64,000 nt of DNA from Mytilus galloprovincialis (Eukaryota; Mollusca; Bivalvia; Mytilida; Mytilidae): positions 14,924,646 to 14,988,645 of the forward strand of contig NC_134844.1 in assembly GCF_965363235.1 (NCBI RefSeq), written 5' to 3'. Within the stretch, counting starts at the first letter, position 1. Each line of letters starts with the position of its first letter. The position numbers and the translations under genes are program-made. The notes below the pieces were generated by a model. That model did not search any database, was not told the origin of the DNA, and was given only the letters and a program-made list of their open reading frames with translations. This document shows, piece after piece, positions 1 through 64,000 of the stretch.

Positions 1-788
1 TGATGACCTTGACCTTTGACCTTGTGACCTTCGTCAAGGTCATTGCTCCACAAGGTCATTGCAAAAGACTGTATGGGTCAAGGACCTTTTGTTTAAGAGT
101 TTTGACTAAAAATGGCTTTTTAAAAACCATCGATGGGAGTTATGTCCCTTACATGATGGTAAAATCAATATAGTCATAATGTAAAAAAGTTGCCCCTTCA
201 AGTACCAATCATTTTTCACTGCTTAAATTTTCTGTATCTATAACCGTTCAATAGTTATAGGGAAATGAAAAACTTTTGAAAATCTAAAATATGACTTTGA
301 CCTTTGACCTTGACCTATATTTTCAAGTTTTGGTCCAATGAACTCAATTCCGAAGACCCGCAGTCTTTACGACTTACGGTTCATGAGATTTATATGCGTA
401 TCGAAAATTAAAATATTCAAGGGGAAATAACTCCTATAATTGGTCACTGGATCACTTTGGTTCAAATTATTTGAAACTGTAACTTTTGGCAAGGAACATT
501 TAAAAAAAAATCATTTGCCGCTAAGTCTTATAGTTCATGAGTTATAGCGATAACAGTGTTTTTTGTAATTGGGGAGATAACTCCTATAAGGTAAATAGTA
601 AACTTCGGTGCCCCTATTACAAGATAGCTTTTATTAACCCGATACTTGGTACCAAAGATCATTTTGATATCTTGCATACTTTTAACGAAGATTAACTTTG
701 AAAAACGGCGGAAGAAAAAGAATAATAATAATAATAATAAACAAACGAAATACAGTAAGGTCTTTCCATTTAAGAAAGGAAAGACCTT
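1..788. repeat. Dispersed repeat ending in a hairpin
   Basis: No coding potential is visible. The left part has runs of TGACCTTTGACCTTG (about 1-60 and 290-315). The right part has a TAA microsatellite (about 720-741), then a hairpin at 757-788 whose arms AAGGTCTTTCC and GGAAAGACCTT pair perfectly over 11 bp. A terminal hairpin after a microsatellite is common in non-autonomous Helitron-like repeats, but no Helitron CTRR end was seen. The class is therefore an inference. Confidence 0.45.
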
Positions 789-1145
789 AACAAGTACGGA
801 TGTTCCAGAACAGAATCAATAAGTTAGGAGATCGTAGAACAAAAACAAAAAGTAAGGAGGTCGCATAACAGAAACAACAAGTCAGGTTTAAAACTGGTGA
901 TTTCAAACACATGTTTTTGTCGTATTGGCACGACCAAATTTGCTCACCATAACTTCAGGACCGGTAATCTAAAATAAAATTTCATTATACCTCGCTCCGA
1001 ACAGGGGGATGTGTTGGTTTATCTTTGTCCGTTCTTCGGTCTATGATCGTTTTTTTTTACATAGACTTATAATCGCCTTTGTTACATAGACTTATAATCG
1101 CCTTTGTTTTGTAGGACTAACAAATCATACCATCCTGAAAATTGG
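789..1145. other. Intergenic stretch, little structure
   Basis: The only structure noticed is a short tandem duplication of about 27 bp (two copies near 1057-1107, core ACATAGACTTATAATCGCC). No gene or RNA was seen. Confidence 0.4.
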
Positions 1146-1681
1146 TTAAGGTTCTGTAGCCATTTTTGTACGAAATTTTCAAACTTCAATTGTATCAAAA
1201 CTATAGATAAATTAATAATAGAGATGGGTCATTTTGTACATATACCGAGGGGAAACTTGATGCAAAGCATTACTATTTACTGTTTCATTGCATTAAATAG
1301 AAAAAGAGTACTTTGTGGCAAATAAACCAAGATTTTTATAGAAAATCCACAGCCTTTATTACAGAGATTTTTGTTATAAAATTTAAAACATAGATTACTC
1401 ACTTGCTTTTCTATGATGTGCTAGTGTTTATTTTTTACAAAAAGTTTTAACCAACCTGTAAATTCCAAAATACATCGTGCTGAGTCACTAAAGTCGAGCG
1501 CACCCTAAAAGGTGTACTTGATTTGGTCCATATTTATGTTTGTTTTAACCAATAACTACATTAATAAACTAGTTATAAGGAAATCAATGCTAGCACTGCA
1601 TGCAATAATCCTATATCTATCAGTCATCAAATTGCCAAATATGAGATTACAAGGATGAAGGCTGTGGATTTTCTATAAAAT
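1146..1681. mobile_element. TTAA-ended MITE, family E1, right arm truncated
   Basis: The left end reads TTAAGGTTCTGTAGCC. The arms carry GAAAATCCACAGCC (near 1343) and its complement GGCTGTGGATTTTC (near 1660), so the element folds back on itself. Compared with the copy split between 12719 and 21719, the outer part of the right arm is missing. Its centre (TTAA at 1545-1548, followed by CCAATAAC) is an empty version of the site that is filled in the second copy. No protein is encoded. Confidence 0.65.
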
Positions 1682-2782
1682 TTCCATATGTTTAACATTG
1701 AATCAACGCACAAGGGTACACAATCCTCTTAATTCAATTGATTCACTACATTGTAAGTTTTCACACCAATAGCTCAACTTATTTTTTACCGAACACGAAT
1801 GCCATTGTATTTTAAACATGTTGGTCAATGGTATACATTATTTGTCGCATTTTTTTCAAGGACTACAAATTGATGGTTTCCTGATAGTTTGCAGTCAAGT
1901 TCGAGTGCGCATGTTAACTGGTAAGTAGTATCTGTAACACAGATGACGACTTACTACATCCTCGTCCTCTTCTCTCCAATGTGACCTACCGAATAAGACT
2001 TATCACTTGATGTGTACATTCAGGAAACCATATAAAGCGAAGGAAAATATTAAGATTGAAAACACTCCTTAATTTTACCATCCTCTTTTCCTTGCTTATT
2101 TACAAATTAAACGTATTGTGTGAGTCACATATGTGCATATGTATGCTATCAGTTTATTCGATCTATTTGATTTTCAGAATTTGAAATGGTGAAATACAGT
2201 TTCGTTTTGGTTTACCCATTGTAACAATTTTCACGTATTTACTGCTGAAAAGGGTACGCAGATATCATATATTTTCAAAAATTTGGGACAGACGTAGAAA
2301 GTCAAACCCATAGATCGATTCATTTTACTGAAACTTTTAACATGTTCTACCAAGAGATCAAATACAAATCATATGGGATTCATTTCAATTTTTTAAACAT
2401 TAAATAGCATCAAATGTTTGTCAGGAAAAAAAATTATTTATAAACATTACAATAAGTTCTTACCCTATGACTGGTCTATAAAACATACTAAAAGTAATCT
2501 AAATGTTCAAATGAACCGAACCTATTCTTAGAAGTCTTTATTATAATATCTGTATTCTTTGTCGTCAAAAAATGTCTTTATATCAAAATAAATTTCATAT
2601 GTTCTAAAGCTAAAATGCGAACCTCCTAACTGCGTATTTACTTCCTCATGAGCAACACAACGAGTGCCTCATAAGTAGCAGGATAGGATTACTATTTCGG
2701 AACACGATAAAACCCGGATTGGTAGGGCTTGTGTTACTCTGTTGTTTTCTATTTTGTGATTTCAATATGTGCTCGAGGACAT
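1682..2782. other. AT-rich stretch without recognisable feature
   Basis: No long open frame, RNA gene or tandem repeat stands out on either strand. An unrecognised dispersed repeat cannot be excluded. Confidence 0.35.
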
Positions 2783-3100
2783 GATCCTGTTTTGAGCACC
2801 CCTTCATTATTCATTCCCCGCTTTATTCCTCGTCTTCATTATCATAAATCCTCGATTTTTCAAAATATATCACTTATTTGTACAAATGTCTACAAATAAA
2901 CCATATTTTTATTCAAAATATATACGTTTACTATCAACGTGCCACTCGAATACAGATCCATAGAACATGTAAATTAAGAGTAATAATATGGTATATTGGA
3001 AGATATATTGTACTAATTAATGATATCCATTGTTCTTTAAAAAACGAGGATTTATGATAATGAAGGGAGAGAGACTTAAGGGAGGGGGCTCAAAACAGGG
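2783..3100. repeat. Foldback (inverted-repeat) element
   Basis: The left arm has ATCCTGTTTTGAGC (2783-2796) and, further in, TTATCATAAATCCTCG. The right arm has CGAGGATTTATGATAA and GCTCAAAACAGGG (ending 3100). The arms are imperfectly complementary and enclose about 180 bp of AT-rich DNA. It is probably a small MITE; no target duplication was established. Confidence 0.5.
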
Positions 3101-3700
3101 TGGTGTACTCAAATAGTTGTGGTGTATTTTTTAGACTTGTTTGTCGTTTGCATGATTGTTTTTTTGGCATGTATTTGTCAACATTCAATTAATTTCCAAC
3201 ATATGAGTTTGACTTTCCCTTTGGTCTCTTTCACTTCTATTTCAAACCGTGTTGTTCGTTTTCATATCCATCGCTTATGCACTTCCTGTTCAAACATGGG
3301 TATCATATTAAGTGGGCAACATTTTTCAGAACATTTTGTTTTTGATAGTTAACTTAACATGCAATGCTTTCCAGTTATTTTCACTTATGGTTCTCAATTA
3401 TGTCAATACTAACGGTTTGTCATTGCTTTAGTTATGAATTTTTCATGCTGCTTATGATGACTGTCATTACACTATTAAAATTGTTGGATGTTCAGGCTAT
3501 TTATAATTTGAAATTGGGCTTTGGAATGGTTTTCAGTTACTATTCTTAAATCGGTCCTCAATGCTCTGCAACTTCGTACTTTATTTGACCTTTTTTACAT
3601 TTTTTTAATCGAGCGTCACTAATAAGTCTTTTGTAGACGAAACGCGCGTCTGACGTTAATATAAAATTTCAATCCTGGTAGTCCTGGTATCTATGAGTTT
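3101..3700 (+). repeat. Mussel dispersed repeats, incl. GACGAAACGCGCGTC motif
   Basis: The stretch matches, from memory, sequence that recurs throughout mussel DNA. It includes a T-rich region (TTTGTCGTTTGCATGATTG) and a block near 3610-3695 with GAGCGTCACTAATAAGTC and GACGAAACGCGCGTC. Open frames of 61-77 codons here lie inside repeats and show no protein family. Confidence 0.5.
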
Positions 3701-4340
3701 ATTGGTCATGTCTTTTGTCCTTTTGCTAATGTGTTTGCGTTTTGATCCGATCTGATGAGTCGAGCCCTATCCAACTGAATTCTACAATAATTACTTGTAT
3801 TGTATTGTTAATCCACTGCCTCAAGGAGTCTGTTATCCTATGGTTGTAGTTGGTTGCTGTTGTGTTCCGTTTATTGTTGGTTTAATGCATATAATCCAGG
3901 CCGTTTGTTGTTTTTCTTTTTTAACTTTTGAGTTGGTTTACATCTTGTCATGTTGAAATATTTAATAGCTTACTATAATGTGTAAGTTTTGCTCATTGTT
4001 AAAGTATATAACGTGACTTGTAGTTGTTTATATCCTTAATATTTTGTAGATAGTCTCCATTTCCAATCATGTTATTTTTTCATGTTATGGATGAATGTAT
4101 TAATTTTTCATGTAAATTCTGAATAACTTACTGCTCATGCTGAAAAGAAGGGATTTAAAAGTTGACCAGACGAAAAACAAATTCAATTTCGAAAGATTTT
4201 TTATTTGCATAGTAACTCAAACATCACTGATAGTATATTACTCGTATCTAATGAAATATTAGGACGGCAATGGCAATTCAAATGTAAATATAATGGAATT
4301 TAATGACGTCGACGTCTATGGCACTTTAGATATAAATATA
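3701..4340. other. Repeat-derived AT-rich stretch
   Basis: No gene was seen. The first part continues the mussel repeat above; the rest is AT-rich and unremarkable. Confidence 0.3.
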
Positions 4341-4712
4341 AAAAAAGATGTGGTATTATTGTCAATGAGACAACTCTTCATAAGATACCTAATGACACAC
4401 AAAATACAAACAACTATAGGTCACCATACGGTCTTCAAAAAACGACAAAAGCCAATACCACATAGTCAGCTATAATAGGCCCCGAAATGACAATTCTAAA
4501 ACAAATCAAACGAGAAAACTAACGACCTAATCCATGTACAAAAACAAATATGAAAAACAGCACAGAAAACCCGACAACCACTGAATTACAGGCTCCTGAC
4601 TTGGGACAGGCACATACATACATAATATGGCGGGGTTGGACATGTTAGTGGGATCCAAATCCTCCCCTAACCTGGGACAGAGGCGTAACAGTAAAAAATA
4701 AGAACTATACAA
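4341..4712 (+). repeat. SINE-like mussel repeat, long copy
   Basis: It begins with AGATGTGGTATTATTGTCAA and continues with ACTATAGGTCACCATACGG, CATAGTCAGCTATAATAGGC and CTGACTTGGGACAGGCACAT. The order matches the other longer copies at about 24.8 and 62.2 kb, so this is one of the most complete copies in the window. The 60-codon open frame inside it is incidental. Confidence 0.6.
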
Positions 4713-5019
4713 GTTAGTTTATCCGATTTGATATCAGAATCCGTATTGTTGATAAGTTGTGGAAATGCTTACCCTTTTAGAGCACATCATTTTTAGTTTT
4801 TAAAAGTGTCCATGTTACTAATTGGGCAATCTGATTAAATTTCAGATCTATCGAACTTTTAAAAGAGTCCTCATAAGAGGATAACGAAATCAGAGATCTA
4901 TATGTTAAGTAGATTGACTCTTTTGATGAAATTATCAATCCAAGTTGTTCCTTTTTATTGCACATGGTATGTTTGCGTTCATTTCATCTGAAAACTTTCG
5001 AAATTTCTTTTTCGTGTTT

Positions 5020-6133
5020 TTATTTCGTAAAAACATGAACGCGTTGACTACCCTGGCCTCTATAAAATTGTTTCCAATTTGTGGTCAAGTATGGGTACCT
5101 TATTTTACCATACCATCTGTGAGCATTAAAATGAAGATATTCATGGTCATAATTATACTGCACACCTATTGTAAGTGAGCCTCCAGGTTTTGTTACACAC
5201 CATGATCGTGCTATGGCAATAATGTCACCCCAGGGATTTAATGCGTCCCCATATCTCCCTAGTCCCGAGTGTTCTATCGAACTAAACGAAACAATACCAT
5301 CAAATGTTCCTAAAGTATTATTAAGAAAACGCATACGAAAATCCAGCGGGATCATGGTTTTCACCTTTGGATGTTCTGATTTGATACTGCCATACTCTAA
5401 TGTCACAACTTCACGTGCTCCTGCTTCAAGTACGCATGCCTCAACCCATGGAATTTCTGAACCAATAACTAGAACCCTACCATCTTTAACCCCTGGTGCA
5501 TGTTTTAATCCATCTCTAAGAGCATTTGTTTCTCCTACTCCGTAATTGCCCTTTAATTTACCTTCTTTTGCTAGAATTATCCAGTCTTCAATAGTTTTAT
5601 TAGTCCATATTGGACTCGCTGCTTTTTTACCTAAATATATGTTGCTGATATACCACTTCTTCACCGGTATACGATTATTCATAGTGAACTCATTCATTAG
5701 CTCTTTCGGTATCGTTTCCGGTGCACGAGGTAGTCCATGACCACGGTCTACATATTCATTCTTTAATATTGCAGTACAATTTATTGTTGCGTTGATATGA
5801 TCAAAATACGGTCCTGGTGACCCTTTTCTGGATGTATTACAGAGGTCGCCACAGTCTTGGCGGATGGATCTCATTTCCTCGGACAAACCATCTTGTCCGG
5901 AAGTAGATAACTTTAACGACTTGGTTGTAGTCGCTGGTGTTGCCTGTGGATTGTTTGACAACTCTTTATAGACGGATGCATGTTCTCTCATTAAATTCAT
6001 AGCAATCATTTTTTTGTTAATCATTACCCTTATGACACTGTTTGGTATTATTATCCATGAACACAATCCACATATTAACAAACCAGCAATGATGAGAAGT
6101 TTTCTTTTTGTGAACATCCCTCTTCTTTATATT
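5020..6133 (-). CDS. DUF268-type membrane-anchored protein
   Basis: One open frame of 365 codons (ATG at 6115-6117, stop at 5020-5022). Residues about 7-25 form a hydrophobic signal anchor (LLIIAGLLICGLCSWIII) after a basic tip, which suggests a type II protein of the secretory pathway. The C-terminal half carries the DUF268 signature: VLVIGSEIPW near residue 217, then DGIVSFSSIEHSGLGRYGD, NPWGD and LTIGVQYNYD. The fold looks like a Rossmann, methyltransferase-like domain, and the family has no assigned reaction. Just upstream, the minus strand shows a long pyrimidine tract and CAG (exon edge at 6133). The coding exon is therefore probably preceded by a 5'UTR intron and an untranslated exon not located here. 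The frame is intact, so the gene is probably live. No neighbour clarifies its role. Confidence 0.85.
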
Positions 6134-6135
6134 CT

Positions 6136-6256
6136 GTAAACAATAGAAAAAAAAAATAAGAAAAAAGTAAAAATATAATAACCGTTTTTATATATGATAA
6201 ACAATAGAAAAAAAATAAGAAAAAAGTAAAAATTTAATAACCGTTTTTATATATGA
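6136..6256. repeat. Two-copy tandem duplication, about 60 bp
   Basis: Two near-identical copies follow each other. Each has AACAATAG, an A-rich tract with TAAGAAAAAAGTAAAAAT, then ATAACCGTTTTTATATATG. On the minus strand the copy next to the DUF268 exon supplies its branch-point and polypyrimidine region. The outer copy lacks the CAG acceptor. Confidence 0.75.
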
Positions 6257-6610
6257 TATAAACGTCTTTAAAATAATCGACCATGATACATTTTATTCAA
6301 TATGAAATATGATCTTCCCTCTCACCCCATATGGAATTTAGTGACAATGGGTATCAAACTGTGTCAGGAACGCGTAAGTTACTAGTTGTACCAGAGTTAA
6401 CTCGAATAATTCAAGCCCTTTCCGTGTCCGATTTTTCCCACACGAGGCCTTCGTAGATCAGCGGAATATAACGACTGAATTATTCGGGTTATACCAGAGT
6501 AAGGATTTAATTGGAATGGAACTACGTTCATAAATCTTTGAATACCATCACATTTTGTATTGTTTGAGAGATATAACTTTACTATTCAAATATATTTTGA
6601 ACTTGCATAG

Positions 6611-6773
6611 CAGGGGCGGATGCAGGAATTTTCGAAAGGGGGGTGCTAACCCAGGGCACCCAGGGCAAAGGGGGGGGGGGTGCAAAACATATGTCCCGAT
6701 ACAAATGCATTGATCGGCAAAAATAAAGGGGGGTGCGCACCCCGGAACCCCCCCCCCCCTGGATCCGCCACTG
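6611..6773. mobile_element. MITE with CAG...CTG termini
   Basis: The left end reads CAGGGGCGGATGCAG and the right end CTGGATCCGCCACTG, giving an imperfect 15-bp TIR. The 5-bp CATAG flanks both sides (6606-6610 and 6774-6778), as expected for a target-site duplication. The interior is G/C homopolymer-rich. A related but diverged element lies at 41042-41187. Confidence 0.7.
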
Positions 6774-6785
6774 CATAGTGCTTAT

Positions 6786-6900
6786 AAAAAAAGAAGATAT
6801 GGTATGATTGCCAATGAGACAACTATCCACCAGAGACCAAAATGAAACAGACATTAACAACTATAGGTCACCTTCAACAATGAGCAAAGCCCATACCTTA
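6786..6900 (+). repeat. SINE-like mussel repeat fragment
   Basis: Contains GATATGGTATGATTGCCAAT, then ACAACTATAGGTCACCTTCA. This is the 5' part of the family also seen at 62.2 kb. Confidence 0.6.
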
Positions 6901-7627
6901 TTCCAAATTTTTTGTACCAAAATTTATGTTTAATTGAAAGTCAAGTGTTACCACTTTCTTCATGTTTGAACAGTTTTTTCTCTAAAATCTCCAATAATTC
7001 AGAAACTTTTACATAATCTATTCTTAACTAACCAACACTTATATTTAAGTTCTTTCATTAAAACATCAATACTAGAAAATCATTTGGTAATATGTTTTAC
7101 AGGTATCTTTTTATTACAAATATATATATATGCATCATATAATAATCATTTGTGTTCCTTGACCTATATATATGAGCATAATTTAGCATTGTCAATAAAA
7201 TAGAAAATATATATATAGGAAATCCGTTTAACATGTTTCTTTCTACATATGTATATCTTCTGTGCTTTTGTTCGGAAATAGAATTTGTGTAAAATGTTTA
7301 AATAATTTAAACAATGCTTAGTAATAACTGTTGTAATATTTTTTTTAACAATTTGAGAATTAACTGTTATTACGTGATGCGTGATAATTTGAGTCATTTG
7401 TCAATGGATTTAAACCAATATTTGTTTAGTTGCCTTCAAGTGTTTATTAAATCTCGTAAAAAATGTTGTATGAAGGTAAATTTAGGTTTTTAAAGTCATT
7501 AAAATTTCACATTATAAATGTTCGATATTCCCGAAAGATAGCATAGTGATATGCATGTATATAAATATTATTTCAGTCAAATAAGGATGGAAGATACCTC
7601 GTGGGCAATCAAATTATACATTTCACC

Positions 7628-7660
7628 AGAGACATATAATACAATGTACTATATGTCTCT
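7628..7660. repeat. Small hairpin, AGAGACATATA arms
   Basis: AGAGACATATA pairs with TATATGTCTCT across a short AT loop. A near relative with a longer stem lies at 9326-9363. Two hits in 1.7 kb suggest a short dispersed palindromic repeat. Confidence 0.5.
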
Positions 7661-9325
7661 GATTTCACAAACATAAAAAGCCTAAGATATTATGTAAATT
7701 ACATATGGAACAAATGTCGACAAAACTCTATCTCTATTTATTTCAAAAAATATTTGTGTATTGAAAAATTTGTGTAAATTAATTAGAATTATCAATATAG
7801 AAGTATGTTCTCCAGGTTGATCACCAATCTCTCATTCTTGTTGCTCGTTTTGTGCAAACTTGTCATGCGCAAAATCTGTATGTTATCATATTTAAAAAAT
7901 ATCTTTTTTTGTACCATTAACTTGGCTTTATAAGAAATAAAGAATCTAAAAAATTGCACCTCTATCTATTTTTTGTTTTCAAGATGGAATCAATAGTCGT
8001 TTAAGGGTAATGACTGCTTTAGGTTGGTCCCCTCCGTAAATATTCAGTATGCCTTCGGAATATACAAATATTGTCAAGAATTTCAATAACGGCCACGACG
8101 TTGCTAACGTAAAATGTTGCATGAATTCTACAAATATTTGAGTCAACGTTATTTTCGCGACGTCAAACTGACATATCGGGAAAATATGCATTTTTCGACT
8201 GATTTTTAGCATTCAAACTGATTTAATTTGAAAACGAGTGCATGGACCCCCATTTTTTAAAACGACATTTTGTTTCATTTTGCAGGGAGATTGTGTGGAC
8301 CAAATTTTATAAAACTGTAAATAGTCCATTTTTTTTTATTTTGAAAAATATACAGCAAAAAAAGACGTTTTATTTCTCAATTCTTGACCATTTGATAAAT
8401 ATGAGTTATTTCTGAACAAAAAATGCATAAATCTCTAGAATACTTAGACAATACAGAAATTACAAATTATTTAACAAAAAAAACATCGGTTATGCCAAAC
8501 ATGAATTCTACAAATATTTGAGTCAAATAGTTTTAAGATTTTACCAAACCATGACCATAATTGAAAACGATTGCAAAAAAATAGCCAAAATGCTTACCCA
8601 ATTTTATTATATGTATAGTAATCATATAGAATGATAATATCAGGAAATAATATATAACATCAATGTTATCCTGGATTTCCGTTTACATAATTTATGACTA
8701 CAATTATGTCTTATCCGTACATGTTTCCAATTTAAACAGATTACATGTTCCCATAGCAACAATAACAAAAACATCATTCCTGATAAAAATGTTTCATATG
8801 ATAGGAAAGGGGTGCTTGACTTTGTATATTGTAACAAAAAATAATGTTCTAGTCGCACATTTTCTCTGTTATCCTTTATGAGCACCGTAAACTGAATCTA
8901 TTTTTTTGTACATTCAAGGTTGTGTTGTTTTGAAGCAAATGATAGTGAGCTGCTGGTGAACACTTTATTTTCTAACTGAGATTTTTCTCAAAATTCGACA
9001 AATTAAAACCAGAGAATTTACTTTTTTTCACAATATATTTTAAATGATGTATTTAAGTAGAATTATGACTCGAGTTTATAGAAGAAGTACAATGGGCGAA
9101 TATAAGTGTTATTAGTTTTTATTAATTGAGTTAGCTTATATGTATTTACAACAAAAATAGGTTTTGACTTGCACGACAAAAATTTGTAGATAATTATCAA
9201 CTTTTATTTATAAATTAAGTATGAATAAAAAAATGGCCTCTGATAATTTATTTGGTATTTTTAGAAGTTGATATCATAGTCTAGCTTCCTTGGGAAATGA
9301 AGCAAAAGAGATAAGTATGTTTAAT

Positions 9326-9363
9326 CAGAGACATATAATACAATATATGTATTATATGTCTGG
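9326..9363. repeat. Small hairpin, related to the one at 7628
   Basis: CAGAGACATATAATAC faces GTATTATATGTCTG, with one bulged base. The sequence beyond the hairpin is unlike that at 7628. Confidence 0.5.
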
Positions 9364-9889
9364 TTTAATCAATCAATTTTTCACGTCTTTTGATCTTAAT
9401 TGTGTATTTAGTCACAGTGTATTTTTACTTGTGCAATTTGAATGTTTAGTTATATTTTTTTCTAATTGGTTCCAATATTAAATAATGGGGAGAAAAATAA
9501 CGGGTATTGGAAAAGGCACAAAGTTAAACAATACAACACATAAAAAAGATTTTCAGATTTATTCAGTGATCTTCAACATTGTTGGGTAACCACCAACCAA
9601 CAGCGATATTTTATAGGATTTTTCAGTATATGGATATGGATAGTAAATTGCACATTGCTAGAAAACAAAGAATCTTGATGCTATAATTGTTAGTAATGTA
9701 ATTCAAATAGACCGTAAAACGAAAAAAATATTTCAAAAACATTGATAAACATAATTTTAATCTGCTAACCGAGTCCCTGTGCATCTACATACATAAAATT
9801 AATATTTGCATCAAGCGCACATACGTTAAAACTGTATAATAATGGTTCACATTTTAAGAGGTTAGTAGTAATTAGGTAGATGAACAAAA

Positions 9890-12718
9890 TTACGTTCTAT
9901 TTGAAGAAAACAGACAATTAAAAGAGAAGGTAATAGAACAACAGTCAAGATCAATGAGGGAAAACTTGATATTTAAAGGTGTCCCAGATGATTACAATCC
10001 AGAAGAGGACACTGAAGCAATTCTAAAAGATTTTATTAAAAGTGAAATTCAAATAGAGGAGGAAATAAACTTTCATGTTGTCCATAGACTTAACAGGACA
10101 AGAGTCCAAGGGGCATAGTGGCTAAGTTTGAGCGACGTAAAGACAGGAATATGGTGCTTAGTGCTGCAATTCAAAAGCTGAAAAACAAAAAGCAATGTGT
10201 TGTCCATGAACAATATCCTATCGAAGTCATTGAGCGGAGGCGAGAACTAGTTCCCATACTGAAGGATGCCCGAACTAAAGGACACACGGCAGTTCAAAAG
10301 GAAGATCGACTATATATATAGATAACAAACGCTATTATCCTAGGACAACCAGACAACATCCCCCACCCTCTGCTGCAATGGACCAAAATGGTGAATAAGA
10401 CAGATGTACAAGAGGACAGAGTAGTGACATTGACAACAAAGATATTCATAAAAATAATAAATGTGTGAAAAATGATCTTAATATATTTTACTTGAATGTG
10501 TGTGGTTTAAAATCTAAGTTGAAATTTAAAGAATTTACAGATAATATACTAAACTATGATATTTCAATATTTGTAGAAAGCAAACTTGATAATCTAGATG
10601 TCCTAGATGTCCCAAAAGGTTATACATATGTAACAAAAAATAGAAAAAAAATGTGTTAAAAATCAGGTGGTATAGCAGTTATTTTCAAAAAAAGTTTAGA
10701 AACAAGTTTAACATTTTTATCAAGTGAAAGTCAATTTGTACAGTGGATGAAAGATGCAAAAAGCATTTTTGGTCTGCAAAATAATATAATTGTAGGCTGT
10801 ATTTATATACCACCTGAAGATTCGAAATAGCTTTTGATGAAATCGAGAATGAATTGATGTCTCTTAAGAAAGTAACAGATGTACATGCGACTCTTATTGG
10901 CGATTTTAATGCCAAGACAGGCATTTTGAATTATTTTGTATAAGCTGATGAAATTCTATTAGATCTATTTCACTTAGACACTGACAACGAAATTATTCAT
11001 ATATGTTAGTTTATGAAAATCTTAAGTCTTATAATATTCCATTACAAAGAGTGACACAGTGTAGTTGTCAACCTAATACTTATGTGTATAAATTGCAAAA
11101 TTGCTGTTAAAAATTACATATGTATACTGCTAATTCCCGTATTGGTGTAGATAAAGGTATTGGTAAAACTACATGTAAAAATACAAGTGTAGTAGATTAT
11201 TTATTGTTATCGTCAAAGCTTTTTACACTAGTCAAAGAATTTGAAATACAACAGTTTGATCCACTGTTATCTGATGTGCACAGCGCAATACACATTACAT
11301 TAAAGTCACAAAGTACGTCACATCAAAACAACTCTAGCTGTTACGTCAGACCAAACACAGTAAAACAGGGAGAGAATTTGTCTCCTTTCCTCTTCTCATT
11401 ATTTTAAATGACCTTGAAAGTTTCTTGTTAGACAACAATGTCGATTGTTTACAAAAGGTCTATGCAAAATGTGAAGAATAATTGTCTTGTCTACTTAAAC
11501 TCCTTGTATGCAGACGATATTGTACTACTTACTGTCTGAAACAGAAGAAGGTCTTCAACAGGCCTTGTTAGCGTTTGAGCAATATTGTAATTCATGGAAA
11601 CTTTGTATTATACAAACAAGACAAAAATTGTAATATTCAGCAAGAGAAAATTTAAACCAAAAATTGTATTTTATATTTATGGTGAAAATATTGATGTACA
11701 ATATTCATATTCATATCTTGGTGTTATGTTCAATTATAATGGTAGTTTTTGTACTGCTAAAAAGAAATTATTGGATCAGGCAAATAAAGCATTGTATGCT
11801 TTACTGCAAAAAATAAGAAATTTGTCAATTCCATTAGATTTACAATTAAAATTGTTTGATTCACTTATTACTCCAATTCTTGTCTACTCAAGTGAAGTAT
11901 GGGGTTTGAAAATAAACAGGGTATAGAAAAAATACACTTGCAGTTTTGTAAGAGAATTCTCAATTTAAGAAACAATACTCCTAGCTATATGGTATATGGA
12001 GAACGTCCATGGAAGTTGTCATTAAATTGAGAATGGCGATATTTTGGAACAACCTTTTATATTGTAGTAACAAAATATCTAGTTTCTTGTATAGACTTAT
12101 GTTTAAACTTCACGAAAGTAAGCAAGGACATTTTAAATGGATTGTTTATGTTAAATCTATTTTTGATGAAACTGGGCTTAGTTTTATATGGAATGATCAA
12201 ATGCATATGGATAACAATATTCTCAAGTCTATTCTTAAACAGAATTTGACTGATCAGTTTATTCAAAATTGGTTCTCGCAAATTAATAGCTCATCTAGGG
12301 AATTTTATGGACTTTTTAAACATGAATTTAAACTGGAACCATATCTACTTAGATTGGCTGTATCTGATAGTTATATGTGTAAGTTAAGATGCTCAAATTT
12401 AAAATTTCCTATTGAGACAGGAAGATGGGCAAAGATCCCTAAACAAAATAGAATTTGTCATTTATGTAACTTTAATATTGGTAACGAATATCATTATATG
12501 TTTACTTGTACATAATCCTTGTACATATCCACAAATCGTGGACCTGCGCAAAAATTATCCTACATTATCTGATTATTACAATACAAATCCATCAGAGATC
12601 AAAATGATTGGAATGCTGTCAAATTGCAATGTAAAATTATATCGTAATATTTGTAACATTACCAAATATTTCGCAAATACCCCTCCTTAACATGATATAT
12701 CTGTTTAATATTCACGAT
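9890..12718 (+). mobile_element. Degraded LINE with ORF1- and ORF2-like parts
   Basis: About 9950-10320 encodes an L1-like ORF1 remnant (ENLIFKGVPDDYNPEEDTEA, then VVHRLNRTRVQG and AKFERRKDRNMV). About 10465-11330 encodes an APE-type endonuclease remnant (FYLNVCGLKSKLKF at the start; SRIGVDKGIG, VVDYLL and DPLLSDVHS at its end). The reverse transcriptase YADD motif is at 11507-11518. A C-terminal region with a partial zinc finger (CHLCNFNIGNEYHYMFTC) ends near 12515. Several stops and frameshifts interrupt it, and the reverse transcriptase between about 11330 and 11500 is clearly shortened, so it is dead. Its 3' tail appears to resume at 21720, beyond a large nested insertion. The clade is not certain; APE-type with a short microsatellite-like tail fits CR1/L2-like elements. 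Confidence 0.75.
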
Positions 12719-13512
12719 TTAAGGTTTATGTACCCTTCTGTAGCCATTTTTGTACGAATTTTTCAAACCTCAATTGTATCAAAACTAAAGATATAATAAA
12801 TAATAGAGATAGGCCATTTAGTACATGTTCCAAGGGGAAACTTGATGCAAAGCATTATTTTTTACTGTTTCATTGCATTTGATAGAAAAAGAGGATTTTG
12901 TGGCAAATAAATCAAGATTTTTATAGAAAATCCACAGCCTGTAATACAGAGATTTTTGTTATAAAATTTGAAACATAAATTACTCACTTGATTTTCTATG
13001 ATGTGCTAGTGTTTATTTTTTACAAAAAGTTCTAAGTAACCTGTAAATTCTAAAACACCTCGTGCTGAGTCACTAAAGTCGAGCGCACCCTAAAAGGTGT
13101 ACTTGATTTTGGCCATATTTATACTTGTCTTATTAAGGTTCATGTGGACCCTATGGCTAAAATGGCCGTATTTTCACCTCAAAATTTTCTCTGAGTACAG
13201 GCAAACCTGTGCATCTGGAAAAGTTTTAAGGCATGGCATGCCCTAGATAAATAGAATTCAAATGCATTGTATGATTTAGAAAATTCATAACTTGACTGGA
13301 TTTTGCCGTACACTTTTTTTCGTCTCTGCAGAAGATGATAAAATTAACAAACAGTTGAGTTTACCTTGATATGGTCCACTCAGGTACACAGTTTAAATAA
13401 CCAATTATTGTCAGGTATCTATTGTCCATCTAATGTCCATGTCAACTAAAAATGCTCACTTTAAGTTTTACCTGTGTGGAAGTTCTCAAACCTTTTTCCC
13501 AACTTAGTTTAT

Positions 13513-16500
13513 CACTGTGTCTAAACCACACCGGCAAAATTTGCTCGGACTCGATGGTATCTAACATCCGGCACAATGACGGAACACCAATAGACAAAAG
13601 AAAGGTAGGTTTCTCCTTATTTTTTTATTTGTTTATGATATCGAAGAATATATATACATATAAAACTATTTTCTATTGTGAGATACAATATTTTCTACAA
13701 CCGTTCTATATTAACGGAGAAATAAGTCAAAATGCATGTCAAAGTGACGAATTGAGTGAACCTTGCCTCGAAATTGTTTAATTTCTCGTTAAATTGTTCA
13801 CATTGTACGGAAAGAAAGGTACGGGAAGATAGATATTGACACGGAGATTGCAAATTTAGTTATTATGAGCATCTCCATAATTGTATCTCTGTGTATGGAA
13901 CGAAAGAAATGGGTCATGTCAAAATGGAACTGGCCGGTTTCGTCAATGTATACAACCCGGTTTCGTCATAGATTTCAAAATGCATAACCCGGTTTGGTCA
14001 AATAAAAAAAATCATAATCGCATTACATTATAATTGATTATTTAACTTTAGCGTTCAAAAGGAGTTTTGTGGGTCGTTGGAAAACAAGTTCGTTCACCGG
14101 ACAACGGCTTATTATTGATATGAGTCTCAGATTCAAATAAATAATAAGCAAAAACTTGAATTCCTACTCTTATAGAACACAAATATTTTAATTTACTTTG
14201 CATTCCGAAATTTTTTAACAGCATATTGAGATTAAAGCTCTCTAAATATGCGTTTTCTATATGAGTTATGGGAAAATATGTTGAACATGTTTAAACTTGA
14301 AATTAAAGTTTACGGTCTTAAAAATCGATACACACAATTGATATGTGATTTTCTCGCACAAAAGGATGGACACCTTTATAAGTAATCTAATCATTCTATG
14401 TAAAAAAATGTATGTAATCTTTTCTACAATCGTTAAAAATAAATCTTCTTAAGGATAAACGTTGATAATAAGACAACTGTATATATGCATGCATAATCGA
14501 CATAGAAAATGAATGTAGGATTACAACTACCATGCATTAAAATAATTTTTTGTATCCCTTATTGTAACTATACTGCTATGTACAAATTAGTATAATAGTC
14601 TCAGGTCATCGACAAAATTCAATAATAATTATTTTGTTAACATTACTAAAAAAACGAGTCTGTACTGTCGCCGTTGTGTTATGATGATCGTACACTGACG
14701 TTGGTCATCGGACGAGTTAAGGTTTTTTCATTATTTTTTATTATTTGTACTTTTGTTGTACTGTTTGTGTCAGCGACAACACTTTGACTCAGTCCATTCT
14801 CGAATCACACGCTTGTAATTCAATGGTTGTCTTTGGTTGCTTTATACCATATGCGTTTTGAACATAAAATAGGCAGGTAGTTTTCTTGTTTGAATTGTTT
14901 TACATTTATAATTTAGGGCCCTGTTATAGCTTGCTTTCGTGCAGTTTGCGTGTTTTTCTCATTGTTTAAGGCATACGCTGACCTAAACTTGATTAATTCA
15001 ACATAATTTTTGTGTCTAAAAGAAAGTTGTGTCATTGTCAATGTTTATGGGATAAGTGGTAACCGTCACTTCTTCTTAACTAGACCTGGATATAAATGAC
15101 GGTCATGTTTTGCAAACCAACTTTTATTCACATTGAAAATACAAAACTGTCAGATATTGTTTTCGAAAGTTATCTTGAAGTTTCAATTGAATTTGAACTA
15201 CAAAAAAAGAATTTGAACTGTAAAAATAATGTGAAAACATGCCTATGAAAATAAATGTGCCTACCAGAAACGGGGAGAAAGTTACAAATCTCACTGCTAT
15301 GTTATGGATGCTTAAGTGTGAAAACTCGCTTTAGTGCGCAAGTAACACAGTATATATAGTACCAGAAAATCTGGCAGGACTGCATGCATGATTAATTTGT
15401 GCAGAACAGTATAGACTATAGTCGGTTTGGGACTGTTCGTCAATGATTGAATGCATAAATGTATTAATAATTGATAGTAAATATTGTAAACTAAGTGTAT
15501 ATAATATAGTATAGTAAATTAAAATTATGGCACAATCAAAACACATCCTTTTATTTTTCATCTTTACATACTACTATTAATATAAACAAAGAAAATATAA
15601 TAATGTTACAAAATAATTAGATACCAGTGTTTGCTATTCAGTATTTATATTCCATTTAAAATTAGTTTGAAGTTACACGGCCGACACTCGGCTAACCGAG
15701 AGATTGGTCGGTTAATCTATATTGAGTATGCGGCTATATCGGCGGTTGGTCTGTTAATCGGGTTGGCTAAAGTCTGTTAATCAGGTGTTATCGAGAAAAT
15801 CATTGAAAACTCAGCATGTTTCATTGTATAACCTTTTAAATATATGTTTATCATAAAAAATATTTATGTCTAACAAAACTATTCAATGTACTGAATCCAG
15901 TGGTGTAATTATTATTTTTCTAACTTCTATGTACGATCTATAAAATGAAAAGGCAAGTTACTCATCAATAAATTTATACACATTTTACACACACAAAATG
16001 TACACAAAATGACACTTGTGTTGAATTTACTTGCATGCAATATTTTGAACATCGAAAAAAGACAGGCATTATGTGTGTTAACCAAATTGATATTATTGTG
16101 TGAAAAAATCTACACGAAAATCCGTATTTTGGTGACATAAATCAATCTTTTTTTAAAACCTGGTCTGTTAATGGGTCGGATGTATAAAACCCGGTCTGTT
16201 AATTGGTCTGTTAAGAGTTATGAATGACAATAAAAGTATAATTTTATTACTATATAGTGTGTTAATTTGGTAGGCTCAAGACGAGCGGCTAAAATATACG
16301 GAAACAACACTTGAGCAGTGGAACATAAAGTATATACGGAAACAAAACATGAGCAATGGAATATAAAATATACGGAAACAAAACACTTGAACAATTAACA
16401 ATTTAGGCAATGGATATTGAAAATTGATAAAAGTGGTTTCAAAAAGTGTTAATTTAAAGTAAAATTAATTTTATCCGAGAATGGTCGCATATATTCTGTG

Positions 16501-18800
16501 GATTATGTTTTATTGTCATGAATGACACCAATTTGTCATCTCCATTGGTAACCAGTATATAAATCAGAGATTAACGTCGTAATGTAACTAAACATCAGTA
16601 AGTAAAATATATTGGGATGCCTAAATATAAAGAATAGAGAAAGAATAATGAGTAAGATAAATAAAATGTATAGAAAAGTAACATAACAATTTAAAGAATA
16701 CAGAAATAATCAACACCCCAATCCGGACCCTCATGGTATACACGATAATCTGGATGGAGATACAGAATATAAATAAAAGATAAGGACAGTAGAGAGTGAT
16801 GCATTGCTAAAAAAGAGAGAAAAAAATAATTGTTTAAGAATAAAGACATGAAACCACCCTGGGTGTTGAAACAGTAACGGATTGCGATGTACTCATATTG
16901 GTAACCCGAATAATTCAGTCGTTATATTCCGCTGATCTACGAAGGCTACATGTGTGGGTGAAAATCGGACACGGAAAGGGCTTGAATTATTCGAGTTATC
17001 ATATTGGTAGCAAATGCTTGAAGTTTACATGTGGACAACTGCAGTTCCCACTGCACATATGTAGAAAAGGAACTAAAGGAAATAACATGAATTTAAACTT
17101 AATACAACCAAATGTAGCTGCATTCGCTCCTTTCCATTTACTTCTTTAAAATGATTTATAAACAACAGATGATTAAGTAATAGAAGAAAAGAACCAATTG
17201 GATGATACTGACGAATTAGGGTTAAACGTCCAGTGACAAATATCATGTGCATATGAGAACGACAACACGTTATATGTACCCTGTGTTGTATTAAAAAGAC
17301 ACGTTCAGTCGGATTTGAGAACATGCCACTTTTTGCAGACACAAAAATTAAGGCTGATTGAAATCGTTAATAATATATTCATGCATATTCCAGCGGCCAA
17401 CCCAGATCACGCTATATTGAAGTGACACACTCTTCAATAAAATGCAAATTAAAGAAAGTCAAAATAAAAATGCGTTTACTGGAAGGATAGTGCTGCACCG
17501 TGTAATCATTTTTTTTTACTCAAGAATCTCTCATTCTTAACTTTTTCAATGGGAAAATATAAAGGTAGCAAAACTATTTTCGTGGCTAAATAACTCTTAA
17601 CTGACACAATTTCAATTGTCCAACCCATTAACAGACTTTATAACCCATAATTTTCACTAAAACGTGGTATTACTCACGTTATATTACAATTATGAAATAT
17701 TTACTAATGTGAATTTATATGCAAGAACCAAAGTAGTATTTTGTGTCTTTTAAATGATATCTAAAATTGTTTGTTTCGCCTTTTATTAAAAAAATTGCTA
17801 TGCGTGTAGTCATAAATACTACATACTTGCGCGACGCCTTTTACTTTTACTGAAAACTGCGCAGACTATGAAATGTTTTTAAAGGTGGAAAATGTTCTAT
17901 GATAGATATCATTTTGTCAGACACTTTTCTTTTTTTGATTTGATTCTTATAATATGCAAAAAATCTGTATATTTGATAGAGTTTAACACTAAATTGTGCG
18001 TTTTACTCTTAACAGACGTATAGCCAACCCGATTAACAGACCAATCTCCCATATAGCCGCATACTCAATATAGATTAACCGACCAATCTCTCGGTTAGCC
18101 GAGTGTCGGCCGTGAGTTAAGTGAAATAAGGGATACGCCTTTCATTAGGAAAATGTGTATTATCATAATACTATGTCCAAAAGTGCCCGTTTAAAATAGA
18201 TATTAACACGCCAAGTTTACTTTACAATAAATATATATTTAAATTCTCGAAAGACAATGTTCAGATCCGTGCCAAAGTTTCTTTTCATAAATTGTTTGTT
18301 AAAAAAAACCAAAAAAACCGGGTGATATATATAGACGAAACCGGGTGATTGTGTAGTAACAACATTGACGAAACCGGTTTATTTTAATTTGACATGACCC
18401 TTTTCTTTTGTTCCATACACAGAAATACAATTATTGAGATGCTCATAATAACTAAATTTGCAATCTCCGTGTCAATATCTATCTTCCCGTACCTTTCTTT
18501 CCGTACAATGTGAACAATTTAACGAGAAATTAAACAATTTCGAGGCAAGGTTCACTCAATTCGTCATTTTGACATGCATTTTGACTTATTTCTCCGTTAA
18601 TATAGAACGGTTGTAGAAAATATTGTATCTCACAATAGAAAATAGTTGTATATGTATATATATTCTTCGATATCATAAAAAAAATAAAAAAAATAAGGAG
18701 AAAACTACCTTTCTTTTGTCTATTGGTGTTCCGTCATTGTGCCGGATGTTAGATACCATCGAGTCCGAACAAATTTTGCCGGTGTGGTTTAGACACAGTG
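13513..18800. mobile_element. Element E3, CACTGTG ends, long TIRs
   Basis: The ends read CACTGTGTCTAAACCACACC (left) and the complement, finishing GACACAGTG (right). The inverted arms run for about 450-480 bp (to about 13990 and from about 18325) and contain repeated GACGAAACCGG-type motifs. GTTTAT flanks both sides (13507-13512 and 18801-18806). The uninterrupted sequence, AACTTAGTTTATTTTGG, is present near 21225, so the boundaries are firm. No transposase frame was found. Length is 5288 bp, or about 2.85 kb without nested E4. Confidence 0.75.
15676..18114. mobile_element. Element E4, CACGGCC ends, nested in E3
   Basis: CACGGCCGACACTCGGCTAA on the left is matched by its complement ending at 18114. 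The TIR is near perfect for about 60 bp and continues imperfectly to about 100 bp. AGTTA flanks both ends (15671-15675 and 18115-18119). The arms and subterminal regions hold repeated GGTCTGTTAAT motifs (near 15750, 16165, 16193), which may be transposase binding sites. No coding region was seen. The superfamily is not assigned. Confidence 0.75.
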
Positions 18801-19140
18801 GTTTATTTTGGCACCTTCTGGAGGAATCAAAAAAAGTGCACCGCAAAATCCTGGTAAGTTTTTATTTTTCTAAAACATAAAACATATTTAAAATTCATTT
18901 ATTTAGGGCATGCCATGCCTTAAAACTTTTCCAGATGCACAGGTTTGCCTGTACTCAGAGAAAATTTTGAGGTGAAAATACAGCCATTTTAGCCATAGGG
19001 TCCACATGAACCTTAAGATGAACTCAGAGAAAATTTTGAGGTGAAAATACAGCCATTTTAGCCATAGGGTCCACATGAACCTTAAGATGAAAAATACAGC
19101 CATTTTAGCCATAGGGTCCACATGAACCTTAAGATGAACC

Positions 19141-21137
19141 TTAAGGTTCATGTGGACCCTATGGCTAAAATGGCTGTATTTTCACCTCAAAATTTTCTCT
19201 GAGTACAGGCAAATCTGTGCATTTGGAAAAGTTTTAAGGCATAGCATGCCCTAGATAAATAGAATTCAAATGCATTGTATGATTTAGAAAATTCATAACT
19301 TAACTGGATTTTACCGTACACTTTTTTTCGTCCCTGCAGAAGATGATAAAATTAACAAACAGTTGAGTTTACCTTGATATGGTCCACTCAGGTACACAGT
19401 TTAAATAACCAATTATTGTCAGGTATCTATTGTCCATTTCATGTCCATGTCAAACAAAACAGCTCACTTCAATAATTAAAGAACCTTAGTGAGCACGCTC
19501 ACATACCCACGTCCCCACATTGTCATTGGAGAAATTAAATAAGTATAAGGAAAAAAAATTGTATAAGAAAAAATATTGAATAATAATTTCCTGTCAATAT
19601 ACATAGTATGTCCTTATTATCTACAAAATTTCATGAAATTCTGTTGTGTGTTTTCAGAGGAGTTGAGATGACAAACTGTTGCAGAAGTACATTGAAGCAA
19701 ATAAGTTCAAAGGGGCATAACTCCTAGAAAAAAATTGAACCGTAATTTCCTGTTGATATGCACATCTACATAGTATGTCCTTATTATCTACAAAGTTTCA
19801 TGAAATTCTGTTGTGTGGTTTGAGAGGAGTTGCGATGACAAACTGTTGCAGTAGTACATTAAAGTAAATAAGTTCAAAGGGGCGTAACTCCTAGAAAAAA
19901 AAATTGAATCGCAATTTCCCGTCGATATGCACAACTACATAGTATGTCCTTATCATCTGAAAAGGTTTCGTGAAATTCTGTTGTGTGGTTTGAGAGGAGT
20001 TGCGATGACAAACTGTTGCAGTAATACATTAAAGTAAATAAGTTCAAAGGGGCGTAACTCCTTGAAAAAAAATTGAATCGCAATTTCCCGTCGATATGCA
20101 CAACTACATAGTATGTCCTTATCATCTGAAAAGGTTTCGTGAAATTCTGTTGTGTGGTTTGAGAGGAGTTGCGATGACAAACTGTTGCAGTAGTACATCA
20201 AAGTAAATAAGTTCAAAGGGGCGTAACTCCTAGAAAAAAAATTGAATCGCAATTTCCCGTCGATATGCACAACTACATAGTATGTCCTAATTATCTGAAA
20301 AGGTTGCGTGAAATTCTATTGTGTGGTTTGAGAGGATTTGCTATGACAAACTGTTGCAGTAGTACATTAAAGTAAATAAGTTCAAAGGGGCGTAACTGCT
20401 AGAAAAAAAATTGAATCGCAATTTCCCGTCGATATGCACAACTACATAGTATGTCCTTATTATCTGAAAAGGTTTCGTGAAATTCTGTTGTGTGGTTTGA
20501 GAGGAGTTGCGATGACAAACTGTTGCAGTAGTACATTAAAGTAAATAAGTTCAAAGGGGCGTAACTGCTAGAAAAAAAATTGAATCGCAATTTCCCGTCG
20601 ATATGCACAACTACATAGTATGTCCTTATTATCTGAAAAGGTTGCGTGAAATTCTGTTGTGTGGTTTGAGAGGATTTGCTATGACAAACTGTTGCAGTAG
20701 TACATTAAAGTAAATAAGTTCAAAGGGGCGTAACTCCTAAAAAAAAAAATTGAATCGCAATTTCCGGTCGATATGCACAACTACATAGTATGTCCTTATT
20801 ATCTGAAAAGGTTTCGTGAAATTCTGTTGTGTGGTTTGAGAGGAGTTGCGATGACAAACTGTTGCAGTAGTGCATTAAAGTAAATAAGTTCAAAGGGGCG
20901 TAACTCCTAGAAAAAAAATTGAATCGCAATTTCCCGTCGATATGCACAACTACATAGTATGTCCTTATTATCTGAAAAGGTTTCGTGAAATTCTGTTGTG
21001 TGGTTTGAGAGGAGTTGCGATGATCAGAAACAGGACTGACGGACTGACGGACGGACTGACTGACTGACTGACGGACTGACTGACGGATGGACGGACGGAC
21101 TGACGGACGGACGGACTCACGGACGGACGGACTCACG

Positions 21138-21173
<36 letters not shown>

Positions 21174-21387
21174 TCGTTGCGTGGGGTATAATTACCTGTG
21201 GGGAAGTTCTCAAACCTGTTTCCCAACTTAGTTTATTTTGGCACCTTCTGGAGGAATGAAAAAAAGTGCACAGAAAAATCCTTGTGAGTTTTTATTTGTC
21301 TAAAACATAAAACATATTTGAAATGTATGTATCTAGGGCATGCTATGCCTGAAAATTTTTACAGATGCACAGGTTTGTCTACCTTAA
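19141..21387. mobile_element. Element E2, copy 2, carrying a satellite insertion
   Basis: It starts with TTAAGGTTCATGTGGACC and follows copy 1 closely to about 19465. The right arm resumes at about 21193 (ACCTGTGGGGAAGTTCTC) and is truncated before the final TTAA at 21384-21387. Between these lies a satellite-bearing insert. Its intact centre AACTTAGTTTATTTTGG near 21225 is the empty site for E3. Confidence 0.65.
19471..21192. repeat. ~170-bp satellite, GACG-rich microsatellite, end palindrome
   Basis: About eight units of 166-172 bp run from 19600 to 21020; GTTCAAAGGGGC recurs near 19708, 19874, 20042, 20213, 20384, 20550, 20720 and 20890. A microsatellite of GGAC/GACT steps fills 21028-21147. 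At 21156-21192 a near-perfect 37-nt palindrome (arms ATTATACCC and GGGTATAAT, inner CGCAAC and GTTGCG) closes the insert. The repeated minus-strand frames across it are a by-product of the satellite. I recall similar microsatellite-plus-palindrome ends in other bivalve repeats. Confidence 0.7.
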
Positions 21388-21719
21388 CCAATAACTACAT
21401 TTATAAACTTGTTTTAAGGAAATCAATGCTAGCACTGCATGCAATAATCCTATATCTATCAGTCATCAAATTGCCAAATATGAGAGTACAAGGATAAGGG
21501 CTGTGGATTTTCTATAAAAATCTTTATTTATTTGCCACTAAGTCCTCTTTTTCTATTAAATGCAATGGAACAGTAAAAAATAATGCTTTGCATCAAGTTT
21601 CTCCTTGGAATATGTACAAAATGGACTATCTCTATTATTCATTATATCTGTAGTTTTGATACTATTGAAGTTTGAAAAGTTCGTACACAAATGGCTACAG
21701 AAGGGTACATAAACCTTAA

Positions 21720-21990
21720 TACATATGTAAAAACTCACATATTCATGACATTGTGTTAAATCCAAATGATAGAGACTGTACACATGAAAGTGTCACGAGA
21801 ATCACGTGCATGATTGTTTATTGTGTGTTAGCTCCTGTTGTCGTATATATACATGTTTATCATAATTGTATTGTAATTACTGTATAGATATTTCGTCTAT
21901 TTATGTATCTATGTATATTGACCTCTTGTACACTGTTGTGTCTGAGGATAATAAAACTTTGAATCTTTGAATCTTTGATAATAATATGAT
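21720..21990 (+). mobile_element. Probable 3' tail of the LINE split by the nested block
   Basis: The segment ends in AATAAAACTTTGAATC followed by repeats of TTTGAATC, like the short 3' tail repeats of CR1/L2-type LINEs. It directly follows the right TTAA end of element E1, whose left end abuts the LINE 3' region at 12718. That it belongs to the LINE is inferred from position and tail type. Confidence 0.55.
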
Positions 21991-23072
21991 ATAATAACCA
22001 GCATAGTATAAAAAAAAAAGCAGCACCAACAACAAAAAATAGCATTCGTTTAGACCAATGCTAGATTTATTTGGTAAATGGCTTAAAGTTTTCCTGAAGG
22101 AGAATATTCTTCTATGGTGATCCCCGAGAAAACTTTCATGTCGCTAGGTTCTAGTGATCAATCTTACAAATAATGGGGTATTTCGTAATGTTGGTAACCA
22201 AAACGTGTTGCCTTTTAAACTGGTAAATTGCTTTTCGCAATATTTTCAACAACGAAGAAATATTTTTTTGCGGAAGTGGAAATTTATTTTCAATCGCAAA
22301 TCTGATATTATCATTGTCCAAACATGTTATAAACCGTTATTCCCTGTGGTCACGGGGCATAGTTCCAACATGTTTCTTATTAGTCTATTCCATTTCTCTT
22401 TTATTGAAAACAAACAATTTTACTAAAAAAAATCCAATTAGCCGAAATGGCACATTTTTCCTTTTATAAAATAAAATATTGCCAGTTAGGCGGAATGAGA
22501 AAAAGACCACACCCCCACTCCGCTTTGGTTGTCGTAAACGACACGTAGTTCCTTTATACCCCGTGCACGCCATTTTCTTTACACTACCGGCTGACCGGGT
22601 GGATTAACTAATTTAAATAAACTTACCCTGTGCTAAACTAACTTCAAGATTAAACATTAATAATATGAATATGTGATCCGGTTGTGTTTTAAATGGATGT
22701 GTAAATACATAATTGACACTACTCGTCGTTAGCATTACCTGTTTCTGAACAATAGAATCGATGTTGTCACACATGATGTATTTTTTTGAAATTAAAACCC
22801 AGTCTTTCCAATACATACTAAGTGCGACACGAAAAAAATTATTTCTACTGTAAAAGCGTTATTTTCTATCGTTTTCAACAAAGGCTTATATATATCATTT
22901 TAACTCGGCAATGTTCTAATAAATTAATAGCTTTCATTTGAAAAAAAAGACAGTTATACTGCCAAGTCCATATGCTACTTACTATTAAATTCATATCGTG
23001 TGATCTGTGTAAAGAAAGTGGGTTTTGATAAAATGTTGTTATAGTTGACCCACGTCAATTGGTCGTTCAGTT
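21990..23072. other. Intergenic stretch without recognised gene
   Basis: AT-rich. A slightly GC-richer patch near 22485-22600 contains AAACGACACGTAG and CCGGCTGACCGGG, but nothing identifies it as a promoter. Frames up to 90 codons show no family features. Confidence 0.3.
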
Positions 23073-23188
23073 AAGAATTGAATACTTCTTTTTGTAAATT
23101 CATTGAGGTGTAAAAGCGTTGACCGAAGTACATTTTGTATGCTTTTACAACCCTTTGAAATTACAAAAAGAAGAATTCAATACTTATA
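23073..23188. mobile_element. Short palindromic MITE, family of 35559
   Basis: ATTGAATACTTCTTTTTGTAA on the left pairs with TTACAAAAAGAAG and CAATACTT on the right. It matches the longer copy at 35559-35712, including GTAAAAGCGTTGACCGAAG and the flank after the right end. Confidence 0.6.
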
Positions 23189-23464
23189 ATTATTTTTTGT
23201 TTGCCATGACCATGAAAACACGATTACAATTAAGTTTTTCTTTTGTTTACCTGTGCACATTTTGTGGAAACCAATCAAGACAACGTATAATAATGAAACA
23301 TACATCTAATGTTAAAATATCCGGTTATTGCATAGATTTGATTGTAGATATAAAACAAAAAATGGATGCAAAAAGTAAAAACTCCAAGGAAAATTCAAAC
23401 GGAAATTCTCTAATCAATGGTACAGTCATTTTCTTGTGTAGAAAATGCTGGATTAAATGCTGGA

Positions 23465-23580
23465 TGTAGTTTCTCGCTACACTGAAGACCCATTGGTGGA
23501 CTTCGGCTGTTGTCTACTCTATGGTCGGGTTGTTGTCGCTTTGACACATTCCCCATTTCCTTTCTCAATTTTATGGATTA
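23465..23580 (+). repeat. Mussel repeat with TATGGTCGGGTTGTTGTCGC
   Basis: Reads GTTTCTCGCTACACTGAAGA, then CTATGGTCGGGTTGTTGTCG and ACACATTCCCCATTTCC. Further copies occur at 24680 and 61360. Confidence 0.65.
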
Positions 23581-24520
23581 CACCTGGTTTTATAGCTAGC
23601 TAAACCTCTCACTTGTATGACAGTTGCATACAATTCCATTATATTGACAACGATGTGAAAGCATGTTATGCTTACTGATTGTTAACCTTTCATAAGCTTC
23701 CATGTGTTGTCGTTATTTCTTAATCAAAAGTTCTGGTGATTTGGCATAGGTTGACACCCGGAACGCATTGAATGGGTGATAATGTTGAACGTGGGCCACC
23801 ACTTCAAAATACATCAACGCCTAGGACCATGTATTGTAATAGAAAAATGCAGTTTATCTTATTTCATATAGTTTATTAGTTAATGTATGAAAGTTCTACT
23901 GTATAAAATATTTTATATAAAATTAGTGTTTCAAAAGCGTAGGATATTTCAAATATGTCAAAAAAGTCCTTTTATAAACTATTGAACTTATCTGTGCAAT
24001 AAAACTTCAGCTGTTGCCAAACTTACCTTCGGTTATATGTTTAGCAAAGTTTAATAAAAACATCTTTAAAAGTTCGGACAACGGTCAACCTACGTCAGCA
24101 AAATTCTTTTGTGTGTTACAGTCAGTTAAGGGTTACTAGGACATTCAAAACTTAGTATATAAACTGATCAAGCCGCTATAATATTAATAGCGAGTTTCTT
24201 GATATTCTAGGTGTGTCTCTTGGTTTTAAAAATACTTTAGATTTAAAATTATTTTTCTTTTAATTTTATTTTGAAAAAATAAATAAAATTTATAAGTAAC
24301 TATGATTTTAATTCAGAGGTTTATTTTAACAGTAATACTAGTTATATTGTTATTATTTGGTATTTAACTTGAATTGTTTGTATTATTTTATCATTGTTTT
24401 CAACTTATTTTGACTTCAAATGTGTATACTTTGAAATTATTTTGTATTTATTTTGATGTTTTCTCAAGACCACAATCGCAAATGGTGTCAATAGAGAGCC
24501 GAAATATATACTAGGAGTAT
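23581..24520. other. AT-rich stretch without recognised feature
   Basis: No gene, RNA or repeat array was recognised on either strand. Confidence 0.3.
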
Positions 24521-24521
24521 A

Positions 24522-25060
24522 TGAAAAGAAGATGTGGTATGATTGCCAATGAGACAAATCTCCACAATAAAACAAATGATACAGAAATAAACATGATTTT
24601 TAATTTTAGTTTCTAGTGTATAATTCGAAGTTTAGTATGACGTCCATTATCACTGTATTATTATACATATTTTTAAGGGGCCAGCTGAAGGACACCTACG
24701 GGTGCGGGAGTTTCTCGCTATATTGAAGACCCATTGGGGGCCTTCGGTTGTTGTCTGCTCTATGGTCGGGTTGTTGTCGCTTTGACACATTCCCCATTTC
24801 CCTTTTCAATTTTAACTATAGGTCACCATACTGCCTTCATTAATGAACAAATCCCATACCACATAGTCGGCTACAAAAGGCCCCGAAATGACCAACATAA
24901 CTTTATATCAATTCAAACGAGAAAACTAACGGCCTAATTTATTTGTAAAAATAATGAACGAAGAACAAGTATGCAACACAGCAACAAACGACAACCACTG
25001 AATTGCAGGTTCCTGACTTGGGACAGGCACATACATAATTTGGCGGGGTTAAACTAGTAT
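24522..25060 (+). repeat. Cluster of three mussel dispersed repeats
   Basis: 24522-24600 is a SINE-like fragment (AAGATGTGGTATGATTGCCA). 24677-24812 is the GGGGCCAGCTGAAGGACACC family. 24813-25060 is the 3' part of the SINE-like family, with CTATAGGTCACCATACTGCC and TGACTTGGGACAGGCACATA. The second passes into the third without a gap. Confidence 0.6.
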
Positions 25061-25335
25061 GTTAACTGTTTGTCTATTCATTATAAGCTAGAGATATAGG
25101 AGAAGGGTTGAGATCTCTCGAAACACATTTAACCCCGCCGTTTTTTGCGCTTGTTATGAAAATCTAGAACTTTTGTCAGTCTTGTGTGATTTTTTCTTAA
25201 ATTTGTTTCATTTGTATATTTCAGAGATTATTGTGGCGTCATTTCGGTGAATTAATCAATAATTATCAAAAATCCGTGTGAGGCATGTTCTCGCTGCGTT
25301 GAAGACTCATTGGTGGCTTTTCTCTCTCTGTTCTC
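25061..25335. other. Spacer with repeat traces
   Basis: GTTCTCGCTGCGTTGAAGAC near 25285 resembles part of the GGGGCCAGCTGAAGGAC repeat family. Nothing else was seen. Confidence 0.3.
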
Positions 25336-25503
25336 TATTCTTATTCTATGTTCATCTTTACACTGGCTATGATCACAAATGTGTAACTTTTTATTCTTAT
25401 TCTATGTTCATCTTTACACTGGCTATGATCACAAATGTGTAACTTTTTATTCTTATTCTATGTTCATCTTTACACTGGCTATGATCACAAATGTGTAACT
25501 TTT
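25336..25503. repeat. Three-copy tandem repeat, 56-bp unit
   Basis: TCTATGTTCATCTTTACACT starts at 25345, 25401 and 25457, an exact 56-bp period. The copies are nearly identical, so the array is recent. Confidence 0.9.
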
Positions 25504-26228
25504 CACAAAGGTCTACAAGAGCTATATAAATGAAGCAATGACTGAACCATTGTTTTCTTTATTGTCTCTAATGGATTGTATAAGTGTTTACATATGTTCC
25601 GAAACTTTGGCAACATGACGGTCTGTTAAAGTGTAAACCAAGGGAACAAAATTATAACACGACTAATGTATAGATATGCAAATCATACATTTACTAATGG
25701 TGCTCCATTATGCAGTGGATTTGTAGAAAAGAATATGTTCTTCTGGAAAGAAACAAATATAATCGTCCTATAAAAATGAACAAAATAAGTGTTCAACCCC
25801 ACATGTATACATGTATGTTTTGGAATGGAATAACTGTGAACAAAAGTCTAAATTAATTTTCCCAAGCTTAATATAAATAACCTTCCTGGATATTCTTTTT
25901 CAAATAATTCTGTATGCTGTATAAGAATTAAAAATCGAAGTCATGTTGTCTTTCAGCTTGTCATAAATACTATTATATCCCAAAAACATATCAAAATAAA
26001 TATTCCGACCTATATGTGCACGATATATTCATAATGTTTTACTTGAAATAACTCTTAAAAAAAATCCCCAAAAGAGTGCCGTCCTAAATGTATGTACTAT
26101 GCTTGGCAGGAATGAATGGTCAATGAAATCGAAAATAGATAAAATTCACTCACGGAAATAACATGCCGAACTTGGCAATAGGCGGAAAAGAATATTCTGT
26201 GAAACATCTGAAAATTATTTTTTTCTCT
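25504..26228. other. AT-rich stretch without recognised feature
   Basis: No gene or repeat was recognised. Confidence 0.3.
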
Positions 26229-26320
26229 CTCAGATACGGGGGATTCGAACACGCAACTTCGATGCATTAAAGCATTGTTTAGTATTATGCCAACAATCTG
26301 TACTTCTCAGCCACGTCAGC
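26229..26320 (-). ncRNA. tRNA-like sequence, probably tRNA-derived SINE or pseudogene
   Basis: On the minus strand there is a B-box-like GTGTTCGAATCCC (plus positions about 26239-26252) and, upstream, an A-box-like CGTGGCTGAGAAG (about 26304-26316). Their spacing is wider than in a standard tRNA, closer to a tRNA-Ser/Leu-type long variable arm or an intron. The presumed acceptor strand GCTGACG has no complement after the B box, so it is not a functional tRNA. A tRNA-derived SINE head is the best reading. Confidence 0.45.
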
Positions 26321-26437
26321 TATATAATTCATAGTAACCATACGAAACATTTTAAGGATTCAACTCGAAACAGCTTATATAAATATGATAAAATTACCTT
26401 TGATACATAAACATCATTACAACCGTCTTTAACATAG

Positions 26438-26485
26438 AGAAATACATGTGGTCTCATTGGCAATTATACCACATCTTCTTTTTTA
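26438..26485 (-). repeat. SINE-like mussel repeat fragment
   Basis: Contains GGTCTCATTGGCAATTATAC and CACATCTTC, the minus-strand form of the AGATGTGGTATGATTGCC family. Confidence 0.6.
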
Positions 26486-27054
26486 TAAGCATTATGAAAC
26501 TTGTTAGAAACGAACATGACAATCGAATGAATGTTGTATTCCCATGCGCAATGATTCACAGAAAACTTATAAATTTACACACTGTTCCTGCAATAATTAT
26601 TTTGTTTGAAAAAAAAACATATTCAAATAAATGAACATCGATGAATGTTTGCACTTTGAGATGTTTGCATAAAGGCAAAATGATGATTATATATGTATAG
26701 TTGGTCATAAACCAGAGCAAGTTTAAACCCAATCCAAGAAAAAATATGTTACGACGTTTAAACATTTCCCAGGAATGTTTTTGAATAAACTGACATGAAG
26801 GGAATACCTCATTGGTCAATTAGAAAGCAACTCGACACCAAAAATAACAAAAAGACATCTAGGGGTCAACATAGATCCATCTTCAACAACAGACAGATGA
26901 TTTTTCTATGCGGTTTAATATCAAACTCACTAGATATCACAGAAACAAAAATGCACATGCAGAAATGTCTCGCCTTCTTTTCTAACCTTGATTTTATGCT
27001 GATAGTCCTAAATATAAAGCTTGACTACAAGTATCACATAAAATTACCTTGATT
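26486..27054. other. Stretch without recognised feature
   Basis: No gene was identified. Two overlapping frames of 85-87 codons have no protein-family features. Confidence 0.3.
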
Positions 27055-27725
27055 AAAAAAACATGAGGCCAAGGTCAGATAAACCAAAAAAGAAAAACAT
27101 GTACACCTTGAAATCATTCAATACACCAAATAAAGTTGACCTATTGCTTATAGTTTCTGAGAAATAGACTTTACCGAGAAAACTAAACATTGACCAATGA
27201 ACCTTGAAAATGAGCTCAAGGTAAAACAGATATGTACGCCTTTGCAATCAATATATGCATTAAATATAGTTGACCTCTTGCTTATAATCCTGGTACCTTT
27301 GATAACTTTTTATATTATCAAAGAACCAAACTTAACCATGACAAGTGAACATTGACCAATGAACCATGAAAATGAGGTCAAGGTCAGATGATAACTTCCA
27401 GACAGACATATACACCTCACAAACATTCCATACAGAAAATGTAGTTGACCTATTGCATAAAGCATTAGATAACAAGACCAAAACTAAAAAAAAAACCTAG
27501 TTTACTGATCTATGAAATGAGGTCGAGGTCAAATGAAAACTATCTGGTGGCCATGAGGAAACTTCGTAACATAAGGCATCTATATACAAAGTATGAAGCA
27601 TCCAGGTCTTCTGCTTTCTAAAACATAAAGCTTTTTAAGAAGTTAGATAACGCCGGTGCCGCAGCAACTGGATCACTATCCCTATGTCGAGTTTTCAGCG
27701 ACAAAAGTTGCAGGCTCGACAAAAA
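27055..27725. repeat. ~150-bp tandem units ending in a hairpin
   Basis: Three to four diverged units recur, each with GAGGTCAAGGTCAGATGA-like sequence, TTGACCTATTGCTTATAG and TTGACCAATGAACC (units near 27060, 27190, 27360, 27525). The block closes with GGATCACTATCCCTATGTCG and a hairpin at 27686-27720 (GTCGAG and CTCGAC arms). I recall similar blocks elsewhere in mussel DNA. A Helitron-like origin is plausible but not shown. Confidence 0.6.
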
Positions 27726-28029
27726 TGAAATAAAAGTAAAATTTAAAGCACAAGTAATCCTACAGGAAGACAGTTTTGATGTCAAATGCGTTATGTAGAT
27801 CTCATCATTTGCAATAGTTTTGCCTCTGTCAGATTTTCACTATCTACAGTGGTTTTCAAGATAGAAAATTTGCATTTTTCACATGTGTTCCATCTTAAGC
27901 CATGTCGGTCATTTTGATTGGCAGACGGGTCTTCAAACCTTTCTTTTAACAAGATATCCCAATGAAGATTGCAGCCATGTTTGGTTAGATTTAGCCCAGT
28001 AGTGACTGGCAAAAGCTCACAAAAGAGTT

Positions 28030-29470
28030 TTGAACCTGGTGAGCTAAAAGGTAACGCAAGTGCAATAACTCCAATAAGACAGATTAACTTAAAAGTAATG
28101 CAAGTGCAATAACTCTTATAAGGCGGGTGAGCTCAAAGGTGATGCAAGTGCAATAACTCCTATAAAGCAGGCTAGCTCAAAAGTGATGCAAGTGCAATTA
28201 CTCCTTTAAGGCAGATGAGCTCAAAAGTGATGCAAGTGCAATAACTCCTATAAGGCAGATGAGCTCAAAAGTGATGCAAGTACAATAACTTCTTTAAGGC
28301 AGATGAGCTTAATAGTGATGAAAGTGCAATAACTCCTATAAAGCAGGCGAGCTCAAAAGTGATGCAAGTGCAATAACTTCTATAAGGCAGATGAGCTTAA
28401 AAGTGATGCAAGTGCAATAACTTCTATAAGGCAGATGAGCTCACAGGTGATGCAAGTGCAATAACTTCTATAAGGCAGATGATCTTAAAAGTAATGCAAG
28501 TGCAATAACTCCTATAGGGCAGATGAGCTTAAAAATGATGCAAGTGCAATAACTCCTTTAAGGCAGATGAGCTTAATAGTAATGCAAGTGCAATAACTCC
28601 TATAAAGCAGGCGAGCTCAAAGGTGATGCAAGTGCAATAACTCCTATAAAGCAGGCGAGCTTAAAAGTAATGCAAGTCAATAACTCCTATAAGGCAGGTG
28701 AGCTCAAAGGTGATGCAAGTGCAATAACTCATATAAGGCAGATGAGCTCGAAAGTGATGCAAGTGCAATTACTCCTTTAAGGCAGATGAGCTTAATAGTA
28801 ATGCAGGTGCAATAACTCCTATAAGGCAGATGAGCTCAAAAGTAATGAAAGTGCAATAACTTCTATAAGGCAGGTGAGCTCAAAGGTGATGCAAGTGCAA
28901 TAACTTCTATAAGGCAGATGAGCTTAAAAGTGATGCAAGTGCAATAACTCCTATAAGGCAGGTGAGCTCAAAGGTGATGCAAGTGCAATAACTTCTATAA
29001 GGCAGATGAGCTTAAAAGTGATGCAAGTGCAATAACTCCTATAAGGCAGATGATCTTAAAAGGGATGCAAGTGCAATAACTCCTATAAGGCAGATGAGCT
29101 TAAAAGTGATGCAAGTGCAATAACTCCTATAAGGCAGATAAGCTTAAAAGTGATGCAAGTGCAATAACTCTATAAGGCAGATGAGCTTAAAAGTGATGCA
29201 AGTGCAATATCTTCTATAAGGCAGATGAGCTTAAAAGTGATGCAAGTGCAATAACTCCTATAAGGCAGGTGAGCTCAAAGGTGATGCAAGTGCAATAACT
29301 TCTATAAGGCAGATGAGCTTAAAAGTGATGCAAGTGCAATAACTCCTATAAGGCAGATGATCTTAAAAGGGATGCAAGTGCAATAACTCCTATAAGGCAG
29401 ATGAGCTTAAAAGTGATGCAAGTGCAATAACTTCTATAAGGCAGATGAGCTTAAAAGTGATGCAAGTGCG
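28030..29470. repeat. 44-bp satellite array, about 32 copies
   Basis: The unit has GATGCAAGTGCAATAACTCC, then TATAAGGCAGATGAGCTTAA. Some units alternate GGTGAGCTCAAAGG with ATGAGCTTAAAAG, which suggests that two- or three-unit blocks were copied together. The flanks are unique. No frame crosses it. Confidence 0.9.
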
Positions 29471-29641
29471 GAGTTGTCTAGCTGTAATTATAGATATATA
29501 GATCTTGATAGTTATAAAAGTTCTGCTTCTGTCAGATTCTCCGTTTCCATTCTCAATTCTATATGACATCCAGGACAAAAATATGTACACTTTTAACAAT
29601 TAATCCAGAAATCACAGGGGCCGATCCAGCCATTTTCAAAA

Positions 29642-30400
29642 GTGGGTTTCCCAATAGAGGATACTGAAGCTGCACGTATAGTTACCGGCTTACCATGTTA
29701 TGCTAGTATCAACTCTATTTATAGAGAGACGGGATGGGAGAAATTAAGTGTCAGAAGGGAAGTTAAAAAACTGACCATGTTTTATAAAATTGTAAATAAC
29801 CAAACACCGGATTATTTACAAGTATTGGTTCCTCCGTATGTATCAGATACTAATAATTATAACCTGCGAAATAGACATAACATTAATATACCATTGAATC
29901 GTCTATCAGTTTATCAACAGTCTTTTTTTCCATCTTCTATTACATTGTGGAATGAATTAGATTTGAATATTCGTCAAATTCCTACTTTCTCTTCCTTCAA
30001 GTTACAATTGCAACAACTGTATTTTCATAATGTAAAACCTCCTAGGTACTATTTTTATGGAGATAGACTGCTATCTATATTACATGCAAGGCTACGCAAC
30101 AAGTGCAGTGCACTTAGCGCAGATTTAAACAAGGCCAATTTAGTACATGATGTATATTGTGCATGTGGGTACACTAGTGAAAGTGTTGAACACTATTTAT
30201 TATATTGTAATAAATTTGCATCGCAAAGAAATGTTATGCTTATTGAACTGACCCACTTAGACATTCCTGTTACAATAGATTTGTTATTGTTTGGTAATGA
30301 CAACTTAGATACAAAAGACAATTTTGTAATATTTTCTGCTGTACATAAATATATAAAAGAAACTCAACGTTTCTCACTCTGATAACAACCTTGCTGGTTA
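29642..30400 (+). mobile_element. 5'-truncated LINE, ORF2 C-terminal end
   Basis: An open frame of 246 codons ends at 30382. It reads EAARIVTGLPCYASIN near the start, then LTMFYKIVNNQTPDYL, YNLRNRHN and FPSSITLWNELD. A CCHC-type knuckle (CACG, ESVEHYLLYC) lies at about residues 179-196. This is the region downstream of the reverse transcriptase in CR1/L2/Jockey-like LINEs. Catalytic motifs are absent because the element is 5'-truncated at about 29650. Just upstream is a fragment of a GGCCGATCCAGCC repeat. The remaining frame is uninterrupted, so the insertion is fairly young, but the copy cannot be autonomous. The ATG is not a real start. Confidence 0.75.
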
Positions 30401-31000
30401 TTGTTTTATTTACTAGTCTACAGTACAGACTATGCATTGTTCGAATGATCGATTTGTTGTTCATAACGGTTAACATAATGTTTCGCCTCAATGGATTTCA
30501 ATTATTGAAGTTAATACAAAAACGATACTTACATTACATCTATGTTCTTGTCATCCCTTTATCCGCATTTTTAAAGTCAGAATTTAATGTCCGTATCACA
30601 ATTATATATATTCACAATATTGCATGTTACTTTTACAACTTATACAGGTAAATATTATAGAAAGTCATTGATAAACACACTAGTAACAGTTGGTGTTTCC
30701 CTTTAGACCGATCGTTTGGGTGTGTTTGATTACTCAAAATAAGAACGTTTGATATCCATTGAGCCGTTTCTATTATTTTTTGTGTATAAATATTATAATA
30801 ACAATAGTTGTGATTTATTTAATTATTTTTCATGCCTTCATGCTTATTAGAAAAATACAAATTTACGTAATGTGCTATATAAATATAATGTATATTCATG
30901 TATATTATGGAGAAGACGGAACTAAGTTGAAAAACTTGTGTCTAATCCATTTGTTTTGAACAATAAAATATGTTTAAACTAGAGGATAAAAAATGGGGTT
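30401..31000. other. AT-rich stretch, partly LINE 3' flank
   Basis: No gene was seen. Frames up to 86 codons are AT-rich and without family features. Confidence 0.3.
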
Positions 31001-31001
31001 C

Positions 31002-31138
31002 CATACATATGTCCCAATTCAAATGAATTAACTGTTAAAAAGGGGGTTCTAACCCCTAGCTTCCTATACATATGTCCCAATTCAAATGAATTAACTGTTA
31101 AAAAAGGGGGTTCTAACCCCTAGCTCCCCTCTTTTTTT
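31002..31138. repeat. Two-copy tandem repeat, ~70-bp unit
   Basis: CATACATATGTCCCAATTCA occurs twice, each followed by GGGGGTTCTAACCCCTAGCT. The unit resembles pieces of the CAG...CTG MITE family at 41042 (ATGTCCCAATTCAAATG-like). Confidence 0.8.
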
Positions 31139-32435
31139 GAATTAAATATTGTTGAATACTGTTCATTTTGTGGGTACAGGTTAACCACCAATTCAAATGA
31201 TCAAAGAATTAGATATTTTCCATAGGTTTGTGTGCAAACCTTGGCAAAACTACTAAATTACTGAGTATCCACGAGATGTTAGTCTATTCACAAAAATTTG
31301 TACCCAGGAAATTAATACCACCATTTGAGCATCCTAAATTAGGACAAGGACATTCGATAAATCATATGGACATTAATGGTCATATTCTTATTACAATGAA
31401 CATATAGTTTTATGTTTGTCATTTCTGGGACTTTTACAGCTGACTATGTTGTATGGGTATTGTTGCTCATTTTGATAGTAATGCTGTCACTAACAGAGGT
31501 CTCACTGCATGTTCATTGAATCTCCTCCCTGATAAGGCTTAGACCAGTACTTGGGTGGGGGCATTCAGGAAGTGTGTCCAGTCTCGGGTGTCTAAACCTC
31601 CATATTATTTTTACATTGGTAAGCGATTACGTCAAATTTATCACAAGACTTCGAATGCAATGCAGTTCTCTAAATCAACGTCTCTGGTGTTAAGTTGTCT
31701 CATTGGCAATTATAACACATCTTCTAATTTTTATATATAAACCAGACCAGCAGTCCTAACATATATGGCATGTTCTTACATTTTTTTACAGCAAAAAGCA
31801 AGATGCTTGTTATAATGACATTTTTTTTTATTTCATTAAATATATATGACAGAATAAGTTATACAAAAATAAAAAATAATCTAAGAGGTTTGTTCCATAA
31901 AAATAGTAAACTCTTACATTGTCTGACTATTAAATAAGCTCAAAAATCATATATGAATTTAATAGAGAATCAGTATTTTGGACTAATTAGCATATTTATA
32001 AGTAAGGCATTGTATTGATAAAATACTGTCGATATACACTTATTTGTCATCACCAGCTATAGATTTCAGTTAAAATGTCTTTAAAATGAATGCCCCAGTA
32101 TATTCATGAGGAAATAATATTCTTTTAGAATTACTTCATATGAAAATTTGAACAAGTAGATTTATTTTTAATTTTGACTGAAATCATAAAAACATAAAAT
32201 AAAAATAATCACACTTTCAAATCTGAAGCTCAATTAAAATGAAGAAGGATGAAAAATACAAAATATGTTTTTTTATCTTTTATTACAGATGAAAATGTAT
32301 ACTTTATAAATAAGTTATTGAACTGCAAGCATGTTTGGAAAGTAAATTGGTCTTTACTTCATATTGATAAACAGGTCAATTTATGAGGATATTTTTCAAT
32401 TTATGAATGAGTGCTCTATAAAATTCTTATGCATA
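31139..32435. other. AT-rich stretch, one SINE fragment
   Basis: About 31693-31740 holds GTTGTCTCATTGGCAATTAT, a minus-strand fragment of the SINE-like family. The rest is AT-rich and unrecognised. Confidence 0.4.
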
Positions 32436-32685
32436 TATTATTGAGGGGGAGGACAGGGGGTACCCTTCTCCCTTCTCCCACCCCTCTTCTCCTATCCACC
32501 CCCGTTCTCCTTTCTCCCATTAGAATAAAACATCTCCTTTTGATATTTTTTCTTGAAATATTAGATCATTTTTTAAAAGGAGAGATATTTTATTTTTTCC
32601 CCTTTCTCCAACTTTTTCTCCTTTCTCCCAGCCTTCCTCTCCTTTCTCCCTGTCTCCCTTACCCCTGTCCTCCCCCTCATTATTG
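32436..32685. mobile_element. MITE with pyrimidine-rich interior
   Basis: The ends GAGGGGGAGGACAGGGGGTA (left) and CCCCTGTCCTCCCCCTC (right) are inverted. Inside are repeated TTCTCCTTTCTCCC tracts. A 100-codon frame across it is low-complexity and not a gene. Confidence 0.65.
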
Positions 32686-32762
32686 TAAATTGCATAATGC
32701 CAAAGAAATCTAAAACAAATTCCATGGCATGGCATACAAATCTGTTAAACATTAATGTAATA

Positions 32763-32900
32763 AATAAAACTGACCACTCAAATACGGATATCAACAAGCG
32801 AATAAAACTGACCACTCAAATACGGATATCAACAAGCAAATAAAACTGACAACTCAAATACGGATATCAACAAGCGAATAAAACTGACCACTAAAATACT
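32763..32900. repeat. 38-bp tandem repeat, 3.5 copies
   Basis: AATAAAACTGACCACTCAAA starts at 32763 and 32801, with near-identical copies at 32839 and 32877, an exact 38-bp period. Confidence 0.9.
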
Positions 32901-33223
32901 AATACATGTACATGTATTAACAAGCACATTTTAGCTCTTCAATTTTATAAACAATTTTTCAAAGGAATTCCTGACTCAGGCTGAAATGTTTACTGATTTA
33001 ATATATTCTACTGACTGCAGGTTCACAAATTTTGCCTGCAATTATCATCGTGATTGTTGAACAGTGTACAAAAATGCAAGACAAATTATTGAGAAACTGA
33101 AAACACAAAAATAATGCTTTTAATATCAAAATTGAAATGTGCATTTAAATATTTGTAATATCAATTCCATTGCCATTTGCCCTAAAACAAATAAATACAT
33201 CAAACAATTTTCAAAGTTTTCAG

Positions 33224-33805
33224 TAGAGTGGGGTGCTCATTTTCGCCACAAGTTTCCATGTTTTCTGCACTTTATGTTTAGGTCCTCATGTTTTTGAAGT
33301 ATACTGATAATTTTATAAGAACATAATATCAAAAGCAAAATCTTCTTAGCTTGAAATAGTGTTTCTTTAAAACAAAATCATCTGAAAAGTTAAATTAAAG
33401 ACTATATGAAATTTTATGATGTTTTGTCAAAGGGGGACACATATTCACTGTTTTTACACATCTATTTAAAACCAGTAAACTGTAGCATTAAACAATATAA
33501 ATCAATTTCATTATAGACATTTCAAAGGTGTAAAGAACTGAAATTTATAGGGTAATCAGTCAAAGAATTACTTACAAATATTTCTTTGAAATCATGTTTT
33601 TCATTCAGGAAATTGACCGAAAATCCTAGTCCGTTTTTTTCGTCTGTGCCGAAATTTTGTTTAAGTTTATAGATTATCATATTTGTTATAAAAATATAGT
33701 TTACCAGCATATTTCTTCCATTTCAGCCATCCTTTGAAGATTTTACACCTCAAAATCATAAAACGGTGAAATTGTGTCCCCGGTGAATATGAGCACCCCA
33801 CTCTA
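33224..33805. mobile_element. TIR element, TAGAGTGGGGTGCTCAT ends
   Basis: TAGAGTGGGGTGCTCAT on the left is exactly complementary to ATGAGCACCCCACTCTA on the right. The outer TA on each side could be a TA target duplication, as in Tc1/mariner-type elements. At 582 bp it has no coding frame. Confidence 0.7.
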
Positions 33806-34267
33806 TATTGTAAAAACATGCTCTTCAATGGAAAATTTAAGTCCATTTTAAGCAATGGTGACGGGTTTGATAATTAATATTACACAACACATTTTGAGGT
33901 TTTGTTTAATCTTTTCAGTTCTAAAACCCAAACATTATTTTTTTTAATCTATAAGCAATATTTACACCAGTTTTCTCTCATAATATTTATTGAATATATC
34001 TTTAAAACAGAATTTGCTATGCTACCTCAAATATAAAACACACTGATAGCCTCTTTTGACATCCATTATATGCAAAGTTCATCAAGGACCATTAATTCAT
34101 AAGTCTTTGACAAAAACTCACAATAACAAAATACCAGGGTTATGTTAAACATAAATAAACAAAAATATACATATACTTATTGCACATTATCACAGAAGTT
34201 GAATAGTAATAGAATCAATAAAATTACAAAATGAGATTTTAATTTGTTTACAGCAGAATGCATTTAG
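33806..34267. other. AT-rich stretch without recognised feature
   Basis: Nothing was recognised. Confidence 0.3.
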
Positions 34268-34503
34268 TGTGTAGGTAAAGGTATTATCTTTGGTTAGCTA
34301 GCTTGCTAGCTGAACCTTGGAAGTCGTTATTTGGTAGGTATAATACCCTCCTTCCTGAGTAGTCTAGTCCTACAGACAGATAGATTGGTTATCTGTCGGA
34401 CTAGTCTACTCTTAAAGGAGGTTAGTTTACCTTACCTTATAATGATTTCACTGTTCAGCTGGCAAGAAAGCTAACCAAAGATATTCCTTTTACCTATATA
34501 CTC
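34268..34503. mobile_element. Foldback MITE, ~235-bp imperfect hairpin
   Basis: The outer arms are TAGGTAAAGGTATTATCTTTGG and its near complement, CCAAAGATATTCC and TTTTACCTATA. The centre has GACAGATA pairing with TATCTGTC, flanked by GTCTAGTC and GACTAGTC. The whole segment folds on itself. Confidence 0.65.
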
Positions 34504-35150
34504 AAGGCCTTTTGCTGTAAGTGTTACATTGACATAAGTAAGCGGTGTTTATAAAACATCAGGCAGATGGCCATTTTTCAAAAAGTAGAAACCAGTAAGA
34601 CAATTTATACATTAAAGGAATGGCAAATAAAAACATTTAAAATTCAAATAAAATAAAAAAGATATTGCAGTTATATATGATTGATTTGATTTGATTGATT
34701 TCATGCTTGATTGCCTACAGCTTAGTCAGGTAGTGAGAATGATAACCATGACAAAAAATAACATTTACTAAAGTCATTTTCCTCATTATAAAAATAATAT
34801 TTATTTTATAATCAAGAACAAGTTAACAAAAGGTGGGACTATATTTGTAAGTATTAAACTGTATTGGATAGATATTCTTAAGATCACATCAAAAATACTA
34901 TGTATTCTAAATAAATTGCAGTATAAATATACAAGGTAACAGTAAAAAAACAATGAAGTTAGCAGGTCAAATAAATATAACTGAACATTTCATAAATAGA
35001 ATATCTCAAGGTTTTCACAAAGAGTCTGGGGAATTATATTTTTGTCGCAGTTCTAACATAGAATCTTGATGCCAATAAGGCTTCAGAGTCATGGACACCT
35101 ATCAGTAAAAATCTATATGATTAAAATGTATTAAACATATCAAATAGATA
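34504..35150. other. AT-rich stretch without recognised feature
   Basis: Nothing was recognised apart from a short TTGATTTGATTTGATTGATT simple repeat near 34680. Confidence 0.3.
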
Positions 35151-35151
35151 C

Positions 35152-35312
35152 AGGAAGATGTGGTGTGAGTGCCAATGAGACAACTCTCCATCCAAATAAC
35201 AATTTAAAAAAAAGTAAACCATTATAGGTCAATGTACGGCCTTCAACACGGAGCCTTGGCTCACACCGAACAACAAGCTATAAAGGGCCCCAAAATTACT
35301 AGTGTAAAAGGT
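35152..35312 (+). repeat. SINE-like mussel repeat
   Basis: AAGATGTGGTGTGAGTGCCAA, then ACTCTCCATCCAAATAACA, CATTATAGGTCAATGTACGG and CTTGGCTCACACCGAACAAC. This subtype is shared with 36560, 45171 and 58852. Confidence 0.65.
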
Positions 35313-35356
35313 CATAAGAAGAAAAAACTATTCTCTCTCTTTCACACAACATATTT

Positions 35357-35484
35357 ACAATTAAATATTACAATACTCCACTCAGTCTGAATTACTATGA
35401 CATATATTATCAAGACATACAATTAAATATTACAATACTCGACTCAGTCTGAGTTATTATGACATATATTATCAAGACATACAA
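35357..35484. repeat. Two-copy tandem repeat, 62-bp unit
   Basis: ACAATTAAATATTACAATAC starts at 35357 and 35419. The copies differ at a few bases. Confidence 0.85.
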
Positions 35485-35558
35485 ACAAAATAAATTTATT
35501 ATGGATTTCTGGTATCATATTTATGTTTTGTTTCTGAAAATACACTTTATTATTTTAA

Positions 35559-35712
35559 AAGTATTGAATGCTTCTTTTTGTAACTTCAATGGGGTGCAAA
35601 AGCGTTGATTGAAGTACATTTTGTATGAAGCCAAGAAGCGCCATTCAAAAATGTGCACATGGTCAACCCTTTTACAACCCTATGCAGTTACAAAAAGAAG
35701 CATTCAATACTT
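35559..35712. mobile_element. MITE, AAGTATTGAATGC ends
   Basis: AAGTATTGAATGCTTC followed by TTTTTGTAAC is mirrored by GTTACAAAAAGAAG and CATTCAATACTT. It is 154 bp long. A shorter relative is at 23073. Confidence 0.7.
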
Positions 35713-37302
35713 ATAATTACATTTTTTAGCTAGGTTCATGAAAACACGATTTAATCAAGTTTTTATTTAATTTACCTGTGCAAGTTATTTAGGGACCTCA
35801 TGTCATCATGAAGGATACATTTTATTGTGTAATGAAATAGATTAAGAATAACGCGAGATTGCAGTGTAGCCAATAAGAATAACCTATTATAATGAAACAT
35901 TCATCTAATGTAATTATTAGAGGATACTAATTTAAAAGCTTATAAAGCATGTATAAGTGTGTTACATGCTGATAAATTTGTTCATAAAATCTTTATCTCA
36001 CAGTATATACATATATATTCTCTAAGAGCATGTGGTAATGATCAGGTTGACATTATGTACGTTTCATTTTTATGATGCCCACTGCCTGAGTCTTTATCCC
36101 ATGGTTTAACTGTGACTACAATAAAAAGATCAGAGTAAATTTACTGTCAGACTTTTAGACTTTGAAAAGGATGATGATTTTTCACTTCAAAGTCAACTTT
36201 TAAAATATATTGTTAAGCTGATTATGGAAAAATGTTTTAAGATATCATAGAAATTCTATTTGTTTCACTAAGAAAGGTAAACATAATCAGATACTTTTTT
36301 GATTTGTCAGAAGTTTTAACATTTTCTATAATATTATCAGTTTTGTTTCTTTCATTTGTTATAATAATCATAACTTCTTATAATCTTATAAACAAAACCA
36401 TCCCTTCATTATTATCATTTGTTGAGTTCAAGCTATGTCACCCTAAGCCAATTTATGAATGTGCCTCATGTATGTTATTTTAAGCATAATAAATTAAAAT
36501 TTTAGATTTTGCTGTCTTAGTACATACATGTGACTTCAAATATTATACAGCTAACAGATATAAGAAGATTTGGTATGAGTGCAAATGAAACAACTCTCCA
36601 TCCAAGTCACAATTTGTAAAAATAAATCATTATAGGTCTTCAACACAGAGCCTTGGCTCACACTGAACAGCAAGCTATGACGGGCCAGTTTGATTTGTAA
36701 TATAACTGATATTACATCTAGTTAACTTTCAAATTTGTTTCCTTACAAAAAAAAGATACATTGGAAAAAAATGTTGCAATACAGATTATACTGTATCAAC
36801 ACACCGGGTAATTCCAATCAGATTGGGATCAGAATAGAGAAGAGCAATTAATAAAATGTTTGTAACAATGGTTAGGTAGTATTGTGATTCCCATGGAGCA
36901 TACATTCTTTATACAAACTTTTCATTGATTGCTCCTAAGAATTACAATTACTCTGTGTTATAGAACAGGATACCCAGTGTAAACAAAAAACTGGTTTCAT
37001 GTTACCGACTTTTGAGTCTGGATTTTAATTTTTTTTTCTCTCAATATAAACCAATTATATGATTTTACTTATTCTGGTTGCTCTTACTTGACTTGGTACC
37101 AGAATATGATACCACAGAAAATTTAATCTGTCCAAAAATTATATAATCCAGAGTCAAAATTCAGAAATATGAAAATAGTCTATTGTTTTCCAAAAAATGT
37201 CAAGACGTTTGTGGTGAGGGATTGTGTGTTCATAAGTACATAAACTTTCAAACTGACACTTCATCTTGGAAAAGAATTCAACAGTAAAATACAAATACTT
37301 AC
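35713..37302. other. 3' flank of the SNARE gene; one SINE copy
   Basis: About 36560-36690 is a SINE-like copy (AAGATTTGGTATGAGTGCAA, CTTGGCTCACACTGAACAGC). The last exon of the VAMP-like gene should lie in this region or further left on the minus strand, but no convincing short exon was found. Confidence 0.4.
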
Positions 37303-40172
37303 ATAAAATGACAAGAATTATTATTGCTATAACAACAGTTATCACTATTATCAATATACAGGTCATTTTAAAATTCTTACAGCACATCTTCCTTCGTAGG
37401 TCTCGTGATCGAGACTTAAACTGAATGGAACTAGCAGTTAAGTCCTCTGTAATGTAAAAATTACATGCATATTTCAATTTGTAGCAAACCAAGAAAATAT
37501 ATGTTTTTCATTAGTTATTAAATTGGCTTTCTTTGAGTGTCATCTTAGTTCTGTATTTTGGGTTTTTTGTTGTGGCTTTGTGCAAATCTGATGCATAAAG
37601 CTATTCCAGCTGATTTTAGAATTACGTTCCAACATGTATGTTCTACTATCAAATCACTGTCCAAGATTTGGGGAAGGTTGAGGACTCTGAATCATTTTTA
37701 ATCCAACACATTCTATATGCCTATATTTTAGTCTTTTTCAGGCTGTTGGTTTTTTATTTTTGTATCATTTCATTTTTGGTAACCCTGGGGTCTTTTATAT
37801 CTTATTATTCATGAGTTTTGTAAATTATTGTGAGCTGTTGAGTAGCCTATAGATGTTAAAGTCCTTGTTCACTGGTTTCTAGTAGATACATTTTTTGTAG
37901 TAGTTTCACTAGCAATCATATCTTATCTTCATATTTTTATATTGGCAGAATATAAAAGGTTACAAGCCTTTTAAAAGACAATGTACTTAACAAAAACATC
38001 TGACTTAAAGAAGGCCGTACGGTGACCGACAGTTGTTAATTGCTGTGTCATTTTGGTCTCTTGTGGACAGTTGTCTCATTGGCAATAAAACCACATCTTC
38101 TTTTTCATATTTATGAGCTAACATTGTATATGTAACATATACACAAAAAATATTTTAAAACACTTGTTTGTGGTTATTTAGTTATTTAACTGAATGTTGC
38201 CACATCTACATTAAGTACATTGACATTGTTTTATTTACCTGAACGATTCTGCAAATCTTCAATTTTCTCTCCACGTTCCAGAACTTTTTCAACATTGTCC
38301 TTCAAAAGATGTGTTACCTCGTTGACATCTCCCTGTAACCTGTCTATGTGATCTGTATTGTGACTTGACCTGCATAATTAAAAAGATTATCACTTTTTAG
38401 AGAATTGTAATGCTCTTACAGAAATCCTGAATCAAAAGTTCAAATAGTTATACAATGTACATGTTAAATATTGATGGTGTTTCTAATTGTACACCATAGC
38501 ACATCTTTATATTGGACATTTTTGGGGGAAAGGATACCAGGCATTCAGAGGTACTACTTGTCCATTTATTATGCAAGACTTCTTCTTATCTTCATGATTT
38601 AATCGCACTGAAAGAAAAACACCTACTCTGTCAGATACCAGAATACAGCAGCCCTATCACATGTACAATGTAAGAACAACTGCATATGGCTAACAATCTT
38701 TAAAGTATGCAGGTGGTAAACTTTAGAATGAGCTTCCAGATAAGCTGTGTAAGCAATCATCTTTCAATCTATTCAGGACCTTGACAAATTCTTGGTTTGG
38801 CAACTCATGACAATGTTATATGCATGTAAAACCAGTTCACTTCTACTACACAATAGACCACTTTCGAGTTCATCCGTCACAGAAAAAAACTTGTCAATTA
38901 TACGCGCCTTTATGACGTCATTTACCAGATAGAGAGGGTCGCCTGTATCCCTGCACTATTTACGTTCATCAAGCGTCTTTGTGATCGTCATTGTGCAGGA
39001 TAAACTAGAAATAATGGTTGTTCTGTAGGTACTTAATGACAATTCCCTAATGACAGCAATGCTGATTGTCAATTTTGAGAATTCAATTTGCCGACTAATT
39101 CGTACAATATAGAATTAATAATTTTCTAACCACTCGCTCAACATTGGAATGGAAGTGACTACGCCCCTAAACACACAAATGACGTTCACTAAAAGCAGAG
39201 TTTTTGACAGAAATGCATCGAACTCGAAAGTTGTCTATTGCATTTAGTTTCATGCTTTTGTTTTCAGCATGGCTTTTTATTTTAATAATTAAGGGAGCTT
39301 CTGCTTATTTGTGCTTTGTCACTTACTTAACAAATCTGCATGCTTAGTGTTTTAACCTTACAAGTACATGCTTCAGTGGGAGTCTCATTGGGGTGTTCTG
39401 ATCCCAGATCCTACTGTTTTGTCAGATTCCAGTATCCTGCTTACTGTCCTTTGTATGTAAACAATTCTCTTTTTTTTCATAATTTCTGGTGTCCCGATAG
39501 ACTTCATTTCCCATTATCACGGCACAATAGTTTGACTTCCACGTGTCATGCTTACAAAAAATCAGCAATACACACTTAGACCCCAATCAGACCCACTTCA
39601 GTGTTTCTCACCCTACAAGTTTATGATTCAGTGTTGTTAGCTGCTTGATAGAGCTTTATTAAATATAAAGAGCTTACATTTTTAATTGCTTTTTAATTAA
39701 GTTAACAAAATCAAATATTAAAGGCTTTATATCATATGGAACTACTTCTCTATACTAAATTCTTTTTATGATTTTTTGAAAATTTATTTGGAATTCTAAC
39801 AATTTATACATCAACATATTTCAAAATACAATTTACAACAAATAACATATAATGCGAGGTTGTTTTTTGGCAATTCATTAATGTTTATATTTAACTTACA
39901 TCCTTGATTATTGTGAAGTAATATAATTTTGAAAACACGTGAAAATGACAGTTTTCCACCTTCCAATATCAAGTTGAAAGTTCAAAGGGTCATGACCTGA
40001 AATATATTGTCGTAAAATATAATAATTAAAATTAATGAATCGAATAATTAGAAAAAATATATATTATTAAGCTATAATGTTCACTAATTGGTCGTCATTA
40101 TTGAAATGTAGCTAATATTTTATTTTGTTATAAACTTCTTTTACAAATCTTCATTGGGAATTTTTACGTCAT
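37303..40172 (-). CDS. VAMP8/endobrevin-like R-SNARE, last exon not found
   Basis: Three coding exons are inferred on the minus strand. Exon 1 is 40168-40172 (ATGAC, then GTAAAA). Exon 2 is 38239-38369 and exon 3 is 37303-37446, ending at a GTAAGT donor. The joints keep frame (2+1, 1+2) and give 93 codons, starting MTSSHNTDHIDRLQGD. Residues about 10-65 form the R-SNARE coiled coil, with the zero-layer arginine in NVEKVLERGEK (R34). After it come a juxtamembrane LRRKMCCKNFKM and a membrane anchor (TCILIIVITVVIAIIILVIL). The match in length and order is best with VAMP8, which drives late endosome, lysosome and autophagosome fusion; VAMP4-like is possible. A final exon with the luminal tail is expected and was not identified. 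Intron 1 (1.8 kb) holds a MITE. The gene starts about 105 bp from importin-7 in divergent orientation. The five-base coding part of exon 1 is the least certain piece. Confidence 0.78.
38005..38105 (-). repeat. SINE-like mussel repeat, in SNARE intron 2
   Basis: AAGGCCGTACGGTGACCGAC, then GACAGTTGTCTCATTGGC and CACATCTTC: the minus-strand form of the common family. Confidence 0.6.
38851..39240. mobile_element. MITE, CAATAGACCACTTTCGAG ends, in SNARE intron 1
   Basis: CAATAGACCACTTTCGAGTTC on the left faces GAACTCGAAAGTTGTCTATTG on the right, an imperfect TIR of about 21 bp. It is 390 bp long and non-coding. No clear target duplication was seen. Confidence 0.65.
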
Positions 40173-40276
40173 CGATGTCCTTTCTTGGCGCGATCACCGG
40201 CATGAACCTTGGTTTGGTCCAGAAGAAGACCAATTTAACTCCATTTTAATAACTAAAACACGCCTTAGCATATACA
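40173..40276. promoter_or_regulatory. Candidate bidirectional promoter, SNARE/importin-7
   Basis: This is the interval between the divergent start codons of the VAMP-like gene (40172, minus) and importin-7 (40277, plus). It is locally GC-richer than its surroundings and has TTGGCGCGATC (E2F-like) near 40185. A CRE-like TACGTCA sits at the SNARE start itself (about 40165-40171). No TATA box is obvious. The 5'UTRs must lie within it or overlap, so transcription start sites are close together. Function is inferred from layout. Confidence 0.5.
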
Positions 40277-43200
40277 ATGGAAGTCAACAGCATTGTAGAA
40301 GCCCTTCGGGCCACTATGGACATAAATAATAGAGAACAAGCAGAGAAACAGCTTCACGAGGTGAGAAAAAAATGCAAGACACGTTTTCCAAAATGGCCGA
40401 CAACATGTGCGCTTTGACAGTTTTGAGTCATTTTAAAGAATATGGTACAACCAGTGATTGAAATCGACATTATTTTAAATACATAAAAAAATATACTAAA
40501 ATGTAAATAGAGATGTTTGAGAATTTATTGGCTTGATTGATTTAATAAATAATCAGTTTGAATAATTTGCTTTTAAAATGATTACTCATTAGACAATGTT
40601 AGATATTTAAGACATGATATCACTAAACAAGGAAATTATTATTTTTAATTTCCTTAAGATATGATGTCAAATTCAGACGTCTTCTGAGCACAAATTTTTA
40701 TCCCAATTAAAATGTTTTTAAAATAATTGTTCCTGTTGTCCTTGTGTGGAATGCTAGTCAATTTGTTCCAATACTGGCAATGTATATAATATAATAAGAT
40801 GTGGTAGACGTGCCAATGAGGTAACTCTCCATCTAAGTCGCAAGTTTTTAAAGAAAGACGATATAGTTTCAAGCCTATTTGTCCCAGATACCTTAACGGT
40901 GCATGTTTAAATTAAACTTCATTAAAAGATTTTGCTATTTATTTAAATGACCTGTTTGCATTGTTATCATTAAACTTTGTTCCAGAAGCTGTGTCTTGAT
41001 TGGCAACTAAAAGATCTTTGGGTTTTTATATTATTTTTATTCAGTGGCTGATCCAGGGGGGAGGGGTTGGAACCCCCCTTTTTTTAGGCCGATCAATGCA
41101 TTTGAATTGGGACATACATGTATAATTGGAAACCCCTTTATCCTGGGTTGGGAACCCCCCTTTTTGAAATGGCTGGATCCACCTCTGTTATAGTTTTTGA
41201 ATTCAAACAAGTCTGTAATTGTTTATGTATTTTATACATGTTTCTCGTTTTTTTTATAGATTAGATCTAGACCTTTGCTTTTCCCATTTGAATAGTTTTA
41301 CACTAGTAATTTTGGGGGCCTTTATAGCTTGTTGTTCGGCGTGAGCCAAGGCTCCTTGTTGAAGGCCGTACATTGACCTTTAATGGTTTACTTTTATAAA
41401 TTGTTATTTGGATGGAGAGTTGTCTCATTGGCACTCATACCACATCTTCCTATATCTAGTCACAATGTTTATAAAATTTGGATTATGAACCATTTATTAC
41501 CACTGGGCCATGTTAGTAGGAAGGTTGGCACCTTCAAAAGAATTTAACCCTGCCATGTTCTGTGTGTGCCTGCCCAAAATTTGTCCTATGGCAATCATAC
41601 CACTTCTTATTTTCACATATAATTACTATTCAAATTGGATTTATCTTTAATATTTAAAGCTTTTTAAAGTTCCACTGAACCTGTGAATGTGGCAGTTGTT
41701 TTTATTTTTTAAATAGTACAAAACTGTAGTTCCAGTTAAATTCGTGGTCATGGGATTGCAGAAAACTTTTGCAAAAATGCAAAAATTACTTTTGCAAAAG
41801 TTTTCTGCAAGACCATGACCACCAAATTTAACTTGAACTACAGTTTTGTACTATTTAGAAAATAGAAATTGGAACATTATAAAGAATTTAAATCTTTTTG
41901 TTACAAATTTACTTTCATATGTAAATCCTTGTTCTTGTCCTGAACATGCATGAAATATTTGCCACTGGATGTGAAGCAAATGCCAACTAAGCTAGAATTA
42001 AAAAATGTACCTAACACAATTCATGTATGTTGATATAGGTTCACAAGATAATAGGATTCTCTCCCTTGCTGTTACAAGTTGTAATGACAGAACAGTTGGA
42101 CATGCCAGTTAGACAAGCAGGTAATATATACATATATTGTCTAAATGAGCATAAGGGCCATAAAAAAGAATATTTTTGTTTGCCCTAACCCTACCTACCC
42201 AGAAAATAGCTGCCTACTCAAAATCTTTTATTGCCCTGATTAGAAAATATTTTTTTTTCATCGGATCTGCATGACAAAAAAAGCATCTGACACTTCCATT
42301 TCTCTTTTTCAAAATCAAAAAAACAAACTACCTACCTACTTACCCACTGTCTCTACTTTGGGTAGGGTTTGGGCAAACCAAAAATATTTTTAAGTGTGGC
42401 CAAGCATATAATTGAAAATTGATTGCGTATACAAATTTCTATTTTCTCACAAGATGATACATATTTAAAGATACATTTATCAAAGGGCAGTACTAATGTC
42501 ATGTAATTTAAATAAAAATTTGCATTATTCCAAATATAAATAAAATTCACTTTTTTCCCATAATGTACAAAAGACTCAACATTTAAGTTTGTCAACACAC
42601 TTTTAATCACTGTATATATGATTTGACATGGTTTAATGTTTTCATATTTAAACCTTGTTTGGACTTTACTCGATACAATAGTGTCAGATTTGTGGAAGTC
42701 TTTCAGACATGTACCAATATGCATGTATAGATTAAGATTTCATTGACACTACTATTTGTTATACCAGGGATCTCCATGGATGAAAATTGAACCATGGAGG
42801 AACTTTCACCATTACAAACCTTGTCTACGCTGTACAGTGTAGCGTGATCGGAAGTATTTTATCCCTCCATACAAGGAATGGTGAACATGCTAATTCATTG
42901 CTTATTTAAATTATATTTATTTGAATTTTCATTATAGAATTAGAAGTACATGTATCAATATTTTCATTTATTGCCGTTTTTAACCATTCAAATGCCAAGT
43001 CTTCATGGTCCCCCCTTAGTCGAGAATTACCAAAAGCTGTCATGAAGGTCCCCATGCAGATTTCTTTTATTTTTGGTAATTGTTATGGGGGTTAAAAATC
43101 ATCTGATGTGGAGCTTTTTTTTCGTGGACACTGTCAAATTCAGAGCCCATTACCGGTATGGCTGATATGTAGCAACAACAAAACAATTCGTACGGGTTAT

Positions 43201-46200
43201 GTAAAAGGTTAAAGAGATTTGTAAAGCAAACGTTGACAAATGAAAAGGTTTTTAATGACTTTATCTGGAAAAATTGATGCTGTGCAACATGCATCTTTCG
43301 AGTCTGAATAGAAACCGGAAACGCGGATGTATCAATTTGATTGTAATATACGAAATGAATTCGGAATTTAGATACGATATTTCTTTACAGGATTTTTTTT
43401 AAGTTTTTACTTTTAAACTTTTAAAGTAATTCTAAATTATCGTTACAGCAGTACTCGAGTTATTTGCGATGAAATAATATTTACTGTTTTGCGTCTTATT
43501 TTGTACTTCTTAAAAAAGGGGGATGCTGATTGCGTAAGTCAAAATAAAGCACGTGTTCGACTTGTTAAACTGTTTTCTTTGTAACTGGATTCATTTATTA
43601 ATTTATTTATTTAATCTAAATGATCATAATCATTTGCTGAAACTTAGTTGATTACTTCGACAAATGGATCGTTTATCCTCAGATAGTATTCTCCTGTCTG
43701 GTTTGTTGATTTACCTGTACAAGCTCAGGTACAAGTAATTAGCGATCTTAATCCGGATATCCATCAGGCGTTAGAACTGTATTGGATTATAATATAAAAA
43801 GCCTAAGGGTTATGCAATTACATGCATTTGATTATAATTGATAAAAAAATGGCGTTGGGTTACAAAAAACGATGAAGTTTTGAACGATGGCGGAAGACAA
43901 TTTAACGATGGCGCAAGACAATTTAACGATGGCGCGAGTCATTTGATGATGGCGCAAGACATTTGAACGATGGCGGGGCTCCATCGTTAAACAGGCCATG
44001 GAGATCCCTGTATACCCTTAGGGGGTTTCAAAGCCAGCTGAATAGTTTGTTTGAAACTCTTCTATTCTTTCACCAAGCATATTATTGTATTGAAATTTTA
44101 ATCCAAACTTAACTTCTAATAAGAATTTAGTTTAAAACTAAAAGAATTGCAATGGTTAAACTTCTTGTTTGTTGTGCTACATTCTGCATATGTTCATCAT
44201 TAGGTGCCATTTACCTGAAGAATGTGTTGACCCAGTCCTGGCAGGAAAAGGAAGTAGAGAACCCAGGAGATCCTGTGCCATTTAGTGTTCATGAACAAGA
44301 TCGTCAACAAATCAGAGATAATGTCATAGAGGCCATCATACATGCTGCAGGACCAATCAGGTAAAATAAAACAAGAGAATCAATCAAACATAAAAACACT
44401 AATATTGTCTCTACACACAAGTTACACTGTAGTCAATATCAATTTTACACTGTCGATCTACATGTATAAATGAAAAACCACTGAGACACATTGGTCTCAA
44501 ATCATTAGGTTAAATAAAAATTCCACAGAAAGTCAATAATGAATTAATAAAAAAAAACTTGGGTGTTGGTCAAAGTTTATATTGTATGAATGAATAAAAA
44601 CACATTTCAAATAATTAAACAGCTGCTTTATACAGTACAGCTTGCTAAAACTGGAATGATTTCACTTGTTATGTTTATAATATTCTACTATAAACTTGTA
44701 CTATTTACAGGTCCCAGTTATGTGTTATTGTTAGTCACATCATAAAGTGTGATTACCCAGGTAGATGGGCTGTTTTACCAGAGAAGATTGCCACTTTTAT
44801 CCAGTCAGAAAATCCCATGCAGTGGATGGGAGCTTTGATGACTTTGTATCAAATGGTTAAAGTTTATGAGTAAGTTAGATGCAGTGTTGTAGGATATTGA
44901 AGGTTTTATATGTATCAAATAGCAGGGAAAGTGTATTACACTATAAATAACCGATGCATATAGTTAGACCAAATAATAATATATGTGTTGTTACAGTTAC
45001 CCGAATTACCCTCTCACCTTAATTGAGAGATCCTTTTTTGTCGAAAATTAAACTTCAATAATTAAATTTAGACTGCTGTCATCTGAATTTCCCCAAGAAG
45101 TTTCTTCATGGCTAAGAAATCTACAAATTGATTACAGAAGGTAACTAAAATGAAAAAAAAAGGTAACATAGATATAGGAAGATGCTGTATGAGTGCCAAT
45201 AAGACAACTCTCCAGGCCACACTTAAAAATATTTTGGTTTGCCCAAACCCTACCCAAAGGTTGAGACAGTGGGTAGGTAGGTAGGCATTTTCTTTTCTTT
45301 TTTCAAAAAAAGAAATTGAAGTATCAGATGTTTATTAGTCTTCATGCCTATTTGATTTAAAAAAAAAACTTCTTCAAATCAGGACAATAAAAGAATTTGA
45401 GTAGGCAGCTTTTTTCTGGGTAGGTTACTAAGGTAGCGTTTGGGCAAACAAACCTATTATTTATTATGGCCCCATCCAAGTCACAATTTATAAAAGTAAA
45501 CTATTAAACATGTCTGTATATATTACAAATACTGTTTAGAACTTTGATCAGTATTTTGAAAACCGTTTACTGGAATATGGAATGATTATCAAAATCTAAT
45601 GTTTTAGATACAAAAGACCTGATGAAAGAAAGATACTCGATGATGCTATGGGAATAATGTTACCATTAATATACCAGAGGATTTCATTCATGATGCAGGA
45701 CCAATCAGAAGCCTCTGTCTTACTACAGAAACAGATACTAAAAATTTATTATGCCTTTATTCAGGTAAAATTTATCAGAATATAACTATATATTAGCAAC
45801 ATTCAGCGATTACCACATGGAAAACATTCACACAGAATTCATCAAAACTTGCACATATTCCTTTTGGACATGAAGTTTATTATGTACTGTTTTAATTTTT
45901 ACACATCACATCTACTTATTTTTATTTTGGGATGTGTCAATGGATTACAACTAACAATACCAGAAAAAAAGATCAATTTTTTGAATTATTTATCAATTTT
46001 TAAAAAGTTTGTATAACATCAAATGATGATAAACAGATTTTTCATGAAGACAGTGCTGCATTAATGTCGTTTTGACAGTGGCTTAACTGTCTGAAGTGAC
46101 GAGATTTGTCGTAGTGCTGATGGTGTATTTAAATCATATTTGGTTACAATACTGTTATGATATTGTTAGTTGTTTATTATTGTAGGACCTTGCTTATCTC

Positions 46201-49200
46201 GACATATCTGTAAATATGGTTTTGTCTGACATTTTATTAACCCCTTCACCGATTGCTGCCCAGACCGAAGCTACTCTGAGACGATGGCTTCCCTGGCTAC
46301 TATTACTTAAGTGGGAGATCTTCATGATAAATGTCAATAAAAACTTGTTTGTAGTTATTTGTGTATTTATTTCATTCACTAACACTATGTTCACAGTTTT
46401 GTTCATGTTTTGATAATTTTTTCATCATAAAATAATCAAATTTTCAAATTTTCGGCATTATCTAGGTGAAATTCTCAAAATTCTGCTCTTTGACCCCAAA
46501 TCCTAATTTTTTTAACCCAAAACGGCAAAATTTTGAAAAATTTTACGAGGCTGTACAAATTCCTCACACTGAACGATGTCCATTCCAAGTGTTTTGTACA
46601 TAAAATGACATTTTATGTCAAAAAAGTATACTAGTTTGACTTCAATTCTTCCATATTCTTTCAAAAAAAATGTTCCCTCATTTCAAATTCTCGTAAATTT
46701 CCTCTGATTTTGACACGGTTTTCAACAAACGGAAGCGCTATGTTTACACTTTCATCCGGGTATTCATCAAAGAAAGATAACTCATGTTTGCACGGTTATG
46801 AGTGGAAAATATAAAAGATGTATTCCGATCCCGGTAAAACGGGACTCATCGTCAGCTGTCTGAAGCGTGAATCCCGGTAAACCGAGACTCATCGGCGAAA
46901 GGGTTAAGGTATAATGTACATGATGTAGTTTATCTTATAGATTATGTTACCGGTATTTTGCAGAATTTTTTACCACAAGATGTTTTAACAAAAGAAGTGT
47001 TTACTCAGTGGATGGAAGTTATCAGACAGATTGTAGACAGACCTGTTCCTGAGGTAACTAGCTTTAAAATAGAATGGGTCATTTAAAGGCTTTTCCAGAA
47101 ATATTGTCCATGCTAAATGATGAAATAAACATTATTTATCTGACATTTGGTAGTCTGAAGATGACAGGAAAACATCAAATGATGAAAACACATTTTTCTA
47201 TGAAGGCAGTGCTATATTAATGTCGTTTTGACAGTAGCTTAACTGTCTGTCGTGAAGAAATTTGTCGTAGTGCTGATGGTGTTTACATATGATAAAAAAA
47301 AATATGAAGATGTGGTATGATTGCCAATGAGGCAACTCACCAGAGACCAATACCACGGCCCAGGCCATGTGTAAATTTCCAACAATCTATGGCTTCCATG
47401 AATTATTTTGATTCTAATAGGACAAATACGGTCATTAAAAAACTGAAGCAAGGGTGGGTATGCTGTGTGTGGCTGTTCTATTTTACGCCCTGTTAGATAA
47501 AGCTGAAATATTTTTATAAATATGTAGCTTGTGTAGGTTATTTCGTGAATGACTGCTAGAAAAAACTTTTTAATTCTTTAAATTCTCAAACCCAACATTT
47601 GCAATTTTTAATTTAAATGTTTTTCTCGGAAGCTTTCGTCAAATCCAAAGTTGACATTTTGTAACTAAGGAGCCGCCATGTTGACTTGCTGAAATGAGTA
47701 AATATGCAAATAATGCAATAGAAAAGAAAAGAAAACAAAACCTACCTCAAAAATCAGTTTAAATACATTATCATACGAATTCCGATAGTTCACGTAACAG
47801 AAAACTTTCAACTTTAGCGGTTTCATTTGTATGACGTGATGTTTTGAAATGACTTAAATGCGCCAAAAAGATTGATAGACTTTCACAGAATTTTATTTTA
47901 TTTTTATTTTGTTGATTTCTCCGAGCTCTTGTACATTACTTCTTTTTATTATGCATACGAATAAGGATAAAAGTTATTTTGTCTTTTTTTAATTGCACTT
48001 TTTAAAACAATAAAATCGACAAAGGGTCTGCAAATAGGTTCCATGTATACATATATATTTACGTGGGTAGTATATTGTAACAGCCATTACTATGTATAAC
48101 TCTGAGTCTGCGCTAAGTATATTTTATCGAGAAGTTATCACAGTGTTGTTTACAAGGCTAAAGAAGCACGTCATATTAGAATCTATAATAATATATTACA
48201 GGAAACCACCCAGATAGATGAAGATGAACGACCTGAGTTAGCATGGTGGAAGGTCAAGAAATGGGCAACACATATACTTGCTAGAGTGTTTGAAAGGTTT
48301 GTAAAAATGCATTAGGGCTATTCCATCACTGATTGTCATAATATTTTCTTACCTTACTTTAGTTATTTCCTACACCAATAAAACTGGCCCCCACCAATAG
48401 CCAAAAAGCGGTGGTTAAAAGTGGCGTTAAAAAACAAAAATCAAATCGATATCCAATTGGCCAGCTGTTCATTATAATATATAAGAGGGACTTGTAAAGC
48501 AGAAGGAACACTTATGGAATGTATGGAAAATTGCTTAGGGTTTTCACATTGTACAGTCAATAATATTCTTTCCTCATCAGTCATTTTGTAGCCTAGACTT
48601 TGAAAATGTCTAGGAATAGGTATCATATGTTAAATGTTTATTGCTGTTAGCATCATGTTTGACAATGTAAACCAGTTAACTTTAGTGATAGTAATATCTT
48701 CAATTCTACTAGTCTTATTTTATTCCAAAAAAAAATATACGAGATATTCCAATACTTGTACATAATACTTGTTACTTGTTATAGGTATGGAAGTCCTGGT
48801 AATGTGACAAAAGAATACAATGCGTTTGCTGAATGGTATCTGAAAGCATTTTCAGGTAAGCTACATTTGAAATAACTGCTATGGTAAACAAGTACACACG
48901 TTTAAAAAAACTTGATTCCTTTAGCTAGACCCTACAGGGTAAAAAAACTTGATTACTTTAGCTAGACCCTACAGGGAATTAACTCTTTTTTGCACAGTGT
49001 TTTTACACAGTGTGATTAAGACAAAATAAAATCTGACAAGCGGATGTCTGTGGACAGATCAGTTGTCATAGATGTGGGTATATTGTCAGAAACATTTAAT
49101 ACCTTTGTCTTCTGTCCATTGTTTAATAGTACAGTGGAAATAGAAGCACATAGGTGACAAACTACAACAGATAACATGTTTTTGTTTTTTTTCTTTTTAT

Positions 49201-52200
49201 GCTCCATTTATGGGCATTATGTTTTCTGGTCTGTCCGTTCGTCCTGCTTTAGGTTAAAGTTTTTGATAGGTAGTATTTGATGAAGTAGAAGTCCAATCAA
49301 TTTGAAATTTGGTACACCACATGTTCCCTATGATATGACCTTTCTAATTTTAATACCAAATTAGAGATTTTACCCCATTTTCACGGACAACTGAACATAG
49401 AAAATTATAGTGCATCCGTGTACTATGGACAAATTCTTGTTTGGCTGTGAAATTTGTATATCAACTGAGAATGGAATTTTGTTAATGCTGTTATCCTAAT
49501 GCTAGCAAGTTAAAGATTTAGTTGGCATGCTTGCTTTGTTTGTTTTCTCAAGCATTTTAATTAAGATTGTCATCTGCAACTACCAAAAATATTTACAAGT
49601 ATAATGTACACAAGCTGAGGCCCCACCTATCTTTTGATAGCAGATGTCAATCTTGATTACAATGCTTGAACAAACATTTATACAAATAAAGCAAGCAAGT
49701 CAACCAAACTTTTAACTGCTAGCATTAAGATAACAGCTTTAATGTTCAATAAATAGTGGGGTTATACATTGCATACCTGTGGAACTCTTTTTGTGGTGAA
49801 ATGTAAGCATGTATGTTCTTCCAATAAAAGAATTTTACTTCTATTTATATATATGTCTACTATTAAGATCCATTGATAGAAAAATGAAGTGGGCACTAGA
49901 GTTGCTTTCTTTTTTTTTTTTTTCAAAATACACCTCGTCTGACCTACATTTTCTTAGAAGTTTCCAATAAGCAAATGATGAGGGGAAATGTGAAATTTGT
50001 GAGTTTACTTCCAGTATAAAATGTCTCGTGTACACAAACCTGAAACCTTTATTTACAGTGAATAGTGTTGTAGTTGATGGTGAATAATACGTAAAAAAAA
50101 AATCAGAATTATTCTGTTTGCTTTTCCCTGGAATCAGGAAGTGATTTAACTTTATATGAAATAAATTATATTAGTAAGAAAATAAATCTTCTCCACTCTA
50201 AATGAAATTGACTTAATTCTTTATATTTAAACCAGCAACTCACAATGTCATATTTGTTGACCTAACTATTATATAATTTCTGACAAGCGGACATCTTTGT
50301 ACAGTTTAGTTGTCAAAGATGTGGGTATATTGTCAGATACATGAACCACCTCTGTAGTTCAACCATTGTAAATTATTATAATGTAGAAGTACAGTTGTGA
50401 CAACTTCCAAACTTTTCAAACACTTGCGTTCTTGTCTGTAAAAAAGAAGAAAAAAATATGATTGCAACATAATTTGAAACATTTCGGAGTTTTATTGAAA
50501 ATAAATCTTTTATCTTTGTATTGCATGCATGATTTCAGTGGTTTTGACTGTTAGCCTTGAACACCATATCAAATCAAATCAAAATTGAATAGAACTGGTT
50601 AATGGTAAAAAAATTGCACAGCAACAACTAGAACGAGCCCTCTAACCTTCCACCATCTGATGAACCTGAATAAATAAACAGATTTTTGTTATCAAATTTG
50701 ATGTGGTGTTCAAGGCTTTCATTAAAAGGGCATACTGTTTTCTCTCCCTTCTGTCTTGTTCAGTGGAATTTTTGTAATGTTTGTATACAAATAATGGAAC
50801 AATTGATAGAAAACAGCTGCCTACTTTGAGCACTAGTGACATTTGATTATATATTTTTTTTAAGGGTCTTGTGAGAAAGATCTCGTGTAGTGGCTAAGCA
50901 TTTTTTTTAATTTCTGACAAGCGGACATCTTTGTACAGTTCAATTGTCAAAGATGTGGGTATATTGTCAGATACATGAACCACCTCTGTAGTACAATCAT
51001 TGTAAATTATAATTATTATAATGTAGAATTACAGTTGTGACACACACAAACTTTTCAAACACTTTTGTGATTAAAAAACATTTTTATGATAGACTACTAG
51101 CATAATTTTCAACTATTTGGTATTGTTAGGAAAAACTTTTTTTTGTTTTGTAAAGAAGGCATGATTTCAGTGGTATTAAAGAGATTAAAAGAATTTAACA
51201 ATCTCATTTGTATAGTCACTTGTTTATGCATAACTATATAACGTATCTATTTTCCATTCAGTATAATGTGAATAACCTCTATTGTGTAAAAAAGTTTGTT
51301 TTTTAAACAGAAATCTTTTTTATTGATTTGGGGTTGTATATGGGTAGGTAGACTTCCAAAATGCTGATCAACTTTGTTCCTGCAAATAAATTAATAACCC
51401 ATTAATTTAAACTTATTATTATTAAATTTTGATATGCTGTTTCTGGTGTCAAAATGGAGGACAAGATTGATGTAAACGATTTTGCACTTCGGGTTTCAGA
51501 AGTTTTGGCCTTTCATTGCATTGAAGATGTCACTTTTAAATGTAATGAATGTTGTTATTTGACAGGGTCTTGTAGACATTCAAATGGTATCTAGTGGCTC
51601 AGCATTTTAAATATCTGACAAGCGGACATCTTTGTACAGTTCAATTGTCAAAGATGTGGGTATATTGTCAGATACATGAACCACCTCTGTAGTTCAACCA
51701 TTGTAAATTATTATAATGTAGAATTACAGTTGTGACAACCATATTCTTTTCAAACACTTGAAATAAAACTTATTATCTTTGTATGGAATATATAACTTTT
51801 GTGGTGTAAAGGAATGAAAATTTTGTATATGTATAAATTTATATAGTATCTCTTTTCCATTCAGTATAAAGCAAATAACCTTGACTTAATATTTTATGAG
51901 TTTATCAAAGTTGTTATTTGTACAGTGCTTTGTTGATTTTAAAATGAGCAACCTCTTATATAGTGGCATGGGATTTCTGACAAGCGGACATCTTTGTACA
52001 GTTCAATTGTCAAAGATGTGGGTATATTGTCAGATACATGAACCACCTCTGTAGTTCAACCATTGTAAATTATTATAATGTAGAAGTACAGTTGTGACAA
52101 CTTCCAAACTTTCAAACACTTGCGTTCTTGTCTGTAAAAAAGAAAGAAAAAAATATGATTGCAGCATAATTTGAAACATTTCGGAGTCATTGAAAATAAA

Positions 52201-55200
52201 TCTTTTATCTTTGTATTGCATGCATGAATTCAGTGGTTTTGACTTTTAGCCTTGAACACCATATCAAATCAAATCAAAATTGAATAGAACTGGTTAATGG
52301 TCAAGTAACTATAACGAGCCCTCTAACCTTCCACCATCTGATGAACCTGAATAAATAAACAGATATTGTTATCAAATTTGATGTGGTGTTCTAGGCTTTC
52401 ATTAAAAAGGCATACTGTTTTCTCTCCCTTCTGCCTTGTTCAGTGGAATTTTTGTAATGTTTGTATACAAATAATGGAACAATTGATAGAAAACAGCTGC
52501 CTACTTTGAGCACTGGTGACATTTGGTGATATTTTTTTTTTTAAGGGTCTTGTGAGAAAGATTCTGTGTAGTGGCTAAGCATTTTTTTTAATTTCTGACA
52601 AGCGGACATCTTTGTACAGTTTAGTTGTCAAAGATGTGGGTATATTGTCAGATACATGAACCACCTCTGTAGTTCAACCATTGTAAATTATTATTATGTA
52701 GAATTACAGTTGTGACACACATAAACTTTTCAAACATTTTTGTCATTAAAAACATTTTTATGATAGACTTACATAATTTGCAACTATTTGGTATTGTTAG
52801 GAAAAACTTTTTGTTTATTTTGTAAAGACGGCATGATTTCAGTGGTATTAAAGAGATTAAAAGAATTTAACAATCTCATTTGCATAGTCACTTGTATATG
52901 CATAACTATATAACGTATCTATTTTCCATTCAGTATAATGTGAATAACCTTTATTGTTAAAAGTTTGTTTTTTTAAACAGAAATCTTTTCTATTGATTTG
53001 GGGTTGTATATCGGTAGGTAGACTTCCAAAGTGCTGATCAACTTTGTTCCTGCAAATAAATTAATAAACCATTAATTTAAACTTATCAAATTTTGATTAA
53101 ACATATCAAATTTTGATATTCTGTTTCTGGTGAGAAAATGGAGGACAAGATTGATGTAAGCGATTTTGCACTTCGGGTTTCAGAAGTTTTGGCCTTTCAT
53201 TGCATTGAAGATGCCACTTTTAAATGTAATAAATGTTGTTATTTGACAGGGTCTTGTAGACATTCAAATGGTATCTAGTGGCTCAGCATTTTAAATTTCT
53301 GACAAGCGGACATCTTTGTACAGTTTAGTTGTCAAAGATGTGGGTATATTGTCAGATACATGAACCACCTCTGTAGTTCTACCATTGTAAATTATTATAA
53401 TGTAGAATTACAGTTGTGACAACCATATTCTTTTCAAACACTTGAAATAAAACTTATTATCTTTGTATGGAATATATAACTTTTGTGGTGTAAAGGAATG
53501 AAAATTTTGTATATGTATAAATTTATATAGTATCTCTTTTCCATTCAGTATAAAGCAAATAACCTTGACTTAATATTTTATGAGTTTATCAAAGTTGTTA
53601 TTTGTACAGTGCTTTGTTGATTTTAAAATGTGCAACCTCTTATATAGTGGCATGGGATTTCTGACAAGCGGACATCTTTGTACAGTTCAATTGTCAAAGA
53701 TGTGGGTATATTGTCAGATACATGAACCACCTCTGTAGTTCAACCATTGTAAATTATTATAATGTAGAAGTACAGTTGTGACAACCCATAAACTTGTTCA
53801 AACACAGGATTTCAGGTCAATACAAAAAATCCTGTATTTGTTTTAGCAATAAGTCTGATATATATATTTTTATGTTAAGTTTTTGCAACCTCATTTTCAA
53901 AAAATTTATTATGATCTTCAAGTGTATTTAAATATTTTTTTATTTTTCTTATTATCTTATTGCAGGTGGCATAATTGCAGTTTTATTTAAAGTATTGGAC
54001 CAGTACAGACAAAAGATATATGTAGCACCGAGAGTAATGCAACAAGTTCTCAATTATTTAAACCAAGGGTAAATATAAATAAGTAAAGATCGATGATAAA
54101 TAATTGCCAAAGACTTTCAAATTATGTCTTTAACATGTTGGATACACAAGTAGGGAGTTGGTTTGAAATGCTATTATTGATTATATAGCCAAAGTAAAGA
54201 ATGAACCATTTAGATATTTTGGTCAAAGGCCAAGGTCTTGTATATCTGACCCTACACAATACATCCATATTTCACTTTGTCATTCTACAAATAAATTGTT
54301 CAAAACAATAAAAAATGAGAAACATAGTTTTACCTATTGTACATGTACAAGATTCTGATACTAAGCATGAAAAAAGACCAGTCGTTAACATTATGAAGAA
54401 GTGTAAAACTAAAACAAGGATAAATATCTATAACTTTTACATAATTCTGTATTCTGACATAGACCAGTAGTTATTAATACCAGACATTTAAAATGTTAGT
54501 TTTGTTTTAGGAAAAAAATGCTCTTTTCCTATGTAAAATAATACCTGTTTACAAATTAATTTGATAACCTTCATTTTCATACAAAATTTTATAGATCTAA
54601 TGATTCTTTCTTATTATTTCCAGAGTCAGCCATGCATTTTCGTGGAAATACATGAAGCCTCATTTCCAGGTATGTCTATACGTCACATTTCCGTTTCAAC
54701 ATTCCACTAACTTAAGTCTGCCTCGTGTAAATTTATTAAACTCATACACAATTGAAAGAACCAAAACTTGGTAGACAAGAGTTTCAATTTGGACAGTAAG
54801 TCATTTATTGTTCTACACGCTTTTTATAACTTAGAAAATTGATTTTTTTTTTCGTTTCTGCGCTTTACTTATCAAAATTATATGAAACTTGTACGCAACT
54901 AGAAGTGTTTGTGCACAGTTCAATTTGGGATGTTAATTATTTATGATTCCAGAGTTATGCCCATTTTTGACTTGGAAATTGCAAAGCTTGAGTTGGAACA
55001 TTCATGTCTACAGACAGATTCTGCTTATTGTGTATTGTGACATTGATTTATTGTAAAAATGTATATTTTCAGACTTTTAATATAAGAAGTTTTATTTCCT
55101 TAGATGTGTAAAATTGTATATCTTCAAACTTTAATATTAAGAAGTTTTATTTCCTCTGATATATAATATAAATTTGAATATTTTCAGACTTTAATTCAAG

Positions 55201-56705
55201 AAGTTTTATTCCCTTTGATGTGTCACAGTGATGAAGATGATGAGTTATGGAATACAGATCCTCAGGAATACATCAGAGTTAAATATGGTAGGAGAATCAT
55301 AGCTTGAACTTAATTGCTACAGACCAAAGTAATTCATGCTTGACGGGTTGCTTTGTCCAAAGTTCTTTTAGTTGCATTGTTAATCAAGGGGGTAGAGGTT
55401 GGAATGGGTCCTATCATTAATTTCCTAGTTCTAACAAGTGTAAATCTTAAATCTATCCAAAAATAAAAGAGCTAAACCAATACTGTTTATAATTGAAGTC
55501 AGTCTTCACAAGTTCCTTTTCTTCAAAGGCTACTGCTAGTATTCATTTGGTTAACATTCATAGAGATTAAAACCAAAGTACACTCTTACATCGTTATTAG
55601 AGTATATTTGTCCTCACCAAACAAATGTTTCCTCCAGTAATGTTTTTTATTTATTTCCAGATGTGTTTGAAGATTTCCTGTCACCTGTGATAGCTGCACA
55701 AACATTATTTTATTCAGCGGCATCAAAACGAAAAGAAGTCTTGCAAAAAGCCATGGGATTTTCTATGCAAGTTATAAATGAACCAAATGTTAACCCAAGG
55801 CAAAAAGATGGAGCATTGCACATGATTGGAGCAGTTGCTGAAGTTTTATTGAAGGTTTGTTGTATAATCAAATGTAAAGAAATTTTCAGAATAACACTAA
55901 CCTAATTTGTAAACTATGCTTCATGTGAAATAATTATAAGAAAAGGTAAACATCCCAATATAAAGATAAGAACATATGAAGCCAATAAGTCCATTCTCCA
56001 GCAGAGAACTAGTGTTGTAGACGGTAAGCAACTATAGACCACTAAGTCTTCAAAACTGATTTTAAATAACAATATAAACAATTAGTTTGTGTAACACCAT
56101 GAAACTATATGATTTGGTTTTATATTAAAGAATTGTAACTTTAGTTTGAATGTAATGGCCTGTAGTAGAACTTGAACACTATGTTGACTTATGACCTAAC
56201 TTTGAACAAGTGATTCTTCAATGTGTTTTAAAACTTGATATTCTCTGTTATTGTATATTCAATTCAATTTTGATATGTGATATATTAATTTAAGGGAACA
56301 TAAATTGATGCATAAACAAATACCATTTTGCATTGTGAAAATTTTGCTTTGTCCTGTGACTTTAGTGAAAAATCAGCAATGCTAAATCAACTTATGGGAA
56401 TCCAAGGTGTCCGTCACTGATGTCCAGTGGATGCCATTTTGGCCCAAATACATTGTTCTTTATTATAAGTCGGTAGCTATTGAAACTGGTTAGTGGGTTC
56501 ACTTCTGAAATGTTTGTTATGTCGTTACAGAGAAAGATTTACAAAGATCAGGCAGAAATGATGTTAGTAAACCATGTCTACCCAGAATTCACCAATGAAA
56601 GTGGATTTTTACGTGCCAGGGTAAGTAATGAACAAAATATATGTTTTTATACGACCGCAAATTTTGAAAAAATTTTCGTCGTATATTGCTATCACGTTGG
56701 CGTCT

Positions 56706-56743
<38 letters not shown>

Positions 56744-59702
56744 CGGCGTCCGAATACTTTTAGTTTTCGCACTCTAACTTTAGTAAAAGTGAATAGAAAT
56801 CTATGAAATTTTAACACAAGGTTTATGACCATAAAAGGAAGGTTGGTATTGATTTTGGGAGTTTTGGTCCCAACATTTTAGGAATAAGGGGCCAAAAAGG
56901 GCCCAAATAAGCATTTTCTTGGTTTTCGCACCATAACTTTAGTTTAAGTTAATAGAAATCTATGAAATTTTGACGCAAGGTTTATGACCACAAAAGAAAG
57001 ATTGGGATTGATTTTGGGAGTTTTGGTTTCAATAGTTTAGGAATAAGGGGCCAATAAAGGGCCCAAATAAGCATTTTTCTTGGTTTTTGCACAATAACCT
57101 TAGGTTAAGTAAATGGAAATCTATGAAATTTAAACACAATGTTTATGACCACAAAAGGAAGGTTGGTATTTATTTTGGGAGTTTAGGACCCAACAGATTA
57201 GGAATTAGGGGCCAAAAAGGGACCCAAATAAGCATTTTTCTTGGTTTTCGCACTATAATGTTAGTATAAGTAAATACAAATCTATGAAATTTAAACACAA
57301 GGCTTATGACCATAAAAGGAAGGTTGGTATTGATTTTGGGAGTTTTGGTCCCAACAGTTTAGGAAAAAGGGGCCCAAAGGGTCCAAAATTAAACTTTGTT
57401 TGATTTCATCAAAATTGAATAATTGGGGTTCTTTGATATGCCGAATCTAACTGTATATGTAGATTCTCAACTTTTGGTCCCGTTTTCAAATTGGTCTACA
57501 TTAAGGTCCAAAGGGTCCAAAATTAAACTTAGTTTGATTTTGACAAAAAATGAATCGGTTGGGTTCTTTGATATGTTGAATCTAAAAATGTACTTAGATT
57601 CTTGATTATTGAAGTTTTTTTGGTCCAGTTTTCAAATTGGTCTACATTAAGGTCCAAAGGGTCCAAAATTAAACTTTGTTTGATTTCATCAAAAATTGAA
57701 TCCTTGGGGTTCTTTGATATGCCAAATCTAACTGTGTATGTAGATTCTTCATTTTTGGTCCTGTTTTCAAATTTCAAATTCTACATTAAAGTCCAAAGGG
57801 TCCAAAATTAAACTAAGTTTGATTTTAACAAAAATTGAATTCTTGGGCCTCTTTGATATGCTGAATCTAAACATGTACTTAGATTTTTGATTATGGGCCC
57901 AGTTTTCAAGTTGGTCCAAATCAGGATCTAAAATTATTATATTAAGTATTGTGCAATAGCAAGTCTTTTCAATTGCACAGTATTGTGCAATGGCAAGAAA
58001 TATCTAATTGCACAATATTGTGAAATAGCAAATTTTTTTTTAATTAGAGTTATCTTTCTTTGTCCAGAATAGTAAGCAAGAAATATCCTATTTGTGCAAT
58101 AGCAAGAATTTTTTTTAATTGGAGTTATCTTTCTTTGTCCAGAATCAACTTAAATCTTTGTTATATACAATATACAATGTATATACACTTTTTACTACCA
58201 ACTGATAAATTTAAATAATCTTTACCATTCAGTGATAACAAGCAGTTTTTTTACATCTTAATATTTTATGATGTATTTAAATGAGTAGTTATTGTTGCAA
58301 ACTCCATTAGAAATTTGAATTGATATCAGTTTTGAAAAAGGGAAACGGGGATGTGAAAAAAAAGGGGGGGGTTAAATTTTTCTCATTTCAGATTTCATAA
58401 ATAAAAAGAAAATTTCTTCAAACATTTTTTTGAGAGGATTAATATTCAACAGCATAGTGATTTGCTCAAAGGCAAAAAAAACCTTTTAAGTTCATTAGAC
58501 CACATTCATTCTGTGTCAGAAACCTATGCTGTGTCAACTATTTAATTTTAGATTTAAAAAGTTTGAAGAAGAAATCTTTAATTGATTTGTAAAATCTTGG
58601 CATTTGTTTTGTGTAAAAAAAAACCATGTAATGTCAAAAATTTGATCACAATCCAAATTCAGAGCTGTATCATGCTTGAATGTTTTGTCCATACTTGCCC
58701 CAACTGTTCAGGGTTCGACCTCTGCGGTCGTATAAAGCTGCGCCCTGCGGAGCACCTGGTTCAAATTTGATTTCAGCTTCTACGCATGTTGAAAACTGAC
58801 ATTTAAATTTGTTTAACTATATGGTTGTTTATTTGTTTGTCCAATAGATATAAAAAGATGTGGTATGAGTGCCAATGATACAACTCTCCATCCAAGTCAC
58901 AATTTTGTAAAAGAAAACCATTATAGGTCAAAGTAGTCCTAGCCACAGAGCCTTGGCTCACACTGAACAGCAAGCTGTAAAGGACCCCAAAAATTACTAG
59001 TGTAAAACCATTCAAAAGTGAAAACCAACTGTCTAATCTATTTAAAATAGAAGGAGAAACAGTTATGAACCACATCAACAAACGGCAAGTATGATTTGCA
59101 ATTTCTCAAGTTTATTTCAACAGATCTTTTTAAAAAGAACCATTTTCTCTCATTACTTTTATTCAGAATTTACTTTGTATTGTTTATATTGAAGGCAACA
59201 TAAATTATATTTGTTTGCATTGTGAAAATTTTGCTTAGTCATGTGACTTTAGTGAAAAATCAGCGATGCTAAATAAACTTATGGGAATCCAAGGTGTCCG
59301 TCACTGATTCCAGTGGATGCCATTTTGGCCCAAATACAGTGTAATACAGTATAAACACAATCTGCCGTTTGTTGTTGACAATTTTGATGATATAAATTAT
59401 TTGTTCATATTTAATGTTATTTGATTTGCCAAAAAAAGAAAAATCTAATCTTTTATGGCAGTTTTAACAAAATTCAATATATACTGTTATGTAACAGATT
59501 TTATGTTGTATGATTAAATTTATATTTTATTTCCAGGCTTGTTGGGTTTTAAAACATTTTTGTGAGTTGAAATTTAAAAATGAGAACAATTTGCGACAAG
59601 CATTAGAATTGACGCGGAATGCTTTATGTAGTGATAAAGATTTACCAGTACGGGTAGAAGCAGCTATAGCTTTACAGATGTTAATTACAGAACAAGAAAA
59701 AG
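40277..59702 (+). CDS. IPO7: Importin-7/8 family nuclear import receptor, N-terminal half
   Basis: Fourteen exons join in frame to 531 codons: 40277-40360, 42039-42120, 44204-44360, 44711-44869, 45608-45764, 46964-47053, 48202-48296, 48785-48855, 53966-54068, 54624-54669, 55188-55287, 55661-55854, 56531-56620, 59537-59702. All introns are GT-AG. The protein starts [20 protein letters not shown]. Residues about 20-100 form the importin-beta N-terminal domain ([20 protein letters not shown]). HEAT repeats follow, with family hallmarks [58 protein letters not shown] and [11 protein letters not shown]. The family binds RanGTP and carries ribosomal proteins, histone H1 and signalling proteins into the nucleus. 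The usual length is about 1040 residues, so the gene continues past the right edge. The next exon (expected to continue AKEY) was not found by 64000. Invertebrates usually have one gene for the vertebrate IPO7/IPO8 pair. Its introns hold twelve snoRNA-like sequences. Confidence 0.95.
40795..40872 (+). repeat. SINE-like fragment, importin intron 1
   Basis: AAGATGTGGTAGACGTGCCA, then GGTAACTCTCCATCTAAGTC: a diverged copy of the common family. Confidence 0.55.
41042..41187. mobile_element. MITE with CAG...CTG termini, importin intron 1
   Basis: The left end is CAGTGGCTGATCCAG; the right part has GGCTGGATCCACCTCTG. The flanks TTATT and TTATA fit a slightly decayed 5-bp target duplication. It is related to the element at 6611. 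Confidence 0.6.
41325..41455 (-). repeat. SINE-like mussel repeat, importin intron 1
   Basis: GTTGTTCGGCGTGAGCCAAGG, GGCCGTACATTGACC, then GTTGTCTCATTGGCACTCAT and CACATCTTCC: a well-preserved minus-strand copy. Confidence 0.65.
41703..41866. repeat. Long palindrome in importin intron 1
   Basis: The arms of about 75 bp are imperfect complements: AAATAGTACAAAACTGTAGT on the left faces ACTACAGTTTTGTACTATTT on the right, and the inner GCAGAAAACTTTTGCAAAA faces TTTTGCAAAAGTTTTCTGC. The loop is short. The transcript would form a long hairpin. It may be a MITE; no target duplication was established. Confidence 0.75.
42156..42401. mobile_element. MITE, GGCC ends, 3-bp TSD, copy 1
   Basis: The ends are GGCCATAAAAAAGAATATTT and AAATATTTTTAAGTGTGGCC. 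Further in, TTTGCCCTAACCCTACC faces GGTAGGGTTTGGGCAAA. AAG flanks both sides (42153-42155 and 42402-42404). It is 246 bp, non-coding, in importin intron 2. Confidence 0.8.
42765..44010. mobile_element. TIR element, CAGGGATCTCCATGG ends, importin intron 2
   Basis: CAGGGATCTCCATGG and CCATGGAGATCCCTG are perfect 15-bp TIRs. TATAC flanks both ends (42760-42764 and 44011-44015). CAGGG ends resemble hAT elements, but those make 8-bp duplications, so the class is open. Near its right end is an array of 21-22 bp units at 43879-43978 (GATGGCGCAAGAC and TTTAACGATGGCG). It is non-coding. Confidence 0.75.
43879..43978. repeat. ~21-bp tandem array, GATGGCG core
   Basis: About five units of AACGATGGCGCAAGACAATTT with small changes lie inside the 42765-44010 element, next to its right TIR. 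Confidence 0.85.
45171..45510 (+). repeat. SINE-like repeat split by a MITE, importin intron 4
   Basis: The left part ends at ACAACTCTCCA (45214). The right part resumes at CCATCCAAGTCACAATTT (45472). Intact copies elsewhere read ACTCTCCATCCAAGTCACAA, so the MITE boundaries and a 3-bp CCA duplication are exact. Confidence 0.85.
45215..45471. mobile_element. MITE, GGCC ends, 3-bp TSD, copy 2
   Basis: It begins GGCCACACTTAAAAATATTT and ends ATTTATTATGGCC. Inner GGTTTGCCCAAACCCTACCC faces GTTTGGGCAAAC. CCA is duplicated at 45212-45214 and 45472-45474. Same family as 42156, in inverted orientation. Confidence 0.85.
46016..46126 (+). ncRNA. C/D-box snoRNA-like, importin intron 5
   Basis: The terminal stem ACATCA pairs with TGGTGT (one G-U). 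C box ATGATGA is at 46023-46029 and D box CTGA at 46117-46120. Internal D' CTGA is at 46091-46094 and C' GTGACGA at 46096-46102. An internal hairpin (GACAGT with ACTGTC) lies before D'. The sequence before D, TTTGTCGTAGTG, would be the guide. It is 111 nt, and the same length and boxes recur in intron 6. It is on the long side for a C/D RNA, and no target was identified. Confidence 0.6.
47172..47282 (+). ncRNA. C/D-box snoRNA-like, importin intron 6
   Basis: Paralogue of the intron 5 copy, also 111 nt. Terminal stem ACATCA with TGGTGT, C box ATGATGA at 47179-47185, D box CTGA at 47273-47276. D' is CTGT and C' GTGAAGA. The 12 bases before D are identical to the intron 5 copy (TTTGTCGTAGTG), while other parts differ. 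That pattern suggests selection on the guide. Confidence 0.6.
47303..47362 (+). repeat. SINE-like fragment, importin intron 6
   Basis: GAAGATGTGGTATGATTGCC, then ACTCACCAGAGACCAATAC. It begins about 20 bp after the C/D-like RNA. Confidence 0.55.
48904..48976. repeat. Two-copy tandem repeat, ~37 bp
   Basis: AAAAAAACTTGATTCCTTTA and AAAAAAACTTGATTACTTTA are each followed by GCTAGACCCTACAGGG. Confidence 0.8.
49034..49162 (+). ncRNA. H/ACA snoRNA-like, intron 8 copy 1 (diverged)
   Basis: The lower stem TGACAA with TTGTCA and the pocket (GCGG and GGGTATA) match the other copies. The upper stem is ATGTCTGTG with CATAGATGT, which pairs throughout by means of G-U pairs although its sequence differs from the others. 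The second hairpin has upper stem CCATTGT with ACAGTGG and lower stem ACCT with AGGT; its pocket differs from the other copies. It ends ACA plus 3 nt. The H box is poor. Compensated stem changes support a real RNA. Confidence 0.65.
49482..49742. mobile_element. Foldback MITE in importin intron 8
   Basis: TTAATGCTGTTATCCTAATG on the left faces CATTAAGATAACAGCTTTAA on the right. Inner ATTAAGATTGTCATCTGC faces GCAGATGTCAATCTTGAT. Both arms are about 95 bp and imperfectly paired. Confidence 0.65.
50281..50405 (+). ncRNA. H/ACA snoRNA-like, intron 8 copy 2 (type A)
   Basis: Two hairpins and two boxes fit H/ACA rules. Hairpin 1: lower stem TGACAA/TTGTCA, pocket GCGG and GGGTATA, upper stem ACATCTTTG/CAAAGATGT. 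H box ACATGA starts 16 nt after the upper stem. Hairpin 2: lower stem CAC-CTGTA/TACAG-GTG, pocket GTTCAAC and TAGAAG, upper stem CATTGTAA/TTATAATG with a 4-nt loop. ACA starts 16 nt after that stem and lies 3 nt from the inferred 3' end. It is 125 nt, on the sense strand of the host intron, as for animal intronic snoRNAs. No rRNA or snRNA target was identified. Confidence 0.78.
50915..51045 (+). ncRNA. H/ACA snoRNA-like, intron 8 copy 3 (type B)
   Basis: Hairpin 1 and both boxes match copy 2. The second hairpin's apical loop is 6 nt longer (131 nt in all) and its pocket reads GTACAAT and TAGAAT, so its guide differs slightly. It ends TGTGACACAC. Confidence 0.75.
51616..51740 (+). ncRNA. H/ACA snoRNA-like, intron 8 copy 4 (type C)
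   Basis: Same structure as copy 2. The 3' pocket side is TAGAAT instead of TAGAAG. 125 nt. Confidence 0.76.
51978..52102 (+). ncRNA. H/ACA snoRNA-like, intron 8 copy 5 (type A)
   Basis: Essentially copy 2, shifted by 1697 bp with its flanks. Pocket GTTCAAC and TAGAAG. 125 nt. Confidence 0.77.
52596..52720 (+). ncRNA. H/ACA snoRNA-like, intron 8 copy 6 (type B)
   Basis: Counterpart of copy 3, shifted by 1681 bp. It lacks the extra loop bases of copy 3 and keeps the 3' pocket TAGAAT and the end TGTGACACAC. Confidence 0.75.
53300..53424 (+). ncRNA. H/ACA snoRNA-like, intron 8 copy 7 (type C)
   Basis: Counterpart of copy 4, shifted by 1684 bp. The second pocket reads GTTCTAC and TAGAAT. Confidence 0.75.
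53662..53786 (+). ncRNA. H/ACA snoRNA-like, intron 8 copy 8 (type A)
   Basis: Counterpart of copies 2 and 5, shifted by 1684 bp from copy 5. The duplicated block stops shortly after it, about 180 bp before exon 9. Confidence 0.77.
55061..55176 (+). pseudogene. Two decayed copies of the exon 11 splice acceptor region
   Basis: Importin exon 11 begins at 55188 after TTTTCAG and reads ACTTTAATTCAAGAAGTTTT. Two diverged tandem copies precede it, at about 55061-55110 (TTTTCAGACTTTTAATATAA) and 55116-55165 (TCTTCAAACTTTAATATTAA), both with GAAGTTTTATTTCCT. Spacing is about 57-60 bp. The first keeps an AG acceptor but its frame is broken; the second has lost the acceptor. They look like short local duplications of the exon's 5' end and are probably spliced out. 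Confidence 0.75.
56326..56455 (+). ncRNA. Second H/ACA-like snoRNA, importin intron 12
   Basis: Hairpin 1 has lower stem GCATTG/CAATGC. H box AAATCA is at 56384-56389. Hairpin 2 has upper stem GGTGTCC/GGATGCC topped by ACTG/CAGT, pocket AATCCAA and ATTTTGG, and a short lower stem TGGG/CCCA. ACA at 56450-56452 lies 14 nt after the upper stem and is followed by 3 nt. A copy sits in intron 13. The upper part of hairpin 1 is less certain. Confidence 0.58.
56646..58736. mobile_element. TIR element with tandem arrays, importin intron 13
   Basis: TTTATACGACCGCA (56646-56659) is complementary to TGCGGTCGTATAAA (58723-58736). Near the left end is a GTC microsatellite (about 56708-56743). Then come about four units of ~115-120 bp (GAATAAGGGGCC, AAATCTATGAAATTT) and about four units of ~115 bp (GGTCCAAAGGGTCCAAAATT, TCTTTGATATGC). 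Short AATTGCACAATATTG-type repeats follow near 57940-58020. Frames of 60-108 codons in the arrays are incidental. A second copy starts at 60165. Confidence 0.7.
58852..59065 (+). repeat. SINE-like mussel repeat, importin intron 13
   Basis: AAAGATGTGGTATGAGTGCC, CATCCAAGTCACAATTTTGT, CTTGGCTCACACTGAACAGC and AAAATTACTAGTGTAAAACC: one of the fullest copies of this subtype. Confidence 0.65.
59216..59341 (+). ncRNA. Second H/ACA-like snoRNA, importin intron 13
   Basis: Paralogue of the intron 12 copy. The lower stem is GCATTG/CGATGC, where the changed base still pairs as G-U. H box AAATAA is at 59271-59276. Hairpin 2 and its pocket (AATCCAA and ATTTTGG) are identical, and ACA is at 59336-59338. 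About 40 bp of upstream flank is also partly shared (AACATAAATT). Confidence 0.58.
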
Positions 59703-61249
59703 GTATGGGTATTTTCTGTTATAACATAGAAGGTTAGATGTTATGAGTTACTCTCAAGTGTTTGACCTTTTGGTTATGTCTGATATTTCTGGCAAAATCC
59801 ATCATGTTGACCCAGTTCTGTTCTGTTAAACTATGGGATTGCATGTAAGTTTCTGATTGAAATAATCACTTCTTTTGAGGTAACTTTCAGCATCCCATAC
59901 AACACTTAAAAGTTGTCAAGTCTGGTGGTTAATCAAAACATGCTTATATCATATGAATTATGAAGAGTAGTAAATGTAAGGTTAAATGTGTCTTAATTGA
60001 TAGTTCTCACTTGACAGGTTTTCTTGTAGTACTAAATACTACATGGTCAGCAGAATTTTTTTTTATCTATTTTCATTTGATATGATAAAAAACCTTATTA
60101 AGTTAGCATACACCGTTCATTAATATTCTTATGATGCTAATATTAATTTTATGTTGATTTATTTTTATACGACCGCAAAAATTTTAATTTTTTGGTCGTA
60201 TATTGCTATCACGTTGGCGTCGTCGTCGTCCGAATACTTTTAGTTTTCGCACTCTTACTTTAGTAAAAGTTAATAGAAATCATTGAAATTTTAACACAAG
60301 GTTTATGACCACAAAAGGAAGGTTGGGATTGATTTTGGGAATTTTGGTCCCAACATTTTAGGAATAAGGGGCCAAAAGGGTCCAAATAAGCATTTTCTTG
60401 GTTTTCGCACTATAACTTTAGTTTAAGTGAATAGAAATCTATGAAATTTTGACACAAGGTTTATGACCACAAAAGGAAGGTTGGGATTGATTTTGGGAGT
60501 TTTGGTCCCAACATTTTAGGAATAAGGGGCCAAAAAGGGCCCAAATAAGCATTTTCTTGGTTTTTGCATCATAACTTTAGTATAAGTAAATAGAAATCTA
60601 TGAAATTTAAACACAAGGTTTATGACCATAAAAGGAAGGTTGGGTTTGATTCTGGGAGTTTTGGTCCTCCTAACAGTTTAGGAATAAGGGGCCCAAAGGG
60701 TCCCAAAATTGAACTTTGTGTGATTTCATCAAAAATTGAATAATTGGGGTTCTTTGATATGCCGAATCTAACTATGTATGTAGATTCTTAATTTTTGGTC
60801 CCGTTTTCAAATTGGTCTACATTAAGGTTCAAAGGGTCCAAAATTAAACTTAGTTTGATTTTAACAAAAATTGAATCCTTGGGGTTCTTTGATATGCTGA
60901 GGGCTATTCCAGAAAAAAATGTATGGGGGGGTTGGAAGGCACTTTATTTTTATACCCATCACCCACTAAATTACATTTCATCATGGGACAACTACCCATA
61001 CAATTCATTTTCAGTTTGACCCCATTACCCATATAATTTTAAAAAGTATAAACTAGCTTTTTCAAGTTCACAAATTAGCAACCAAAATTATATGCATTTT
61101 GATACCAGAAAGTGGCTACAGTATATTGATGACAGTATATACATGATATATGTTAATAAGTTTTCAAATTCTTAAGTTTTTTTTGCACTTTTGACAATAT
61201 CAAATGTTTGATATAAATTATTGGTGACTTGGTTTTTTTGCGCCTGTCC

Positions 61250-61505
61250 CAAGTCAGGAGCCTCTGGTCTTTGTTAGTCTTGTATTATTTTAATTTGAGT
61301 TTCTTGTGTACAATTTGGATATTAGTATGGCGTTCATTATCACTGAACTAGTATATATTTGTTTAGGGGCCAGCTGAAGGACGCCTCCGGGTGCGGGATT
61401 TTCTCGTTACATTGAAGACCTGTTGGTGACCTTCTGCTGTTGTTTTTTCTATGGTCGGGTTGTTGTCTCTTTGATACATTCCCCATTTCCATTCTCAATT
61501 TTATT
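61250..61505 (+). repeat. Mussel repeat pair inside the transposon
   Basis: CCTGTCCCAAGTCAGGAGCC, then GGGGCCAGCTGAAGGACGCC, GGGTGCGGGATTTTCTCG and CTATGGTCGGGTTGTTGTCT. Same family as 24677 and 23465. Confidence 0.65.
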
Positions 61506-62185
61506 TCAAGCTTAACATTTTATATTTTGTCCTGATACTCTTGGCATTAAAAATAACTTTTATTGCAGATGTGTGCATAAATGTGTTATGTACTAGTTAC
61601 TGTCAGTGTCATGAAAATAAACAACTGTATATAAAACTATCATATTGCATTTATTATTTAAAACAGTGTATGAGTAACCTCTAAATGTTTTTTTGTATTG
61701 CTGTTGTCTGATGTGATTTATTTAAAAGCTGTGGTATATTTTCATTAATTTCAAATGATTTAAGTGGTGTGGACCTTCTGCTCAAGGATTTGAGAAATAT
61801 TCAATTCAACTTTTATAAATTATTTTACTTGTGTTTTTAAATATTAAAATAGTCCTTGGAAACAGAGCAACATGTACCCCAAAAACATTGTTATCTCAAG
61901 TGCTCTGGAAGGGTAAGATCCCAACATGTGGCATCTGTCATATTGTTCAACATATGTATAAATTCAGTTACAAGTCTCATATGGAGGAGTTGGGTTTGTA
62001 CACTATAAGTTATCTCCCCTTGGATGCATTGGACCAGGATTAGTTTGACAGATGCACATCTTCAGGTGGTATAAGACAAATGCAAAGTTTCATTGATCAT
62101 ATATGGTTAAAGAATGGTACTTAAAAGCTTACATTCACAAACAGACCAAAGCACTGGGTGATTACTATATACATTCAAATATAAA
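61506..62185. other. Unassigned interior of the 60901 transposon
   Basis: AT-rich. A 70-codon frame at 61831-62043 has no family features. Confidence 0.3.
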
Positions 62186-62400
62186 AAAGAAGATGTGGTA
62201 TGATTGCCAATGAGACAACTATCCAAAAAAGTACAAAATGACACAGACATTAACACTTACAGGTCACCGTAGGGCCTTCAACAATGAGAAAATAGTCAGC
62301 TATAAAAGGCCCAGATAAGACAATGTAAAACAATTCAAACGAGAAAACTAACAGCCTTATTTATGTAAAAAAATGAACGAAAAACAACTTTGTCTGTAGG
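62186..62400 (+). repeat. SINE-like mussel repeat inside the transposon
   Basis: AAGAAGATGTGGTATGATTGCC, TAACACTTACAGGTCACCG, AGTCAGCTATAAAAGGCCC and CAAACGAGAAAACTAACAGC. Confidence 0.65.
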
Positions 62401-62673
62401 AAGTAATATGTTGACAATTAAAGTTTGGTTTTAAGTTTATTTTGTAAAATTGTGAAAGCCATCAAGATGAAAAACAGCAATAAAACAATTTCCATTTTTA
62501 TCTGGTAAACATGTGTATTGTAAACCCATGTAAATAAACCCATGAAACCTTATCTTCTGCTGTCAGATGTTAAATAATGTTGGATATTGTGTTAAACAAA
62601 TTTATTCAAATAAGTCATCTTCTTTTAGATTTCTGTTTTCTAGGTCCTTGTCTTCTAATTTAAGAATGTCAGC

Positions 62674-63254
62674 TCAATTGTTCTGTTGTCGTGTGTATGA
62701 AACATTGAACTTCTCAAGTACTTTTTTAAGTTCTATAACTGTCAGCTTCCCTAACAAACGATGTGAGAATGCTTTCTTAATTTCAGTCTTTTTCACTGAA
62801 TCCTCCTTTTTATCTTCCCTTTTCCTAATGTATGCCCTTATTTCATCAGAGCTGACCCCAATCAAATTCTCAACATTGGTGAAATCTCTTTCATTTGAGA
62901 ATAAAAGTCCGCAAATTTCCCTAATCCATTGGATTGTAGCCAGGAACAAACAGTGATAACATCCCACTGTTCTGCCATACTGTTTCCATGCGGTAAACAA
63001 TCTGGTAACCGAACATGTCATATCAGGGAGAACAGTTGAAAAAGAAATTCTGGAAACCAGTTACTTCTCTGACACTTCGTATCTCTCTCACTTTTAGGAG
63101 CACCGATATGCATATATAGTTCCATTCGAAACGCTCGGGCATTATCCAACGGATTTAACATGCGCAAAAAGTAAACAAAATTGCAGAATAAAACACGTTT
63201 TATATCGATATTTAAAGGTTCTATCAACTGAGATTTTCTTCTCTTTAGGTACAA
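62674..63254 (-). pseudogene. Unrecognised coding remnant inside the 60901 transposon
   Basis: Two adjacent minus-strand frames of 78 codons (63018-63254) and 115 codons (62674-63021) overlap by four bases and are in different frames. The first has NPLDNARAFRMELYMHIGAP; the second has TIQWIREICGLLFSNERDF, VSSDEIRAYIRKREDKKED and LTVIELKKVLEKFNV. The amino-acid composition looks protein-like rather than random. I do not recognise the family. It may be a transposase part or a captured gene piece. Confidence 0.4.
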
Positions 63255-64000
63255 CCACCCATCTAATTAAGTTATATAAGAGAACAACTACCCACACAAT
63301 TTCAATTCCTCCTCCCCCCATCACCCATGCAAAAAAAGATCAACTGCCGTCCAACACCCCCATACATTTTTTTCTGGAATAGCCCTGAATTTAAAAATGT
63401 ACTTAGATTTTTAATTATTGGCCTAGTTTTCAAGTTGGTCTAAATGGGGGTCCAAAATTAAACTTTGTTTGATTTCATCAAAAATTGAATAAATGGGTTC
63501 TTTGATATGCCAAATCTAACTGTGTATGTAGATTCTTAATTTTTGGTCCAGTTTTCAAATTGGTCTACATTAAGGTCCAAAGGGTCCAAAATTAAACTAA
63601 GTTTGATTTTAACAAAAATTAAATTCTTTGGCTTATTTGATATGCTTTATCTAAATATGTACTTTGATTTTTGATTATGGGCCCAGTTTTCAAGTTGGTC
63701 CAAATCAGGATTCCATATCAAGTATTGCGCAATAGCAAGAAATTTTCAATTGCACAGTATTGCACAATAGCAAGAAATATGTAATTGCACAATATTGTGC
63801 AATAGCAATTAATTTTCAATTGGAGTTATCTTTCTTTGTATAGAATAGTAGTTGATAATATATGTTGGAAATTTGCCAGACATGACTATGATGTCATTTT
63901 CTACTTTTATTTGCCAATAACTTTATGTAAATAACTTCATTGGAAATTTGCCAATATAAAATGTTGCTGATGAAGCTTTTTTTCCTTATCTTATCTAAAA

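Follow-up and report, generated by a model that had tools for sequence, protein, structure and literature searches.

The 64-kb window, by which we mean the whole stretch of Mytilus galloprovincialis DNA that was analysed, contains an importin-7 gene, and one of its introns (48856-53965, + strand, 5,110 nt) holds an array of eight similar units. The intron runs from GTAAGC to TTGCAG in phase 1, and its flanking exons give an in-frame importin-7-like peptide. A tblastn search with human IPO7 as query led to colinear exons at 40277-59704, with 14 of 22 rows retained; the eight rows left out were seven with E values of 3.7-8.0 and one weak piece (438-471), dropped because it conflicts with a better-scoring exon. 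Similarly, 55660-55854 matched residues 381-445 of importin 7 (PDB 6n88_A, E 1.4e-24), and an IBN_N domain was matched at 44203-44361 (E 2.2e-8). By our own exon count the array occupies the eighth intron, and as two of the 14 retained rows are weak (E 0.012 and 0.013), the number could be off.

All eight copies lie on the + strand, which is the host sense strand, measure 123-129 nt, begin with CTGACAAGCGG and end in GTGACA: c1 at 49033-49159, c2 at 50280-50402, c3 at 50914-51042, c4 at 51615-51737, c5 at 51977-52099, c6 at 52595-52717, c7 at 53299-53421 and c8 at 53661-53783. Identity among c2-c8 is 91.5-100%, with c5 and c8 identical, and c1 shares 69-74% with the others. The sequence-only reading had described a segment of about 125 nt recurring eight times on the host sense strand within one importin-7 intron, and its coordinates were right to within a few bases. 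When copies with unrelated flanks were compared in 25-nt bins, near-identity began at the predicted 5' end and tailed off over the 25-50 nt that follow the 3' end. Bins inside the unit were 92-100% identical (c2/c3, c2/c4, c3/c5, c2/c8), apart from 68-74% at the bin of an insertion in c3; the first upstream bin gave 16-52%, with the exception of c3/c4 (76%), which have some upstream sequence in common, and the first and second downstream bins gave 64-80% and 27-52%. These profiles cover 11 of 12 pairs, c4/c5 being left out because the extracted stretches overlap.

Fold, boxes and the two hairpins

Minimum-energy folding led to a hairpin-hinge-hairpin-ACA arrangement in all eight copies, with z-scores of -3.6 to -6.2, as had been claimed from the letters; none of 200 shuffles folded as well for seven of the copies, and one of 200 did for c3. 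An H box following ANANNA is present as ACATGA in c2-c8 (50339-50344 in c2), and the degenerate ACATTT of c1 fails the motif, in agreement with the earlier description of seven clear H boxes and a poor one in the first copy. The ACA box (50400-50402 in c2) stands 3' of hairpin 2 in every copy, where the 3' end is placed from sequence only. Across the copies 97.3% of 336 pair cells are paired, a value reached by four of 500 shuffles, and in hairpin 1 the count is 184 of 184. Covariation is weak: two pairs carry double changes, which 24 of 500 shuffles matched, and additional pair types were not above shuffles (243/500). Eight of the 57 columns of hairpin 1 vary, none of them among the 25 columns of lower stem and pocket (hypergeometric P 0.006). 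Within this hairpin c1 departs from the others in the upper stem and loop alone, and its three altered pairs (C-G to U-G, A-U to G-U and U-A to G-U) all still pair, so that the claim of a diverged copy keeping its upper stem, with altered bases that can pair, together with the first pocket, was correct.

A scan of the whole window on both strands with an H/ACA descriptor, whose thresholds were chosen after the copies had been seen, gave eight rows, all on c2, c3, c4, c5, c6 and c8; c1, c7 and a candidate at 59215 were missed. Rfam at gathering score returned no match in the whole window, and at E <= 10 the 12 matches within 48850-54000 included no H/ACA family. Seven of these rows placed mir-2542 on hairpin 1, with E values of 1.3-6.1 and 18.5-20.9 bits where the gathering score is 60; we regard them as chance hairpin matches.

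Hairpin 2 differs in c1 from that of the other copies and forms an almost unbroken stem in both c1 and c7, closing the candidate pocket of the latter; in c2, c4, c5, c6 and c8 this pocket is mostly filled by pairs. Only c3, which carries a 6-nt apical insertion there, has a sizeable internal loop (5x4 nt), and the earlier claim of internal pockets in both hairpins is weak for hairpin 2. The basal stem of hairpin 2 is only 3 bp in c2-c8. Compared with rRNA and snRNA, this hairpin gave weak matches for c3, c6 and c7 only (scores of at most 7.6, each different), which were rejected, and none for the other five copies. As its arms vary among copies, with no conserved pocket and no consistent target, the second pocket is doubtful, and a guiding role of hairpin 2 is improbable. 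The bridging pairs alone would not be decisive, because two pairs bridge pocket 1 in the minimum-energy folds as well.

Predicted 28S target of the first pocket

The two guide arms of pocket 1, GCGGA (50287-50291 in c2) and UGGGUAU (50322-50328 in c2), are invariant in all eight copies. In H/ACA geometry they are complementary to UCCGC and GUACCCA, respectively, of 28S GUACCCA-U-A-UCCGC, with 5+7 pairs, of which the last of the 3' arm is a U-G wobble, and with U-A of the 28S left unpaired, as H/ACA guides do. This was the single outstanding target of pocket 1 among 18S, the 28S cores and U1, U2, U4, U5 and U6, all of them human and not mussel sequences. Five of 2000 shuffled pockets reached the score, as did three of 500 (c1) and eight of 500 (c2) shuffled target sets. 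Pocket 1 lies 16 nt from the H box with its outer A-U pair closed and 17 nt if this pair is opened for the target; the usual H/ACA distance is 14-16 nt. Counting by hand agreed with the 16 nt given earlier for both pockets, for pocket 1 with the outer pair closed. We infer that the predicted target U corresponds to human 28S U2775 (old numbering), adjoining Am2774 on its 3' side. Neither in human nor in yeast rRNA is the U after Am2774 known to be pseudouridylated.

PMC9402732 prints TACCCATATCCGCAGCAGGTCT in its Table 1 as a 28S primer, which covers the target except for the outer wobble base. The search of the pockets against rRNA and snRNA that the sequence-only reading had proposed as a check has pointed pocket 1 to a single clear site in 28S, from human rRNA and this printed primer. 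The same 28S segment is spanned by the antisense ...GCGGATATGGGA of SNORD99, which is tabulated as a C/D guide for 28S Am2774/Am2787 (PMC9941101; sequence in PMC11193114). SNORD99 belongs to the C/D class and is unrelated to the array RNA. By the D+5 rule it methylates the adjoining A.

Contig collections searched with five rRNA patterns (four for 28S, one for 18S), together with a plasmid search, gave one eukaryotic 28S piece. This piece lies inside a bacterial contig (L001) and reads TACTCATAACCGC at the target site. Matches to the rRNA patterns were also observed in three viral contigs (L002-L004). A phage collection queried with the 7-kb region gave no match, nor did viral contigs queried with a snoRNA-derived pattern.

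Growth of the array and alternative readings

A 1.7-kb duplication is recognizable from the spacers, with spacer A1, c3, spacer B1, c4 and spacer C1 forming its left half (50403-51976, + strand) and spacer A2, c6, spacer B2, c7 and spacer C2 its right half (52100-53660, + strand). A1 and A2 are 93% identical, B1 and B2 92%, and C1 and C2 agree at 238 of 239 positions; identity is uneven along the block, and homology switches inside copies, at c2, c5 and c8. Neighbouring spacers (A-B, B-C, A-C) are related but decayed, with 69-83% identity over 45-140 nt, and neither the flank to the left of c2 nor the one to the right of c8 is significantly related to any other spacer. Relatedness that extends into the spacers points to duplication of stretches carrying a copy with its flanks, and not to insertion of the unit. 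The eight copies are not independent units: the array combines copy classes of greater age with the diverged c1 and a single recent duplication of 1.7 kb. The apical form TTTAGTTG occurs in c2, c6 and c7, although the sister positions are c3/c6 and c4/c7, and the near-identity of c2-c8 may be due to gene conversion as much as to selection. RNase-III-like hairpins were considered as processing signals in each spacer; arms of at least 30 nt were listed in the c1-c2 and A1 spacers only.

Half of the duplication might be the other haplotype assembled in tandem, which would reduce the true count to five. The identities found between A1 and A2, B1 and B2, and C1 and C2 are of a level that two haplotypes might reach in a highly heterozygous bivalve, but the switching of homology within homologous snoRNA copies is what unequal crossing-over predicts, and both the uneven identity over the block and the unrelated outer flanks also argue against an inflated count, to which we give a small chance.

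A different product from the same intron is somewhat less probable still: exonucleases would halt at the two outermost copies, so that a long intronic RNA with several H/ACA domains remains, structural or regulatory in function and not an rRNA guide. Two snoRNAs in one intron can give sno-lncRNAs, as stated in PMC11028025, and such RNAs with H/ACA ends are reported (PMC4234469). The outer copies would be suitably placed, with 177 nt between the 5' splice site and the start of c1 and 182 nt between the end of c8 and the intron end. However, conservation is highest in the pocket and lower stem of hairpin 1, so guiding is favoured, and the decay of the spacers disfavours a conserved long RNA; both functions may coexist.

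That the unit is a tandem repeat or a SINE-like or MITE-like transposable element merely resembling H/ACA RNA seems distinctly improbable. Such an element would account for the repetition as such and for the near-identity of c2-c8, and the spacer between c1 and c2 does contain a MITE-like long inverted repeat (49482-49742). Against this stand the duplicated flanks, the diverged c1 with its retained pocket and pairing, and the fit of pocket 1 to 28S; furthermore, no + strand match to the unit was found in the window beyond the array intron, and neither an A-tail nor a target-site duplication was noticed on reading the array sequence. Decayed snoRNA pseudogenes kept alike through gene conversion only, a reading to which the variants shuffled among copies, the closed hairpin 2 of c7 and the lack of a proper H box in c1 would lend themselves, are the least credible, as pocket 1, lower stem 1 and ACA are kept in every copy, including c1, which is probably too diverged for conversion.

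Comparison with known snoRNA arrangements

From fold, boxes, pocket conservation and host intron, the eight copies very probably form a family of box H/ACA guide snoRNAs from one importin-7 pre-mRNA intron. The array shares with eukaryotic box H/ACA guides the hairpin-hinge-hairpin-ACA anatomy (ANANNA in 7/8, ACA in 8/8 copies), the intronic sense position, a pocket 16-17 nt from the H box and a bipartite rRNA complementarity, and differs in that the pocket is conserved in hairpin 1 only, that no Rfam family was matched and that the base of hairpin 2 is 3 bp in c2-c8. The guide is of a known kind; what is unusual, as the earlier reading had stressed, is that one animal intron carries eight copies of it; importin-7 host, single intron, sense strand and H/ACA anatomy were all confirmed. 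Intronic snoRNAs of animals mostly occur singly, and it is usually exonucleases acting on the debranched intron that release them (PMC11028025). This rule, which had been invoked earlier, stands as a tendency and not as a law, as 48 of 400 annotated human snoRNAs are paired within single introns according to PMC4234469. These pairs resemble the array in exceeding one snoRNA per intron, but they are pairs and not eight copies of one guide. Huang and colleagues reportedly described H/ACA isoform clusters in Drosophila in 2005. Intronic snoRNA clusters of Drosophila are listed for Uhg genes, lola, Arpc2 and dom in PMC13228274, and like the array they place multiple snoRNA copies in one host gene. 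The fly mfl cluster has one gene per intron (PMC1821038), whereas the array has eight copies in one. No snoRNA study was among the matches listed from the mollusc literature.

Human IPO7 hosts SNORA23 between exons 13 and 14, as given in PMC8763008. SNORA23 and the array share an importin-7 host and the H/ACA class, but the array lies in the eighth intron by exon count. The 28S targets of SNORA23 are other sites than the one predicted for the array. At E <= 10 no SNORA23 match was found in 48850-54000 or 56600-64000, the remaining introns being covered at gathering score. With no SNORA23 match on the array and a different intron by exon count, orthology with SNORA23 was rejected.

If the array is a guide family, its intron would be transcribed along with the host mRNA, every copy would assemble with dyskerin-type H/ACA proteins, with hairpin 2 serving assembly and not guiding, and the resulting RNPs would guide conversion of the U in 28S GUACCCA-U-AUCCGC to pseudouridine. 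The copies very probably multiplied by tandem duplication of DNA, accompanied by exchange or conversion between them, and their number probably raises the amount of one and the same guide. Release of eight RNAs from one intron would call for internal cuts between copies, or else longer multi-snoRNA products would persist. A more tentative reading is that of a lineage-amplified guide, its intron perhaps a polycistronic snoRNA precursor that is either cleaved between the copies or retained as a sno-lncRNA of many domains; it could supply in high dose a single pseudouridine directly 3' of the A that is methylated at position 2774 of human 28S. An intron with so many copies of a single guide is a natural place to ask how RNAs from the inner copies are set free and whether modification at a particular rRNA site is limited by the dose of its guide, and it yields a concrete, checkable pseudouridine prediction for a mollusc. 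The candidate at 59215 escaped the H/ACA descriptor scan, as noted; separate from the array, a different intron of the importin-7 gene contains a SNORA14-like candidate.

Position of the array and edges of its unit

The sequence-only reading had placed eight H/ACA snoRNA-like copies on the sense strand of one importin-7 intron, which was confirmed by coordinates, strand, intron borders and in-frame exons. The copies (unit 123-129 nt), here called c1 to c8, start at 49033, 50280, 50914, 51615, 51977, 52595, 53299 and 53661, all on the plus strand and all within a single intron of 5,110 nt (48856-53965, plus strand, GT-AG, phase 1), and the flanking exons read in frame as importin-7 on both sides. 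tblastn with a human IPO7 sequence as query led to a colinear exon series at 40277-59704 (14 of 22 rows kept); one stretch of the gene matches importin 7 of PDB 6n88_A (residues 381-445, E 1.4e-24) and another bears IBN_N. Near its 5' splice site, the host intron carries a 37-bp unit twice in tandem (48903-48976, 97%).

Identity was profiled in 25-nt bins for 12 copy pairs, c4/c5 being left out as the extracted stretches overlap. In pairs without common flanks (c2/c3, c2/c4, c3/c5 and c2/c8), bins within the unit were 92-100% identical, except for the bin holding the insertion of c3 (68-74%), and the first upstream bin showed 16-52%; c3/c4 have some upstream sequence in common (76% in that bin). 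The first bin downstream of the 3' end showed 64-80% and the following one 27-52%, which is what unrelated sequence gives when aligned in this way. For the diverged c1 against c2 or c5, values of 84, 88, 76, 56 and 64% within the unit and 22-48% in the flanking bins were obtained. This profile sets the 5' edge of the block at the predicted RNA start and the 3' edge about 25 nt past the predicted RNA, and the unit is largely discrete. A model built from the eight copies (R1) recovered all of them (E 2.7e-28 or better) by construction, with nine weaker minus-strand matches within the array that mirror the hairpins (E 0.0004-0.1) and three minus-strand matches elsewhere in the window (E 1.6-4.3). 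A descriptor scan of both strands, its thresholds tuned on the copies themselves, matched six of the eight and nothing elsewhere.

Fold, pocket conservation and predicted 28S target

Folding of all eight copies bore out the proposed anatomy of two hairpins, hinge and ACA; the ACA is present in every copy and the H box in seven. The consensus structure comprises 42 pairs with 97.3% of 336 cells paired, a share that 4 of 500 shuffles attain; in hairpin 1, pairing holds in 184 of 184 cells. Double changes were found at two pairs only, which 24 of 500 shuffles match, so that covariation alone is weak evidence. The location of the changes in c1 is the stronger evidence: its three altered stem pairs all still pair, and of the 57 columns of hairpin 1 eight vary in the family, all outside the 25 columns that make up the pocket and the lower stem (P 0.006), in agreement with the earlier statement that c1 keeps its first pocket and upper-stem pairing. 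The claim of two pockets per copy held for pocket 1 (arms GCGGA and UGGGUAU), whereas the second, in hairpin 2, is doubtful. Hairpin 2 has variable arms, a sizeable internal loop in c3 only and an almost continuous stem in c1 and c7, and yielded no consistent target in human 18S, 28S cores and five snRNAs. As two pairs bridge pocket 1 as well in minimum-energy folds, it is chiefly the variable arms and the absent target that speak against pocket 2.

An H/ACA guide binds its target through the two arms of the pocket, which pair with the sequence flanking a U-N left unpaired. Scanning pocket 1 against the same human set, the check suggested by the sequence-only reading, led to one best site, identical for all eight copies, in human 28S: GUACCCA-[UA]-UCCGC, with 5+7 pairs including one wobble. 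Its score of 14.8 (second-best site at most 9.8) was reached by 5 of 2000 shuffled pockets, by 3 (c1) and 8 (c2) of 500 shuffled target sets, and by 0-3 of 40 in a further shuffled-target run with five copies. The 28S primer TACCCATATCCGCAGCAGGTCT, as printed in Table 1 of PMC9402732, equals the target letters minus the outer wobble base, and hence all of the segment but this base is also documented in print. A eukaryotic 28S piece in a bacterial contig (L001) reads TACTCATAACCGC at the target site and would be a poorer fit to pocket 1. This piece (4128-4482, minus strand, Mangrovicoccus ximenensis NODE_1; LSU_rRNA_eukarya, 188 bits), plant- or yeast-like, is a chimaera or contaminant; exact matches to conserved eukaryotic rDNA patterns of 22 nt (28S) or 24 nt (18S) were also detected in three IMG/VR 'viral' contigs (L002 61-82, L003 3858-3881, L004 4221-4244), the end of L002 continuing as 28S sequence. 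By the D+5 rule, the A methylated under SNORD99 guidance is the base just 5' of the predicted U. SNORD99 is described as the guide for 28S Am2774 (PMC9941101), its antisense GCGGATATGGGA preceding CTGA (PMC11193114), and the predicted U would therefore be human U2775. The weak point of the target assignment is the distance from pocket 1 to the H box, 17 nt with the outer A-U pair open and 16 nt with it closed.

Growth of the array

The spacers after c2, c3 and c4 are mutually related despite their decay, with 69% identity over 140 nt, 83% over 59 nt and 78% over 45 nt (each score reached by 0 of 100 shuffles), and neither the c1-c2 spacer nor the tail after c8 showed a significant relation to other spacers (scores reached by 5-76 of 100). 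In a second, recent event a block of 1.7 kb was duplicated; between its two halves, the three spacers are 93%, 92% and 238/239 identical. Here the homology switches inside the snoRNA copies, the outcome expected from unequal crossing-over between them; that this repeat instead stems from haplotype duplication in the assembly is improbable. Reshuffled apical-loop variants suggest conversion among copies, and the array appears to have grown by tandem duplication of DNA and not by insertion of a mobile unit.

Several spacers hold hairpins of their own. Between c1 and c2, three nested inverted repeats (49482-49742, arms of 36-37 nt, 83-86% complementary) form one large MITE-like hairpin. Read on the minus strand, this hairpin hits the MIR172 model of plants with 47.8 bits (gathering score 70; E 2.2e-8), a sub-threshold match that probably reflects its shape. 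Spacer A1, in one half of the 1.7-kb duplication, contains a hairpin-forming inverted repeat (50543-50727, 32-nt arms, 84% complementary); the corresponding A2 stretch (52243-52399) gave a MIR161 hairpin match below threshold, and the inverted-repeat search did not list the 32-nt arms there.

Known families, precedents and a separate candidate

No Rfam family of any type reached its gathering threshold in the whole window, and relaxing the cutoff to E 10 in 48850-54000 gave 12 hits, none of them to an H/ACA family. In human IPO7, the intron that separates exons 13 and 14 contains SNORA23 (PMC8763008), whereas the array lies in the eighth intron by tblastn exon count; SNORA23 itself gave no match at E up to 10 in the array region or a 7.4-kb stretch (56600-64000). 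The rule of one snoRNA per intron, invoked previously, is predominant in animals but not absolute: several may occupy one intron and then possibly yield sno-lncRNAs (PMC11028025), and 48 of 400 human snoRNAs occur in such same-intron pairs (PMC4234469). Fly genes with intronic snoRNA clusters are named in the available text of PMC13228274, which does not give copies per intron. Among the literature matches listed (titles and abstract openings, subscription papers thinly covered), there was no report of this array. The guide RNA belongs to a familiar class, but its arrangement is uncommon. The DNA sequence shows where the copies lie and on which strand, their anatomy, the invariance of the pocket and its complementarity to the target, and how the array was duplicated; the H/ACA array is very probably real and functional. 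It would be transcribed together with importin-7, RNPs would assemble on the copies and may pseudouridylate the 28S U, and dosage could be the reason for the amplification. If exonucleases were the only processing activity, a long RNA reaching from c1 to c8 would remain, which implies internal cleavage or a sno-lncRNA-like product.

A separate H/ACA candidate was observed at 59215-59341 (plus strand) in another importin-7 intron (about 56624-59533), with H box AAATAA, ACA followed by GTG, and a fold z of -3.35 (1 of 200 shuffles as good). SNORA66 (24.2 bits, E 0.029), SNORA14 (24.1 bits, E 0.013) and snoU109 (22.5 bits, E 0.16), all below gathering in a 271-nt Rfam scan, share the 5' start of their alignments and agree to within 3 bases at the 3' end; SNORA14 had E 0.37 in the 7.4-kb scan, and R1 did not match this candidate. 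Its best rRNA site in human 18S, U966, the SNORA14 site, scored not above shuffles (19 of 40). By tblastn exon count its intron follows exon 13, which would be the place reported for SNORA23 in human IPO7 (PMC8763008).
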